From positions 112,820,127 to 112,884,126 of the forward strand of contig OX578146.1 of assembly GCA_951213105.1 (NCBI GenBank): 64,000 bases of DNA, given 5' to 3'. Source of the stretch: Amaurobius ferox (taxonomy: Eukaryota; Arthropoda; Arachnida; Araneae; Amaurobiidae). The position numbers and the translations under genes are program-made. Shown here in pieces: positions 1 to 64,000 of this stretch. The notes under the pieces were generated by a model. That model was not told the DNA's origin. It saw only the letters and a program-made list of their open reading frames with translations, and did not search any database. The stretch's first letter is position 1. Every line of letters begins with the position of its first letter.

Positions 1-757
1 AAATACAGTGGAAAACATATATTTGGAACACCCAACTAGTGGATTCATAGCAGGGTAACAGACATTTAGAACGAGACTCCAGTCATTAAAATGTCAATAA
101 CGGGCTATAAGGAGTCCTCTTCCTGGCCCACACAAGCGCTATGTAAGAAATGTAACATAAATGCACGGATGCACAGCATAAATGTATTTAAAAGAAAACT
201 TTTGGAGAAAAATATGAAAGCCTTTGAATTATTAACAGCTATAAGAGAATGCCAAGAAATTAGAGAGAGGAAGAAACAGACCAATCCATATAATAAAAAG
301 ATATAAAGTTAGCAAAATTGCGGAAATAGTAACTAAAAAGAGTGAATTGCTATATTTCTATTTCTCTCTTTTAGCTATTATTTTGGAGGTATCAAGGAGG
401 AGGTTGAGATTTCACAAATAATTTCCACTTTCGGTTCTTTTGCCATTTCCTGTTCAAAATTTCAAAATTTTTTCTTTTAGTTGAAATATCTATTTCATAA
501 GATTGACTATTGATAGAGCTTAGATAATGACTGATATGGATTAATCAGAGCTCTTATATCACAGGTTTGTTCAAAATATTCAAATATTGATTTCTTTTTG
601 TATATTGATAAATGCTACCCTATTTTAGACAAACAAGTGTAAATTGTTTGTATTTTTATCTATTAGGTTTCGAGATCTGAATTTTCAAAATATTTACATT
701 TTTTGTAACTCTCCGCTTCGATTTCAATCGATTTTCCCAATTAGAGACCATTTCACG
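1..757. other. gene-free AT-rich stretch
   Basis: I see no coding region, repeat or RNA gene that I can support here. A 71-codon open frame at 91-306 has no recognisable motif and ordinary composition for random AT-rich DNA. Confidence 0.5.
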
Positions 758-1786
758 CAAGCGAAAACTGAAAACGCAAAACGGTTTCTTGCAATATGTT
801 ACATGTTTAGAACAATATAGGGAAATTGAAGGCTTGAAAAGAGAACTGATGTTCTTGTCAAATCCCTTGGATTATAATCTGCTTGATGTGAGGTTGGATC
901 TGGAGATGGAGGTGCGCAAGAAAGAAATGTACCCTGAGCAAATAAGAGCTATCACCCTGGAAACTACTGAACATCGTTTCCCTGCTGAGGATTGGCTCCA
1001 TATCTATACGGATGGCTCTCTGTCCGATAGGAGCCAAGGGGCGGGTGCTGGAGTTTATAGCAGGCTTTTTTGTTTCTACCTCCCAGTAGGAGCTTATGCT
1101 ACACATTTTGACGGGGAACTTAAAGCCATTTTTGTGGCACTCCAACAACTAACACTGCACCAGAATTCTTTTGAGAGGGCGGTTGTCCTCTTAGATTCAA
1201 TTTCTGCACTTCAGGCCATCTCCTCTAGACAAGAGTGCACGAGCCTCTGTGTCCAGCAGTGTAGAGATGTTGCTAGGGAGATATTCCATAGGGTTTCCTT
1301 CCAGTGGGTCCCCTCTCACTGCGGAATTCACGGGAATGAAATGGCAGATCAGCTTGCCAAAAAGATGGCAGCGGTCCCACAAAAACCTACAATGAACAAG
1401 AGTTATCATTCAATAAAGCTTCTGACCTCTCCCTTCTATCGACAATTTTTCAAAGACTTTGCCTCTCATGCAAGTACTGGAAAGTCCTGGAGTGTACTCT
1501 CTGTGGATCCTTCTGTTGCACCAGACCTCTCGCGGGCTATTGCTGTTGCTTTTTTTCGACTTTTGACGGGGTTTGATTGTCTACTGGCTCATTTATACCG
1601 TATTGGACTTGTTGATTCACCATCATGTACTTTATGTGACTCTGGACAACCAAAGACGGCAAATCATCTAGACGTGTGTGTTGCACTATTCAATTTTTCT
1701 TGCAGATTCGAAAGATACTGGCAAGTTAGAAGTTTGATGGCCTAGCGGCTAATGTAACTGGCATTTGATAAATAAAATAAAATAAA
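758..1786 (+). mobile_element. 5'-truncated non-LTR retrotransposon (LINE) with RNase H
   Basis: The insertion carries only the 3' part of a LINE: an RNase H domain, a short 3' UTR and an ATAAA-type simple tail at about 1768-1786. It is flanked by CCATTTCACG (748-757) and CCTTTTCACG (1787-1796), a 10-bp target duplication with one mismatch. A simple 3' tail plus 5' truncation is the usual outcome of target-primed reverse transcription. The reverse transcriptase domain is missing. A C-terminal RNase H followed by a zinc knuckle fits I/LOA/Jockey-group elements; the exact clade cannot be set from this fragment. Confidence 0.75.
789..1745 (+). CDS. RNase H domain and C-terminus of a LINE polyprotein (partial)
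   Basis: This is the C-terminal end of a retrotransposon ORF2, 318 codons from a TTG at 789. The frame stays open upstream to at least 720, so there is no true start here and the N-terminal endonuclease and reverse transcriptase are lost. Residues about 70-195 form a type 1 RNase H that would remove RNA from RNA:DNA hybrids during reverse transcription. The four catalytic acids are all present: D75 in YTDGS, E110 in FDGEL, D136 in LLDS and D187 in EMADQLA, with the conserved SHCGIHGNE loop at 176-184. A C-x2-C-x9-H-x3-C knuckle lies at 280-297, typical of the tail of such ORFs. The frame has no stop or shift, so the insertion may be fairly young. I infer no function in the present copy. Confidence 0.85.
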   Translation: MQYVTCLEQYREIEGLKRELMFLSNPLDYNLLDVRLDLEMEVRKKEMYPEQIRAITLETTEHRFPAEDWLHIYTDGSLSDRSQGAGAGVYSRLFCFYLPVGAYATHFDGELKAIFVALQQLTLHQNSFERAVVLLDSISALQAISSRQECTSLCVQQCRDVAREIFHRVSFQWVPSHCGIHGNEMADQLAKKMAAVPQKPTMNKSYHSIKLLTSPFYRQFFKDFASHASTGKSWSVLSVDPSVAPDLSRAIAVAFFRLLTGFDCLLAHLYRIGLVDSPSCTLCDSGQPKTANHLDVCVALFNFSCRFERYWQVRSLMA

Positions 1787-1796
1787 CCTTTTCACG

Positions 1797-2174
1797 TCAA
1801 AATTGTATCTGCAATATCCAACGTAAAGTTTTGCCTTCAGGACCATGGGTCAACTGGAACCAAACATTAAATAGAATTGGAGATTCCCATGCTTTGTGTG
1901 ATTTGCTATGAAATATCTCTGATTGAACAACGTTCTAGTTTTTCAAATGATTCTGTAATAATTTCTCATTTAAAATAGATGTTCAAAAATCTTGTTTGAG
2001 AAATACTTTTTTAAAACTACTACAAATAAAGAAGTAAAAAGAAATCTTGAATACATTTATATATTAGTAACAACATTTATTTTACTATTCAAAATTACGA
2101 CCATGCATTTTGCAGGTTATATCATATGTAATTAAAGCTATAACTCAAATATATAAACAGGAAATTGTCTACAT
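1797..2174. other. gene-free stretch between LINE and hAT relic
   Basis: AT-rich sequence with no open frame, repeat or RNA gene that I recognise. Confidence 0.4.
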
Positions 2175-2976
2175 CAGTGGTTTTCAATTCGTCAAGAATT
2201 GTGACCCTCCTATTTTTTTAAAAATCAAGCCATGGACTCCTCACAATGTTAAAGATTTACATCAGTTTGGTAGTCACCAACGACCTGTTTATGTAAAGCA
2301 ATATTTGGTGAAAATATGGGGTAGTAAATGATTTCAGGGGTTTACAAAAAGCAAATCATAAAATTTTTGATTCTACAACCCAAAATTGAAAATTATATAG
2401 TTAGTAAAATTCAGTTTGTCATTTTTTTAACTTCAATTAGAACCTAAGGCTGTTTCCAGCACCTAATTCTAAATGTGATAGCAGAAATCATGATTCATTT
2501 CGTTCCAAGCAATCTCCTCCACATCTGGTTCAATATTTTCTAACTTCAATTTCAAATTTTAATCAACATCAGCCAGGTCTCTTTGATCGTTCCTCAATAG
2601 GAATATGCTGAAATGTATGTTTACTAAGACATGTGATACAAAATGATAAAAGATGTTTCAAAGCTTGTTTCACCTAAATTATTAGTACTAGAAGAAACCT
2701 ATGTCCGGAATAGGTCAAACTTGCATTCTTTGAAAAATATTTTCAATGAACTATCATATGCCACGTCAACAAAAGTGTCACGTCAACAATAAATTTGTTA
2801 GTTGTACATCATTGCATTGAAATAAATGGCCATTGTGTGGGTCAAAAACAACAACCCATCATAAAATGAAGGAAAAATAAAATAATTTAGTGTTTTTCTA
2901 TGAACGGTGCCATGGATTCACTTGATGGATTAGGTGGATCCCCGGGGATCTTCAGACCCTCAATTGGGAGCCACCG
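2175..2976 (-). mobile_element. hAT-family DNA transposon relic
   Basis: The left end reads CAGTGGTTTTCAATT and the reverse complement of the right end reads CGGTGGCTCCCAATTG, an imperfect terminal inverted repeat of the CAGTGGTTCTCAA type known from hAT/Charlie-like elements. An 8-bp target duplication cannot be confirmed. The element is about 800 bp and holds one recognisable piece of transposase near 2469-2558 on the minus strand. It is an internally deleted, degenerate copy. Confidence 0.5.
2469..2558 (-). pseudogene. hAT transposase C-terminal fragment
   Basis: The minus strand reads LKLKLENIEPDVEEI followed by about 14 residues and a stop at 2469. This resembles the hydrophobic/acidic C-terminal (dimerisation) segment of hAT transposases, in which a run like LRLKLTNIEPDI is conserved. 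An in-frame stop lies just upstream at 2559-2561, so only 29 residues survive. The identification rests on this motif and on hAT-like ends flanking it. Confidence 0.5.
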
Positions 2977-3032
2977 ATATACACTATTAAAAATTATTTT
3001 AGTTTATGCTATTTTGTATACAATTCAGTATA

Positions 3033-3677
3033 CAGGGTATCACAAAAACATTGACCTCAGCTTTTATTCCTTAAATATTGATCTTAGACATATATAATAA
3101 ATTTCAAAGTTGCGTTAAAAAAGGTACAGAATTTTATGAAATCGATAAAAATTTCCAGGGGATTAAATTTGAAGAAACACAAAATTAAAATTTTTATACG
3201 GCCCTCATACAAAAACATTTCCAATGAGTAAAATGTGCCCCAAACACTAATAAGGTGATGTGCAAAATTTCAGCATTTTATCATAAAAAGTCCCAGAGAT
3301 ATTTTTAAACGAAGTTAGTGAGGGATTAATCGCAAATTAAAATGCAAATGTTTACAGCAAGAGTGCAAATGACGGAACGCAAAAATGCATCATAGGCAAA
3401 TAATATCTGCCTCTTACCTTTAAAGGATCTTTGGCAGGATGGAAAACATTTTGAACAAGCTTTGTAATCTTTGTGTAAAGTTATTATGTCTACACAGCGT
3501 AGATACCTTTGTACCAATAGCAAAATTATTATTTATTTATGTAATCATTGTTACTTTCCTTATATACATAATGTATAAGGAAAGTATTATGACGGGGTCG
3601 AAAATTCGAATTCGAGTTTTCGACGGGAGAGCACGTTTCAAGCATCCCTGATCACGAATCAAACATTTTTGGAGTGA

Positions 3678-3715
<38 letters not shown>

Positions 3716-4880
3716 TATGTGTGTATGTGTGTGTGTCAGTGAGTCTGTGGAGACGATAACAGACGAACGAATGGACCGATTCGAACCAAATTTGGTACAA
3801 AAATCACAATCCGTAAACACTGGAAGCCTATTGTTTTTATACGTAATCGAATGTTCAGAACCTCCCTAAATTTTCGAATGAAATTTTGAAAAAATCGTCA
3901 AAAAATCAAAACCGCTAATAAAGTTACTCAAATAGACATTTCTTATGTAATTTTTCATTAGAAAACGATTGGCATAAATTTTAGAAGGCTAACATGAACC
4001 GTTCTCGAGATATTGTACATTTTTCAAAAAAATTATGAAAAAGTCACATAAAAAAAATTCCTATTGAGAAACATGTTCACTTTTCATATGTAATACCATG
4101 CGATAAATTGAGTGACATCATTCTCGTGGATCTAGCTCGTTCCATTCATGAAAAAATATACTTTGAATAATACTTTTGTATTTGAACGCCAATAGTCATT
4201 TATCTGCTGTAAGAATAACTTTTTTCTTAGTGCATAACTCTTGGCGAGATTTTGGCGACGAATTTGGCGAAATGTCGCCAACTTGGTGACTTTTTGAAAT
4301 GTTGCCAAATTAACGTAAATCTCGTCAAATGGATAAAAATGACGCTAAATCAATGAAAATGACAACTAATTGTCGAAAATTCAATATCTTGGAAAGAATA
4401 TTAGTATCTACTATAAGAAAAACCTATTTTTTTACTGTAAAAGTAGTAAATTCATTACATTATATAAGGAAAGTCATGTGTTGCCCACATCAGATTTTTT
4501 TCTTTCGTAATTTGTGTATGACCTCTGAAACGCGATCTGCCGACATGGTTTTTCCCCTCTGAGAACCCATGTTGATGCATCGAAAAGTGGTTTAAGACAG
4601 CATTTTTGTCTTCCATATCTCTGGGACTTTTTATGATAAAATGATGAAATTTTGTACATCACCTTATTAGTGTATAGGGCACATTTTACTCATTGGAAAT
4701 GTTTTTGTACAGGAGCTGTATAAAAATTTAAATTTTGTATTTCTTAAAATTTCTTTGAAAATTTTAATCGATTTCATAAAATTCTGTACTTTTTTTACGC
4801 AACTTTGTAATTTGTTATGTAATGTCGAAGATCAATATTTAAGGAATAAAAGCCGAGGTCAATGTTTTTGGGACACCCTG
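3033..4880. mobile_element. Foldback element (CAGGGTGTCCC ends), interrupted by HLE-A
   Basis: Left arm about 3033-3300 and right arm about 4590-4880 are long imperfect inverted repeats of about 270-290 bp that begin CAGGGT(A/G)TC. The copy is flanked by TATA on both sides (3029-3032 and 4881-4884). The centre (3305-3552 and 4495-4590) matches the element at 62.6-63.7 kb. An HLE-A copy (3553-4494) sits in the middle, so the foldback is the older insertion; without it the element is about 906 bp. A short segment (3439-3530) is shared in inverted sense with 63.55-63.66 kb. The superfamily is not assigned. Confidence 0.75.
3553..4494 (+). mobile_element. HLE-A copy 1 (Helentron/HINE-like, non-autonomous)
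   Basis: It starts with a palindrome built from ACTTTCCTTATA and TATAAGGAAAGT (3553-3585), followed by a (TG)n block at about 3682-3740. It ends with TATATAAGGAAAGT (4461-4474), a hairpin ATGTG-TTGCC-CACAT and CAGA before a T-run. The 5' terminal motif therefore recurs inverted just inside the 3' hairpin, which is the asymmetric terminal repeat arrangement of Helentron-derived elements. No protein is encoded. A region near 4230-4400 is rich in TTGGCGA/TCGCCAA motifs, as in all HLE-A copies. Confidence 0.7.
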
Positions 4881-4884
4881 TATA

Positions 4885-6300
4885 ATGTTCAGTATAATTC
4901 AAAATAATCTTGCATGATATTTGACTAGAGAGTTTTAGGGTAGGGATTTTTTTTTTTGCGAAATTAATGGAACATTTCCGATAAAATTTCGGAAATTTCG
5001 CGGTTATTCCTAGAAATATATTAAATTTAAATGAGTGGATTATTATTACATTCTAAATTTCAAATTTTTTCAATGCAAAAATTAGAAAAGTGATTTTTTT
5101 TTATTATATATGATTTATTTGCTTTTTGAATCTATTATAAAACTAGAAGTGAGTTATGGGTTATATAGTAAAAATCCACTGTAAAACCAAATCCCCTTTT
5201 TAATTGCATTCTAATACTTTCCGTGTACATTATCATGTATTGTAGGGAAAATAATACTTGATTGAAATGCATTAGTATAAGATGCATAGAAATATTCTAT
5301 TCAAATTTAATATCTCGAATAATTTAATAAAACATCATTTAAAATATGCTCCTTCATTCAGAGACCAAGTTATTCATGCGTTCGCGTTAATTTGTTAATA
5401 TTTTTTTACAGCGGAACTCTTTTTTGGTTTGAATCTGCAAGTGAAAAAGAAAAGCTGTTCGTTCATTGAACTCTCAGATGAATAGATATATCTCTGATAT
5501 GGTTTATTTTTCATAAAAACAAAGCTGCAGTTGAGTTTTTAAATGCGTGGTTCTGCCTTTTTTCCGAAAGATATTTGCTATGAATGAAATATGCAAAAAC
5601 GATTTAAGAATGGTTTAAAATAAATCCAATGTTTTATTTTTTATTTAGGAATATTAAATATTTTTTTTAATCCCAAAAGAATTTTTAGAGGAAAAATAAA
5701 ATTTTTTAGAAATCATGATATTTAGTTTTGCCTCAATGTTTATCTTAGCTGCAGCTTATCATGTTCAAATATAATATAAAAAATTCGCAAATTTATTATG
5801 CATTTTTAAAATTTATGTTTATATGTGGATATATAAGATTTTGATGAAACTTCAATGCATTCTAATTGAGGTAAATATGTACGCCTTGAGACTGTTTTTT
5901 GCATTTTCGAACCGATGTGAAATATTTGACATGATTGACAAAATTTTAAATCATAGTCAAGTAGAATAAATTTAGTATCTTATGATTTTTTATTTAATTA
6001 TATTTTTAACTTATCAGGGATTTTTATGCTTAGTAAAAAACATACACCACTTTAGTTTTCAGAAATATTTACCATATTTCTAGATTAAAACACATGAAAA
6101 AGATCAGGAAGATATTTTTCTGTAATTCAAACACAATGTATAAAGATTTTAATACATTTAACGGATAAATTATTTGAGAAACTGTTTTCACTTTTATGTT
6201 TTCTTTTAATTGCAAAAAAATTTAAAAAAATAAATAAAATATTTAGTATTGTTTTGTATGCACATTAGATTCTGAGCAAAATCTAAATGTATTCAAAAGT
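4885..6300. other. gene-free AT-rich stretch with a relic HLE 5' palindrome
   Basis: No gene seen. Around 5215-5256 a degenerate palindrome (ACTTTCCGTG...TGTAGGGAAAA) resembles the 5' hairpin of HLE-B and is probably an old, otherwise unrecognisable copy. Confidence 0.4.
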
Positions 6301-6497
6301 TACTGAAAAAACTTAGTATACATTTTTAGCATCTGGCGGATAAAAAATATAGTTATATAAATCGCATGCAAAATGCAAAATATAACGTTCCAAAGCGGCG
6401 GCAGACTTTAAAAAATTGGCGACAGTCTTGGCGACAGAAATAACCTCTAAGTCTAAGGAAAAATTGAGCAACGTGTATATGCACAAATAACATAATA

Positions 6498-6550
6498 ATG
6501 CATCATACAGCTGTTTCGAAGATACGTTGGAACCCTTCATCAGTGCAAGA
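6498..6550 (-). ncRNA. hammerhead-ribozyme-like motif, possibly of a Penelope-like element
   Basis: On the minus strand the conserved core pieces appear in order: CTGATGA (6537-6543), a 19-nt stem-II region, GAAA (6514-6517), the very short stem III CAGCTG (6508-6513) and then TGTA. A tiny CAGCTG stem III is known from hammerheads carried by Penelope-like retroelements. Stem I can form only about 4 bp with a 3-nt bulge, and the base pair closing stem II would be A.C, so the copy is degenerate and probably inactive. No reverse transcriptase is visible nearby. Confidence 0.4.
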
Positions 6551-6605
6551 GAATCAACAAACCCGTCTAAAAGAGGAATGGGAGCAAAATGAAGAGACAG
6601 AGGGC

Positions 6606-6623
6606 GGGGGGGGGGGGGGGGGG
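6606..6623 (+). repeat. G18 homopolymer
   Basis: A run of 18 G in otherwise AT-rich DNA. Further runs of G or C of 9-19 nt occur at about 9266, 17350, 17551, 21859, 28800, 43300, 44670 and 47157. Confidence 0.9.
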
Positions 6624-7067
6624 TATATACCCCACGTATGCAATATATCCAAGACTTGGATTAAGAGAGAAGCAATCAGAAAGTAGCATGAAGCATCGTT
6701 GAATATTGTACTCTTTTGTAATTATCTGACAACAATAGGATTTTTGAAAAAAAAACAAATAAATAAATAAAATATGCCGGTTCTACTTTTTTAAGGATTC
6801 GCCAGATTTGAATAAAATAAAATGCTCTACTAGACTAAGCTGTGCACCAACTTCCAGCTTTCCAAGAAAAGTATGTTCGTAGAAAGGTATGTTGAAAATG
6901 CCATCAAAGAAGTTGAAACAGATAGATAACCATGCATGGATAATAGTTAAATAACGAGTTAAATAAAATCTTTAAAATAATAAAAAAAAAAAACCCATTT
7001 AATCAATACATTTTAGCACATTTAATCTTTTATTGCAAATTCTGGCGTATCATTTCGATAAAAAAAA
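6624..7067. other. gene-free stretch
   Basis: AT-rich sequence with short A-runs; no feature that I can support. Confidence 0.4.
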
Positions 7068-7828
7068 TCTGATGTGGGCAGCACATGACTTTCTTTATAT
7101 AATGCAATGAATTTACTACTTTTACAGCTAAATAAAACGTTATTCTTATAGTTGATTCTTTTCATGATATTGAATTTTCTTCAATTTGTCGTCATTTTCA
7201 TTGATGTAGCGTCATTTTTATCCATTTGGCGAGATTTTTGTTAATTTGGCAACAATTAAAAATGTCGCCAAGTTGGCGAAATTCCGCGTAATTTGTCGCC
7301 AAAATCTTGCCAAGCGTTATGGATGGAGAAATAAGTTATTCTTACATCAGATAAATGACTATTGGCGTTCAAATACAAAAGTATTACTTAAAGTATCTTT
7401 TTTCATGAATGGAACGAGCTAGATCCACGAAAATGATGTCACCCAATTTATCGCATGGTATTACATATGAAAAGTGAACATGTTTCTCAATAGGAAATAT
7501 TTTTATTTTTTATTTAATATAACTTTTTGACAATTTTTTTGAAAAATGTGCAATATCTAGAGAATGGTTCATGTTAGTGATCTAACATTTATGCCAATCG
7601 TTTTCTAATGAAAAATTACATAAGAAATGTCTATTCGCGTAACTTTATTAGCGGTTTTGATTTTTTGACGATTTTTTCAAAATTTCATTCGGAAACTTAG
7701 GGGGGTTCTGAACATTCGATTGCGTATAAAAACAATAGACTTCCAGTGTTTACGGATTGTGATTTTTGTACCAAATTTCGTTCGAATCGGTCCATTCGTT
7801 CGTCAGTTATCGTCTCCACAGACTCACT

Positions 7829-7876
<48 letters not shown>

Positions 7877-8003
7877 CATCACTTCATAAATGTTTGATTC
7901 GTGATCAGGGATGCTTGAAACGTGCTCTCGAGTCGAAAACTAGAAATCGAATTTTCGATCCCGTCACAACACTTTCCTTATACATTATGTATATAAGGAA
8001 AGT
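7068..8003 (-). mobile_element. HLE-A copy 2
   Basis: Reverse-strand copy. The 3' hairpin is at 7068-7090 (TCTGATGTGGGCAGCACATG), the inner terminal motif GACTTTCCTTATATA follows, and the 5' palindrome is at 7971-8003. A (CA)n tract at 7831-7875 is the microsatellite core. The TTGGCGA-rich block lies at about 7200-7320. The copy is essentially full-length at about 936 bp. Confidence 0.7.
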
Positions 8004-8059
8004 AAAAAAGGAATTTCTATGTTTTCACTCATACTAAAATATAATCATTTCCAGGCTAA

Positions 8060-8280
8060 CTCACAAATGAGACGTGGAATTGGTCTATTAGTTTTTGAAC
8101 TATAGTGGATGTATTCATTGCACAGACACACACAGATGTCACATTGGAAATCTTTTTTTTTTTTTTTTTGGTGTGTGTTGTAGACTACTTGAAATGTGTA
8201 GATTTGTCGAAAACTCGAGTTACGATTTTCGACGCGATTCCAATACTTTCCCTATCAACACTATGTATTGTAGGGAAAGT
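8060..8280 (-). mobile_element. HLE-B 5' fragment
   Basis: The 5' palindrome (8246-8280), the GTTTTCGAC block and the (CA) microsatellite of HLE-B are present on the minus strand. The homology fades at about 8060 and no 3' hairpin follows, so the element is truncated close to HLE-A copy 2. Confidence 0.55.
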
Positions 8281-9522
8281 AAAAATTATGAAAATGGGCT
8301 TACTAAAATGCAAGAACACAATGGGGATTGATGGATTCAACAAATGGTCACATAATTTAAATTTAAAAGCGTTTTTTGGTGGAGTTAAAAACAAACCTGC
8401 AAGTGAAGATCTTTCGTTTAAAAACAAATTATGAAATTCTACAGAGAAGTTGCCAACAAGTCGCTGGGGGAAAGAAACGTCGTCAGAGTTTAAATATATA
8501 AATACAAATCAAGGAATAAAATTTTATTTTCTCATTCTTTGACATTCAAAGTAATTCCGAAAACTGAGATTTATCTCTAATCAAAAAACCTAACTTCTCG
8601 AGCAACAAATGCTTATTTTCACGTTAAAATAAAAAAAATGCATGTGTTTTTTTATCCACTTATTATACACCGTTTCTCTTGTTTATTAAGGCATATCCGA
8701 ATAATCCTCTTCCAAACGAGCGCATTCCAAACGAATTTTATTTTGGTCTTCGAATGGCTTTGGAGAGGTGTCTCAGGATTGCGTTGATCAATGACCACCA
8801 TAACGGCGCGCACTTCAAAGGGGAGTGTGTATGGTCTGCACCAGGGAGAGGGTATGCCCAGTGTTTGAAAAATTCGAAGCTGTTCGCGGTTTTTTTTTTA
8901 TTTTATTTCTTTTTATTTGTTTCTTCGCTACTGCGAAAATAAATTAATTTTGTTTGAAATAATGGTGGCAGTTGTAGAAATAATAGCAGAGGCGACAACA
9001 GATGAAAGAAGTTGCAGAGGATCAGTTAAATATGTGTTGTATTCCTTTATTTCTTATCAAACTAATCTATTATTGTACAGATAAATGATTGTTTTTCAAA
9101 ATATTTTTCGAAATATTTTCAGATAATTATTTCCTATGGAAAACAATGATCGTCTACGGAACATGGCAGCAGTCAATACTGGAATTCGGGGCTTTTTGCA
9201 AGGAAAATTTAGTACTGCACAAGCGGGCACTATTATTAGTGACTTATATATTGTGTGAGAGGGGGGGGGGGAATTTGGGTATTTCTGACTCGGGAAATTT
9301 TCAAAGTTTGAAATATGGCTATGTTAGTAATTTTATGAAATGGCCTTTTACATTTAGAGGTGGAAGCTGAGAATTGCAAAGGATCTATAAAGATTAGGCG
9401 GTTATAAAAATTTTATAAAAATGTTTTAATTTCGAAGATAACTCAGGGTACTTAGTTCAGTGAAGGTTTGTTTTTCAGTAGTAGAATTCTTTCTGTAATG
9501 TTACTTTATGGAACAAAGGTAA
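8281..9522. other. gene-free stretch with a shared repeat at about 8690-8890
   Basis: The segment around 8710-8800 (GAGCGCATTCC ... CTCAGGATTGCG) recurs in diverged form at 19945-20020 and possibly 11840-11960, so it is a dispersed repeat of unknown type. No coding region is supported. Confidence 0.4.
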
Positions 9523-9609
9523 GTTATTGAACCAATTTTTTGGGTTGCTCCTAAATGGTATTGCCTACTGCCTTTACCATTTAAGGGCAACCCAAAAAAT
9601 TGGAATAAC
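9523..9609 (+). other. 87-nt near-perfect hairpin (miRNA-precursor-like or micro-foldback)
   Basis: Arms 9532-9560 and 9575-9603 pair at 27 of 29 positions around a 14-nt loop. The stem extends outwards by six more pairs (GTTATT with AATAAC) after a small bulge. Size and shape fit a microRNA precursor, but the same could be a tiny palindromic MITE. No second copy is seen in this window. Confidence 0.5.
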
Positions 9610-11090
9610 AGTACTAGCGGAGCAATCAACGTTAATCGAAGTAGGTTTTTTACTTATTGGCACTCTTTAGCACCAAATAGTCGGTAAATTCAATGACAGC
9701 AAAGAAAAACAAAATAAATAAAGTAAATAAATAAAATAATAATATTAGTACTGCAAGTTAGAAAGTAACTTTGTTGACTTTGAACTAGGCTATTGCATTC
9801 CTGTGTAGTATGAGCTCAATTTCTAGAAATTTGAAGTTACTTGCGTGACATAACTGACTTTGGTGATTTTTGCAAAATTGTGGCTTGGAAAGTTTGCCTA
9901 CTGCCTTAGCAAATATGAACGTGATCATCGCTGTTTCATTATTAACTAGAAAAAGAAAACCCCGAAAAAAACTACGAGTATTTTTGCTTTGAGTATGAAT
10001 GGCCGCCACTTCAATAGTACGAACTTTAGAACGTGTATCGTTTACACAGAAGAAGGGCATGGACAACATTTTAAACTACGCACATAAGATCATTGCTAGC
10101 ATGATGTCGTAAGTATCAGTATTCTAAACTGCCCACGTTTATTCTAAACTGCATATTTACTTATATAAACTGCATATGTACCAGTATGTTTATTTTAAAC
10201 TGCCTATGTGTAGGCTTATTCATTCGGACCCTGACGGTTTATTATATGCTTCACGTCAGTGCTGAATCTAACGTGCTAGATTGCCCGTCACTGTCGAAAC
10301 TTAACTCATTCCATGTATGGTTGCATGGTATTCTTCTATTTTGAACTCAGTCTTAAACGCGATTTTATCATACTCATTTTGACACGTTCAAAGAGACTTC
10401 ATGTAACAGTTTATTTATTTATTTTTTATACCGGTATAAAAGAGGGTATCGGGTTCTTATCTCCCATACAGAAAAAGTTGCATGGTCGACGGAATAATTC
10501 ACCGTGCTGGCACCGAAGGACAACAAGTCAAGATTCCAGTCGTCTATGGTTTTAGACTATGATCACAATTTAACCAATACTACCATGCCACCTGGAAGAG
10601 TCTGGTTCATGGTACGAGGAATTAGCACAGATGATGAGACCGCCTGGAAGAGACCGCCAACGCATCACTTCCTAGATTTATATGCGTCTTAGAGGCAGGC
10701 CCAACGATACATAGCAAAGGTCCTTGAAAAAGAAGACCTCAACCTAAGGAGGTACTCTTCTGAGTTGGAAATCTTGTCTAAACCAAATTGGCCCTAAGGC
10801 CTAGGCGAAGATCTCTATAAAACATGTGGAGCAAATGTATATCAATTCCCGAATGACATGTGTCTGAGCATGCGCGAGAATTGCGCCGTCGCATCGTGCT
10901 ACGAGAAGTAACGCAGCAAAGAACGTTGTGTGTGTTGGCAGAACTTGAATAGCTTGCAAACGACTAGATTGTATCCTCAAGCGGGAACCTTTCCCCATCT
11001 TATTGTTAGCGGGATTTATTCCACAAATTACAAAATACATTTTGTAATTTTGGGAATAACACGCATGGCATGAATCTAGGACTGATCGGG
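9610..11090. other. gene-free region, less AT-rich at 10.4-11.0 kb
   Basis: Short imperfect repeats of TATTCTAAACTGC lie at 10122-10212. From about 10440 to 11060 the base composition is more balanced, and a frame at about 10692-10793 reads RYIAKVLEKEDLNLRRYSSE and ends KPNWP-stop. It is preceded by an AG at a possible splice acceptor. It looks protein-like but I recognise no family. A TATAAAA at 10816 and a hairpin at 11016-11059 suggest old LTR or other mobile DNA. Confidence 0.3.
11016..11059. repeat. Short palindrome
   Basis: TTATTCC..AAATTACAAAAT and ATTTTGTAATTT..GGAATAA form an almost perfect 44-nt inverted repeat with a 2-nt loop. Confidence 0.6.
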
Positions 11091-11463
11091 CCCCTCAGAG
11101 CAAAGATCGTCACATGTGTGACAGTGACGTTGTACTCACGTGAAACCTGGGTCACAATGTGAAATCATATTTGTGACTTCTATGCGACGTTACGTATTAG
11201 TAACTTTGTAACTTCATTGTGACTATATTCTGTGACGTTTCCACAATGTAATTAACACATAACAATGTGACGATATTACAATGACAATGTGATGTCACAA
11301 ACAAGTTAATATGCGACGTCACAAACGACCATGAAAATGACCAAAATGACTTCGCTGTGACTTCAATATGACATTGACGAGACGTACTGAGACGTCCTGT
11401 GACGTCCCAAAGTCACAGTGTGACGTAAATCTTACGTCACTGTGAATAAAAATGCTGTTAGGG
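11091..11463 (-). mobile_element. MITE rich in TGACGTCA-like motifs, copy 1
   Basis: A 373-bp sequence with ends CCCCTCAGAGCA and TGCTGTTAGGG, repeated in opposite orientation at 42823-43191. The ends form a short imperfect inverted repeat. The body is packed with GTGAC/GTCAC and (T)GACGTC(A) motifs at short intervals. No coding capacity. Confidence 0.7.
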
Positions 11464-12377
11464 ATATGAGCACATTAAGGCATTAAAAGAAATTAACTAT
11501 TATTTTCTTTCATCACAACAATAAATTTATTCCTTTGGCTGTAAAAAAAGTAACAGTTTAGCAGCAATAGCAACTGCAGCTGATGATGCGGGGGATGCAA
11601 AGGAGATCAAAATAATTGGTGCTTCTATTTTATATATTCATACAATTACTACAAGAACTCAATTTAAAAGGGCATTTAGTTTGAGAAAGACATATCCACT
11701 CAAGTTATCATGTTAAAGCAATTCAGAAGCGCGAAAAAGAGCTTCATAATTAAATGTACCACACAACTGCAAAAGCAAATGTTTGCTCCCAAGTGAAATT
11801 CCTAAATGTATTTTTTCTCTTTCCTTTAATTCACCGACGACAGCGTTTTCTCTGTTTATTCGAGAATATTCAAATATCTCCCCATAGGTGCATTCTAAGA
11901 TGAGTGAGTTTTCATGCATTCCGGTTTTGGGCTTTTGGGAGATGTTCCAGAATTGCCTTGATGAATGGCCATCCTACATGGCCTACATTTTAAGGTGTGC
12001 ATTGTTTGCGCCGGAGACGGAATATTTGAAAGCTGTCTTTGAAAAGTTTGAAACAATTAGTAGGGACTCTTGCTTCTTTATTCGATAACATTGGTTTGAT
12101 TTAACTCGTCCTGTCCTATCAGCCACATAAGTCTGCATTTGATTTTTCAGGACCCACGTCAGACATATATGGCTGACATTTTCTATTTCAGTCGAAGCTG
12201 CAAGAACAGTACAGCGTTGACAATATGAAAGAATTTTCGTTAAAAGTATAACCCTTCGTGGTATGCTTGAGGAAATTTTCGTGGTCTTATGAGAAACAAT
12301 AAGCGAAAAATTGATATTTTTGTCATTTCCTCTTCCATCAGAAATTTTTTTGTAGATTTTAATTTCCAAAGCTTTTT
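11464..12377. other. gene-free stretch
   Basis: No gene recognised. Parts of 11830-11960 resemble the repeat at 19880-19990. The remaining open frames have no motif. Confidence 0.35.
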
Positions 12378-13330
12378 ACTTTACTTATATACATAATGTA
12401 TAAGGAAAGTATTGTGACGGGGTTGAAAATTCGAATTCGAGTTTTCGACGAGAGAGCACGTTTCAAGCATCCCTGTACACGAATCAAACATTTTTGAAGT
12501 GATGTCTGTGTATGTGTGTGTGTGTGTGTGTGAAAGTATGTCCGTGTGTGTGTGTGTGTGTGTCAGTGAGTCTGTGGAGACGATAACTGACGAACGAATG
12601 GACCGATTCGAACGAAATTTGGTACAAAAATCACAATCTGTAAACACTGAAAGCCTATTGTTTTTATATGTAATCGAATGTTCAGAACTCCCCCTAAACT
12701 TTCGAGTGAAATTTTGAAAAAATCGTCAAAAAATCAAAACCGCTAATAAAGTTACGCAAGTAGATATTTCTTATGTAATTTTTTATTAGAAAAAGATTGA
12801 CATAAATTTTAGAACGCTAACATCAATCGTTCTCGAGATATTGCACATATGTCAAAAAAATTATCATAAAGTTATATAAAATAAAAAAAAAAATTTCCTA
12901 TTGAGAAACATGTTCACTTTTCATATGTAATATCATGCGATAAATTGGGTGACATCATTCTAGTGGATCTAGCTCGTTCCATTCATGAAAAAATATACTT
13001 TGAGTAATATTTTTGCATTTGAACGCCAATAGTCATTTATCTGCTGTAAGAATAACTTATTTCTCTGTCCATAACGCTTGGCTAGATTTTGGCGACGAAT
13101 TTGGCGAAATGTCGCCAACTTGGCGACATTTTAAATTGTTGCTAAATTAACAAAAATCTCGCCAAATTGATAAAAATGACGCTAAATCAATGAAAATGAT
13201 GACTAATTGAAGAAAATTCAATATCTTGGAAAGAATATAAGTACCTACTATAAGAATAACACTGTTTTAACTGTAAAAGTAGTAAATTCATTGTATTATA
13301 TAAGGAAAGTCATGTGTTGCCCACATAAGA
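12378..13330 (+). mobile_element. HLE-A copy 3
   Basis: Complete copy: 5' palindrome 12378-12410, two (TG)n tracts at about 12506-12562, TTGGCGA block at 13080-13200, inner TATATAAGGAAAGT and the 3' hairpin ending CACATAAGA at 13330. A T-run follows. Confidence 0.7.
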
Positions 13331-14150
13331 TTTTTACTTTTAATATACAGATGCATAAATTTCAGCTAAAACAGTTAGTATGGAACATAATATAACTGAT
13401 ATTACAGAGCCCTACCATTCTCTCTCAACAATTTCCTCTAATTTTACACGTGAGTGAAATGAGATATAAAGTAAACTATGTGATAGAGTGAATTTCATTA
13501 GGTAAACATTTCTCTCCCATCTGTCCGCCTGCAGTACTTGCGTTCTAAAATATTCAGACAACTCAGCTTATGCATTGTAAATATTTTTAACACGTTAAGC
13601 GCGGCGTCAGTCTGTGGGGACTGACAGTGAACTTTTCGTTTGGGTGGCATCGGTCCTTGGGACAGGTAGTATCAAGGTTAAAAAATCTGATGTGGGCAGC
13701 ACATGACTTTCCCTGCAGACTTAAATTCAGATTTTCTTTATTTCTTAAATAATTCATTAGACTGATTTTAATTGCACCAAATAACACTAAATTTGCATTT
13801 TTAATTCAATTTTTGTTTTTATTTTGTAATTGGACATTTTTCCGATAGCGACGTAACAAAAATGCAAGAAATCTCAAATATATTGAGAACGGTTAGTCCT
13901 AAAGTATAATGGAGTGTGTTATATTCTTTTCCTCGTCAAAAACTGCGTATAAAACAAGAATTTAATTGATACATTTCAGCAAACATAGCCTTTTTTACTT
14001 TCCCTGCAATACATGGCAATGTATAGGGAAAGTATTGGAATCATGCCGAAAATCGCAACTCGAGTTTTCGACAGATCTACACGTTTCGAGACCTCTAGAA
14101 TACGAAAAAACCATTTTTAGCGTGACGTCTGTGTGTGTGTCTGTCTATCT

Positions 14151-14904
14151 GTGTGTCTACCTGTGCAGATTTTGTATCCACTCTAACTAAAAAACTAATT
14201 GACCGATTTTCATAAAATTTGGTAGGTAAGTCACTTGTGGGCGAATCTGGTGCTGATTAGTTTTGGGTACGATTGGGGATAAAAGAACCCGTCTTTTTTT
14301 GCGAAAAGGCCCGCAAAAGCTTGTATCCACTCTAGCTAAAAATCCAATGGATCGAATTTCACAAAATTTGGTAGATAAGTCCTTTGTAGATCACCCTGGT
14401 GCTGATTCGATTTTGGTACGATTCGGAAAAAAATAACCTGCCTTTTTTTGCAAAATGGCCCGCAGAAATCTTCAAAATTTAAAATAAGAAACTACGTACG
14501 CTCAAATATATCCATTAAAAGCTTGTTGTGTGTCTGCCTGTGCAGATTTTGTATCCACTCTAACTAAAAAACTAATTGACCGATTTTCATAAAATTTGGT
14601 AGGTAAGTCACTTGTGGGCGAATCTGGTGCTGATTAGTTTTGGGTACGATTGGGGATAAAAGAACCCGTCTTTTTTTGCGAAATGGCCCGCAAAAGCTTG
14701 TATCCACTCTAGCTAAAAATCTAATGGATCGAATTTCACAAAATTTGGTAGATAAGTCCTTTGTAGATCACCCTGGTGCTGATTCGATTTTGGTACGATT
14801 TGGAAAAAAAAACCCTGCCTTTTTTTGCAAAAACGCCCGCAGAAATCTTCAAAATTTAAAATAAGAAACTACGTACGCTCAAATATATCCATTAAAAGCT
14901 TGTT
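14151..14904 (+). repeat. 377-bp tandem duplication inside HLE-B
   Basis: The block from about 14151 to 14527 is repeated at about 14528-14904 with only a few differences. CTGTGCAGAT lies at 14161 and again at 14538. The near identity implies a recent event. Each unit contains two diverged 170-bp sub-repeats. Confidence 0.85.
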
Positions 14905-15089
14905 TTATACGTAATTTTTAATAAGACCAACCTCATTACACTCACTGAATAAGACCAACCTCATTACACTAGGACTAGCCGTTCTCGAGATATTTTAGTT
15001 TTTTCGTATTTCTCTACGCCACCTTTGAAAATAAGTGCAGTTACCAAATGAGAACGAAAATTGATTTAAAAGTGAATTAAATTTAATAA

Positions 15090-15878
15090 AAAAAATCTGA
15101 TGTGGGCAGCACATGACTTTCCCTGCAGACTTATATGCATGTTCTCTTTATTTTAATTAAATTTATTCCACTTTTAATTCAATTTTCGTTCTCATTCGGT
15201 AACCGGACTTATTTTCTAAGGTGGCGTAGAGAAAATACGAAAAACTAAAATATCTCGAGAACGGCTAGTCCTACTATAATGGGGTTGGTCTTATTCTTTT
15301 CTTCGCTAAAAATTACGTATTAAACAAGCATTTAATGGATGTATTTGAGCATACGTAGTTCTCTAGTTTAGATTTGGACGATTTTTGCGGGCCATTCTGC
15401 AAAAAAAGGCAGGTTATTTTTTTCTGAATCGTACCAAAATCTAATCAGCACCAGGGCAACCTATACGTGACTCATCTATCGAATTTTGTGAAATTCGGTC
15501 CATTAGTTTTTCAATTACAGTGGATACAAGCTTTTGCGGGCCATTTCACAAAAAAGGCGGGTTCTTTTATTCCGAATCGTACCCAAAACTAATCAGCACC
15601 AGCCCCGCCCACAAGTGACTTACCTACAAAATTTTGTGAAATTCGGTCCATTAGTTTTTTAGTTAGAGTGGATACAAAATCTGTACAGACAGACACACAG
15701 ACACACAGACACACAGACTGACACACAGACAGACACACACACAGACGTCACGCTAAAAATGGTTTTTTCGTATTCTAGAGGTCTCGAAACGTGTAGATCC
15801 GTCGAAAACTCGAGTTGCGATTTTCGGCATGATTCCAATACTTTCCCTATACATTACCATGTATTGCAGGGAAAGTAA
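15090..15878 (-). mobile_element. HLE-B inner copy
   Basis: Complete minus-strand copy: 3' hairpin at 15092-15112, inner motif GACTTTCCCTGCAGAC, two internal 170-bp units, (CA)-rich tract 15690-15745 and 5' palindrome 15839-15878. It is flanked only by A-runs of the host HLE-B and shows no obvious target duplication. Confidence 0.75.
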
Positions 15879-16580
15879 AAAAGAGAACGTGGATATAAGT
15901 CTGCAGGGAAAGTCATGTGCTGTCCACATCAGATTTTTTTTTAGATTTTGGCTATTTTTGCGGGCCATTTCGTAAAAAAAGGCAAGTTGTCATTTTTCGA
16001 ATCGTACCAAAATCGAATCAGCAACCGAGAGTCTCATAAGTAACTTATCTACCAAATATTGTGAAATTTGGTCAATTAGTATTTTATCTAGGGTGGATAC
16101 ATGAAATTTCTGCGGGCCATTTCGTAAAAAGAGGCGGGTTCTCCTTTTCCGACTCGTACTTAATTCTAATCAGCAGCAGAGTATCCAACAAGTAACTTAT
16201 CTACCAAATTTTGTGAAATTGGTAAAGTTGTATTCTAGCTAGAGCGGATAAATGAAATTTTTACAGGCCATTTCACAAAAAAAAGGCGGGTTCTGTTTCT
16301 ACGAATCGCACCAAAAACTAATCCGCGCCAGGGTCATATCCAAGTGACTTGCCTACCAAATTTTATGAAATTCGGTCCATTAGTTTTTGAGTTAGAGTGG
16401 ATACGCACAGACACACAGACATACACACAGATACACACGCGCACACAGACGTCACGTTAAAAATAGTTTTTTCGTATTCTAGAGTTCTCGAAACGTGTAG
16501 ATCCGTCGAAAACTCGAGTTGGAATTTTCGACATGATTCCGATACTTTTTCTATACGTTACCATGTATTGCAGGGAATGT

Positions 16581-17154
16581 AAAAATAAATGTTACAATTT
16601 TAATGGAGTTTATTAAAACATTCTAAGCAAAGATGTGGTTTGGTTTTACACATATTACAAAAAGTGACGACCTGTTTGTTTAACTCTCTGTCTGTATTGC
16701 GCCCGAATATTTTTGCGCCATTCGTATAGTCGAAACGGACAGTGAAATACAATCGTCACCTCGACGTGTGTGTTATCTTCTGTTTATACGTTATGAGCAA
16801 ACACCTCACCGAGTCTTCGCTGCTATGTGCCGCCTGAACTGTAGGCAGAGCAAGAACAGCTAGCTCCACGTTCATCGTGCTAATTACTAAACCAGCCCTG
16901 TAAAATAATATGCGACACCTAAAATAAAGCAATTACTTTATGACCCGCTAGACCCCCCCTACCAAAACGTATCTGTCAGACGAATAGTGAAACTTGCTGT
17001 ATTTTGAATAAAGCATATTAAATTAATAATTCATACAAATGATTGGGTACTATCATAAACATGTATTTTAATGTTTAGATATATTGAACTTGGCGACAAT
17101 TGAAGACGTTTCTAATTTGGCGATATTTCGCCAAAGTTTTCTCCAAGTACGACA
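16581..17154. other. gene-free stretch
   Basis: No gene recognised. TTGGCGA/TCGCCAA motifs at 17090-17135 recall the internal block of HLE-A. Confidence 0.4.
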
Positions 17155-17162
17155 GACGAACA

Positions 17163-17462
17163 GGCAGGGGGCGCGATATCTCAGCGGTTAGAGTGCGGGA
17201 ATTCCACTTGGACAGCCCGGGTTCGATTCCCGCCTCTGCCAAAACTGCAGCTGTGTTCACGCGGAGTACGATCACGTTAAACATGTGTGGCCGTAAGTCC
17301 TTCGGAGAGATTGGTGGTAGGGGACGGAGGGTACGGACGACTGTGAATGCCCCCCCCCCCCTCCCAACTGGGTTCCGGTCTAAATTGGGTGACACTTCCC
17401 GGCCGTCCAAACAGATACCTTATACCGTTCTGGTAGGTCCGATGATCTGGGCCGAAGAAGAA
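17163..17462 (+). mobile_element. SINE with tRNA-like head (head 1)
   Basis: The first 75 nt resemble a tRNA, with an A-box-like TCTCAGCGGTTAGAGTG and a B box GGGTTCGATTCC (17219-17230). GGCAGGG and TCTGCC can form an acceptor stem. After position 17241 comes the shared tail (GTACGATCACGTTAAACATG, then AATTGGGTGACACTTCC), ending in a GAA repeat. The flanks GACGAACAGGCA (17155-17166) and GACGGACAGGCA (17463-17474) are an 11/12 target duplication; its GGCA overlaps the first bases of the SINE. Confidence 0.8.
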
Positions 17463-17474
17463 GACGGACAGGCA

Positions 17475-18727
17475 ATGATATTGGCTTGTATATGTTTAGT
17501 CCCTCAAGCAGTATAGACCATGCATAAGCAAAGTGGAGTGGGCATGGAAGGGGGGGGGGGTCCTGTTTGTTGGTGGAAAAATTACATTGATTCTCCATAC
17601 GGTTTATATTGGAAAATAAATTTCTGCACTGTAAATCAAACTTTCAGCCGTCCCCATTCCGAGATCTTAGCTACGTCTATAGCCAGCGGTTGAGATTGGC
17701 AATTAACATCAGTTTGATAGTCTTATCAGTGGAACCAATTCTCTTGCCAGTTACTTCGCCGGACCAATCAGAATACATGTCATGTATACCTATACATGTA
17801 TATCTATAGATGTACATCTATACATGCATGTGAATCATGTGCATGACGCACCATGTGATTCACTTAATGATATATTTCATAGATAAATTGCTCTATAAAG
17901 AAGGTATATTTTTACAATGATTAATATAGCATCACCAATCTAATTCAAAGCTAAATATTTCAGCGAGCACAAAATTTCGTTTTCTAAAAACATTTCTCGC
18001 TTTGAATGAAAGCTATTACAAACTGCGAAAGCAAACAGCGTACAATTTATACACCATACAATAAATACCTTCTTCCATTTCGCCTGTAAATACCTGGCGT
18101 CATTTTTTCCATTCTTGCTACCTTCCACTTTTTTTCGTTTATTTGTAATTTTAGTCCCTTTCTCCCTTGATAGTTTTTTTTTGACGAACTTAACTCGTAT
18201 GGCTCCCGAAACCAATTGGGTTTTTTCATATTTGAATTTAAATTTTTTTCCGTTTCGTTTTTTTTATTTTCCAATTTTTTCAAATTATATTTTATAGTTG
18301 ATTTCTTGCGTCACTGTTTTTTTTTTTTTTAAGTTTTCTCTCTATTTAGTGGTTTCTATTCATCTGTTTATGCAGTTTTCTTACTCCCTTATTTTCTTCT
18401 TTATTTCCTCTGTAGTTTTATTTGTTCGTTGTTACATGCCTGTCATTTTGGATTTTTCTTCATGTCTTCTCACGGTGTTGGCAACTTCTTTTCTTCTACC
18501 ATCAACCACGTATGCCATTCACTCTCAGTTAGTAACTTCACGTGAGTGAGGTCATGCTTCTTGTCGGTTTTAAAGATAAACGCTATTACTTTCCTTCAAA
18601 ACTAATGTTATGATATAAAGACCCCAGGAAGAAAAATTAGTATTCAATTTAATAAATTAAAATTATATTTTAATTTAGATGTATTTATCGTAAACTAACA
18701 AAATAACCTACTATCTCAATGATTATT
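17475..18727. other. gene-free stretch
   Basis: Mostly low-complexity T-rich sequence. A cluster of ACATGTATA-type palindromes lies at 17775-17830. No coding region is supported. Confidence 0.4.
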
Positions 18728-19661
18728 ACTTTCTTTATATACATAATGTATAAGGAAAGTATTGTGACGGGGTCGAAAATTCGAATTCGAGTTTTCGACA
18801 GGAGAGCCCGTTTCAAGCATCCCTGATCACGAATCGAACATTTTTGAAGTGTTGTCTGTGTGTGTGTGAAAGTGTGTGTGTGTGTGTGTGTGTAAAATTA
18901 TGTGTGTGGAGACGATAACTGACAAACGAATAGACCGATTCTAATGAAATTTGGTACACAAATTACAATCCGTAAATACTGGAAGCTTATTGTTTTTATA
19001 CGCTATCGAATGTTTAGAACCCCCCTAAATTTTCGAGTGAAATTTTGAAAAAATCGTCAAAAAATCAAATCGTCTAATAAAGTTACGCAAATAGACATTT
19101 CTTATGTAATTTTTCATTAGAAAACGATTGACATAAATTTTAGAACGCTAACATGAACCGTTCTCGAGATATTGTACAGTTTCCAAAAAAATTATCAAAA
19201 AGTCATATAATAAAAAAAAAATTCCTATTGAGAAACATGTTCACTTTTCATATGTAATACCATGCGATAAATTGGGTGACATCATTCTCGTGTATCTAGC
19301 TTGTTCCATTCATGAAAAAAGGTACTTTGAGTAATAATTTTGCATTTGAACGCCAATAGTCATTTATCTGCTGTAAGAATAACTTATTTCTCCTTCCATA
19401 ACGCTTGGTGAGGTTTTGGCGACGATTTTGGTGGAATGTCGCCAACTTGGCGACTTTTTTAAATGCTGCTAAATTAACGAAGAACTTGCCAAATGGATAA
19501 AAATGACGCTAAATCAATGAAAATAACGACTAATTGACGAAAATTCAATATCTTGGAAAGAATATAAATATCTACTATAAAAATAATCTATTTCATTTTT
19601 ACTGTAAAAGTAGTAAATTCATTGCATTATATAAGGAAAGTCATTTGTTGCCCACATCAGA
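18728..19661 (+). mobile_element. HLE-A copy 4
   Basis: 5' palindrome 18728-18760, (TG)n at about 18856-18905, TTGGCGA block at 19400-19520, inner motif and 3' hairpin ending CACATCAGA at about 19661, then a T-run. Confidence 0.7.
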
Positions 19662-19879
19662 TTTTTTATCTATAAATTTGAATTAAACCCTGTGTTGCTC
19701 ATAATATCGCAACAATTAATAGACCAGTTTAATTATTTATTTATTTGCGAAGCTTTTATTTATCGCGCTGTACTGCAGCAGAATTGGAGCGATCATTTGA
19801 TAATATATCATACTATCTCAACGCCCAATTTTATTTGTATATCAGATACCTAAATTCAAAAGTATTTCCACCATTATCT

Positions 19880-20030
19880 AATTCACTTACTACAGCGTAT
19901 TGTTCCCTGTTTATTGGGAACTTTTCAAATGGTTTCCACAAGGCGAGCGCATTCCAGGACACATTTTCTTTTATTTAAGGTTTCGAATGACTTTAAGGGA
20001 CGGCTCAGGATTGCGCCGAATGGTAGTGGC
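19880..20030 (+). repeat. dispersed repeat fragment
   Basis: GAGCGCATTCC and CTCAGGATTGCG in the same order and spacing as in 8710-8800. Family unknown. Confidence 0.4.
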
Positions 20031-20284
20031 CCACATTTAGAAGATCTTATATTTTCCTTGACGAGATGCAATATCGGCAGCAGATCTCTAAAATTTCTTG
20101 ACTATTAGAGGGGCTTTTTTCTTCTGCTATTAAAAAAAATGTGATTCGTTTAAAATAATGATAGCGTTGAGAAGCCTCCTCGAGAAGTGTGGGCGTGTTT
20201 TCAGGATACAAAGATAAGTCTGAATTTCTGGATAATCAACGTTTTTGTTTAAAACGCCAATAAACGCAAACAGCCATAGCAGCA

Positions 20285-20700
20285 TTCCAATATTGGCCGA
20301 CAATATTGGGCTATTATTAAAATGTAGGTATTTGCTTGTATTGGTCAGATATTGTCTGCCAATAATGGGCCAAAATTGGCTGTCCATTTATAGCTAATTT
20401 TGGCATGTCAACTTACACCCAATATTTAGCCATATTTAGCCAATATTTAGGACAATATTGGGCTACATTGGAAATATTTACAATGCAATAATGTTTCAAT
20501 ATTGGAACAATATTGTAGTTAAAATATTGTCTGCCATTATATTCCTAATATCGGCATTTCATGAGAAGTATTTCCAACGTAATACCAATAATTAGCTAGT
20601 ATTATCGGCCAATGTATCACAAATATTGGCACTACATTTGGGATATTTTTAATGAAACGCCACGATATACAATATTGGCCTGCTTTTGCATGCTACAAGG
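20285..20700. mobile_element. CCAATATTGG-rich short element
   Basis: At least ten forms of CAATATTGG or its halves occur in about 415 bp, many as self-complementary 10-mers. It interrupts a repeat that is continuous at 54.7 kb. Probably a MITE; no ends are defined with certainty. Confidence 0.45.
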
Positions 20701-20892
20701 AAGGCACAATATACAGGTGAGAACTCTTTAGCTATGATGCAAGATCACACAGTTATGGTCAGGTGCCATAAAACAACAATTAAATGCTCAACTAATTCTC
20801 AAAACAGACGATAATATTCTCGAAACACTGATATATTGCGCAATTCACTTTTATCAATATCACGCCAGCAACCGCTAACTGAATGATGAACG

Positions 20893-20930
20893 TCTTATAT
20901 ATACCCTCTCTAGAAATTGCTAGAAAAATC
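20893..20930 (-). promoter_or_regulatory. HSE-like element plus TATA box (module copy 1)
   Basis: Reading the minus strand: TTTCTAGCAATTTCTAGAG (pentamers of the nTTCnnGAAn kind) is followed a few bases later by GGTATATATAAG. This is the layout of heat-shock promoters. No gene follows within the window; prediction only. Confidence 0.4.
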
Positions 20931-21263
20931 GACGTTATTTGAGAAATTCAAAACCATTCAACACAGTTCAAGTAGTTTCAAAATCTTGCCATAAGTCACT
21001 ATATTAGCGATATTTCGCCAAATTTGTCATCAGGATAAAGCTACCCGGACATTTAAACAGTGAAAATGGTTGATTGTACATGTCGTTTTTTCTCGGTGAT
21101 AGGTAATAAGCCGTGGGGATATTTTTGGTAGTCGTATAATAGTAACAATTGCGAAAACAATATTATAGTATTATAGGTGGCGAGTGTAGAATGTGGCAAG
21201 CAGTACGTACCTTTGTATATTATATATTCCGCATACTAGATATTATGAATGGATTATATTTTA

Positions 21264-22689
21264 CACTGTTCACAACTGAAATCGCAACACCATGATGAAA
21301 TTGATGTATCCTTATGAAATTTACAGAATATAATTCTAACATGGAGATAAGCAAATGATCAAAAAATCACACCTGGAAAATGAAAGCATGGAACTTTATT
21401 GACATTAGATTAATATGGAATAGACCCACCTTGAGCAGCTATGCAAGATTGAATACGACGAGGCATCCCGTTAATGAGATGGTCAATGGTGTGATGAGGG
21501 ATGGCATCCCACACAGCATGCAATTGGGCATGTAACTGAACATGGTTTGCTGGAATTGGGAGTTCTCTTAATCGGCGACCCATGATGTTCCAGATATGTT
21601 CAATTGGCGACAAATTCGGAGAATATGCTGACCAAGGCAGAGTGTCAAAATATTGTATACTATTCATAATTACCCGTGCAGTATGTGGTCTGACATTATC
21701 CTGATGAAAACGCAGCCTAGGCCTGATTGACAGATATGGCTGTACCACAGGTCTGACAATGTCAGAGACGTATCGCTGTGCCGTGATACTGCCAGAAATG
21801 TGGACCAAAGGTGTTCGTCCACCAAATGTTATACCACCCCAAACCATGGTACCACTTAGGGGGGGGGGCTGTGTGGTGACTGATAGAAAAAGTTTCCTGA
21901 TGGCGTTGTTGAAAGCGCCGCCATACGCGAGTACGGCCATCTGGCAAGTCAAAACAGAATCGTGATTCATCCGTGAACAGAATGTTTCGCCATTCTGTCG
22001 ACCAATTGTGTCTCATTTGACACCACTCGAGGCGACGTAACCGGTGAAAACGTTGAAACGGTAGGTGTCGAAAAGCTCATCTACCTCGGAATCCTGTGTC
22101 ATGCAAACGGTTTCGAATTCTTTGCGTCGAAACCACGTTATCTGTAGTGTGGGATAAATGTCATTGCAATACGGTTGCTGTGGCAAACGACTTCCGCTCG
22201 ACGCTTCTCAGAAGCATATGATCTGCACGTGGTGTGGTAGACCTGGAAGCTCCACTATTTGATCTTCGTGTCGTTTCATTGTCTCTCACGAACCGTAACA
22301 CACACCGTTGAACTGTGCTCACATCACAAACCAATAATTCAGCGATCCTTCGAGGGCTCATTCTACCTTCATGTAAAACAATGATTTGTTGCCGTTCCAT
22401 TGACGACAACTGAACGTATGCGGTACGTCGACGTATTCTTGACATACTGTGATTTTTACAACCTGATTTTTACATGATTTTTACAACCTGAAACCAATGA
22501 CGCTACAATTTAGCTATGATGTCGCTCCTCCTTGACCTGGCGCTTTAATGCTGCTCGGCAAGGTGTTACGTTACTATGTGTAACGAAACTGTGATCATTT
22601 GCATATCTCGCCTTGCTGTTTCTATTGCCTGATTTACATAAAACTACACCTACAACTTTATAGTGTTGCGGTTTCAGTTGTGAGCAGTG
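21264..22689 (-). mobile_element. Tc1-like DNA transposon, complete ends
   Basis: 1426 bp bounded by about 30-bp inverted repeats (CACTGTTCACAACTGAAA at the left, CACTGCTCACAACTGAAA at the right) and a TA at each side (21262-21263, 22690-22691). One minus-strand transposase gene fills it but is frame-broken. Both ends are intact, so it could still be mobilised by a transposase supplied in trans. Confidence 0.9.
21410..22445 (-). pseudogene. Tc1-like transposase, frameshifted
   Basis: Transposase of about 340 residues when all segments are counted, the normal Tc1 size. The N-terminal segment (22445-22161) carries the paired helix-turn-helix DNA-binding domain, with LSSMERQQIIVLHEG and then MSPRRIAELLVCDVSTVQR. 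The catalytic domain lies in two overlapping frames: 22016-21762 has the first aspartate in LFTDESRF, and 21970-21410 has the second in HQDNVRPHTARV and the glutamate in LSPIEHIWN. I count 32 residues between the second D and the E. The C-terminus MPRRIQSCIAAQGGSIPY is intact. At least two frame changes separate the parts, so the gene is dead. The start is the ATG at 22445. Confidence 0.9.
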
Positions 22690-22691
22690 TA

Positions 22692-24186
22692 ATATATTTG
22701 GTTGTGCGAAAACACGGTTCTAAGGTGAAAACAGTGTAAATTTGCTGTTTGTAACAAAAATAAACTACTGATATTGTTTCTAGAAGTTCATAGGGAATAT
22801 ATAACCGGAAATAATAATGTTAAGAGAAAGTTTTCAACTCGTTCAAGTAAGTAGAAATCCAATGAAAAACTAAACTCATTGAAACTGATATGTTGAAAAG
22901 AGATTAGTGAGTTTTGGAGAGGAAATAAGAACCTTCCAAAGTTTGAAAACGTATTTTCAGATTACATTGATAACTTTTGACATTCTAATTCTGCATTGAT
23001 AAGGAATAAGATAACGTGAATCAAATTCAACTTGGGCATGATGTCTCTCTGTTTTACTTTACACACCATTTCGCGTTCATATTTCGCTGTATTTCATTTC
23101 TGTTTCTCCTTTTACCTATCTTTTGTCACTCTAGATGGCGCGAATTTCAGCATATTTGTTAGCAAGTTGTCAAGATTTTATGGGGGGCATTTTTATTAAT
23201 TTGTTCGCTAAAAATATACTTCAGGGTTTACAAAACGATTGTCTACCTATTTTAATCATGCTATGTTTCCCTAACTATTACCTTTCTTACTATTGTTTAG
23301 AACTTAATGAATCAATATCTCCAGTGGCTAAGGAAAATTAATTCCTAGAACACTGCTTCTAATTTGCGGGGGCTGCCCACTCCCCGGCCAACGTATAAGC
23401 TTTTTAAAGTACGCGAAATAAGGTAGTCATTCATCAAGTCAATGGTGCAACATCTCCAAAAGCAATTCAAAGACTACAGTAAAAGAAACTGATCTTGGAA
23501 TGCACTCTGCTGGGGCACAGTCATTTGAATATTTCCTAATAAATAGAAAGCTCTATAGTAAGTGAATTAGAGAAAAAGAATAAAAACTAATTTAGACATT
23601 CGACTAGGAAATAAACACTTTCTGCTGCAGAAGTGTGGCGTATTTAATTATAAGGGGGGACTCTTTTGCGCTCCGAAATTGCTTTAGAGTGCAAAAGTAT
23701 TCGAAAGTACGAAATAGTTTCTGAATTCTTTGTACAAGATTAAATTGGTTGTCTCTTAAAATACCGATTAGTACTGGCGTGCATGGTATTTTTAAAATGT
23801 TTTAATGATTGAATCAACACTGGTGTGAACTATGTTAGAGGTGAATATGAGTATCAATTGCGTACAATTTAAGCAAAATTTCAGATGTCACAACTTCACA
23901 AACAGGAATTTCGCTAGGAATAAAATCCCCCATAAATAGGAAATCCAAAAAGGACATCCATACAACATTCCTTGTACGAATTGGAAGCAAATGAAACTCA
24001 AGACATATATCTCGATGGAAGCATTCTTCTATAAAATTGTGAAAAAGAAGCGGGCTTGGATTTTACATACACTATATTCTCAAAAGTAGTATTTGGACAG
24101 CTTTATCAGAGCCGTACATTGTAGATTGAGAAGTACCTCATTTCAAAATCATAACACTTCAGTCATTGATTTTTGTACCAACAAAT
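22692..24186. other. gene-free region with dispersed repeat F copy 1
   Basis: About 23330-23650 resembles 25060-25370 and the split pair 30890-31015/32100-32290. Shared blocks are GGCTGCCCACTCCC, GTAGTCATTCATCA, TTTGAATATTTCCTAA and GAAATAAACA. The family is unknown. The 68-codon frame at 23135 shows no motif. Confidence 0.4.
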
Positions 24187-24873
24187 CTGAATTCAAGGCA
24201 TTACCAGTCATTCTAAGCAATTTTATCTCTTGCCACTTTTATGGAACGGGTAGTTTTGTCTCCAATTCTGTAACGCTCCTGGCTAACAGTATCCGTGTGA
24301 ATAAATGCAGTTTGAAACAATAGAACTGAATTCAAGGTATTGCCAGTTATTCTACGCAGTTTTATATCTTGTCACTTTTATGGAACGGATCGTTTTTAGT
24401 TTCCTATTCTGCAACGCTCCTGACTAACATTATCCGTGTGAATAAGTGCAGTTTGAACCAATAAAACTGAATTCAAGGTATTACTAGTTATTTTACGCAG
24501 TTTTATCTCTTGCCACTTTCGTGGAACTGATCGTTTATTTTTTCAATTCTGCAACACTCCTGGCCAACATTACCTGTGTGAATAAATGCAATTTGACGAT
24601 AAAATTGATTTCAAGGTATTACCAGTTATTTTAAGCAGTTTCTATCTCTCCCCACTTCCATGGAACGGATTGTTTATTTTTCCAATTTTGAAATGGTCCT
24701 GGCTGACATTAACTGTGTGAATAAATGCAGTTTGACCCAATACAACTGATTTAAAGGTATTACCAGTTATTTTAAGCAATTTTTTCTCGTGATACTTTCA
24801 TGGAACGGATCGTTTATTTTTCCAATTCTGCAACAATCCTGGCTAACATTACATGTGTGAATAAATGCAGTTT
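24187..24873 (+). repeat. 140-bp tandem repeat, five units
   Basis: Units start at 24187, 24326, 24467, 24605 and 24746 (spacing 138-141 bp) and open with CTGAATTCAAGGTATT or close variants. Each contains a CACTTTTATGGAACGGAT core and ends near GTGAATAAATGCAGTTTG. Units differ by roughly 10-20 percent, so the array is not recent. Confidence 0.85.
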
Positions 24874-25059
24874 GTGAAGTCTGAGATAGAAATTTTAATC
24901 AAGACTGTTTGAAATCAGCTGTCGACACAGTGACCCTATAAAACACTCTGGGGGCAAGCAACAGACTGGATAATAGTCTTACAAAGAATCTTTAGCAGAT
25001 GCTGTTGTAACGATAACTTTAACGACTATCATTATTACGAAGTAAATGAGTATATTGAA

Positions 25060-25370
25060 GGCAAGGAAAATCAATTGCTTCGAATTTCCGAAGGGCTGCC
25101 GATTTTCCTTTTAGCACAGATGATGGGCGTTTTGAAATATCAGTCATAACATATATTCATCAAGAGTATCCAGAGACATTCCCCATACCTATTTTAAGGC
25201 TAAATAAACTTCCCTTGAAGTGCTAAGACGAAGTCATTTGAATATTTCCTAACAATCAGATAAAACACTTTAGCAAGTGAAGTTGAAGAAAAACTAATTT
25301 AGTAATTTAACTTTGAAATAAACATTTGGCGATGCAAGAGGTGGCTTATTTATTTGCAAGAACTTTCACA
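25060..25370 (+). repeat. dispersed repeat F copy 2
   Basis: Same block order as 23330-23650: AGGGCTGCCGATTTTCC, TTCATCAAGAGTATCC, CATTTGAATATTTCCTAA, GAAATAAACATTTGGCG. Unclassified. Confidence 0.45.
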
Positions 25371-27194
<1,824 letters not shown>

Positions 27195-29074
27195 ATCTGA
27201 TGTGGGCAGCACATGATTTTTCATATACAGGGTGTCCCAAAATGATTGAAACGCGATTTAATTCTTTGCGTGTTGGAGTTAAGTGGGCAATGTAAATTGC
27301 AAAAATGTTGAAAGTAAGGTAGGAAATAAGACTACGTTAATGAAATAGTCCTCCCATTCATTTTCAGAAAGATACACTTTTTAAATTTTTAAACGACCCT
27401 CTTATACAAATTTGGTCAATCAGAATTTTTTTATTTTTAATGCAACAAAATCATTAAAAGAAACGGCATATCTGTATCTTTAAAATCAACTGAATTATGA
27501 TAAAGGACTAAATCTGACATATTCCACTTTTCCGTACCATGTGAAAGGCTATTTCCTCAGTGAAAATAGGGATCATAAACAAATTGACGATGGAAATTGT
27601 TTAGATAAAAAAAGTACTTAATTATTGAAAAAGTACTTGGTTATTGAAAAGTACTTAAAAATCCGTGATTGCATCGTGAGCCTACGCGGAATTCGCAAAA
27701 ATGTCTCCTATGTATTATCATCCAGTTTTATCTTTTTTGTGATATGTCACAAATTTAAATTTCTGATTTGATATAGGGTCCCCATTCACAATGTTCAATT
27801 TTCAATTAAATATAACTCGCTCAATTTTAAAGATACAGATATGGGGTTTTTTAATGATCTTGTTGCACTAAAAATAAAAATTTTCTGATTGACCAAATGT
27901 GTCTAAGTGGGTCGTATAAAAATTTAAAAAAGTGTAACTCTTTGAAAATTAATGGGAGGACTATTTCATTAACGTAGTCTTATTTCCTAACTTACTTTCA
28001 ACATTTTTGCAATTGGCATTGCCCACTTATCTCCAACAGGTAAAGATTATGGCGTTTCAATCTTTTTGGGACACTCTGTATAATGCAATAAATTTACTTC
28101 ATTCACAGTGAAAAAAGTATGTATAATATCCACGGCACACTGTTTTTAACATTAAATTGTATACATGACAGCGTGCAAAACTATTTCGAAGCACCCAATT
28201 CACTTATTTCGCGCAATTCTGAATTGAAAATTCTGTGATAATCAACTGTGATAATCAATACAGTCCATGTATTAAAATATTTTAATAATTCATTCACCAA
28301 TTTGGCGTCATTTGCGTTAATTTAGGGTTATGTTTGCAATTTTGACTATATTTTCGTCAATTTGGGGCGATACATTGTCAAGTTGGCGATATTTCGCTAA
28401 ATGAGTCCCCGAGTTTGCCGGATTGATCATCAAGCGTTACATACAGATGAAAAGAAGAGCTTTTCTGATATACAGATAACTGTTGGAGTTAAAGTACCAA
28501 ATTATCGGACAAAGAATCTTCTTTCGTGAATGGAATGAACTAGATCGTCGAAAACGATGCAGCAAATTTGTCGAATAATATTGCGTGAAAAGTGAATATA
28601 GTTCACAATAGTTATTTTTTATTTTATGTAATATTTTTGATAAATTTATTAAAAATATCCCGAGAACGGTTCATGCTAGAGTGCTGAACTTCATATCATT
28701 CATTTTCTAATGAAAAATTACATAAAAAATAATCATTTACGCAACATTATTGAAGGGTTTGATTTAACGATTGTATCAAATTTTGTTTTCGAAAATTTGG
28801 GGGGGGGGGCATCCGAACATTCGATTGCGTTTAAAATCAATAGGATTTTATCATTCACTGTTTGTAATATTTTAACTAAATTTCATTCGAAACACTCCAT
28901 TAGTTCGTGAAATATAGCATACATAGTCTCAATGATAAACACATTGACAATACTTTAAAAAAGGTTCGATTCAGGGATGATTGAAACGTACTCTTCCTTC
29001 ATAAACATGAATTCAAATTTTTGATCCCAACACAATACTTTCCGTATACCTTATACTGTGAATATAATGAACGT
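27195..29074 (-). mobile_element. HLE-A copy 5, diverged and split by a foldback element
   Basis: The 3' hairpin (27196-27216) is followed by TTTTTCATATA, then a foldback insertion (27238-28078), then TATAATGCAATAAATTTAC, which is the continuation expected from other HLE-A copies. The TTGGCGA block is at 28300-28440. The degenerate 5' end (ATACTTTCCGTATA) is at about 29030-29074. Divergence is higher than in other copies, so this is an old insertion. Confidence 0.65.
27238..28078. mobile_element. Foldback element, CAGGGTGTCCC ends, TATA duplication
   Basis: 841 bp with arms of about 275-280 bp (27238-27515 and 27800-28078). The outer 14 bases match the element at 3033, but the rest of the arms is a different sequence, so it is a sister family. 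TATA is duplicated at 27234-27237 and 28079-28082, and removing the element restores the HLE-A sequence, which supports a 4-bp target site. Confidence 0.8.
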
Positions 29075-29150
29075 AAAATAATCTTTCATTTAGGGAAAAT
29101 ACCCTATTTTTTTCATTGATAAAAATAGGTCTGTAATGATATTATGAGGT

Positions 29151-29990
29151 ATTAACAAGAAATATCAATCATGTATAAAGCATTGATTATGAAAACACTT
29201 TCCAACTGGAATGCAATTTTATTTAAACATCTCTAAAATGCGATACATTCTTGGTAATTTTCTATAATTGAAAACTTAAAACTTCATCGAAAAAAATGAA
29301 CTTCATTCAAATAACCGCATTGAAATATAAATTGCTTGGTTTAAGCATTTTTAAAATGCGATACATTCCTCGGTAATATTTTTAAAATTATCATAATAGT
29401 ACTACAATAATTTATTATATTTGAAAACTTCATCGTAAACAAATGAACTTTATTCAAATGACATATAAATCGCCTGGATCTCTCTATAAAAGCAGCATTT
29501 CATTCATAAACTTTTTCCATTCCTTTCATTCATCACAATACTATAATAATTTATTTTATTTAAAAACTTAAAACCATGGAAGTACAAGTAATTTAACTAT
29601 ATGCTTAAAACTTCATCGAAAAAACCGTTTGCTTCTCTGTGTAAAATCAATGAAGGTTTCATTCATATCAGCTACATTGCATACTCCATGAGCTAAATAA
29701 TTTTGCGTTAAAGAAATGCAGCAATTCTTATACAACTCATTTTACATTTTTTTGTATTTGCATCATCCATAAGTGAAAAATAGGCTTCGTTGTAGAAATA
29801 ATCAAATTTGGATGATCATTTAAACTCAACTATATTGTAATTGTGTTGTTTCAGGATGTTGATGCACAGAATTTAAGCAAAAATAAAGCGGTTTTAGGAC
29901 GGATACAACACTCAATATGAATTAAAAATAACTTTAAAAATCACGATTTTGACACAAGATGGATGCCACATTTTATTTTGAAGTGTGTCA
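29151..29990 (+). repeat. Large inverted repeat, left arm
   Basis: About 840 bp, inverted with respect to 35975-36840. It contains three diverged sub-repeats of about 120 bp (ATGCGATACATTCCT ... ACTTCATCGAAAA) and a TATA-like CTCTATAAAAGCAGC at 29482. It could be one arm of a 7.7-kb foldback or just two opposite copies of one element. Confidence 0.7.
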
Positions 29991-31293
29991 CGTGATCTCA
30001 TCATATAATGGTCACGTGATCTCTCTATATAAAGGGTGTAATTATTATTTTCATTTTTATTTAAAAAACTACTGAATATATTTAGCTGAAATTTTTTTTA
30101 TATATTTTCTAATAATTTGCTTCGAAAGTTTTAGAAAATATTCAATTTTTGAATTTTAAATTTGCTTAAAAGATGTTTGAATAATTAGGTTCCATGGGGT
30201 TCAATGTATTTCATTTTTTGAACCCGTGTTCAATCCAAAATTAATTGGGTGATATTACTCATTTGTATTCCCATATGTCCCACAGACCGTCTGAACAGCA
30301 TACTAAAATTTCATTTTGATAAAGTCATTTTTACGGCAGTTATCATGCTAACGTACGGACAGACAGACAGACAGAATCAATGAATGAATGAACAAAGTCA
30401 TAAACACTTTTCAACTATGTTGTAAAGTGTTAAAAACAGCAATCTCTATTTTGATATATTTTTGAGGGTATATTTGATATATTTTTTGGTTCCACCTAAC
30501 TCTAAAAAAATTCTACTACTTCAGTTTCTCGGTGCAATGCATTATTTAAAAAAAAATTATACTCGAGTTTTCGATTATTCTGCATTTCGATTACCAACGT
30601 TTTACTATAATCCCCAAAAGTTCTCCCACAACCACTTTCGATACTTATTTTCATTTCACAAACGAAAAAAGTTTGAAATCTACCTTTCTGAAAAGTATGT
30701 CATTCTAGAACTAAACACCATAAAATATCTCCTAAATAGATTTCGCTCCTGATATTAACGGTATAAAGACATACAGAAGTACTTATTATTTTCCTTCCTT
30801 TCCGGACTGTTTTAAGAGTCATCGCCTTTGCTGCTGTTATTTCAACGGTTACCACTATTTCAAATGAAAGGAAAACATTTCCAAAGCGCGAAGGAAAATG
30901 CAGAATAGCTAAGCGCTTTGAAATTTTCAAAAGGCTGGCCATGCTCCCCACTCCCACGCATTTTAAAATGCGAGTCATTTAGGTAGCCATTCATTCATGA
31001 AGGTCCTCCTAAGATTCCTATATATACAGGCTGACATACCCGGCCATTTTGAGTCCAACCGGTCTAGTTATCGTCTGCCTGTGTTATTTCAATGGCGTGC
31101 ATGTCCTTGCCTGATATCTGATATGCAATTTAGCTGTAAATTAAGTGCTTTCATAAAATTGTATCAATCATCTAAGAAAGTAGTCTAGACCATTATGATT
31201 TTCTGGAGATCGCTAGAAAAGGAAGATATTTTAATCTCCTTTTCGCCATGTACAGTCAACTTTTAAACTGGGGAATAAAGATGACCACTGTTG

Positions 31294-31334
<41 letters not shown>

Positions 31335-31510
31335 TTGGACATGATTAGATTTTTGTAGAGGTTAACAATTCATGATTTAGGCTTAGAGCCTCGTCCACGT
31401 GTATGGCGTTTGTGCTTGATTTCGTTTGTTATACTTATTTCGATTCCATACCTTTGTATTATGATATTTTTCAATGACTTGTTGATTCGATATTTATTTT
31501 ATTTATTTAT
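29991..31510. other. gene-free stretch
   Basis: Contains an (ACAG)n tract at 30358-30373, a dispersed repeat F part at 30880-31015 (GGCTGGCCATGCTCCCC) and a (TA)n tract at 31300-31330. Open frames at 30462 and 30700 have no motif. Confidence 0.4.
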
Positions 31511-31763
31511 TTCCATTTGCTTGAGGATTAGTTGATTTTTACTTTTGTTTTGTAAGCCAGTTAGATAGTTGAATTTAATTTAAGTTTTTCTTTTTTTGTT
31601 TCCACACCTTTTAATTTGTTGATTTTCTGTAACTTGATAGCTTGTGTTTTGTATTTTTATCCATTTGATTGATGATTTGCTGTATTATATTTTATTCTGT
31701 GGGTGTTTTAAAAAGTTAGGTTTATCGTGTTACATCTTCTTTTCGTTCATTGGATTTTCAAAC

Positions 31764-31799
<36 letters not shown>

Positions 31800-32049
31800 C
31801 CATTTGCTTGAGGATTAGTTGATTTTTACTTTTGTTTTGTAAGCCAGTTAGATAGTTGAATTTAATTTAAGTTTTTCTTTTTTTGTTCCATACCTTTTAA
31901 TTTGTTGATTTTCTGTAACTTGATAGCTTGTGTTTTGTATTTTTATCCATTTGATTGATGATTTGCTGTATTATATTTTATTCTGTGGGTGTTTTAAAAA
32001 GTTAGGTTTATCGTGTTACATCTTCTTTTCGTTCATTGGATTTTCAAAC

Positions 32050-32084
<35 letters not shown>
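31511..32084 (+). repeat. 287-bp tandem duplication including a (TA)n tract
   Basis: 31511-31797 is repeated at 31798-32084 with only a few differences (for example TTTCCACACC versus TTCCATACC). Both units end in a (TA)n run, so the duplication probably arose through the microsatellite. Confidence 0.9.
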
Positions 32085-32088
<4 letters not shown>

Positions 32089-32094
32089 TAAGAA

Positions 32095-32290
32095 GCTTTA
32101 GGCCCTCCTGAGATAAACCTTCAAGAATAGAAACTCCTTATGGAATGTACTCTTCCGGGTTGGAATCATTTAAATATGTCCCAATAAACTGAGGAAATTT
32201 TCTAGTAAGTGAATTAAAGCAAGGAGAAAAAGAACTAATTACGAAATTTGAGCGGGAAATAAATATTTGATGGCGCGAAAGAGAAATTTA
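32095..32290 (+). repeat. dispersed repeat F, 3' part
   Basis: GGAATGTACTCTTCCGG, AATATGTCCCAATAAACTG, TAGTAAGTGAATTA and GAAATAAATATTTGATGG match the end of copies at 23.5 and 25.2 kb. The first part of F lies at 30.9 kb, so the 31.0-32.1 kb block may be an insertion in this copy. Confidence 0.4.
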
Positions 32291-32582
32291 TTAAATTGTT
32301 GAGAAGAAAGATTTCATCAGCCTGGGATTGCCTTCACAACCCGAAATAGAAGAATAAACGAAATGAAAGTTAAAAGCATGTTTCAGAGATAAAATCAATT
32401 CGTAAAATGTTTCCCGTGTAAGTTGAAACTTACAAAAATGGTCGTAAGTAAGAACATGATTTTTCTGTCGAAAATACTTCCGAAATTTAAGGGTAAAGAT
32501 AGAAAGAAGTACTATTTCAAAAAATGACAATAATTCTATTTGTAAGATAATACGACTTTGTTTTCAGTAAGATGAATTCATG

Positions 32583-32589
32583 ATTGTCA

Positions 32590-32629
<40 letters not shown>

Positions 32630-32635
32630 GACAAC
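32583..32635. repeat. (TA)n framed by TTGTCAATT / AATTGACAA
   Basis: The (TA)n run has inverted flanks, which makes the whole 53 bp self-complementary and able to extrude as a cruciform. Confidence 0.75.
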
Positions 32636-32708
32636 AGGTTATAAGAGTTATATTTTTGCATATTTATGCAATATGTTTATTTATGTGTTTTATAATTGAT
32701 ATTTGTGT

Positions 32709-34440
32709 ACTTTTATTATTTTACCATACTATGTACAGAGAAAGTATTGTCTTCACGAAAATTTTCGAATTCGAGATTTTGATATCAATGTATGTTTTAG
32801 GACCTCCTGAACACGTTTTGATTATTTTTGGAGTGATCTCCGTCTATATGTACGTATGTGGTCGTTTTTTACTTTCCTTATAATAATGTATAAGGAAAGT
32901 ATTGTGACGGGGTCGAAAATTCGAATTCGAGTTTTCGATGGGAGAGCACGTTTCAAGCATTCCTGATCACGAATCGAATATTTTTGAAGTGATGTCTGTG
33001 TGTGTGTGCGTGAAAGTATATATGTGTGTGTGTGTCAGTGAGTCTGTGGAGACTATAACACACGAACGACTGGACCTATTCGAGCGAAATTTGGTACGAA
33101 AATTACAATCCGTGAATACTGGAAGTCTATTGTTTTTATACGCAATCGAAAGTTCAGAACCCCCCTAAATTTTCGAGTGAAATTTTGAAAATAACTAAAC
33201 CTCTAATAAAGTTACGCAAATAAACATTTCTTATGCAATTTTTCATTAGAATACAATTGACATAAATTTTAGAACGCTAACATGAACCGTTCTCGAGATA
33301 TTGCACATTTTTCGAAAAAAATATCAAAAAATCATATAGAAAAAAATCTTCTTATTGAGAAACATGTTCACTTTTCATATGTAATACCATGCGATAAATT
33401 TAGTGACATCATTCTCGTGGATCTAGCTTTTTCCATTCATGAAAAAAGATACTTTGAGTAATACTTTTGTATTTGAACGCCAATAGTCATTTATCTGCTA
33501 TAAGAATAACTTATTTCTCCGTCCATAACGCTTGGCGAAATTTTGGCGACGAATTTGGCGGAATGTCGCCAACTTGGCGACATTTTAAATGTTGCTAAAT
33601 TAACGAAAAACTCGCCAAATGGATAAAAATGACGCTAAATCAATGAAAATAACGCTAAATCAATAAAATAATTTTCATCAAATAGATGAAAATTCAATAT
33701 CTTGGAATGAATATAAATATATACTATAAAAATAATCTATTTTTTTACTGTAAAAGTAGTAAATTCATTGCATTGTATAAGGAAAGTTATATGCTGCCCA
33801 CATCAGATATTTTTTTACTGTAAAAGTAATAAATTCATTGCATTGTATAAGGAAAGTCATGTGCTGCCCACATCAGATTTTTTTTTTTTTTGTGTGTGTG
33901 TACATGGCAGCTCCTGCAAATATTAATGGCTTTTCACGAAACTTTATCTTTAACTTTGTTATCAAAAAATCTCGGACTAGATAGCATTTTTTGAAATTCG
34001 AGCTAAATGTTCGAAGTTTCTTCGAAATTTCATATTTTTTTAACATAGCAGCATTGGTCAAAATTTAACATAATCACGCATAAAAGAGTTTATTTATGAT
34101 TCAATTATCAGGAGACTTAACATTTTCAATTATTGTTCTGAAAAAAAAAAAGTTGCGATACAATTTTTATGTTTGTGACGTTACCACGTCACAAGTCTAC
34201 CACGTTAGTCTACCACGTTAGTCACGTTAGTCTACCACGGGGGAAGAGGAGACGTTATCCACCCTGGGAGTGCATTGTCAACTGTGGTATCAATTGCAAT
34301 ACTTTTTCAAGCCTTTAACAGTGGAGGGTAACATGTTATAATTGTGATTATTTGGACCAATAATACGGTTTTTTCAAAATTTTCCTTACAAAAAAAATTT
34401 GCAAAAATTTTCCCCCCAAATTTTTTTTTACAAGCTACTT
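32709..34440 (+). mobile_element. HLE-C copy 1, split by HLE-A
   Basis: 5' part 32709-32870 (degenerate palindrome, then TTTTCGAATTCGAG), then an HLE-A insertion, then the body from 33878 onward (TGTACATGGCAGCTCC, ATTAATGG, ACTAGATAG, GTTGCGATACA). The same blocks run without interruption in HLE-C at 44108-44948, which proves the nesting. The 3' limit is not clear. Confidence 0.6.
32871..33877 (+). mobile_element. HLE-A copy 6, with duplicated 3' terminus
   Basis: 5' palindrome 32871-32902, (TG)n 32996-33037, TTGGCGA block 33520-33660. The last 70 bp occur twice in tandem (about 33740-33809 and 33810-33877). Each contains the inner GGAAAGT motif and a complete 3' hairpin ending CATCAGA. Confidence 0.75.
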
Positions 34441-34451
34441 AAAATTTACTT

Positions 34452-35150
34452 TAACCCATTTCTCAATCCGTTCGTTAGTCTCTGTAACGTTTAGCGACAA
34501 ATTTTGAGGGATATCGCCTTCTTGGTGACTTCTTTATTGTTGCAAAATTGATGAAAGTATCGCCAAATAGGTAAATATGTCGCCAATTCTTTGAAATACG
34601 TCTCCAAATCGATAAAAATTTTGCTAAATCAATTAAATTAAATGTGTTTCGTTAGGAGATAGTACTGTAATAATGTTTCGGTATCATATGTTTGTCAATC
34701 CAACCATCCCACTTGGCTACAAATTTGGCGACATTTTTAAATGTAGTCAATGAAACAAAATATCGCAAAATAAACGAAAATGTCTCTAAATTGATAAAAT
34801 GACCCTAACTTGATAAAAATGGAGCATAATTGTGGAAAATTCAATATTTTGCAAAATTAAGTTCAAATTCCATGATAATCAACGTTGGTTTGGAGGGAAT
34901 TATTAATTTAATATCTTAATAGCCCATTTCTCCATCCGTCCGTTCATAACGCTTGGCTAAAACATAGCGGAACATTGCCAACCTTTTTTTTAAATATTGC
35001 CAAAAAATTGACAAAAATATCGAGAAATCGATAAAAATATCGGAAAATTGATAACCATGCCGCTAAATCGATGAAATTGTGTTTTGTTAAGAGATAGTAT
35101 TGTAATGATGTATCGTTAGCATTTACCTGTCAATCTAACCGTATCTGGAA
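34452..35150 (+). repeat. Tandem TTGGCGA-module array, about three units
   Basis: Three diverged units of about 230 bp (starting about 34452, 34697 and 34919) share CCATTTCTC(C)ATCCGT, a series of TCGCCAA/TTGGCGA motifs, GATAAAAAT and AGAGATAGTA(C/T)TGTAAT. They match the internal block of HLE-A, so this looks like an expanded internal module of an old HLE. Confidence 0.5.
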
Positions 35151-35974
35151 AAATCTTCGTTCCAACGATCACAATTGTAGTATGTTACCAAGTACGGTTA
35201 TAAAATGTGAAAAAAAAATCATCACGAAATGGATTCTGATATGAGAAAGTTGAGTTGAGTCCCACTCCAGTTGATATGCTTTTGTAATTGGCGTCCATGG
35301 ACGCCAATGTCTGCAAAGGGGGATCCAACTGTTTAGGATAGGGTATGTCAAATACCTGTTTTTTTAGAGGTTCTTCGTTTGGGATTGGCGCTGTACCACC
35401 CGTAAGCAAATGATTAAATTAATGAAAATGTCGCCAAACCTTCCATAGAGATAACATTATTTAAACGATATTTTTTCCACCAAGTTATTTGAAGCAAATG
35501 ATATCATGTCGCTTAGCAACAGATTTAAATCCAATGCGTTTATGCAGCAGACGATTTTTATTAAATCTTTTCCGATTTGAATAATAAAGATATGTATATA
35601 AAATAATTTTCATTGCCATTGCATTTTGACTGGATAATATCATAGTTACGGTCTTCAGCTTTAAACATTATTATTATTGATATTTTCGGGGATTATTGTT
35701 TCAGATATTATTGATATTTTCAAGTTATTATGTCATTGTTTTATTGCGGCAAAAATTATTGAAACTCATATATTGTACGTTGTACGAGAAATCTTCTACA
35801 AATGCACGGGTATATCTTCTAATCTACGAGAATATAAGTAGTACAGGTATATTGGCATTTATTTTGACATATATTGGCATATATTGGAATCTGGTACGGC
35901 CTTCTGGTATGAAGATTACTGGGATTATTGATATTTTCAATATATTAGGTCATCTGTTTTATTTTGGCAAAGAT
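35151..35974. other. gene-free stretch
   Basis: Two direct repeats of about 60 bp (35700-35765 and 35928-35990) share ATTATTGATATTTTCAA and GTTTTATT..GGCAAA. No coding region is supported. Confidence 0.4.
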
Positions 35975-36840
35975 ACACTTCAAAATATAATATGGCATCC
36001 ATCTTGTCTCAAAATCGTGATTTTTAAAGTTCTTTTTAATTCATAGTATTGAGTGTTGTATTCGTCCTAAAACCGCTTTATCTTTGCTTAAATTCTGTGC
36101 ATCTATATACTGAAACAACGCAATGACAATATATTTGAGTTTAAATGATCATCCAAATTTGATTATTTCTACAACGAACCCTATTTTTCACTTATGTAAA
36201 ATGTAAGCAGCAAAATATGTAGAATGAGTTGCTTAAGAATTGCTGTTTTTCTTTAACGCAAAAGTATTTAGCTTATGGAGTCTGCATAGCTGATATGAAT
36301 GAAATATTCATTGATTTTACAGAGAAGGACGATTTTTTTCGATGAAGTTTTAAGCATAGAGTTTAATTACTTGTAGCTCCATGGTCTTAAGTTTTTAAAT
36401 AAAATAAATTATTTTAGTACTGTAATGAATGAATTGATTGGGAAAATGTTATGAATGAAATGCTGCTTTTATAGAGAGAGCCGGGCGTGTTATTTTTTCT
36501 ATGACGTCATTTGAATGAATGTCAGTTGTTTTCGATGAAGTTTTCAAATATAATAAACTATTGTAGTATTATGATGATTTGAAAAATATTACCGAGGAAT
36601 GTATCGCATTTTAGAGATGTTTAAACCAGGCAATTTATATTTCAATGTCGTCATTTGAATGTAGTTAATTTTTTTCGATGAAGTTTTCAAATATAATAAA
36701 TTAATGCAGTATTGTGATAAGTTTTAAAATATTACTTAGGAATGTATTGCATTTTAGAGATGTTTAAATAAAATTGCATTGATGTTGGAAAGTGTTTTAT
36801 AATCAATTCTTTAAGCATGATTGATCTTTCTTATTATTAG
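35975..36840 (-). repeat. Large inverted repeat, right arm
   Basis: Inverted copy of 29151-29990, with small insertions and about 15-20 percent divergence by eye. It carries the same three sub-repeats (36540-36780) and the TATA-like segment at about 36470. Confidence 0.7.
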
Positions 36841-37045
36841 ATTGATTATGTTGAATTAACAGTTGCAAAGATATTTCTGAGAAGAACGGTATATGTAACT
36901 AATTATGAGATAATCATTTAGTATAAAATTCCATTTTTCTTTACTTTGTTTTAATATGCTGATATATTAGTGATATTTGACGTTCCAAAATATTTTTATG
37001 TAACAACTTCACTATAGACAAATACAAAAATTCGATGTAGGCAAC

Positions 37046-37322
37046 ACGACATAAAAATTCTCAAATTCTTGTACATGCAGATTTTCGAATTCTTCATAAA
37101 AATTCTCGAACTGTTGTACATAGAAATTGTAGAATTCTTGTACATAAAAATTGTGGAATTCTTGTACATAAAAATTAAGGACTTGTTATACATGAAAAAT
37201 GTGGAATTATTTTACTTAAAATTTGTGGAATCCTTGAACACAAATGTAATGAAACTCTCGTACATAAAGATTGTAGAATTTTTATACATAAACATTATTC
37301 AACTCTTGTACATAGAAATTTT
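37046..37322. repeat. 24-bp diverged minisatellite, about 11-12 units
   Basis: Units such as GTAGAATTCTTGTACATAAA(AATT) recur at exact 24-bp spacing with heavy divergence. Because 24 is a multiple of 3, a frame of eight-residue periods (LYIKIVEF-like) stays open, but no gene context exists. Confidence 0.8.
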
Positions 37323-37434
37323 CTAATTTTAATATATTTTTTAGATTCTTATATAGAAAAATCGATTTTTTTTCAGCCACTTTAGAGATGCTTTCTCCTA
37401 CACGTTTATTTTCCCAACACAATCTTCTTACCTG

Positions 37435-37700
37435 CCCACGAAGACAATTGGGACTACATTTCTACGCGGGTGCTTTAGTCGATAGGGGTGGAACAGCCTG
37501 AATGAGGTGCAATTAGGCTGATGATGGCTAGAATCTGTTAAATACCAGATCGATGGGACATGAGGTAAACAAAAATACAAGCACTCCTTGAGAAGGGTAA
37601 TTTGTTTCAATTAAGGTGAGAAAACTTCGCGGGTTGAGTAGGAAATAATTGATATGATTATGTATCTAGACAAATGGCTTGTTTTAAGCTTGTTATGAGT
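37435..37700 (-). repeat. dispersed repeat J copy 1
   Basis: About 230-260 bp matching 43765-44030 at roughly 80-85 percent (TACGCGGG, GAGGTGCAATTAGGCTGATGA, CAGATCGATG). Both copies are followed by an HLE-C-like sequence. The shared minus-strand frame shows both silent and replacement changes, so coding is not supported. Confidence 0.6.
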
Positions 37701-37884
37701 ATGAAAGTGGTGGGGGTAGATATGAATGAGCTAGGGAGCTAGAGGGTGGGATGCTAATTGTTTTAGCTTCGATTTTTTTTTTTCAGTTAAGCGTTGGAAA
37801 TAGAATTTTTAGGTACCGAATGTATGCAACTGTAGGTATATTTTCCACTTTTATGTTTTCTTTTTCTTGTATATGTATTGTTTT

Positions 37885-37945
37885 CGCGAAAATTTTTGAT
37901 TTTGAAATTGTGATGCCAATGTGTGTTTTAGGACCTGTTGAGCAT
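37885..37945 (+). mobile_element. HLE-C 5' fragment
   Basis: Matches 32748-32815 (GTATTGTTTTCGCGAAAATT, TGTTTTAGGACCT) and is cut off by the following HLE-B. Confidence 0.5.
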
Positions 37946-37951
37946 TTTTTT

Positions 37952-38700
37952 ACTTTCCCTGCAATACTTGGTAATGTATAGGGAGAGTATTGGAATCATG
38001 TCGAAAATCGCAACTCGAGTTTTCGACGGATCTACGCGTTTCGAGACATCTAGAATACGAAAAAACTAATTTTAGCGTGACGTCTGTGTGTGTGTCTGTC
38101 TGTCTGTCTGTGCAGATTTTGTATCCACTCTAACTAAAAAAGTAATTGACCGAATTTCACAAAATTTGGTAGGTAAGTCACTTGTGGCGAATCTAGTGCT
38201 GATAAGTTTTGGGTACGATTATGGATAAAATAACCCGCCTTTTTTTCCGAAATGACCCGCAAAAGCTTGTATCCACTTTAACTGAAAAACTAATGGACCG
38301 AATTTCACAAAATTCGGTTTATAAATCACTTGTGGGCTACCCTGGTGCTGATTAGATTTTGGTACGATTCGAAGAAAAATAACCTGCCTTTTTTTGCAAA
38401 ATGACCCTCAAAAATCGTCAAAATCTAAACTAACGAACTAGGTATACTCAAAAACATCCATTAAATGCTCGTTTAATACATAATTTTTAACGACGAAAAG
38501 AATAAGACCAACCCCATTATGCTAGGACTAGCCGTTCTCGAGATATTTTTGTTTTTCGTATTTTCTCTACGCCACCTTTGAAAATAAGTGCAGTTGCCAA
38601 ATGAGAACGAAAATTGAATTAAAAGTGAATTAAATTTAATAAAAATAAAGAGAACGTGAATATAAGTTTGCAGGGAAAGTCATGTGCTGCCCACATCAAA
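37952..38700 (+). mobile_element. HLE-B copy, first of a head-to-tail pair
   Basis: Palindrome ACTTTCCCTGCAATAC...AGGGAGAGT at 37952-37988, GTCTGT microsatellite at about 38083-38112, two 170-bp internal units, inner TTTGCAGGGAAAGT and 3' hairpin ending CACATCAAA at 38700. Confidence 0.75.
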
Positions 38701-38705
38701 TTTTT

Positions 38706-39474
38706 ACTTTCCCTGCAATACATAGTAATGTATAGGGGAAGTATTGGAATCATGTCGAAAATCGTAACTCGAGTTTTTGACGTATCTACGCGTTTCGAGG
38801 CCTCTAGAATACGTAAAAGCTATTTTTAGCTTGACGTATGTGTGTGTGTCTATATGACTGTCTGTCTGTCTGTGTGTTTGTGCAATGTATGTATCCACTC
38901 TAACTCAAAAACTTATGGACCGAATTTCATAAAATTTGGTAGGTAAGTCACTTGTGGGCGAAACTGGTGCTGATTAGTTTTAAGTACGATTCCGGAAAAA
39001 ATAATTCGCTTTTTTTTTGCGAAATGTCCTGCAAAAGCCTGTATTCACTCTAGCTGAAAAACTGATTACCGAATTTCACAAAATTCGGTAGATAAGTCAG
39101 TTGTGGGTCACCCTGGTGCTGATTAGATTTTGGTACAATTCGAAAAAAAATAACCTGTCTTTTTTTTTAAAAAATGGCCCGCAAAAATCGTCAAAATCTA
39201 AAATAAAAAACTACGTATGCTCAAATATATCAATTAAATGCTTGTTTTATACGTAAGTTTTAACGCGAGAAAGAATAAGACCAACCCCATTACACCAGGA
39301 CTAGCCGTTCTCGAGATATTTTAGTTTTTTCGTATTTTTTCTACGCCATTATTGAAAATAAGTCCAGTTACCAAATGAGAACGAAAATTGAATTAAAAGT
39401 GAATTAAATTTAATTGAAATAAAAAGAACTTGGATATAAGTCTGCAGGGAAAGTCATGTGCTGCCCACATCAGA
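38706..39474 (+). mobile_element. HLE-B copy, second of a head-to-tail pair
   Basis: Begins five T after the end of the preceding copy, in the same orientation. It has the palindrome at 38706-38741, two internal units, inner CTGCAGGGAAAGT and a 3' hairpin ending CATCAGA at about 39474. Confidence 0.75.
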
Positions 39475-40029
39475 TTTTTAGTTTTTGCATCAAGGCACGA
39501 TAAAGAAAAATTCCCGAAGAATTTTGCATTAAGACACGATAAAGAAAAATTCCCAAGCAAAAAATAAATATACTAACAGTAGTTACCGCCATATTTCCGC
39601 ATGTCCAGGATATCTTTCACTATGATGGACTATCAAAAGATTGCAACTTTACGTGCTGTACCTCATTTGGTATTGCCGGCGAAATATTCAGACCATTGAA
39701 AAGTTTCCAAACAATTAAATTCATGAAAGAGATGAGAAAACTAGCAGTGACGAAAAACCAATATCATGCTCGAATAGATTTTGAAAGAAAACTTATAGGG
39801 TTGGAGGGAGATTGGTAAGATGCAATTTCCTTTGCTCAGAAAAAGTTTCATTTAGACGGTCGCCTGTTTTACCTTGCTGATTTTGAAATTTCTTCACAAA
39901 ACGCAAATTAAATTTAAAGCAGTGAATTATTCTATTGCTAGTAAGTGTATGCTCAGTTATGTATTGTGTATTGGACGAGCATACATGCCTTCGTATTTTA
40001 TATTTAATAATTTATTTTATGGCTTCTTA
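39475..40029. other. gene-free stretch
   Basis: A 45-bp direct repeat (AGGCACGATAAAGAAAAATT and AGACACGATAAAGAAAAATT) lies at 39493-39552. No gene recognised. Confidence 0.4.
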
Positions 40030-40205
40030 TGTAGTATTATTTTCTTGGCTTCCTACAGTATTTTCTTGGTTTCCTACAGTATTATTTTCTTGCCTCTTAC
40101 AGTATTATTTTCTTGGCTTCTTACAGTACTATTTTCATGGCTTCTCATAATAATATTTTCTTGGCTTCTTACAGTAACATTTACTTGGCTTCTTATTATT
40201 TTCGT
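40030..40205 (+). repeat. 24-bp minisatellite, about seven units
   Basis: TATTTTCTTGGCTTCTTACA-type units at 21-24 bp spacing. They keep a frame open for hydrophobic residues, but this is a composition effect. Confidence 0.75.
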
Positions 40206-40732
40206 GACTTTTTAGAATATTAATATTTTATTGTTTCTTGATATTAACCTCTTAAGCTACAAATTTTTAATCGAATATTGATTCGTTAAATTATTTTTAT
40301 TGAAAAATTGTACATTGAGTTATATACAATAAAAGTGTTTATAGCAGGATGAATTGCCTTTAACATTACTTAACATATGCTCATAAAGCGGTTATAGTAA
40401 AATCTCAAATATATTCGTGCACGTTAAAAATCCTAGTGTTAGACAGTTTTGAAGAAAATGCAATATCGCCATTTTCTTAGACCGGACGAAAGTAGCTACT
40501 TTTTTTTCTCAGCTCCAGCGGCTTTTGCTTCTATATTGCTTTGTTGGAGAGTTCGTGTTCCTAACTTTTTGAACTCTTCGCTAAAATTCGGGCATGATTA
40601 TCTTACAATAGATACATCTAACGTGTAATCTTGAGACTTTTATTACTAAGGTGTTGGGGTGCTTAAGGATTTTTCTAGGAATTTTGTGTATATTCACTAT
40701 TTCTATAATCCTACTGGGATTAAAACCTTTTT
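40206..40732. other. gene-free stretch
   Basis: No feature that I can support. Confidence 0.4.
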
Positions 40733-41382
40733 ACTTTCTCTGCAATACTTGGTAATGTATAGGGAAAGTATCAAAATCATGCCGAAAATCGCAACTCGAG
40801 TTTTCGACGGATCTATACGTTTTGTAACCTCTAGAATAAAAAAAAAAACTATTTTTATAGTGTAGGCTGTGTGTCTATCTGTGCAATAAATGTATCCACT
40901 CTATCTTGGAAACTAATGGATCACATTTTATAAAATTTGGTAGGTAAGTCACTTATGTGTGATCCTGGTGCTGATTAGATGTTGGTACGATTCGAAAAAA
41001 AAGAACCTGTCTTTTTTAGTGAAATGGCCTGCAAAAATCGTCAAAATCTAAAATAAAAATCTGCGTTTGCTCAAATATATTAATTAAATGTTTATTTATA
41101 TGTAATTTTTAACGATCAAAAGAATAAGATTAACCCCATTACACTAAGACTAGCCGTTTTTGAGATATTTTAGACTTTTCGCATTTTCGCTGCACCACTT
41201 TAGAAAATAAGCCCCCCTACCAAATAAAAACGAAAATTAAATTAAAAGTGCAAACTCAGTGTAATTTTAAATAATTATGGTTGTTATTTTATGCAATTAA
41301 ACTCGATGTAATGAATTATTGAAGAAATAAAGAGAAGGCGAATATAAGTCTGCAGGGAAAGTCATGTGCTGCCCACAACAGA
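40733..41382 (+). mobile_element. HLE-B copy with one internal unit
   Basis: Palindrome 40733-40769, one 170-bp internal unit (TGTATCCACTC at 40890), inner CTGCAGGGAAAGT and 3' hairpin ending CCACAACAGA at 41382. Confidence 0.7.
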
Positions 41383-41494
41383 TTTTTTGTTAATATGACT
41401 TGCAGCGCGAAGTTCGATAATTTCTTAAGAAGAGCGAATATTTGAGTTCTAAAGAGAACTCGGCCACAATTGCTTGCTCTCATTTTCTGCTACA

Positions 41495-42157
41495 CGGTGC
41501 AACCCCGCTTAACTGGCCCTCCGTTTAACCGGTTCTTCCCTTAAACGGGATTCAATTCGTAGTAGTGTGGAAGTAATAGTGTGGAAGTAGTAGTGTGGAA
41601 GTAGTGTGACGTAGATGTGGAAGAGTGGTTAAATTTGACAATGACTTGGACCTCAAAATGCTCTCTGACAAAGACATCATCGGGACTATCACTAACTCGC
41701 GGGTTTTACATGCTGATGGAACGAAAGCTTTAGAAATGGTTTTCGTTATGTTAAAGCAAAAATCAACCTTCACTTTATTAGATTTAATATTAATAAAGAA
41801 ATGGTGGTAATTTGCAGCAAAATATCGCTAATTAAGTTTGAAAAAAAAAACACAAGACATTAAATTCTTTAAGGAAAATTAATGTAATTATAACACTTCT
41901 TTATAAACTACGATACATGTATTTTTATATTTTTTATTTTCTTATTAGTCTGCTAAATATAATTATTTTCAGTGAGGATTTAGCTGCTTAATAATTTATT
42001 TAAATATTGTTATAAAGCGAAATTTTTATTAAGGAATATATATCTAACAGGGGTATAAAAGCGATGGATTTAGCATTTTTAATTACATCCGTTTAACCGG
42101 AATTTTTGCTTAACCGGCATACTCTCGATCCCAATTAAGCAGGTTAAGATGGGTTCT
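41495..42157 (+). mobile_element. pogo/Tigger-like relic
   Basis: Degenerate ends: GGTGCAACCCCGCTTAAC on the left and, reversed, GAACCCATCTTAACCTGC on the right, with CCGTTTAACCGG motifs just inside both. About 660 bp. A piece of transposase C-terminus lies at 41600-41770. Confidence 0.55.
41600..41770 (+). pseudogene. pogo/Tigger transposase C-terminal relic
   Basis: Two frames give EEW, then KFDNDLDLKMLSDKDIIGTI, and later KALEMVFVMLKQ. Tigger-type transposases end in an acidic tail with a D/E-x-x-I-I-x-x-V motif and then a helix of the ALKALETALNYLEQ kind. The match is by motif only, and the frame is shifted near 41625. Confidence 0.45.
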
Positions 42158-42164
42158 AATGTTG

Positions 42165-42506
42165 TTCTAATTTTTAATTTGCATATTCTAACACATATAA
42201 TGTTGTATAATATTATTTATTTATTTTTTTATTTAAAAGAATCCAGGTTACAAGATAAAGTCCTAATAACAGCTTGCAAGACAATACACGATACAAAATA
42301 ATAGTATTGCATATTGTACTGTATTCTGATGCATATAATATTCTAACGCATATAATATCGTATTCTAATGAATATAATATTTTAGTGCATGTATTATTGT
42401 ATTTTAATCCAATGAATAAAAATTCTATCGTATATTGTATTGTATTCTAAAATGCGTATAATATTCTAATGCATATAAAATATTGTATTGTATTCTAATG
42501 CATATA
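42165..42506 (+). repeat. imperfect ATTCTAATGCATATAATAT array
   Basis: Irregular repeats of TATTCTAATGCATATAATAT with TATTGTATTG spacers. The pattern resumes at 43624-43670 after the next element, so that element inserted into the array. Confidence 0.65.
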
Positions 42507-43623
42507 CAATGGAAGCCCGATTTTACGTTTCCCGCTTCATACGTTTTCCCATTTCGTACATAATGTTTCTTCGATCCCGATAAATGCACTATATCAATAA
42601 TATTAATAAATTCCGGGTTAAACGTGAAACAAATCTAAGTTTTCTCACATAGTATGTTTCTATTTGAGGTGTTAAATGATATTTTTAGTTTATTTTATTT
42701 ACTTGTTGCTAATTTCTTGTGTTTTCCCTGACGTGCGTTGATCTTAGCGAATATGTTGACTGTTAGAGATACGTGATGAAGACGTCGGACGATCCGAACT
42801 TTTTCGATTTGACCCTAACAGCATTTTTTTGCACAGTGACGTAAGATTTACGTCACACTGTGACTTTCGGACGTCACAGGACGTCGCAGTACGTCTTGGC
42901 AATGTCATACTGAGGTCACAGCGAAGTCATTTTGGTCATTTTCATGGTCGTTTGTGACGTCGCATATTAACTTGTTTGTGACGTCACATTGTAATTGCCA
43001 TTGTAATGTCGTCACATTGTTACGTGTTAATTAAATTGTGGAAACGTCACAGAATATAGTCACAATGAAGTTACAAAGTTACTAGTACGTAACGTCGTAT
43101 AGAAGTCACAAATATGATGTCATATTGTGATCCAGGTGTCACGTGACTACAACGTTACGGTCACATATGTGACGATCTTTGCTGTGAGGGGATATTCTCA
43201 GAGGACTGTGATGACGATGACGCTTACGAGGACTATACTGAGTTTGAGGAGAGTGTGTCTTCCTCGATGAAAGCTATAAATGCACAAATAATTGCGAATC
43301 CCCCCCCCCCCCCCCCCCGCCTAGCAAATAAAATCAAGAATTGCATTTGTAAATCCTGTCAATTGTCGGAAATGCTCTTTGTGGAATTGCAACCTAAAAC
43401 AAAAAATTAAAATCATCGATTCTTTTCAATGTTCTTACCAAGTGATAATTTTCATTTAATATAGATGTGATACAAAATGTTTCTTTTTCTCTTTTAGGCA
43501 TTTTTGATGTTTATCTTATTTATACGTTATTTCTTGAATTTTTTACTATCCTTGATATGTTTTCCTGTACTGTACGTTTTTTGTTACTGGGCTGATGAGA
43601 AACGCAAAATCGGGGTTCCACTG
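42507..43623. mobile_element. Second pogo/Tigger-like element, with nested MITE
   Basis: Ends CAATGGAAGCCCGATTTTAC and (reversed) CAGTGGAACCCCGATTTTGC are about 26-bp inverted repeats, flanked by TA (42505-42506 and 43624-43625). A MITE (42823-43191) sits inside. Short acidic open stretches after 43198 may be transposase remains. A C19 run is at 43300-43318. Confidence 0.65.
42823..43191 (+). mobile_element. MITE rich in TGACGTCA-like motifs, copy 2
   Basis: Same sequence as 11091-11463 in opposite orientation, roughly 90 percent identical by eye. Ends CCCTAACAGCA and TGCTGTGAGGG. Several perfect TGACGTCA octamers. Confidence 0.7.
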
Positions 43624-43764
43624 TAATATTCGAAAGCATATAACATATAGTATTGCATTATATTAAAATGTCCATGAATTTATATTCTCATATATAAAAG
43701 GTTTTTTTCTTTATAATTAAATTACATTCCATCAATTATCTACCACACGGCACCACATTACTCC

Positions 43765-44030
43765 TTATCTTAAAGACAATAGGGACTATATTTCTACGCG
43801 GGCGCCGCAGTCGATAACAGTGGGGCAATGTGAATGAGGTGCAATTAGGCTGATGACGGGCAGAATCTGTTAGCATGCCAGATCGATGAGGCCTGGGGTA
43901 TACAAAAATACAAGCGAATGTTGAGAGGGGTAATTTGTATCAATTAAGGTGCAAGTACTTCGTGAGTTGAGCTGAATATAATTGATATGATGATGCACAA
44001 ACAAATAAATGCATTCTTTCAATTTGTTAT
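43765..44030 (-). repeat. dispersed repeat J copy 2
   Basis: Counterpart of 37435-37700; followed at 44108 by a complete HLE-C. Confidence 0.6.
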
Positions 44031-44107
44031 GCGGATGAACGTTATGGTTATATTCATGAGTTGGTGTGACCTTTGGCTTGATTTGAAAATATTCAGCTTA
44101 GTTATTA

Positions 44108-44948
44108 CTTTCCCTGCACGCGTAGTTTGATGTATAAAGTAATGTGGCAGGGACGAAAAATTCGAATTCGGGTTTTCAACGGAAGAATAAACGCATTTCA
44201 AACATCCATGAACTCGAAGTGAATATTTTTTGAGGGAATGTTTGTGTATCTGTATGTTAGTGTGTGTGTGTGTGAGCGTGATAACTCAGGAGCGAATGCA
44301 GTGTTTCGAAACACGTTTCGACTATTTTTGAAGGGATGTTCGTCTGTGTGTTTGTCTCTGCGGCCAATTTGTGTACACCATAGCTGCCACAATTATTAAT
44401 GGATTTTTACGAAACTTTATATCCGGCTTTGCTATAAAAAATCCAAAACTAGATAGAATTTTTTGAAATTCAAGCTAAAACTTTGAAATTGTACATTTTC
44501 TTAGCATAGTAGCCTAGGACAAAATTTGACAAAATTATGCAGAAAAGAGGTTATTTATAGCGCAATGATCATAAATAACAGTTTCAATCATTTTAGTGAA
44601 AAGTAGTCGCGATACAGTTTTTGTATTCGTGACGTCAATAGCCACTCTCAGGATGGGGAGTTACTCCCCCCCCCCCCCCACGAGGGTGTACATTATCAAA
44701 CTTTATCAATCGAAATTTTTTTTTTCAAGCTCTTTAGATTTAAGGGTTGTGTGCTATAATTTTAATTATTTGAAGCAACGGTACAGTTTTTTAAAATTAC
44801 AAGGAAAAAAAATCACAAGTTACATTAAAATGGAGTTTGGTATGGCAAAGTTGACTTGGACCACATTTCAGTTAATTTTTATTGTAACTATCCCTGTTTT
44901 GCTCCAATTTCGTATATTTCCAATCTCGTCCATGTCATCGTAAAAAAA
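44108..44948 (+). mobile_element. HLE-C copy 2
   Basis: Starts ACTTTCCCTGCACGCG and closes its 5' palindrome near GGCAGGGAC. GAAAATTCGAATTCG relatedness to HLE-A follows, with (TG)n at 44257-44277 and a C14 run at about 44667. It abuts the 3' hairpin of an inverted HLE-A at 44949, and its own 3' hairpin is not seen. Confidence 0.55.
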
Positions 44949-45020
44949 ATCTGATGTGGGTAGCATATGACATTCTCTACACAATGCAGCGGCACTACTT
45001 TTTGAACGGAGAACTATTGG

Positions 45021-45402
45021 TTGTTGTTGAGACCCAGACCTTCCGACCTACCAGAAACGTGTAAGGTAACTGTTTGGATGGCCGGGAAGTGCCACCCAAT
45101 TTAGACCGGAGCCCAGTGGGGGAGGCATCCACAGGGACCGTACCCTCCTTCCCCTATCACCAACCTCTCGGAAGGACTTACGGACCCACATGTTTAACGT
45201 GATCGTACTCCGCATGAACACGGCGGCAGTTGTGGCAGCGTGCAAATCCAGCGCGCAAACCACCGGGTTACCGCGCCCGAAATGTGCCAACAGCACGCGG
45301 TGTTCCCAGGTGGTCACCCACCCAAGTACTAACCGCGCCCGATGCTGCCTGACTTCGGTGATCTAACGAGAACCGGTGTTTTCAGCACGGTACGACCGTT
45401 GG
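45021..45402 (-). mobile_element. SINE with 5S rRNA-derived head (full length)
   Basis: On the minus strand it begins with a 5S rRNA-like sequence (45402 down to 45286) and continues into the same tail as the SINE at 17 kb (GTACGATCACGTTAAACATG), ending in CAACAACAA. Perfect 13-bp target duplications GGAGAACTATTGG flank it at 45008-45020 and 45403-45415. 5S-headed SINEs (SINE3 type) are known in fishes and some other animals. Confidence 0.9.
45286..45402 (-). ncRNA. 5S rRNA-like Pol III promoter head of SINE
   Basis: About 117 nt that follow 5S rRNA from the 5' end (CCAACGG) to CGTGCTGTTGGC. The internal control elements are recognisable: an A-box-like AAGTCAGGCAGC, the intermediate TCGGGCG and the C box GGGTGGGTGACC. 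It is joined directly to the SINE tail and flanked by a target duplication, so it is part of a transposon and not a 5S gene. Confidence 0.85.
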
Positions 45403-45900
45403 GGAGAACTATTGGTGTAAATGTTCTCAGCACAATGATTTTGTCGCTGAATTAACATCACATAAATCGAAATTGGGCACCCTTTGTAACTTATTAGTCC
45501 AAACTTAATTACTTTATTCATACTCACATGCAACAGTATTATCAAAATGTAATTGACATTCAATTATTATCCCTTTAAATGATAGACTTTTGATGAATTC
45601 TTTGGCTTTAAAATTGGCTATTTTCTCTCGTGAATCTGATGGGCTCGATCTACGAGTATAATGTTAACAAATTTGTTGCACAATACTGCAACATATATGG
45701 AAAGTGAACATATTTCACGATAGTTACCATTTTTTAAATTTTATTATAAATCTATTTAATAAATATGCAATATTTCGAGAACGATTTCTGCTAACGTTTT
45801 GAAATTTGTGTCATTCGTTTTCTAATAAAAAATTACTGGTAGAAAGATTATTTATTCAACATGTTGCTAATTTTACTTCAAACCAAAAAAAATGCTACAA

Positions 45901-48127
45901 TTTGTTTCACTGCTCTTGGCTCAAGATGAATGCAAGCGATATGGTTATATTGGACCATGCGTTTAGATGAAAGAAAACATTAAAATAAATAATACATAAG
46001 TACATAGGATTAGTAGACGGCAATATTTAGCACGGGTAGAGAAATATTAGAATTATTAACAAGAAATATCAAAATAAAATATTATAGTTATATTACTTTA
46101 CATTTAGCTACAATAGTCGCGTCGATATTCCCTGGAAAGAAATAAAAATAATTCAAAAAGCACGGGATCGTTGTTACCGGCTTTAAAAGTTTTGCCACAA
46201 CTAGTTACAGCAATGTAGCATTTTGTTTGAATTCATCTCATTCCGAAACAAATAGATGCGTTAAATTAGCATACTGAATGGAATTATATCTCAATAATAC
46301 TCAAATAAATGACAACCGTTATTTGAATGGGGCTTCAATTCTATAATATATCACTACATAGTAAGATGATCATCATCATTAGGACATTAAATAAATGTCC
46401 CATTTCTGGAATGGAAAATTATAGAGTTGAGATGCCACTTAATGGGATCATCGGGTGTTAAGAAAACATTCCATTGACATAGATGATAAGAAATAGTATA
46501 TATTAGAATTTTAACTTTCCAGAATTTAAATAAATCGTTTATTTGATAAATACCACATTTTTCCCATTAACAATATTTATTTTAAATTTTCAACAAGTAT
46601 TTTAATAGATAAAAGCTTCTTTAAAGCCACAGATTAACATATACAGATATTTCACTCGACCTCAGCGCCCTCAACCGCCAACGAAAAATATCAAGGTCGG
46701 CAGGCTTGGCGATGGTCTGTGACGGTTTTCGCCAAGACGTTCTGCTAATATAACCCTATTTGGCACTAAACGAAACACTTGGAACATAGAACTTTGTTGC
46801 TTTGTTCTATCATCGCATGTTACTTTCTCTGCTATTTTATGGATTACTAAAAGAAAAGGAATTACGTTTAAAAGGTATGTAATTTATTTTTATTTAAATA
46901 AAAAAATATGTGTTATCTATCCCATATTTCATCCTATGCACGTGTTCATAAGAAATTGGTGCAGTATTATCAATGCCCCGCCTAGATTATAAATTCTAAG
47001 AAGCAATGGCATTATTACTTAAAAAACCTTTTCCGCATTTATATAAATTGTATAAAAATTGATATTTGGATAGCTTTTTCTAGAAAAAGTTGAATATAAT
47101 ATTGGATGTGTATATATTTTACATGCTTTTTACTAACTGACGTAATGTGGAAAATATCCCCCCCCCCCCCTTCTAATTAACGATTGAGGTCGACACCTTT
47201 GATAATGCATTTATGTAAATTTGTTATTTAGTATAAGAATATAGTTTAGTATAGTGTATTTAAAAAATATATATATATATAATAACAGCATCCCAGAATA
47301 AATTAAGAACTAAGCAATTTAACTATCTACACGCTAGTATACTTTTTAGGCTGAAAATATTATATAATATTTTAGTCTTTTGGGTGCGTTAGCTTGTAAT
47401 TTTTGGTGTATCATGATTTACAGTGATGCAATGCGTCAATTTTTTTATTTAGTTTATGATTGCATGAATTAAATATATATATGTGTTTATTTATTTAAAG
47501 TTAAACATATTACAGATAAAAGTATTTTTAAATGCTGATCATGTTTATAGTTTAAAAAATTATAGAAGTACAGTTTATTTTATTTTGTTTTTTTTTTCTT
47601 GGCCGCATTAACATAAAATCGCCAATTGAGCGATAGTCGCCAAATCTAGCAGTCGAGGATGGTTGGCTCATCGAACGCTAGTGTCTATGCGAAATCCTAT
47701 GTTAACGACGTTGCCATAGGTTCCTATGGGAGTGAACCTTCTGAATATAGTATTCTGTGTTTAAAGCTTTCACATCGAATCCAGTGGTTGTAGAGGAGTT
47801 TTTGTATATGGACCACATGGAATGTTCCAACTAGAAAGTAGGATTGGGAAAGGCCACTTTGGTTGATGCAAAGTTCATGTAAATAAGGTTGCGCCATTAA
47901 ATCTCCAGCCAATTAGGATCCGTAACGTTCGTGGAATGATTGAAGTAGCAGACATTGCGGGTTTTAAATAACGATCTTAAGTTATGCTTGAGGTTCTCTG
48001 ATGCCGATCTCTGATGCCAATTATGATTCTGGTTGACATATTGCACCGCAAGAAAATTTAAAGAAATCGTCAAGCAAGGACTTAATCTAAGCATTTTATA
48101 TTTTTTTGTATCTTCAAGAAAAGAGCA
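45901..48127. other. gene-free region
   Basis: AT-rich, with scattered TTGGCGA-like motifs (46700-46735, 47620-47650), a C12 run at about 47159 and short TA tracts. No coding region is supported. Confidence 0.4.
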
Positions 48128-48391
48128 GTGTTACAACGAATTATTAGTATGTTGCCAGCAGTGTTACAACGAATTATTAGTATGTTGCCAGCAGTGTTAC
48201 AACGAATTATTAGTATGTTGCCAGCAGTGTTACAACGAATTATTAGTATGTTGCCAGCAGTGTTACAACGAATTATTAGTATGTTGCCAGCAGTGTTACA
48301 ACGAATTATTAGTATGTTGCCAGCAGTGTTACAACGAATTATTAGTATGTTGCCAGCAGTGTTACAACGAATTATTAGTATGTTGCCAGCA
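48128..48391 (+). repeat. 33-bp tandem repeat, eight identical units
   Basis: GTGTTACAACGAATTATTAG plus 13 further bases, eight times without a visible difference. The unit is 11 codons long, so frames on both strands stay open. Identity of all units shows a very recent expansion. There are no spacers, so it is not a CRISPR. Confidence 0.95.
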
Positions 48392-48797
48392 GGAAAAAGT
48401 GCATGTGAACGCGAAGGTTGCAGAAAATGAAAACTAAAATATTTCTTCCCAGAAGTTTCTTCAAAAATTGGTGCCATTCAAGATAACAGTAAATTGAATG
48501 TGTATTATTGATTAGTGCAGTAAATAATTGATTAAATGTAACAACTAACTTTTAAGGCAAAAAGCAATTTTTTTCTAAATAACAATACATATTAGCCTCT
48601 TCATCTAAAGGAAGAAGGTTTCTGATCCTAGATAATGACACACGCAGCCCAGGAAAGATGCTGATGACAAATGTGAAACAAAAAGTGATCAAACCAACGT
48701 CAAATACCGTCCCAAGCAAATGTGAGTGAAGTAGCAGATTCCTTTGGACTAACTTTACATCTCTAATTCTGACGACAGAAACATTTCTTGGCTTAAC

Positions 48798-49976
48798 TAA
48801 CAAGGGAAGGCTTTGCAATAGTTCTCTCGGATTGCAATCTTTCATATCCTATCTTGTAAAGGACCATGAATAATGATAAAACGCCACGGCTTTCATCTGC
48901 TAAGTGATAGGGGGCGCCACAATAACAATCTGAAGTTGTCATGCAGACGTGCTCTACTGACGTGTATTATTAACATTTTTGTGTGAAAATATTATCCTTT
49001 TCAATTATTACTATTATTTTGAAATTAAATGGACAATAATGGTAAGTAGTAAACGATAAATTTATTACTAATATAATTTATATCTTATTAATTAGCTGAA
49101 CAACTGCCAAGACATGGTCGTAAAGGTTGATCTAACACAACAAAGACAAAGGCTGAAATGTTTGGAAATCAAAACTGAACTAATCAACAAAACTATTGGC
49201 TGTATTACAATGAAAGTCAAAGCAAATTAAATTTGTAAAATAATGAATGACTTAAATTCTTTGTAAGTTTGAAATTATGAATGGGAATGATTAAATGTAT
49301 GATCAATACAAATGAAAACGTTACAATGTGCACATTTAACAAATGCATAATCATTGCAATTTACAATGAAACAAGTTTCTGAACCAATATTAAACAGTTG
49401 CCATTTCCTTGTTAAATTTTGCAATGTGTTTTTCAACAGAATATCCAGATTTTTTTCAAGAATATGTTACCATATCTTGAAATATATCAGCGCCAAGTTA
49501 ATTGTACACAAATGAATGCATTTTTAAAATAAATAATCTGTCATTGAACTTTCTGTTGGCCTCTTCATTGATGTTGGTTCAAAATTCATCGATGTCTTCT
49601 ATATGGATCCCTTCAATGCATGCAGCTCGAATTTTTATGTAGTCTTCGATACGTTTTACAAATGCCTTATAAGGATTGAAGAAGTAACAGTCTAACGGCT
49701 GTGCATATTTTGTTATTTTTTCAGGTATTATTTAATAATAATAATAACTGAAAAGGATAATATCTTCACACTAAAATGTAAATAATACACGTCAGTAGAG
49801 CACGTCTGCATGACAACTTCAGATTGTTATTGTAGCGCCCCCTATCACTTAGCAGATGAAAGCCGTGGCGTTTTATCATTATCCATGGTCCTTTACAAGA
49901 TAGGACATGAAAGATTGCAATCCGAGATTGCAATCCGAGATTGCAATCCGAGAGAGCAAAGTCTTCCCTTGTAAGG
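48798..49976 (-). mobile_element. DNA transposon with long terminal inverted repeats
   Basis: Arms of about 220 bp (48798-49020 and 49735-49976) pair closely and include CTATCACTTAGCAGATGAAA and GGACCAT. The right arm has GATTGCAATCCGA three times, the left arm once. The interior holds a transposase C-terminal relic (49579-49701). About 1180 bp; an internally decayed copy. Confidence 0.8.
49579..49701 (-). pseudogene. DDE transposase C-terminal relic
   Basis: Forty residues from QPLDCYFFNPYKAFVKRI to a stop at 49579. A QPLD-x-x-F-F/x-P/x-Y-K block just after the last catalytic acid is typical of DDE superfamily endonucleases of the pogo/IS630-related kind. The upstream catalytic region is not found. 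Confidence 0.55.
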
Positions 49977-50102
49977 TGACTGTTGTCTTAAAGGAGGGAG
50001 CTGCATTTGATCCAAAACTAGTTGATACTTTTAATCAACTATTTGCCATATTAATAAAATTTTTATTTTGAGATTTTATTATTCAACAGTTTTAGCAATT
50101 AT

Positions 50103-50330
50103 TTGTTTCACCAGGAGACTCTTCCCCCTACTTGCTCCGCTCGCCCTATCCTCTTCGGGAGGCTTCGCCTCCTACTCGCTGTGCTCGCAGAGTTCGCTTC
50201 ATATCCGTCTTTCCTAAAAATTCTACTTTCAAAAATCTTTTTTCTATCCCTGCCTATTTTGCGCAGGTGGGAAAAGCAGGGATTTTTCTTAGCCGAGGGA
50301 ATTCAAGAACTGAATTCCTTGATCATGAGC
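50103..50330 (+). other. GC-rich anomaly with stable hairpin
   Basis: Unlike its surroundings, 50130-50205 is rich in CTCGCT/CGCTCG and contains GGAGGCTTCGCCTCC, a perfect stem with a TTC loop. The origin is unknown. A 125-codon frame crosses it without a motif. Confidence 0.35.
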
Positions 50331-50359
50331 ACGTTTCGCAAGCTATTTCATGCCAAACT

Positions 50360-50480
50360 AAAGTTTAAATCGATAAACAGTTTATTTCATCGTGTTACCC
50401 TATTATTTCTCTATAAATATATCAAATTTCATATTTTTGTATGCTATAGTTTTTACGGAACGAGACAGAGAAATCGCTAG
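50360..50480 (+). repeat. repeat I copy 1
   Basis: CAGTTTATTTCATCGT ... CAAATTTCATATTTTTGTATG ... ACGGAACGAGACAGAGAAATC matches 51645-51770 just beyond the mariner element. Confidence 0.45.
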
Positions 50481-50710
50481 ACATGCCGATACGAAAAAAA
50501 AGTTCACTTCAGAAGTATATAAAAAGTAAAATATCTCAGAAACTACGTCGGAATTAAAAAAGGGGCTCCGTTCTGCAAAAATTCACCCATGTAGGTACCT
50601 CCCTGCAAAAATTCGTGGTCTTGCTATTGTTAGTCTATCCAGGACTCGAACTAGCAGCTCAAAAAATTTTCTTTGATTTTGATATTAAATATTTCTTAAA
50701 CTACAATATA

Positions 50711-51645
50711 CTACATCACTCAATAAGTTTCCGGTCTAACTAAGAAAAACAATTTTTTTTTAGAAATTCGACTTTATTCATCGACATACTCTCCTTCAAG
50801 AGTGATACATTCATTCCAACGCTTCTCTAAGTTTTCGATGCCTTTTTTGTAGAACGATTTGTCTTTGCTCTCAAAATAGGCCCCAGTTTCAGCAATCACT
50901 TCTTCATTTGAGCCAAATTTCTTTCCCTGGAGCATCTTTTTGATGTTTGCAAAAATACAGTAGTCGCTGGGGGCCAGATCTGGAGAGTACGGTGGGTGAG
51001 GAAGCAATTCGAAGCGTAATTCATGTAATTTAACCATCGTTTTCATCGACTTGTGACACACGGGGCAGGCCTTGTTGTTTTTGGTCCGGCGTGAGCAAAT
51101 GCGGCACCCACTTCGAAAGCAACTTACGCATGCTCTAATTTTCGTGTAAAATTGCAAACACACTACCTTCTGATATCTTTAAGGTGTCAGCTATCTCATG
51201 CAACTTCACTTTACGGTCTTTCAAAACTATTTTGTGGACTTTTTTTATGTTTTCTGGAACAACTGCCGATTTTGGACGACCAGAGCGTTCAGCATCATTG
51301 GTGTTTGTACGACCGTGTTTAAATTCACCATACCAGTCAATAATAGTTGATTTCCCTGGTGCAGAGTCTCCATAACGCTTATCAAGCCACTGTTTGGCTT
51401 CAACAGTATTATTTCCCATCAAAAAACAATGTTTAATCAACACACGAAATTCTTTTTTATCCATTGTTTTGAAAATTACAAAACTGGGGTCACTAAAACC
51501 ACTGTCACATGTAAATTAATTGTCAGAATGTCATGAAATTCTGACACGTGCCGTTTGAAGGTTGGTACTATCTAGAAATCATATGGGTCTGTCAACAGTG
51601 TTGCCATATATGTGTTACACCGGAGACTTATTGAGTGAAGTGTTA
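50711..51645 (-). mobile_element. Mariner transposon, internally deleted
   Basis: Inverted ends CACTCAATAAGTTTCCGGT (left) and CACTCAATAAGTCTCCGGT (right, reversed). About 930 bp instead of about 1.3 kb. The transposase gene on the minus strand has lost its centre. Confidence 0.85.
50774..51464 (-). pseudogene. Mariner transposase with central deletion and frame change
   Basis: The N-terminal segment (51464-51135) is the helix-turn-helix DNA-binding half: KKEFRVLIKHCFLMGNNTVE, then GRPKSAVVPENIKKVHKIV. After a stop and frame shift near 51135 the sequence continues in another frame as SKWVPHLLTPDQKQ-like. It then jumps to CHKSMKTMVKLHELRFELLP and the catalytic PYSPDLAPSDY, ending ITLEGEYVDE-stop at 50774. 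Roughly 140 residues with the first two catalytic aspartates are deleted, and the third D (in PSDY) remains. This SETMAR/irritans-like mariner is common in arthropods. The copy cannot encode a working enzyme. Confidence 0.9.
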
Positions 51646-51770
51646 TATATCAAAAACGGTTTATTTCAGCGTATTTCCCAAAGCGTTTTCTACAAGTGTG
51701 CCAAATTTCATATTTATATATGCAATAGTTCTTGCGTTACGAAGCAAAGAATCTCGAGAAACAAGAAATT
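51645..51770 (+). repeat. repeat I copy 2
   Basis: ACGGTTTATTTCAGCGT ... CAAATTTCATATTTATATATG, similar to 50360-50480. The two direct copies flank the mariner. Confidence 0.45.
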
Positions 51771-52539
51771 TGTCAAACAGCGGCGGTGGCAGCGTCAACT
51801 ACTTTTTTTAATATAGAGAGTTATAGTTTTTTAATTATTCAAAGGAAATGAAGACGACAGATCATTTCATACTTTACACTGGATTATCAAATAATAAATT
51901 CACAGTTTCAAACAGAATTGAAAATGACTAAATTTTAGAATAATGGCTCTGAATCACAATGTAATAGGTTTAAATGTCTTATTAGTTTACATTAAATATA
52001 CAATCTAAAATATTTTGCTACTTCCTTATCGTAAATTAATTTCTTTTCTCTAAAACATATTTTAAATTTATATATAATTAATACTTAACTTTTTACTAAG
52101 AAATTTGTATGCACTTTCATATATCCCAAGGCCATTCTAAGAAATTATTAGTTGCTAAATTTCATAGCAGCGCAACCTAAATTGGTAACGAAATAAAATA
52201 AAACTTGTTTATTTTACCTATTTATAGTGCATCCCTTTCCAAACGCAGACGATATCAGTGGAAACTCACCCCTTCCTCCCAGAAAACGAGCCTCTTACCT
52301 GCAGGGAGAAGAAAAGAATTTAATTAGTGATCAAAAAAAGCAATCAAAACTAAAGCTTAATACACAACATTGATTTTTCTCATATCCCGTTACCATAGCA
52401 ACCAGTGAAAGTAAGAGCATATCTAGTTTTCTTTCCTAAAAAGGACTGTTTGTCCCGATTGCAGCTTGTTATACATAAAGAACAAATAGTGAAGCTCAAA
52501 TAAATTCTGAAATTAGTTTTTCTTAGTCATTTTCCTTTA
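51771..52539. other. gene-free stretch
   Basis: No feature that I can support. Confidence 0.4.
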
Positions 52540-52830
52540 CCGAGGTTTATTTTTTTTAAAGAAAAAATATACAGAGAAGAGTTTATTTAATGTTATCTAT
52601 TTAAACGACCCGTTCTAATTGTGTGAAATAATTGGAATAACGAATATTTTCAATTAAGATAAATTTTTTTCTCTTGTAGAGTTTAAAAGGGAATTTGGAT
52701 TAGTCAAGCGTCTGATATATTAAGAACTTTTCATATTCTGAGCTTTCACTTGATGCTGTGTAGTACAAAAATAAATTAGATGTAGATAACGAAACAAAGT
52801 GCGAATGGAAAATAAAAATTGGTGTGTCCA
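52540..52830 (+). repeat. dispersed repeat H copy 1
   Basis: Matches 56215-56490: TAATTGTGTGAAATAATTG, ATATTTTCAATTAAGATAA, CACTTGATGCT, AAATTAGATGTA. Unclassified. Confidence 0.55.
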
Positions 52831-52984
52831 TGAGATGACCTTCCCTATAGTTTAATAAAGTTAATATCGTTTCCAAACAGCACCGATTAAAACAAACTTA
52901 AAACTGTATGCCGTTGGAAATTAAAAGGCCTATTTCTGGTACGGCTGAAAAGTATGTAAATTTCAAGGTGATTTGTAAAGAACC

Positions 52985-53055
52985 TTTGCTGTCCCAACCG
53001 GGAATCGTACCCTGGATCTCCCATTGAGCTACTGGAACGAAATTGCAAACTCTTA
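52985..53055 (-). mobile_element. tRNA-derived SINE fragment, diverged
   Basis: Minus strand TTCCAGTAGCTCAATGGGAG ... GGGTACGATTCCCGGTTGGG is a shortened relative of the copy at 53336-53411. The anticodon region is deleted. Confidence 0.5.
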
Positions 53056-53222
53056 TCGTCGAATTCTGCATTCTCCTCCCTTTAATGCCAGATTGGCGCG
53101 CAACTGACAATCTGACTGACCACCTCCTGCTATTTTTACCTCGGGTTAGCCTCCTGCTATTACTATTTTCACCCAGGTTAGTACCCTGCGTGGTCGTTAT
53201 CCTCTCAATTTGAAATCGGCGC

Positions 53223-53420
53223 TCAGTTTGAGTCCACTGAAGCCGTACTAGTCGTATTAGGGTTACTTTCAGACTTCCGACATCTTTGCACTAATCTACA
53301 GTGTTTATTTGTTCTGGCACCACTATAAAGAGCCTTTCTGTCCCAACCGGGAATCGAACCCTGCATTTCCGAACTAGCCAGCCAACGCTCTACCGCTGAG
53401 CTACTGGGACGCAATTGCAA
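53223..53420 (-). mobile_element. tRNA-derived SINE (tRNA-like head)
   Basis: The minus strand carries GTCCCAGTAGCTCAGCGGTA ... GGGTTCGATTCCCGG and TTGGGAC. The acceptor, D and T arms can form, and A and B boxes are good. The anticodon stem does not pair properly and position 33 is not T, so it is not a working tRNA. A non-tRNA body follows to about 53223. Confidence 0.65.
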
Positions 53421-53620
53421 GCTCTTATCATTGAAGCGGACTCTGCAAATTGGTTGATTTATAGGAGACGTACAACATTCCTTGTGAAAAAGCAAAATCT
53501 TGAGAGGAATGGCTGCCCATAAGGAGTGAACGGAAACCATTCGAGTAGGGGTTCCGGACGCCAAATTTCTTTGAGGGAGTCGAAGATATGAAAAGATCAC
53601 AAAGAAAAGAAAATCAAACA

Positions 53621-53973
53621 AGGAAATCTAGGGTTAAATGCTTAAAAGGGGCCACAATTTGTACACATGACTCTGCGATAGTGGTTTATGATACCTCCAG
53701 TATTGGTATACCAATAGTATTGACTAATTTCTAACTAAAAATTCTTAAAATGCATTTACTTAGTTAGCAGTAAAAAAATATTTTTATATTTTATTTATAT
53801 TTACAAAGATTCCTCCCCATCAATCCGTCTGCTACGTTAGCGTCCCAAACACATACAGAACAAGTGTTTTACCTGTTCAATATAAATTATTGTTAGTTCT
53901 TTGAACAAAACGCAATTACTTAATATGTGCGATACCTAGGTTCAGTCATAGCGTAGGATTCCGGTTTTACTAT
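53621..53973. other. gene-free stretch
   Basis: No feature that I can support. Confidence 0.4.
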
Positions 53974-54596
53974 TATTTTCCCTGCAATATATGGTAATGT
54001 ATAGGGAAAGTATTGAAATCATGTCGAAAATCACAACTCGAGTTTTCGACGGATCTACACGTTTCGAGACTTCAAGAATACGAAAAAGCTATTTTTAGCT
54101 TGACGTCTGTGTGTGTGTCTGTCTGTGTGTCTGTGCAATGTATGTATCCACTCTAACTCAAAAACTAATGGACCGAATTTCATAAAATTTGTTAGGTAAG
54201 TCACTTGGATGTGACCCTGGTGCTGATTAGTTTTTGGTACGATGCGTAATAACAGAACCCGTCTGTTTTTGCGAAATGGTCCGCAAAAATCGCTAAAATC
54301 TAAAGAAATATATCAATTAAATTCTTGTTTTATACGCAATTTTTGACGAGGAAAAGAATATAACACACTCCATTATACTTTAGGACTAACCGTTCTCAAG
54401 ATATTTGAGATTTCTTGCATTTTTGTTACGCTGTTATCGGGAAAATATCCAATTACCAAATAAAAACAAAAATTGAATTAAAAATGCAAATTTAGTGTTA
54501 TTTGGTGCAATTAAACTCAATCTAATGAATTATTAAAGAAATAAAGAAAATATGCATTTAAGTCTGCAGGGAAAGTCATGTGCTGCCCACATAAGA
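53974..54596 (+). mobile_element. HLE-B copy with one internal unit
   Basis: 5' palindrome 53974-54011, GTCTGT tract 54105-54135, one 170-bp unit, inner CTGCAGGGAAAGT and 3' hairpin ending CACATAAGA at about 54596. Confidence 0.7.
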
Positions 54597-54639
54597 TTTT
54601 TTAAAATGGTGTACTGATGTGATGTATCATTTGGAATCA

Positions 54640-54985
54640 TTGGTGTATTCTTAGGATATAACAATGAGCCTACATTTCTGGATAACTAACGCTTTATCAA
54701 AAGCCCAATAAATGAAATCAGGAACAGTATAAAGCTGATAACTCTCTAGCTATCTTACGAAGTCACAAAAAAATTGTCACTTACAACAAAGCAGCAACAA
54801 AATCTCAACTTATACACAAAACAGAAGATTACATTCTTAAGACACTGGCGTATTCACAATTCACTTTTACTCGTATTATGTTAACAGCTTCTAACGGAAT
54901 GATGGTCGGCTTATATACCCTCTGTGGAAATATCTAGAAAAACTACGTAACTTTAGAAATTCTTAACCAATCTACAAAATCCGGT
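54640..54985 (-). repeat. promoter-module repeat, copy 2
   Basis: Matches 20210-20960 without the CCAATATTGG block. On the minus strand: HSE-like TTTTTCTAGATATTTCC (54926-54942), GGGTATATAAG (54909-54919), and a leader including AGTTGAGATTTTGTTGCTGC. Confidence 0.55.
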
Positions 54986-56214
54986 TCTACCTTTCCAATT
55001 GATAACCGCAACTGTTGCACGGAGCTCGAATCCCATAAACCATGCTTAGAAAACCTCTAACCCATAAAAAAGTGAGTGACCAATAAATTCAGATTCTAGG
55101 TAGGGTTTCCATATTTGGCGAGATATAATATGAATGGTATGATACTCCTGTCCAAAATTAAAATAATTTCCCAAACTAATAAAAATAGGTGGCCCAAGCT
55201 ATTTTTATTACTTGCTATTTATTTATGCTAAGCTATTTATTTATTTTTGAGCTACTAATAAAAATAGGTGGCCCAAGAATGTATATTTTCCTGAGATAGG
55301 CAAAATGATGCAAATGACATCTTAGGTATTCCTAACAATATGCACATTTATGATATTTACTAGAACGAATCACCCTGCGTTGCCCTGGTTCAAAATAAAT
55401 ATTCGGTACTTAAATAATACAGGTACAGATAACATCAATTTTCAAATCGCCAACCAAATCGATAATCAATTTCCAAATCGCCGTTTTTGAACTAAAACCA
55501 TTCTCAAGATACAAAGTTTTTGTTTTATGACCGTTTAAAATCTTAACTGCTAAGTTATTATTGTAGTAACGTGATTTTATTTCAGGGAATGCTTACAATA
55601 CTGTTACAATCTTATATTTAAAAATATAAATCTGTATCAGTTAAACTCGGGATTTCAAATTTCTGAATTTTAAATTCTACTATCGAAGCCAAACTGTCTA
55701 GGATTCTCGGTTTCGTGAGCGAGATGCTTGTCTATGATTTTACAGCCGCGTCTCGAATGAAATTCAAGCCTTTTATGTTGTTTTCCATGCCTTTTATGTT
55801 GTTCTTAGCGATCTCAAATAAAATTCGAGCTTTAAATAACTAAAAACCTAATTTGAATTTAAAAAAACAATAACGCCAAGGTGCACTTTTCCGTGTCCTC
55901 AACTACCTGTATACTGAATTTCATGGCTGTACGACGCTTAGTTTTCTCACTACAGACTGTCCTCACTTTCCTTCATTATGTAATACTTCAGTTATTCACG
56001 AGCCAAGGTTCAACATCGGTTTCTGTATTCTGCTTGTTTTTCGTAATTTTGTAAAAATATTTTTCTAAGAAATTATATGAGATAAAAATATTATAAAATT
56101 GTCGGTAGATATTCAAAAAAAATATTTTTTTCGTAATTCCGTGAATATATCAGTCGCAAGATCAAAAAATACTCAGAATTTAATTTTTCGTTGCACTTTT
56201 CTTTGAACTTACAG
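54986..56214. other. gene-free region with repeat G copy 1
   Basis: 55880-55965 (AAGGTGCAC, CCTGTATAC, GGCTGTACGACGCTTAG) matches 60905-60985. No gene recognised. Confidence 0.4.
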
Positions 56215-56490
56215 CCCCCGCTTTTTTTAAGATAAACACACACAGCCGGGTTATTAATCTAATCTACTCAAACGATGCTTCTTAATTGTGTGAAATAATT
56301 GCGATAAAGGATATTTTCAATTAAGATAATTTTCATGTTATAGAATTTAAATGGTAGCTCGAATTAGTGAACCGTTTGATATGCTAATTGCTTTTTTTTT
56401 TATTTTTGAGCATTTACTTGATGCTTCGCTGCTCAGAGAAATTAGATGTACATAATAGAATGCAAAATACAAATGCAAATTTCTGAAGGA
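56215..56490 (+). repeat. dispersed repeat H copy 2
   Basis: Counterpart of 52540-52830. Confidence 0.55.
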
Positions 56491-56739
56491 AACATTGAGT
56501 GCTTTTTTATTTCGATGCAAAATAATTATTTTGTAAAAGACTGGCGTAAATTTACATGTGTGTGGTTTGTATTGTTACGGAAACTTCAATGTTTCACGAC
56601 ATGTCTATCCCCGGGGGAAATGACATTTACAGGCGACCATTGTTATTATTTAAAGGCCCGGGTTGCTTGACCTTTGTGTCAAATTTGGAAAGTTTCCGAA
56701 ACTCAACGAAGTTTCTACCTTGATTTAGAATTTACCGTT

Positions 56740-56960
56740 ACGGTCATTTTCTAGAGAATTTCATATATAAGATTAACGGCATACTTCAGTTAGTTGTGAC
56801 TTATTTGATACGATGTGGTTGACATGATGAATTGAGATTGCGTCAGTGTTTTGAGAATATAATTGCCAGTTTTGTGAGCAAGTTGAGCATTTAATTGCTA
56901 CTTTATTGTATTTAACATTGTTTTTCTCAACTTGTAAGAGGAGGATACGTTATAACAGTA
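56740..56960 (+). repeat. promoter-module repeat, copy 3
   Basis: HSE-like TTCTAGAGAATTTC (56749-56762) directly followed by ATATATAAG (56763-56771). The leader GTTTTGAGAATATAAT and AGTTGAGCATTTAATTGCT matches the copy at 20.8 kb on the other strand. Confidence 0.55.
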
Positions 56961-57116
56961 TAAACCCATGTTTATACTGAAGCTTACTGATATGCATGTA
57001 TGTTTCAGAGGGATTCATGTGTTTTCTGGAGATCAAATACATGGTCAACGCATGCTATTAACATTATTGCATTGAATTCAAGATGTATCTAACTCAAGAC
57101 ATTGACTCTGCAGAAC

Positions 57117-58255
57117 TTCTTTCTTTCGATACAGACCGTCTGATCTACTCGTAGGGTATCTGTTTGGACGCCCGGGATAGAGCCACCCAATTTAGGCCGG
57201 AAAACATTGGGGGAGACATCCACCAGAATCGTACCCTCCTTTCCCTACCACCAAATTCTCGGAAAAACTTTCAAACCCATAGACTTAAAGTGCCTGTACT
57301 CCGCATAGACACGTTTAGGCAACTCTGGAATAGTTTGGGCAACTCTGGGATATTTTGGGCAACTCTGGGATAGTTTGGGCAACTCTGGCATAGTTTGGGC
57401 AACTCTGGCATAGTTTGGGCAACTCTGGGATAGTTTGGGCAACTCTGGGATAGTTTGGGCAACTCTGGCATAGTTTGGGCAACTCTGGCATAGTTTGGGC
57501 AACTCTGGGATAGTTTGGGCAACTCTGGGATAGTTTGGGCAACTCTGGCATAGTTTGGGCAACTCTGGCATAGTTTGGGCAACTCTGGGATAGTTTGGGC
57601 AACTCTGGCATAGTTTGGGCAACTCTGGCATAGTTTGGGCAACTCTGGGATAGTTTGGGCAACTCTGGGATAGTTTGGGCAACTCTGGCATAGTTTGGGC
57701 AACTCTGGCATAGTTTGGGCAACTCTGGGATAGTTTGGGCAACTCTGGGATAGTTTGGGCAACTCTGGCATAGTTTGGGCAACTCTGGGATAGTTTGGGC
57801 AACTCTGGGATAGTTTGGGCAACTCTGGCATAGTTTGGGCAACTCTGGCATAGTTTGGGCAACTCTGGCATAGTTTGGGCAATTCTGGGACAGTTTGGGC
57901 AACTCTGGGACAGTTTGGGCAACTCTGGGATAGTTTGGGCAACTCTGGAATCGTTTGGAAAACTCTGGGATAGTTTGGAAAACTCTGGGATAGTTTGGGC
58001 AACTCTGGGATAATTTGGGCAACTCTGAGATAGTTTGAACAACTCTGGGATAATTAGGGCAACTCAGGCACAGTTTGGGCAACTCTGGCAAAGTTGTGGC
58101 TACTCTGGCATAGTTTGGGCAAATCTGGGATAGTTTGGGCAACTCTGGGATAGTTTGGGCAACTCTGGGATAGTTCGGAAAACTCTGGGATAGTTTGAGC
58201 AACTCGGGTCCGCCGAGTGCAATCCCCGTGCCATGACCACTCGGCTATCCTGCCC
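57117..58255 (-). mobile_element. SINE with tRNA-like head 2, expanded by an internal minisatellite
   Basis: Minus strand: head GGCAGGATAGCCGAGTGG (58254-58237) running to GGACCCGAGTT, then a 20-bp minisatellite, then the shared tail (57316-57140: GCGGAGTAC, GGGTACGATTC, AATTGGGTGGC) and a GAAA-type end. Flanks CTCTGCAGAAC (57106-57116) and CTCTGCAGCAC (58256-58266) are a 10/11 target duplication. So the array grew after or during insertion of a roughly 250-bp SINE. Confidence 0.8.
57318..58205 (-). repeat. 20-bp minisatellite, about 44 units, with higher-order pattern
   Basis: Unit GCAACTCTGGSATAGTTTGG with S = G or C. The G and C variants follow a mostly regular C-C-G-G order in the middle of the array, giving an 80-bp higher-order period. 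The units at the 57900-58200 end are more diverged. All three minus-strand frames stay open (a 20-residue period), which is a property of the unit and not evidence of a gene. Confidence 0.95.
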
Positions 58256-58266
58256 CTCTGCAGCAC

Positions 58267-58668
58267 ACCGCTCCCTTGAAAATATGTGATCCAGAGCTGG
58301 TTCGTATGGTGAATATATATAAGGCCTTAAGTGCTACAACTTTTAGGGACACAAAAAAAAATATGTATATTAATAATAATATGCTAATGTATGTTTAAAA
58401 CATGCTATGCCTTGATGTAGTAAACTATATTTATTATACTCAATCCTGCATATTTTGTAGAAAAATTCTTTGAAATTGTGGTTCAAAGGGGGCGACAATT
58501 TCGTAGCGCTTTGGGCGGCAAAATACCTTGAGCTAATACTGAGGTTTCCTATATTAAGAAATTGACAGATCCCCCAGCGTGGTGAGCCGGTGTCTCGAAA
58601 GTTGTAAAATCGGTAAGAGTACGCACCAAAATATTTGCTTTTCTAAATTTTTCGCCAGGAACAGCAGA
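58267..58668. other. gene-free stretch
   Basis: No feature that I can support. Confidence 0.4.
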
Positions 58669-58683
58669 GGGACTCGTGATGTG

Positions 58684-58753
58684 TTGTTGTTGAGACCCAG
58701 ACCGTCCGACCTATCAGAAAGGTGTAAGGTAACTGTTTGGACTGCCGGGAAGT
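58684..58753 (-). mobile_element. 5'-truncated SINE (tail only) with perfect 15-bp target duplication
   Basis: Seventy bases of the shared SINE tail, ending CAACAACAA on the minus strand, flanked by GGGACTCGTGATGTG at 58669-58683 and again at 58754-58768. The perfect duplication marks a young insertion. Confidence 0.9.
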
Positions 58754-58768
58754 GGGACTCGTGATGTG

Positions 58769-61055
58769 TAAATATGATTATCTTAGTTAAATGGAATTAA
58801 AATGTTGGAAAACATCTCCTTGTTTTTATATATTTAACAAAATAAAAGAAAAACAAAATGCGCACAACTTCATACAAGAGTGCGCAAATCTGTGTCTAAA
58901 AGAACGCAGCTTTATTTTTGCTATAAAATGGTCACATACAAGATGTTGAGTTTCGTCAGCGGAGCAGACCTCGTGACACTAATTTAGACATTCACAGTAT
59001 TGCTACTCATTGCGTACTTTAAGTTATATAGATATTGACAGGTGTTGAATCGTTTCCTATCGAATTCTATTGAATATTTCCCATGAGCAAGAGTAAGTCT
59101 TTATAGCAATTAAGATCAACACATTATATTTCTTATTATTTTGAAAATAATGCCAGCGAGAATTAGATGTTTGGTATTCCCAGATGCAATTTCAATTTCA
59201 ATTAATTTTCTTAAACTATGAAATAGTTACTTGCAAAAATTCGAATCTTGGAAGTTTTAGCGTCCCGATTTCCCAAATTGTACTCTAGGTAGTTATACAA
59301 AATTATTAAACAATTTTCGAATTAAAACTTTGAGAATAACTATATGCTAACTACTGTTGTTCTTTAGTATGTGCATACTGCGTATTCCTAACTTGACCAA
59401 TTTTACTCAATGATGCACCGAGAGGTTAAAAGTCATGATGGTTTTGGGGTGTGCCCACGTGGTCTACATTTGGTCCTCTCGACCGTTTGGAGCAATCGCT
59501 GACAATTATGAGATAAATGGGCATTATTTAAGATACTCTACGCCCCTTCATGACTTTCGAACACCATGGTGGTGAAGAGGCACTCCAAAGAAATAATGCA
59601 ATATGTCGTCACAAGTCTTTTGTTGTTAGCGGGGAGAACATTGCACCGAGTTTTTCACCGTAATTTGGCCTCTACTGTAATCCTACATGAATCTCTTGGA
59701 TGTGGGCCACAATGAAAACAAGCTTATGATTCAAGAATCCGGCCCCATCCTATGCAACACAATTATAGCTTACAATACAGGATGTGTGGACAGCCATCCT
59801 TGCAGAAATGTAACTGTAAGTTGTTGATTTCATGGTTAAACATAGGGCTGCACTGCTGCTGGCTTGAGGAAAACCCATCTCTTTACTAGACCAAATACGT
59901 ACCTTGGCCCAAAGTTGAAGTACTTATCCAATGACTTTTGGGAGGTCAATCTATAGTATAAAACTGTTAACGAATGTAAAAAAAACGCCATATTTTTAAG
60001 CGATATACAAAACATAACTATCAATTTCTTAAGGGTAGCACTTATAAAAATGTATAAAGTTTGACCTTTAAGATTAAAGTATTTTAACTAAATTACTATG
60101 GAAAACGTCTCAATTAGTTTTAATGACATAAGAAAACGCTGTCTGATATGACGTCACATTAAGACTGAAGCAGCCTAAGTTTTCGCGGCTGATAACAAGA
60201 CGAAATAATTAATTTTCAATTAAATATAATTCTACACACTTTATTAAAACGTTTGAGATATAGGTTATGGGTAATGGTAGGCAAAGTAATAAATTAAAAT
60301 TAATTTAAAGCGTAATACGAAGCAGTATGCTTATATCATAATTAGAAAAAGTACCAGCCGTTGACCAGAATTTAAAAATGCAAACTGATAAATAATTTAC
60401 TGGAACTCACAGCGAACTTCTGAGCGCGATTAGTTCTCCCGTGCATGGGAGGGGCTTTAATATGTAGAACAGCTCCGAAAAAGGGAACACGTTAGGTTCA
60501 TTAAAAACAAAAAAAAACCCTAAGATATGGCTCGTTTAAAAAAAATTATAATTATTCAACGGATAGGTTTATGAAATTATTTTTTCTGAAGTAGTTTGTG
60601 ATATATTTAGAAGCTGCTGTTAAAATATAGACATTAAATGTCACGTCCATTTTTTATATGGTAATATAATTATCGGAGAAATTTAAAACGCAAGAGAAAT
60701 ATATATTTTTTCAAAATTCACGAAATTTTTACAAAACGCATGGATTTTGTTTAAAGTTTGTTTGAAAGAGAATTTTTCGATCTTTCCGATGGTGTCAAGA
60801 TGTAAACTCTGAGAATATTTTAGGTTGCTAAGAAACGCATTTGTGTGAAAATCGCAGTGAAATATAAAGAAACTAAAACTGTTTCGAAATTCAAACAAAT
60901 AATACCGAGGTGCACCTATTCGGGTCAAGAGGTGCCTGTACACCAAATATCATGCTGTACGACGATTAGATTTCGCACTACAGCCACGTCAGTAACTGTC
61001 ACGTCATCGCTACAGCCACGTTAGCCACTGCCACATCCTCTCTTCAAACTAAAAA
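58769..61055. other. gene-free region with repeat G copy 2
   Basis: 59400-59950 is less AT-rich but holds no motif-bearing frame. 60905-60985 matches 55880-55965 (GAGGTGCAC, CTGTACACCAAAT, GCTGTACGACGATTAG). Confidence 0.4.
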
Positions 61056-61816
61056 ATCTGATGTGGGCAACACATGACTTTCCTTATATAATGCAATGAA
61101 TTTACTACATTTACAGTTTAAAAAAATGTTATTCTTATAGTAGATACTTATATTCTTTCAAAGATATTGAATTTTCTTGAATTACTCGACTTTTTCATTG
61201 ATTTGGCGTCATTTTTATCCATTTGGCAAGATTTTCGTTAATTTGACAACATTTAAAAATGTCGCCCAGTTGGCGACATTTCGCTAAGGTTGTCGCCAAA
61301 ATCTCGCCAAGCGTTATGGACGGAAAAATAAGTTATTCTTACAGCAGATAAATGACCATTGGTGTTCAAATACAAAAGTATTACTCAAAGTATCTTTTCT
61401 CGTGAATGGAACGAGTTAGATCCACGAAAATAATGCCACCAAATTTACCGCATAATATTACATATGAAAAGTGAACATGTTTCTTAACAGTTAATATGTT
61501 TTTTAATTTATGGGACTTTTTGATAAATTTATTTGAAAAATGTGCAATATCTCAAGAACGGTTCATGCTAGTGTTCAAAATTTGTCAATCGTTTTCTAAG
61601 GAAAAATTACATAAGAAATGTCTATTTGCGTAACTTTATTAAACATTTTGATTTTTTGATGATTTTTTCAAAATTTCACTTAAAATTTAGGAGGGTTCTG
61701 AACATTCGATCGTGTTTTAAAACAAGCTTCAAGTATTCATGGATTGTGATTTTTGTACCAAATTTCATGCGAATCGCTCCATTTGTTGGTGAGATATCAT
61801 CTCCAAAGACTCACTG

Positions 61817-61850
<34 letters not shown>

Positions 61851-61851
61851 T

Positions 61852-61887
<36 letters not shown>

Positions 61888-62008
61888 TCACCTAAAAAAA
61901 GGTTAGATTCGTGATCAGGGATGCTTAAAACGTGCTCTACCGTCGAAAACTCGGATTCGAATTTTCGATCCCATCACAATACTTTCCTTATATGTATATA
62001 AGGAATGT
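61056..62008 (-). mobile_element. HLE-A copy 8
   Basis: 3' hairpin 61057-61077, TTGGCGA block 61200-61320, two (CA)n tracts 61820-61880 and a shortened 5' palindrome 61981-62008. Complete. Confidence 0.7.
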
Positions 62009-62556
62009 ATTTCACAAGAGCTTTTCAATAATAACTGATTTTAAACAAGTACAATTGAAGCAAAACTATAAATTTCATAAAACCTTTCCTAATGGTTTTC
62101 ATAAAAAAATACTTTTGCATGATTTAAATTTATATTGAATTTCAATGAGTTTGTGCATAATTCTTTCAACTATGTCCTATTAAATAAATTACTTTAACTA
62201 TTATAACTATATCTAAATATTTTCACTGAAAGAAGTGTATTGATATTTAATCAAATCCTATTTGCATTTGAGCGTTTTTTGCTATCGAATATTTTTTTTT
62301 CTCTCTAAATTAGTCCTTTTACATTCTGACATTCCAAATTGTAAGAATTTAAAAATTTAAAACTATTGAATAAAAGGTATTTTTCGAATATAGAAACATT
62401 GATAAATTATTATGAAAAAGAAAAGCGTGAGAAATTAATAAACAATAAAAATTGCACTAGCTCCGTTATTTTTCGTTTTAGTGTTGTTTGATATAATGGA
62501 ATCGTTTGATATAACAATTCGAAAATCCGGAATGATAACTATTAAAGATATATATA
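62009..62556. other. gene-free stretch
   Basis: AT-rich, no feature that I can support. Confidence 0.4.
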
Positions 62557-63700
62557 CAGGGTGTCCCAAAAACATTGGCCTCGGCTTTTATTCCTTAAAT
62601 ATTGATCTTAGACATATATAATAAATTAAAGTTGCGTAAAAAAGGTGCAGAATTTTATGAAATCTATTAAAATTTTCAAGGGAATTAAATTTTAAGAAAT
62701 ACAAAATTTAAATTTTTATACGTTCCCCGTACAAAAATATTTCCAATGAATAAAATTTGCCCCATACACTAATAAGACGATGTACAAAATTTCAGCATTT
62801 TATCATAAAATGTCCCAGAGATATGAAAAGATAAAAATGCTGACTTAAACCATTTTTCGATGCATCGACATGGGTTTCTCAGAGGGCAAAAATCATGTCG
62901 GCAGATCTATTTTCAGGGTTCATACACAAATTATGGAAGAAAGCAATGATTAAAGCATGATTAAAGATTGATTAAAACAAGACAATGATTAAAGATGATT
63001 TTAAAAAACAATGATTAAAGCAAGCAAATGATTAAAGCATGAACAAGAAAGTAAAATCATTTACATAAGTAAATAATAATTTTGCTAATTACATAAGTAA
63101 ATAATAATTGCGCATGGTAACGTTTTGTAAATGCGCATGTTGACGTTTTGTAAATGCGCATGGTAACGTTTTGTTAGGCGCATGGAAATGTTTTGTAAAT
63201 GCTATTCAGTTTTAAAAAGTGTGTAAATAGCTAGTTTTGTAGTAATTGTTAAGGCAAGCTAGAGAGATATTATCTATACTGATATTATCTGTACACTATC
63301 TCATTTTTGTATCTTGAGAATACAATTACGAGTTAAGAGAACTAACTATATGCTCGAAAGATACAGGAATCAGACAGAGACATACATCATTGAAAGTAGT
63401 TTGTTTTTAATCAGAAATCCACAAAACAAAATAAATCTAAATTAGATTTTCTTTTCATTCTAAGGAAAATTTGAATTCTAATTTTGCTATATATATGCAT
63501 ATATTTATTTCTACGCATTTCACAATTCCCTTGTACATATACACTTAATACATATACACTTGGTACAAAAGTATCTACACTGTGTAGGAATGATAACTTT
63601 ACACAAAGTTTACAAAGCTTGTTCAAAATATTTTCCATCCATGCCAATACGGAGCTGAATAATAAAAAAATAAAAAAGACATCGTTATGAATTTTAAAGG
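62557..63700 (+). mobile_element. Foldback element (CAGGGTGTCCC), one arm, same family as 3033
   Basis: Preceded by TATA (62553-62556). 62557-62930 matches the right arm and adjacent interior of the 3-kb element. After an additional block with GATTAAAG repeats and a 23-bp minisatellite, homology resumes at about 63545-63660. No opposite arm is found before the window ends. Confidence 0.6.
63110..63200 (+). repeat. 23-bp minisatellite, four units
   Basis: GCGCATGGTAACGTTTTGTA-type units at 63110, 63133, 63156 and 63178. Confidence 0.85.
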
Positions 63701-64000
63701 AATACAAAGAACTTCGTTATTTTCATTAATTTATTAGTTCAAGCATTTTTTCCCTATTTTTATCTTTAGTTTAAACATAAATAAAAGAAAGCAATAAAAT
63801 TCTGAGAACATTTTCAAATGCATTTACGGAAAATACTCTTGTATGAATACTTGATATTGATTTAAAACAGGATCTTTTAAGTACATTCCCTTAATTATTC
63901 AAACAAAAGTTGATTTTTTGCCCCCAACAGAACAAGTTTGTTGAAATTTAATCAAGTCCTTGTTATTGGAGTGTTGTTCCCTGTTCCAGAGTTATAACGA
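63701..64000. other. gene-free stretch
   Basis: No feature that I can support. Confidence 0.4.

Follow-up and report, generated by a model that had tools for sequence, protein, structure and literature searches.

Helentrons are rolling-circle transposons whose protein combines a Rep nuclease, a PIF1 helicase and an endonuclease. The architecture, insertion target and partner elements of HINEs and DINE-1 have already been described (PMC4067079, PMC2374699), as have oyster HINEs that carry repeats (PMC7492417) and Helitron2, an endonuclease-free relative (PMC5148889); citations here and below refer to portions of the respective papers. In the mite Metaseiulus occidentalis, Helentron-Mo and its deletion derivative HINE-Mo have palindromic subTIRs, a 3′ palindrome, T-rich insertion without target duplication, a Rep with the S signature and a C-terminal endonuclease (PMC4067079). 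DINE-1 of Drosophila carries a subTIR, a partial inverted repeat beside the 5′ end, a GTCY microsatellite, variable central repeats, a 3′ stem-loop and inserts at TT (PMC2374699), while Cg_HINE of the Pacific oyster and Pearl place arrays of ~150-bp repeats between a microsatellite part and a 3′ module, with several HINE families (PMC7492417). Helitron2/FoHeli of Fusarium has asymmetric inverted repeats and, in some elements, a hairpin at each end; it inserts beside T's and encodes a Rep-helicase without endonuclease (PMC5148889). Rolling-circle elements of spiders include the Hel1 and Hel2 Helitrons of two species (PMC6544945, in the main text of which the word 'Helentron' is absent), and Helitron numbers are high in two Araneidae assemblies (PMC8693713). 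Our search of the open literature for spider Helentrons, a weak one judged from titles and listings, found no reports among the papers listed, and other papers may exist.

Here we describe a 64,000-nt window of the genome of the spider Amaurobius ferox (contig OX578146.1; GC 29.5–39.1% per 4 kb), at least 21% of which (13,752 of 64,000 bases, profile matches at E <1e-5) is covered by three families of short elements, A, B and C. These elements combine an asymmetric inverted repeat, a 5′ palindrome and a 3′ hairpin, T-rich insertion sites and, for families A and B, a Helentron partner with the same ends, the features by which HINEs are recognized, and we read them, with a probability of about 0.95, as HINEs, non-autonomous relatives of Helentrons. 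They and their partners share the features listed above with the mite, fly, oyster, fungal and spider systems, the likenesses to HINE-Mo, Cg_HINE/Pearl, FoHeli and Hel1/Hel2 being drawn from descriptions. The families are new, of a known kind and, in A and B, with Helentron partners; flies, mites and oysters provide precedents for their design. The finding is ordinary in kind and well supported; the partner test, usually left open, is closed for family A and, without endonuclease, for family B, and the unusual part is the endonuclease-free B lineage.

A profile search of the window detected 16 3′ ends at E ≤2.3e-8 (next candidate, E 0.11), 11 of them belonging to the 11 copies from which the profile was built and five to others, and a 5′ profile likewise built from 11 copies detected 17 5′ ends at E ≤1.8e-6 and one partial end at E 2.8e-5. 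Fourteen of the 16 3′ ends are paired with a 5′ end in the correct order, the two unpaired ones being the doubled end of copy A5 and one old remnant. The exact pattern GGAAAGT..ATGTG..CACATCAGA occurs seven times in the window and never in 100 shuffles. An earlier note, made by reading the window alone, had counted about 16 such 3′ ends, composed of GGAAAGT, an ATGTG/CACAT hairpin and CAGA, in three related families with a microsatellite core, one terminal repeat lying at the 5′ end inside a palindrome and its partner ahead of the 3′ hairpin. The profile count, the exact pattern and the alignments bear out this description: all six 3′ positions offered as examples fall on such ends, with 61056 off by one base, the first copy begins with ACTTTCC at 3553 and ends with CATCAGA at 4494, and the three families are genuine, with A alignable to B across the 5′ half, including one unit of the B central repeat. 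The microsatellite, of TG/GTCY type, is present in all 11 aligned copies, though very short in B3.

Family A comprises six complete copies of 934–953 bp (A5 measured without its doubled end) with pairwise identities of 86–92%: A1 (3553..4494, plus strand), A2 (7068..8003, minus), A3 (12378..13330, plus), A4 (18728..19661, plus), A5 (32871..33877, plus) and A6 (61057..62008, minus). In addition, there is an old A-like copy (27195..29073, minus) broken near its 3′ end by an apparent mariner-type MITE, and an old A-like remnant with a 3′ end (44949..45836, minus) broken by sequence holding a 5S rRNA match. Family B comprises five complete uninterrupted copies of ~620–780 bp, 81–91% identical: B1 (37952..38700, plus), with two central repeats of ~149 bp; B2 (38706..39474, plus), head-to-tail with B1 with exactly TTTTT between them; B3 (40733..41382, plus) and B4 (53976..54596, plus), with one central repeat each; and B5, or Z (15096..15876, minus). 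Two more copies are each split by a nested insertion, namely B6, or Y (13997..15933, plus), which has four central repeats, and B7, or X (13686..16580, minus). B8 (8011..8280, minus) is the 5′ part of the family B element that hosts A2, and an isolated old B-type 5′ end lies at 5193..5254 (minus, by profile). Family C is represented by C1 (32728..34409, plus), interrupted by A5 and given up to where its alignment with C2 stops, and C2 (44105..44821, plus), given as its 5′ end and the stretch aligned to C1. The HINEs have no coding capacity, the frames that cross copies being short and repeat-derived, and a six-frame search of the window found no Rep motif.

Each element starts with ACTTTCC inside a palindrome, and the matching GGAAAGT lies ahead of a 3′ hairpin that ends in CACATCAGA followed by T's. 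In A1, the 5′ subTIR ACTTTCCTTATATA lies within the terminal palindrome (3553..3585, plus) and a second hairpin, GTCGAAAA...TTTTCGAC, kept in A and B, comes after the first (3597..3624, plus), followed by a TG microsatellite (3678..3736, plus) and finally by the 3′ subTIR GGAAAGT, the ATGTG/CACAT hairpin and CAGA (4468..4494, plus; by pattern and profile). The 5′ start ACTTTCCTTATATA of family A has the 3′ counterpart TATATAAGGAAAGT, and the start ACTTTCCCTGCA of family B the counterpart TGCAGGGAAAGT. Averaged over all copy pairs with B4 excluded, identical positions in the first 14 number 12.9 for A–A, 11.8 for B–B, 9.4 for A–B and 8.6 for B–A, so that the subTIRs differ between the families and match within each, the two ends of a family having changed in step. 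The A and B consensus sequences share their last 20 bases, CATGTGYTGCCCACATCAGA. By contrast with HINE-Mo, the spider 3′ subTIR is nearer the end, with 20 bases to the CAGA end against about 38–60 bp, and there is a second 5′ hairpin, as judged from the mite descriptions (PMC4067079).

When the two 5′ hairpins are folded jointly, they are more stable than any of 200 shuffles (z −6.7 for A and −7.4 for B); the 3′ hairpin alone, though exact in sequence, gives z −0.48, with 55 of 200 shuffles as stable. Covariation in the 5′ hairpins is too thin to serve as proof: one pair has changed on both sides in the first hairpin and none in the second, and two of the five measures are matched by 480 and by 500 of 500 shuffles. 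After the hairpins comes the microsatellite and then, in family B, one to four central repeats of ~149 bp. In family A, the block behind the microsatellite is homologous to the B repeat and what follows it (score 269, where the best of 300 single-letter shuffles reached 219), and this homology also appears in profile matches. Central repeats of Drosophila DINE-1 are without homology between species (PMC2374699), whereas in the spider one block homologous to the unit amplified in B is retained by family A. Copy Y reached its four repeats via a 377-bp duplication, 97.9% identical. The elements also allow the rise of a satellite-like array within a HINE to be traced. The 3′ end of A5 is a 70-bp tandem doubling (33738–33807 and 33808–33877, 67 of 70 identical). 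Slippage or recombination between internal and terminal T-runs is the likely cause, because the duplicated unit starts at an internal T-run. Elsewhere in the genome, locus L008 has three family A 3′ ends ~70 bp apart.

At least five T's directly follow 14 of the 16 3′ ends, compared with 0.92% of random positions (1183 of 127,990, both strands). In 13 copies, the sequence shared by the two flanks is T only, 0 to 6 bases; A1, A4 and A6 (3 of the 13) have a left flank with one or two T's and a right flank with six or seven, and B4 has a trimmed start without any left T. Nested copies provide empty sites: Z lies inside Y inside X, A2 lies inside a B-type element (8004–8280, with a much diverged continuation below 7068 as the far side of the host), and A5 lies inside the family C element. 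Rejoining the flanks at these four nested insertions restores the host element with only T's extra relative to related copies, about 5 for Z, 4–5 for Y, 7 for A2 and >10 for A5, where 14 T's stand in the right flank. For Z and Y, the base breaking the T-run in related copies is absent. The earlier note had held that copies sit in T-runs without duplication and had named empty sites with a 2–10 bp duplication as evidence against a HINE identity; the 13 copies agree with it, and none of the four nested insertions shows a duplication apart from T's.

Tandem copies bear on the origin of these T's. All five head-to-tail junctions before an intact 5′ end (B1/B2 at 38700/38706 in the window, three at genomic locus F and one at genomic locus G) read CAGA-TTTTT-ACTTTCC, one F junction and the G junction being probably the same ancestral junction, and two other junctions, before copies without the first 56 bases, have two T's only. 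Because tandem full copies meet in this way, the five T's at the 3′ side are probably part of the element and not solely target, and given the varying T gains and the lost interrupting base in the B-in-B cases, the case for the T5 tail comes mainly from the tandem junctions. The T-run at one end also looks like the tail of a SINE-like retroposon with oligo-T or oligo-A. Such an origin is nonetheless hardly credible: target duplication is absent, the window has just two Rfam matches, to a 5S rRNA and a tRNA, both outside complete copies, and the partners described below carry DNA-transposon proteins. Short elements with inverted repeats between T's, in a window that also holds Tc1/mariner-type ORF fragments, could likewise be MITEs of a DDE transposon that duplicates a T-run target. 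These elements, however, have neither inverted repeats at both termini nor a fixed target duplication: the second inverted repeat is internal, ahead of a hairpin, and the unequal T's at A1, A4 and A6, with none at the B4 start, leave no equal duplication.

The earlier note had proposed a search of the genome for a Rep/helicase ORF flanked by the same ends and had counted an autonomous partner with a DDE transposase against its reading. Our search of 276 contigs (3.56 Gb) reported 151 Helitron_like_N matches, and long flanks were examined for five of these listed Rep loci, F, G, Bc, H and C22, picked from the weaker Rep matches. Two of them, Bc (contig C1) and H (contig C12), have A-type ends and encode Rep, helicase and also endonuclease, and two, F and G, have B-type ends. 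The partners with the same ends thus encode Rep-helicase, plus endonuclease in family A, instead of a DDE transposase, which refutes the MITE reading and leaves it a negligible chance. Together with the empty sites, they support the HINE reading of the earlier note.

Bc and H are 99.6% identical over 17,017 aligned bp and span 16,996 and 16,986 bp, respectively, from ACTTTCC to CAGA, the limits of the shared unit lying within a few bases of the A 5′ and 3′ ends. The alignment extends to the left six bases past ACTTTCC (AATATT) and to the right through TTTTTTTAG; farther left, the flanks are unrelated, and the right flank of Bc is masked after 12 bases, the last three of which differ from H. 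Since both loci share AATATT and the AG after the T's, and since the Bc right flank is masked, separate insertions are proved by the left flanks only. At the start of the 17-kb unit stand three tandem A-like 5′ segments, of which two break off near position 885, and at its end a diverged A-like copy with a 5′ end of its own; the unit is therefore a composite. H adjoins or sits in a B-type element (partly by eye).

Unlike that of Helentron-Mo, the ORF of the A partner is oriented opposite to the element ends, as in a Drosophila ananassae Helentron (PMC4067079). In H, it is one uninterrupted frame of 2084 codons, in which Pfam recognizes DUF6570, Helitron_like_N, PIF1 and a C-terminal Exo_endo_phos domain, and in Bc a stop cuts off the first 208 codons. 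Pfam values for the A partner are 1.7e-10 and 2.7e-10 for Helitron_like_N (the protein being submitted in two parts), 1e-27 for PIF1 and 1.6e-6 for Exo_endo_phos (28.4 bits against a cut-off of 24.5); Exo_endo_phos_2, at 1.3e-5, is under its cut-off. The Rep motif VEFQARGSPHEH is the RG-S-PH signature of Helentrons, and the A partner has the Rep, the PIF1 helicase and the C-terminal endonuclease that define them. Its endonuclease separates it from FoHeli, which also has a different host, as compared by description (PMC5148889), and, again by description, the spider genome differs from the Cg_HINE/Pearl case in yielding partner elements (PMC7492417). Locus C22 (L048, L049) encodes another Rep-helicase-endonuclease protein with RGSPH, the endonuclease region being 30% identical to that of A.

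An S at the motif position marks Helentrons and an L marks Helitrons (PMC4067079). The position is S in F, G, Bc, H and C22, and L in all 30 best-scoring Rep loci (L009–L038). These 30 are canonical Helitron Reps with the GLPH motif, of which the genome has many, in two sequence groups and with listed open frames of up to 1754 codons. The many genomic Helitron_like_N ORFs with GLPH would suit an origin of the window elements as derivatives of canonical Helitrons (Helitron1). This is nevertheless very improbable: the ends are ACTTTCC and CAGA with T's, within T-runs, without 5′-TC, 3′-CTRR or A|T insertion; asymmetric inverted repeats are present; the Reps inside window-type ends carry RGSPH; and A- or B-type ends were absent within 1.5 kb of the canonical GLPH Reps at the 30 loci. 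The identification as HINEs connects abundant repeat families of a spider, right to their ends, with candidate engines that the same genome carries.

A1 is 93% identical to the first 892 bp of the H unit, and their last 35 bases including the T's are identical. Compared with three other genomic HINE copies, those among eight loci (L001–L008) with both ends matched, A1 is 99.6–99.7% identical over 942 bases. Since the A HINEs are only 85–93% identical to the 5′ part of the unit and A1 is ~99.6% identical to these three copies, the 17-kb unit is not the immediate parent of the A HINEs. A 201-base probe from A1 had at least 40 full-length matches at 100% in the genome contigs, plus four partial ones, a floor because 40 of 867 first-look candidates were scored; the four partial matches adjoin full matches. 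Family A was recently active, and the two 17-kb Helentron-bearing units are only 0.4% apart. Three genomic loci (L001, L002 and L003) and A2 in the window carry family A in what appears by eye to be the same T-run of family B (..TTTTTTTGCGAAATGG), which looks like a recurrent landing site, although the neighbors L002 and L003 may not be independent. Viral contigs had 0 matches to two forms of the 3′ end, to the post-microsatellite motif and to the back-translated Rep motif, and prokaryote contigs had 0 matches to the 3′ end, in sets from which records of the window's own genome may be missing.

The B-type partners F (contig C5) and G (contig C16) consist of a B-type 5′ end, central repeats, a Rep-helicase ORF and a 3′ end, and further hold a B copy that has lost its first 56 bases, along with tandem full-length B copies. 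Similarity between the two begins at most 11 bases before ACTTTCC (4945 in F, 3846 in G) and stops at most 11 bases past the second tandem B copy, after CATCAGA (21525 in F, 18948 in G). In between, aligned blocks of >900 bp are 81–96% identical, and F 5853–8839 and G 4835–6935 have no counterpart among the listed blocks. Outside these limits, the left sides of both differ and the right side of G differs, G continuing into unrelated DNA and F into more B copies. Most simply, this would mean that a composite bounded by B ends moved.

The Rep-helicase ORF has 1876 codons in F and 1872 in G, with the motif VEFQMRGSPHEH, and the F protein matches PIF1 at 1.1e-31, Helitron_like_N at 2.7e-23 and DUF6570 at 4.6e-21. 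In F, the end of the helicase lies in a second frame; in G, it is interrupted. By eye, a long tandem array of a ~21-residue unit (KNEEYKEKERNADKEHKTALR type) in the N-terminal part of the F ORF (10247–15874) takes up the greater part of the initial 400 residues shown, ahead of DUF6570. The C-terminal endonuclease of Helentrons is not detectable in F and G: a tblastn search with the A protein found none, the matches stopping at residue 1869, the helicase end, and Pfam found none in the second frame of F, whereas the same tblastn query does recover the endonuclease region of C22, 30% identical, at 4e-29. In a protein search that scored 38 of 699 candidates, the match of a related locus, C19:55365805, to the C-terminal 1231 residues of the A protein likewise breaks off at residue 1016, where the helicase ends.

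Because the two B partner loci examined show no endonuclease, family B stands by published definitions between Helentron and Helitron2. Helitron2 likewise has asymmetric inverted repeats, hairpins at both ends and no endonuclease (PMC5148889, PMC4067079), and the matches that end at the helicase in F, G and C19:55365805 would fit assigning at least family B to Helitron2 rather than to Helentrons. We consider this assignment unlikely: the matched part of F and G is 57–58% identical to the endonuclease-bearing A protein, and both loci have the 3′ terminus and signature motif in common with the A partner, so that a loss of the endonuclease within Helentrons would be the simpler account of F and G.

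Taking a loss within Helentrons as the starting point, we tentatively suggest, as a possibility that falls somewhat short of even odds, that A and B are one Helentron system that has split, A with its endonuclease and B having lost it yet moved afterwards, as the differing F and G flanks may indicate, with its 3′ terminus kept and with central repeats that are an amplified part of its own body, present in single-copy form in A. If this is true, the endonuclease would be unnecessary, or would come in trans from A. Of most interest to specialists are the B lineage without endonuclease and the origin of the central repeats within the element. Because A-type partners with the domain coexist with B-type partners that lack it and have the same 3′ end, the end rules (T5 tail, 3′ hairpin and asymmetric repeat) and the part played by the endonuclease are directly testable.

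Head-to-tail arrays and the lack of target duplication would, indirectly, fit rolling-circle movement of the HINEs. In the mechanism that we propose, the Helentron Rep would nick at the 5′ end, T|ACTTTCC, and the helicase would peel off one strand; the 3′ hairpin next to the second inverted repeat would signal a stop after CAGATTTTT, and the freed single strand would be joined into a T-run. A missed stop would let replication continue and produce head-to-tail arrays joined by TTTTT. Family A HINEs look as though an internal deletion had reduced the 17-kb unit to its initial ~885 bp and final ~65 bp.

The window also contains other repeats. ORF 681–1745 is an RNase H fragment of a non-LTR element, whose best matches are two metagenome proteins (50–51%) and whose named relatives are mostly from the spider Trichonephila (up to about 57%), with Stegodyphus at 61–67% over part of the length. 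A Pfam search of 10 of the 24 stop-to-stop frames of ≥110 aa gave matches above cut-off to RNase H, RVT_3 and DDE_3, and weak matches below cut-off to a Mos1-type HTH, Med27, SusG_C and others. Tc1/mariner-type transposase fragments lie at 21410–22012 and 50774–51515, minus strand (DDE_3, with the Mos1-type HTH below cut-off), and the profile search of the window found no HINE ends flanking them. The insertion in the old family A copy (28076–27225, minus), with inverted ends CAGAGTGTCCCAAAA/TTTTGGGACACCCTG and TA flanks by eye, looks like a mariner-type MITE. An interspersed repeat containing 5S rRNA sequence occurs at 45000–45410, at 17075–17420 and in G at about 13970–14206, where it interrupts the helicase frame; the Rfam match is at 45285–45403 only, the other sites being recognized by eye from similar translations. 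Tandem arrays comprise a satellite of 44.7 units of 20 bp at 57313–58205 and 8.2 perfect copies of a 33-bp unit at 48124–48392.
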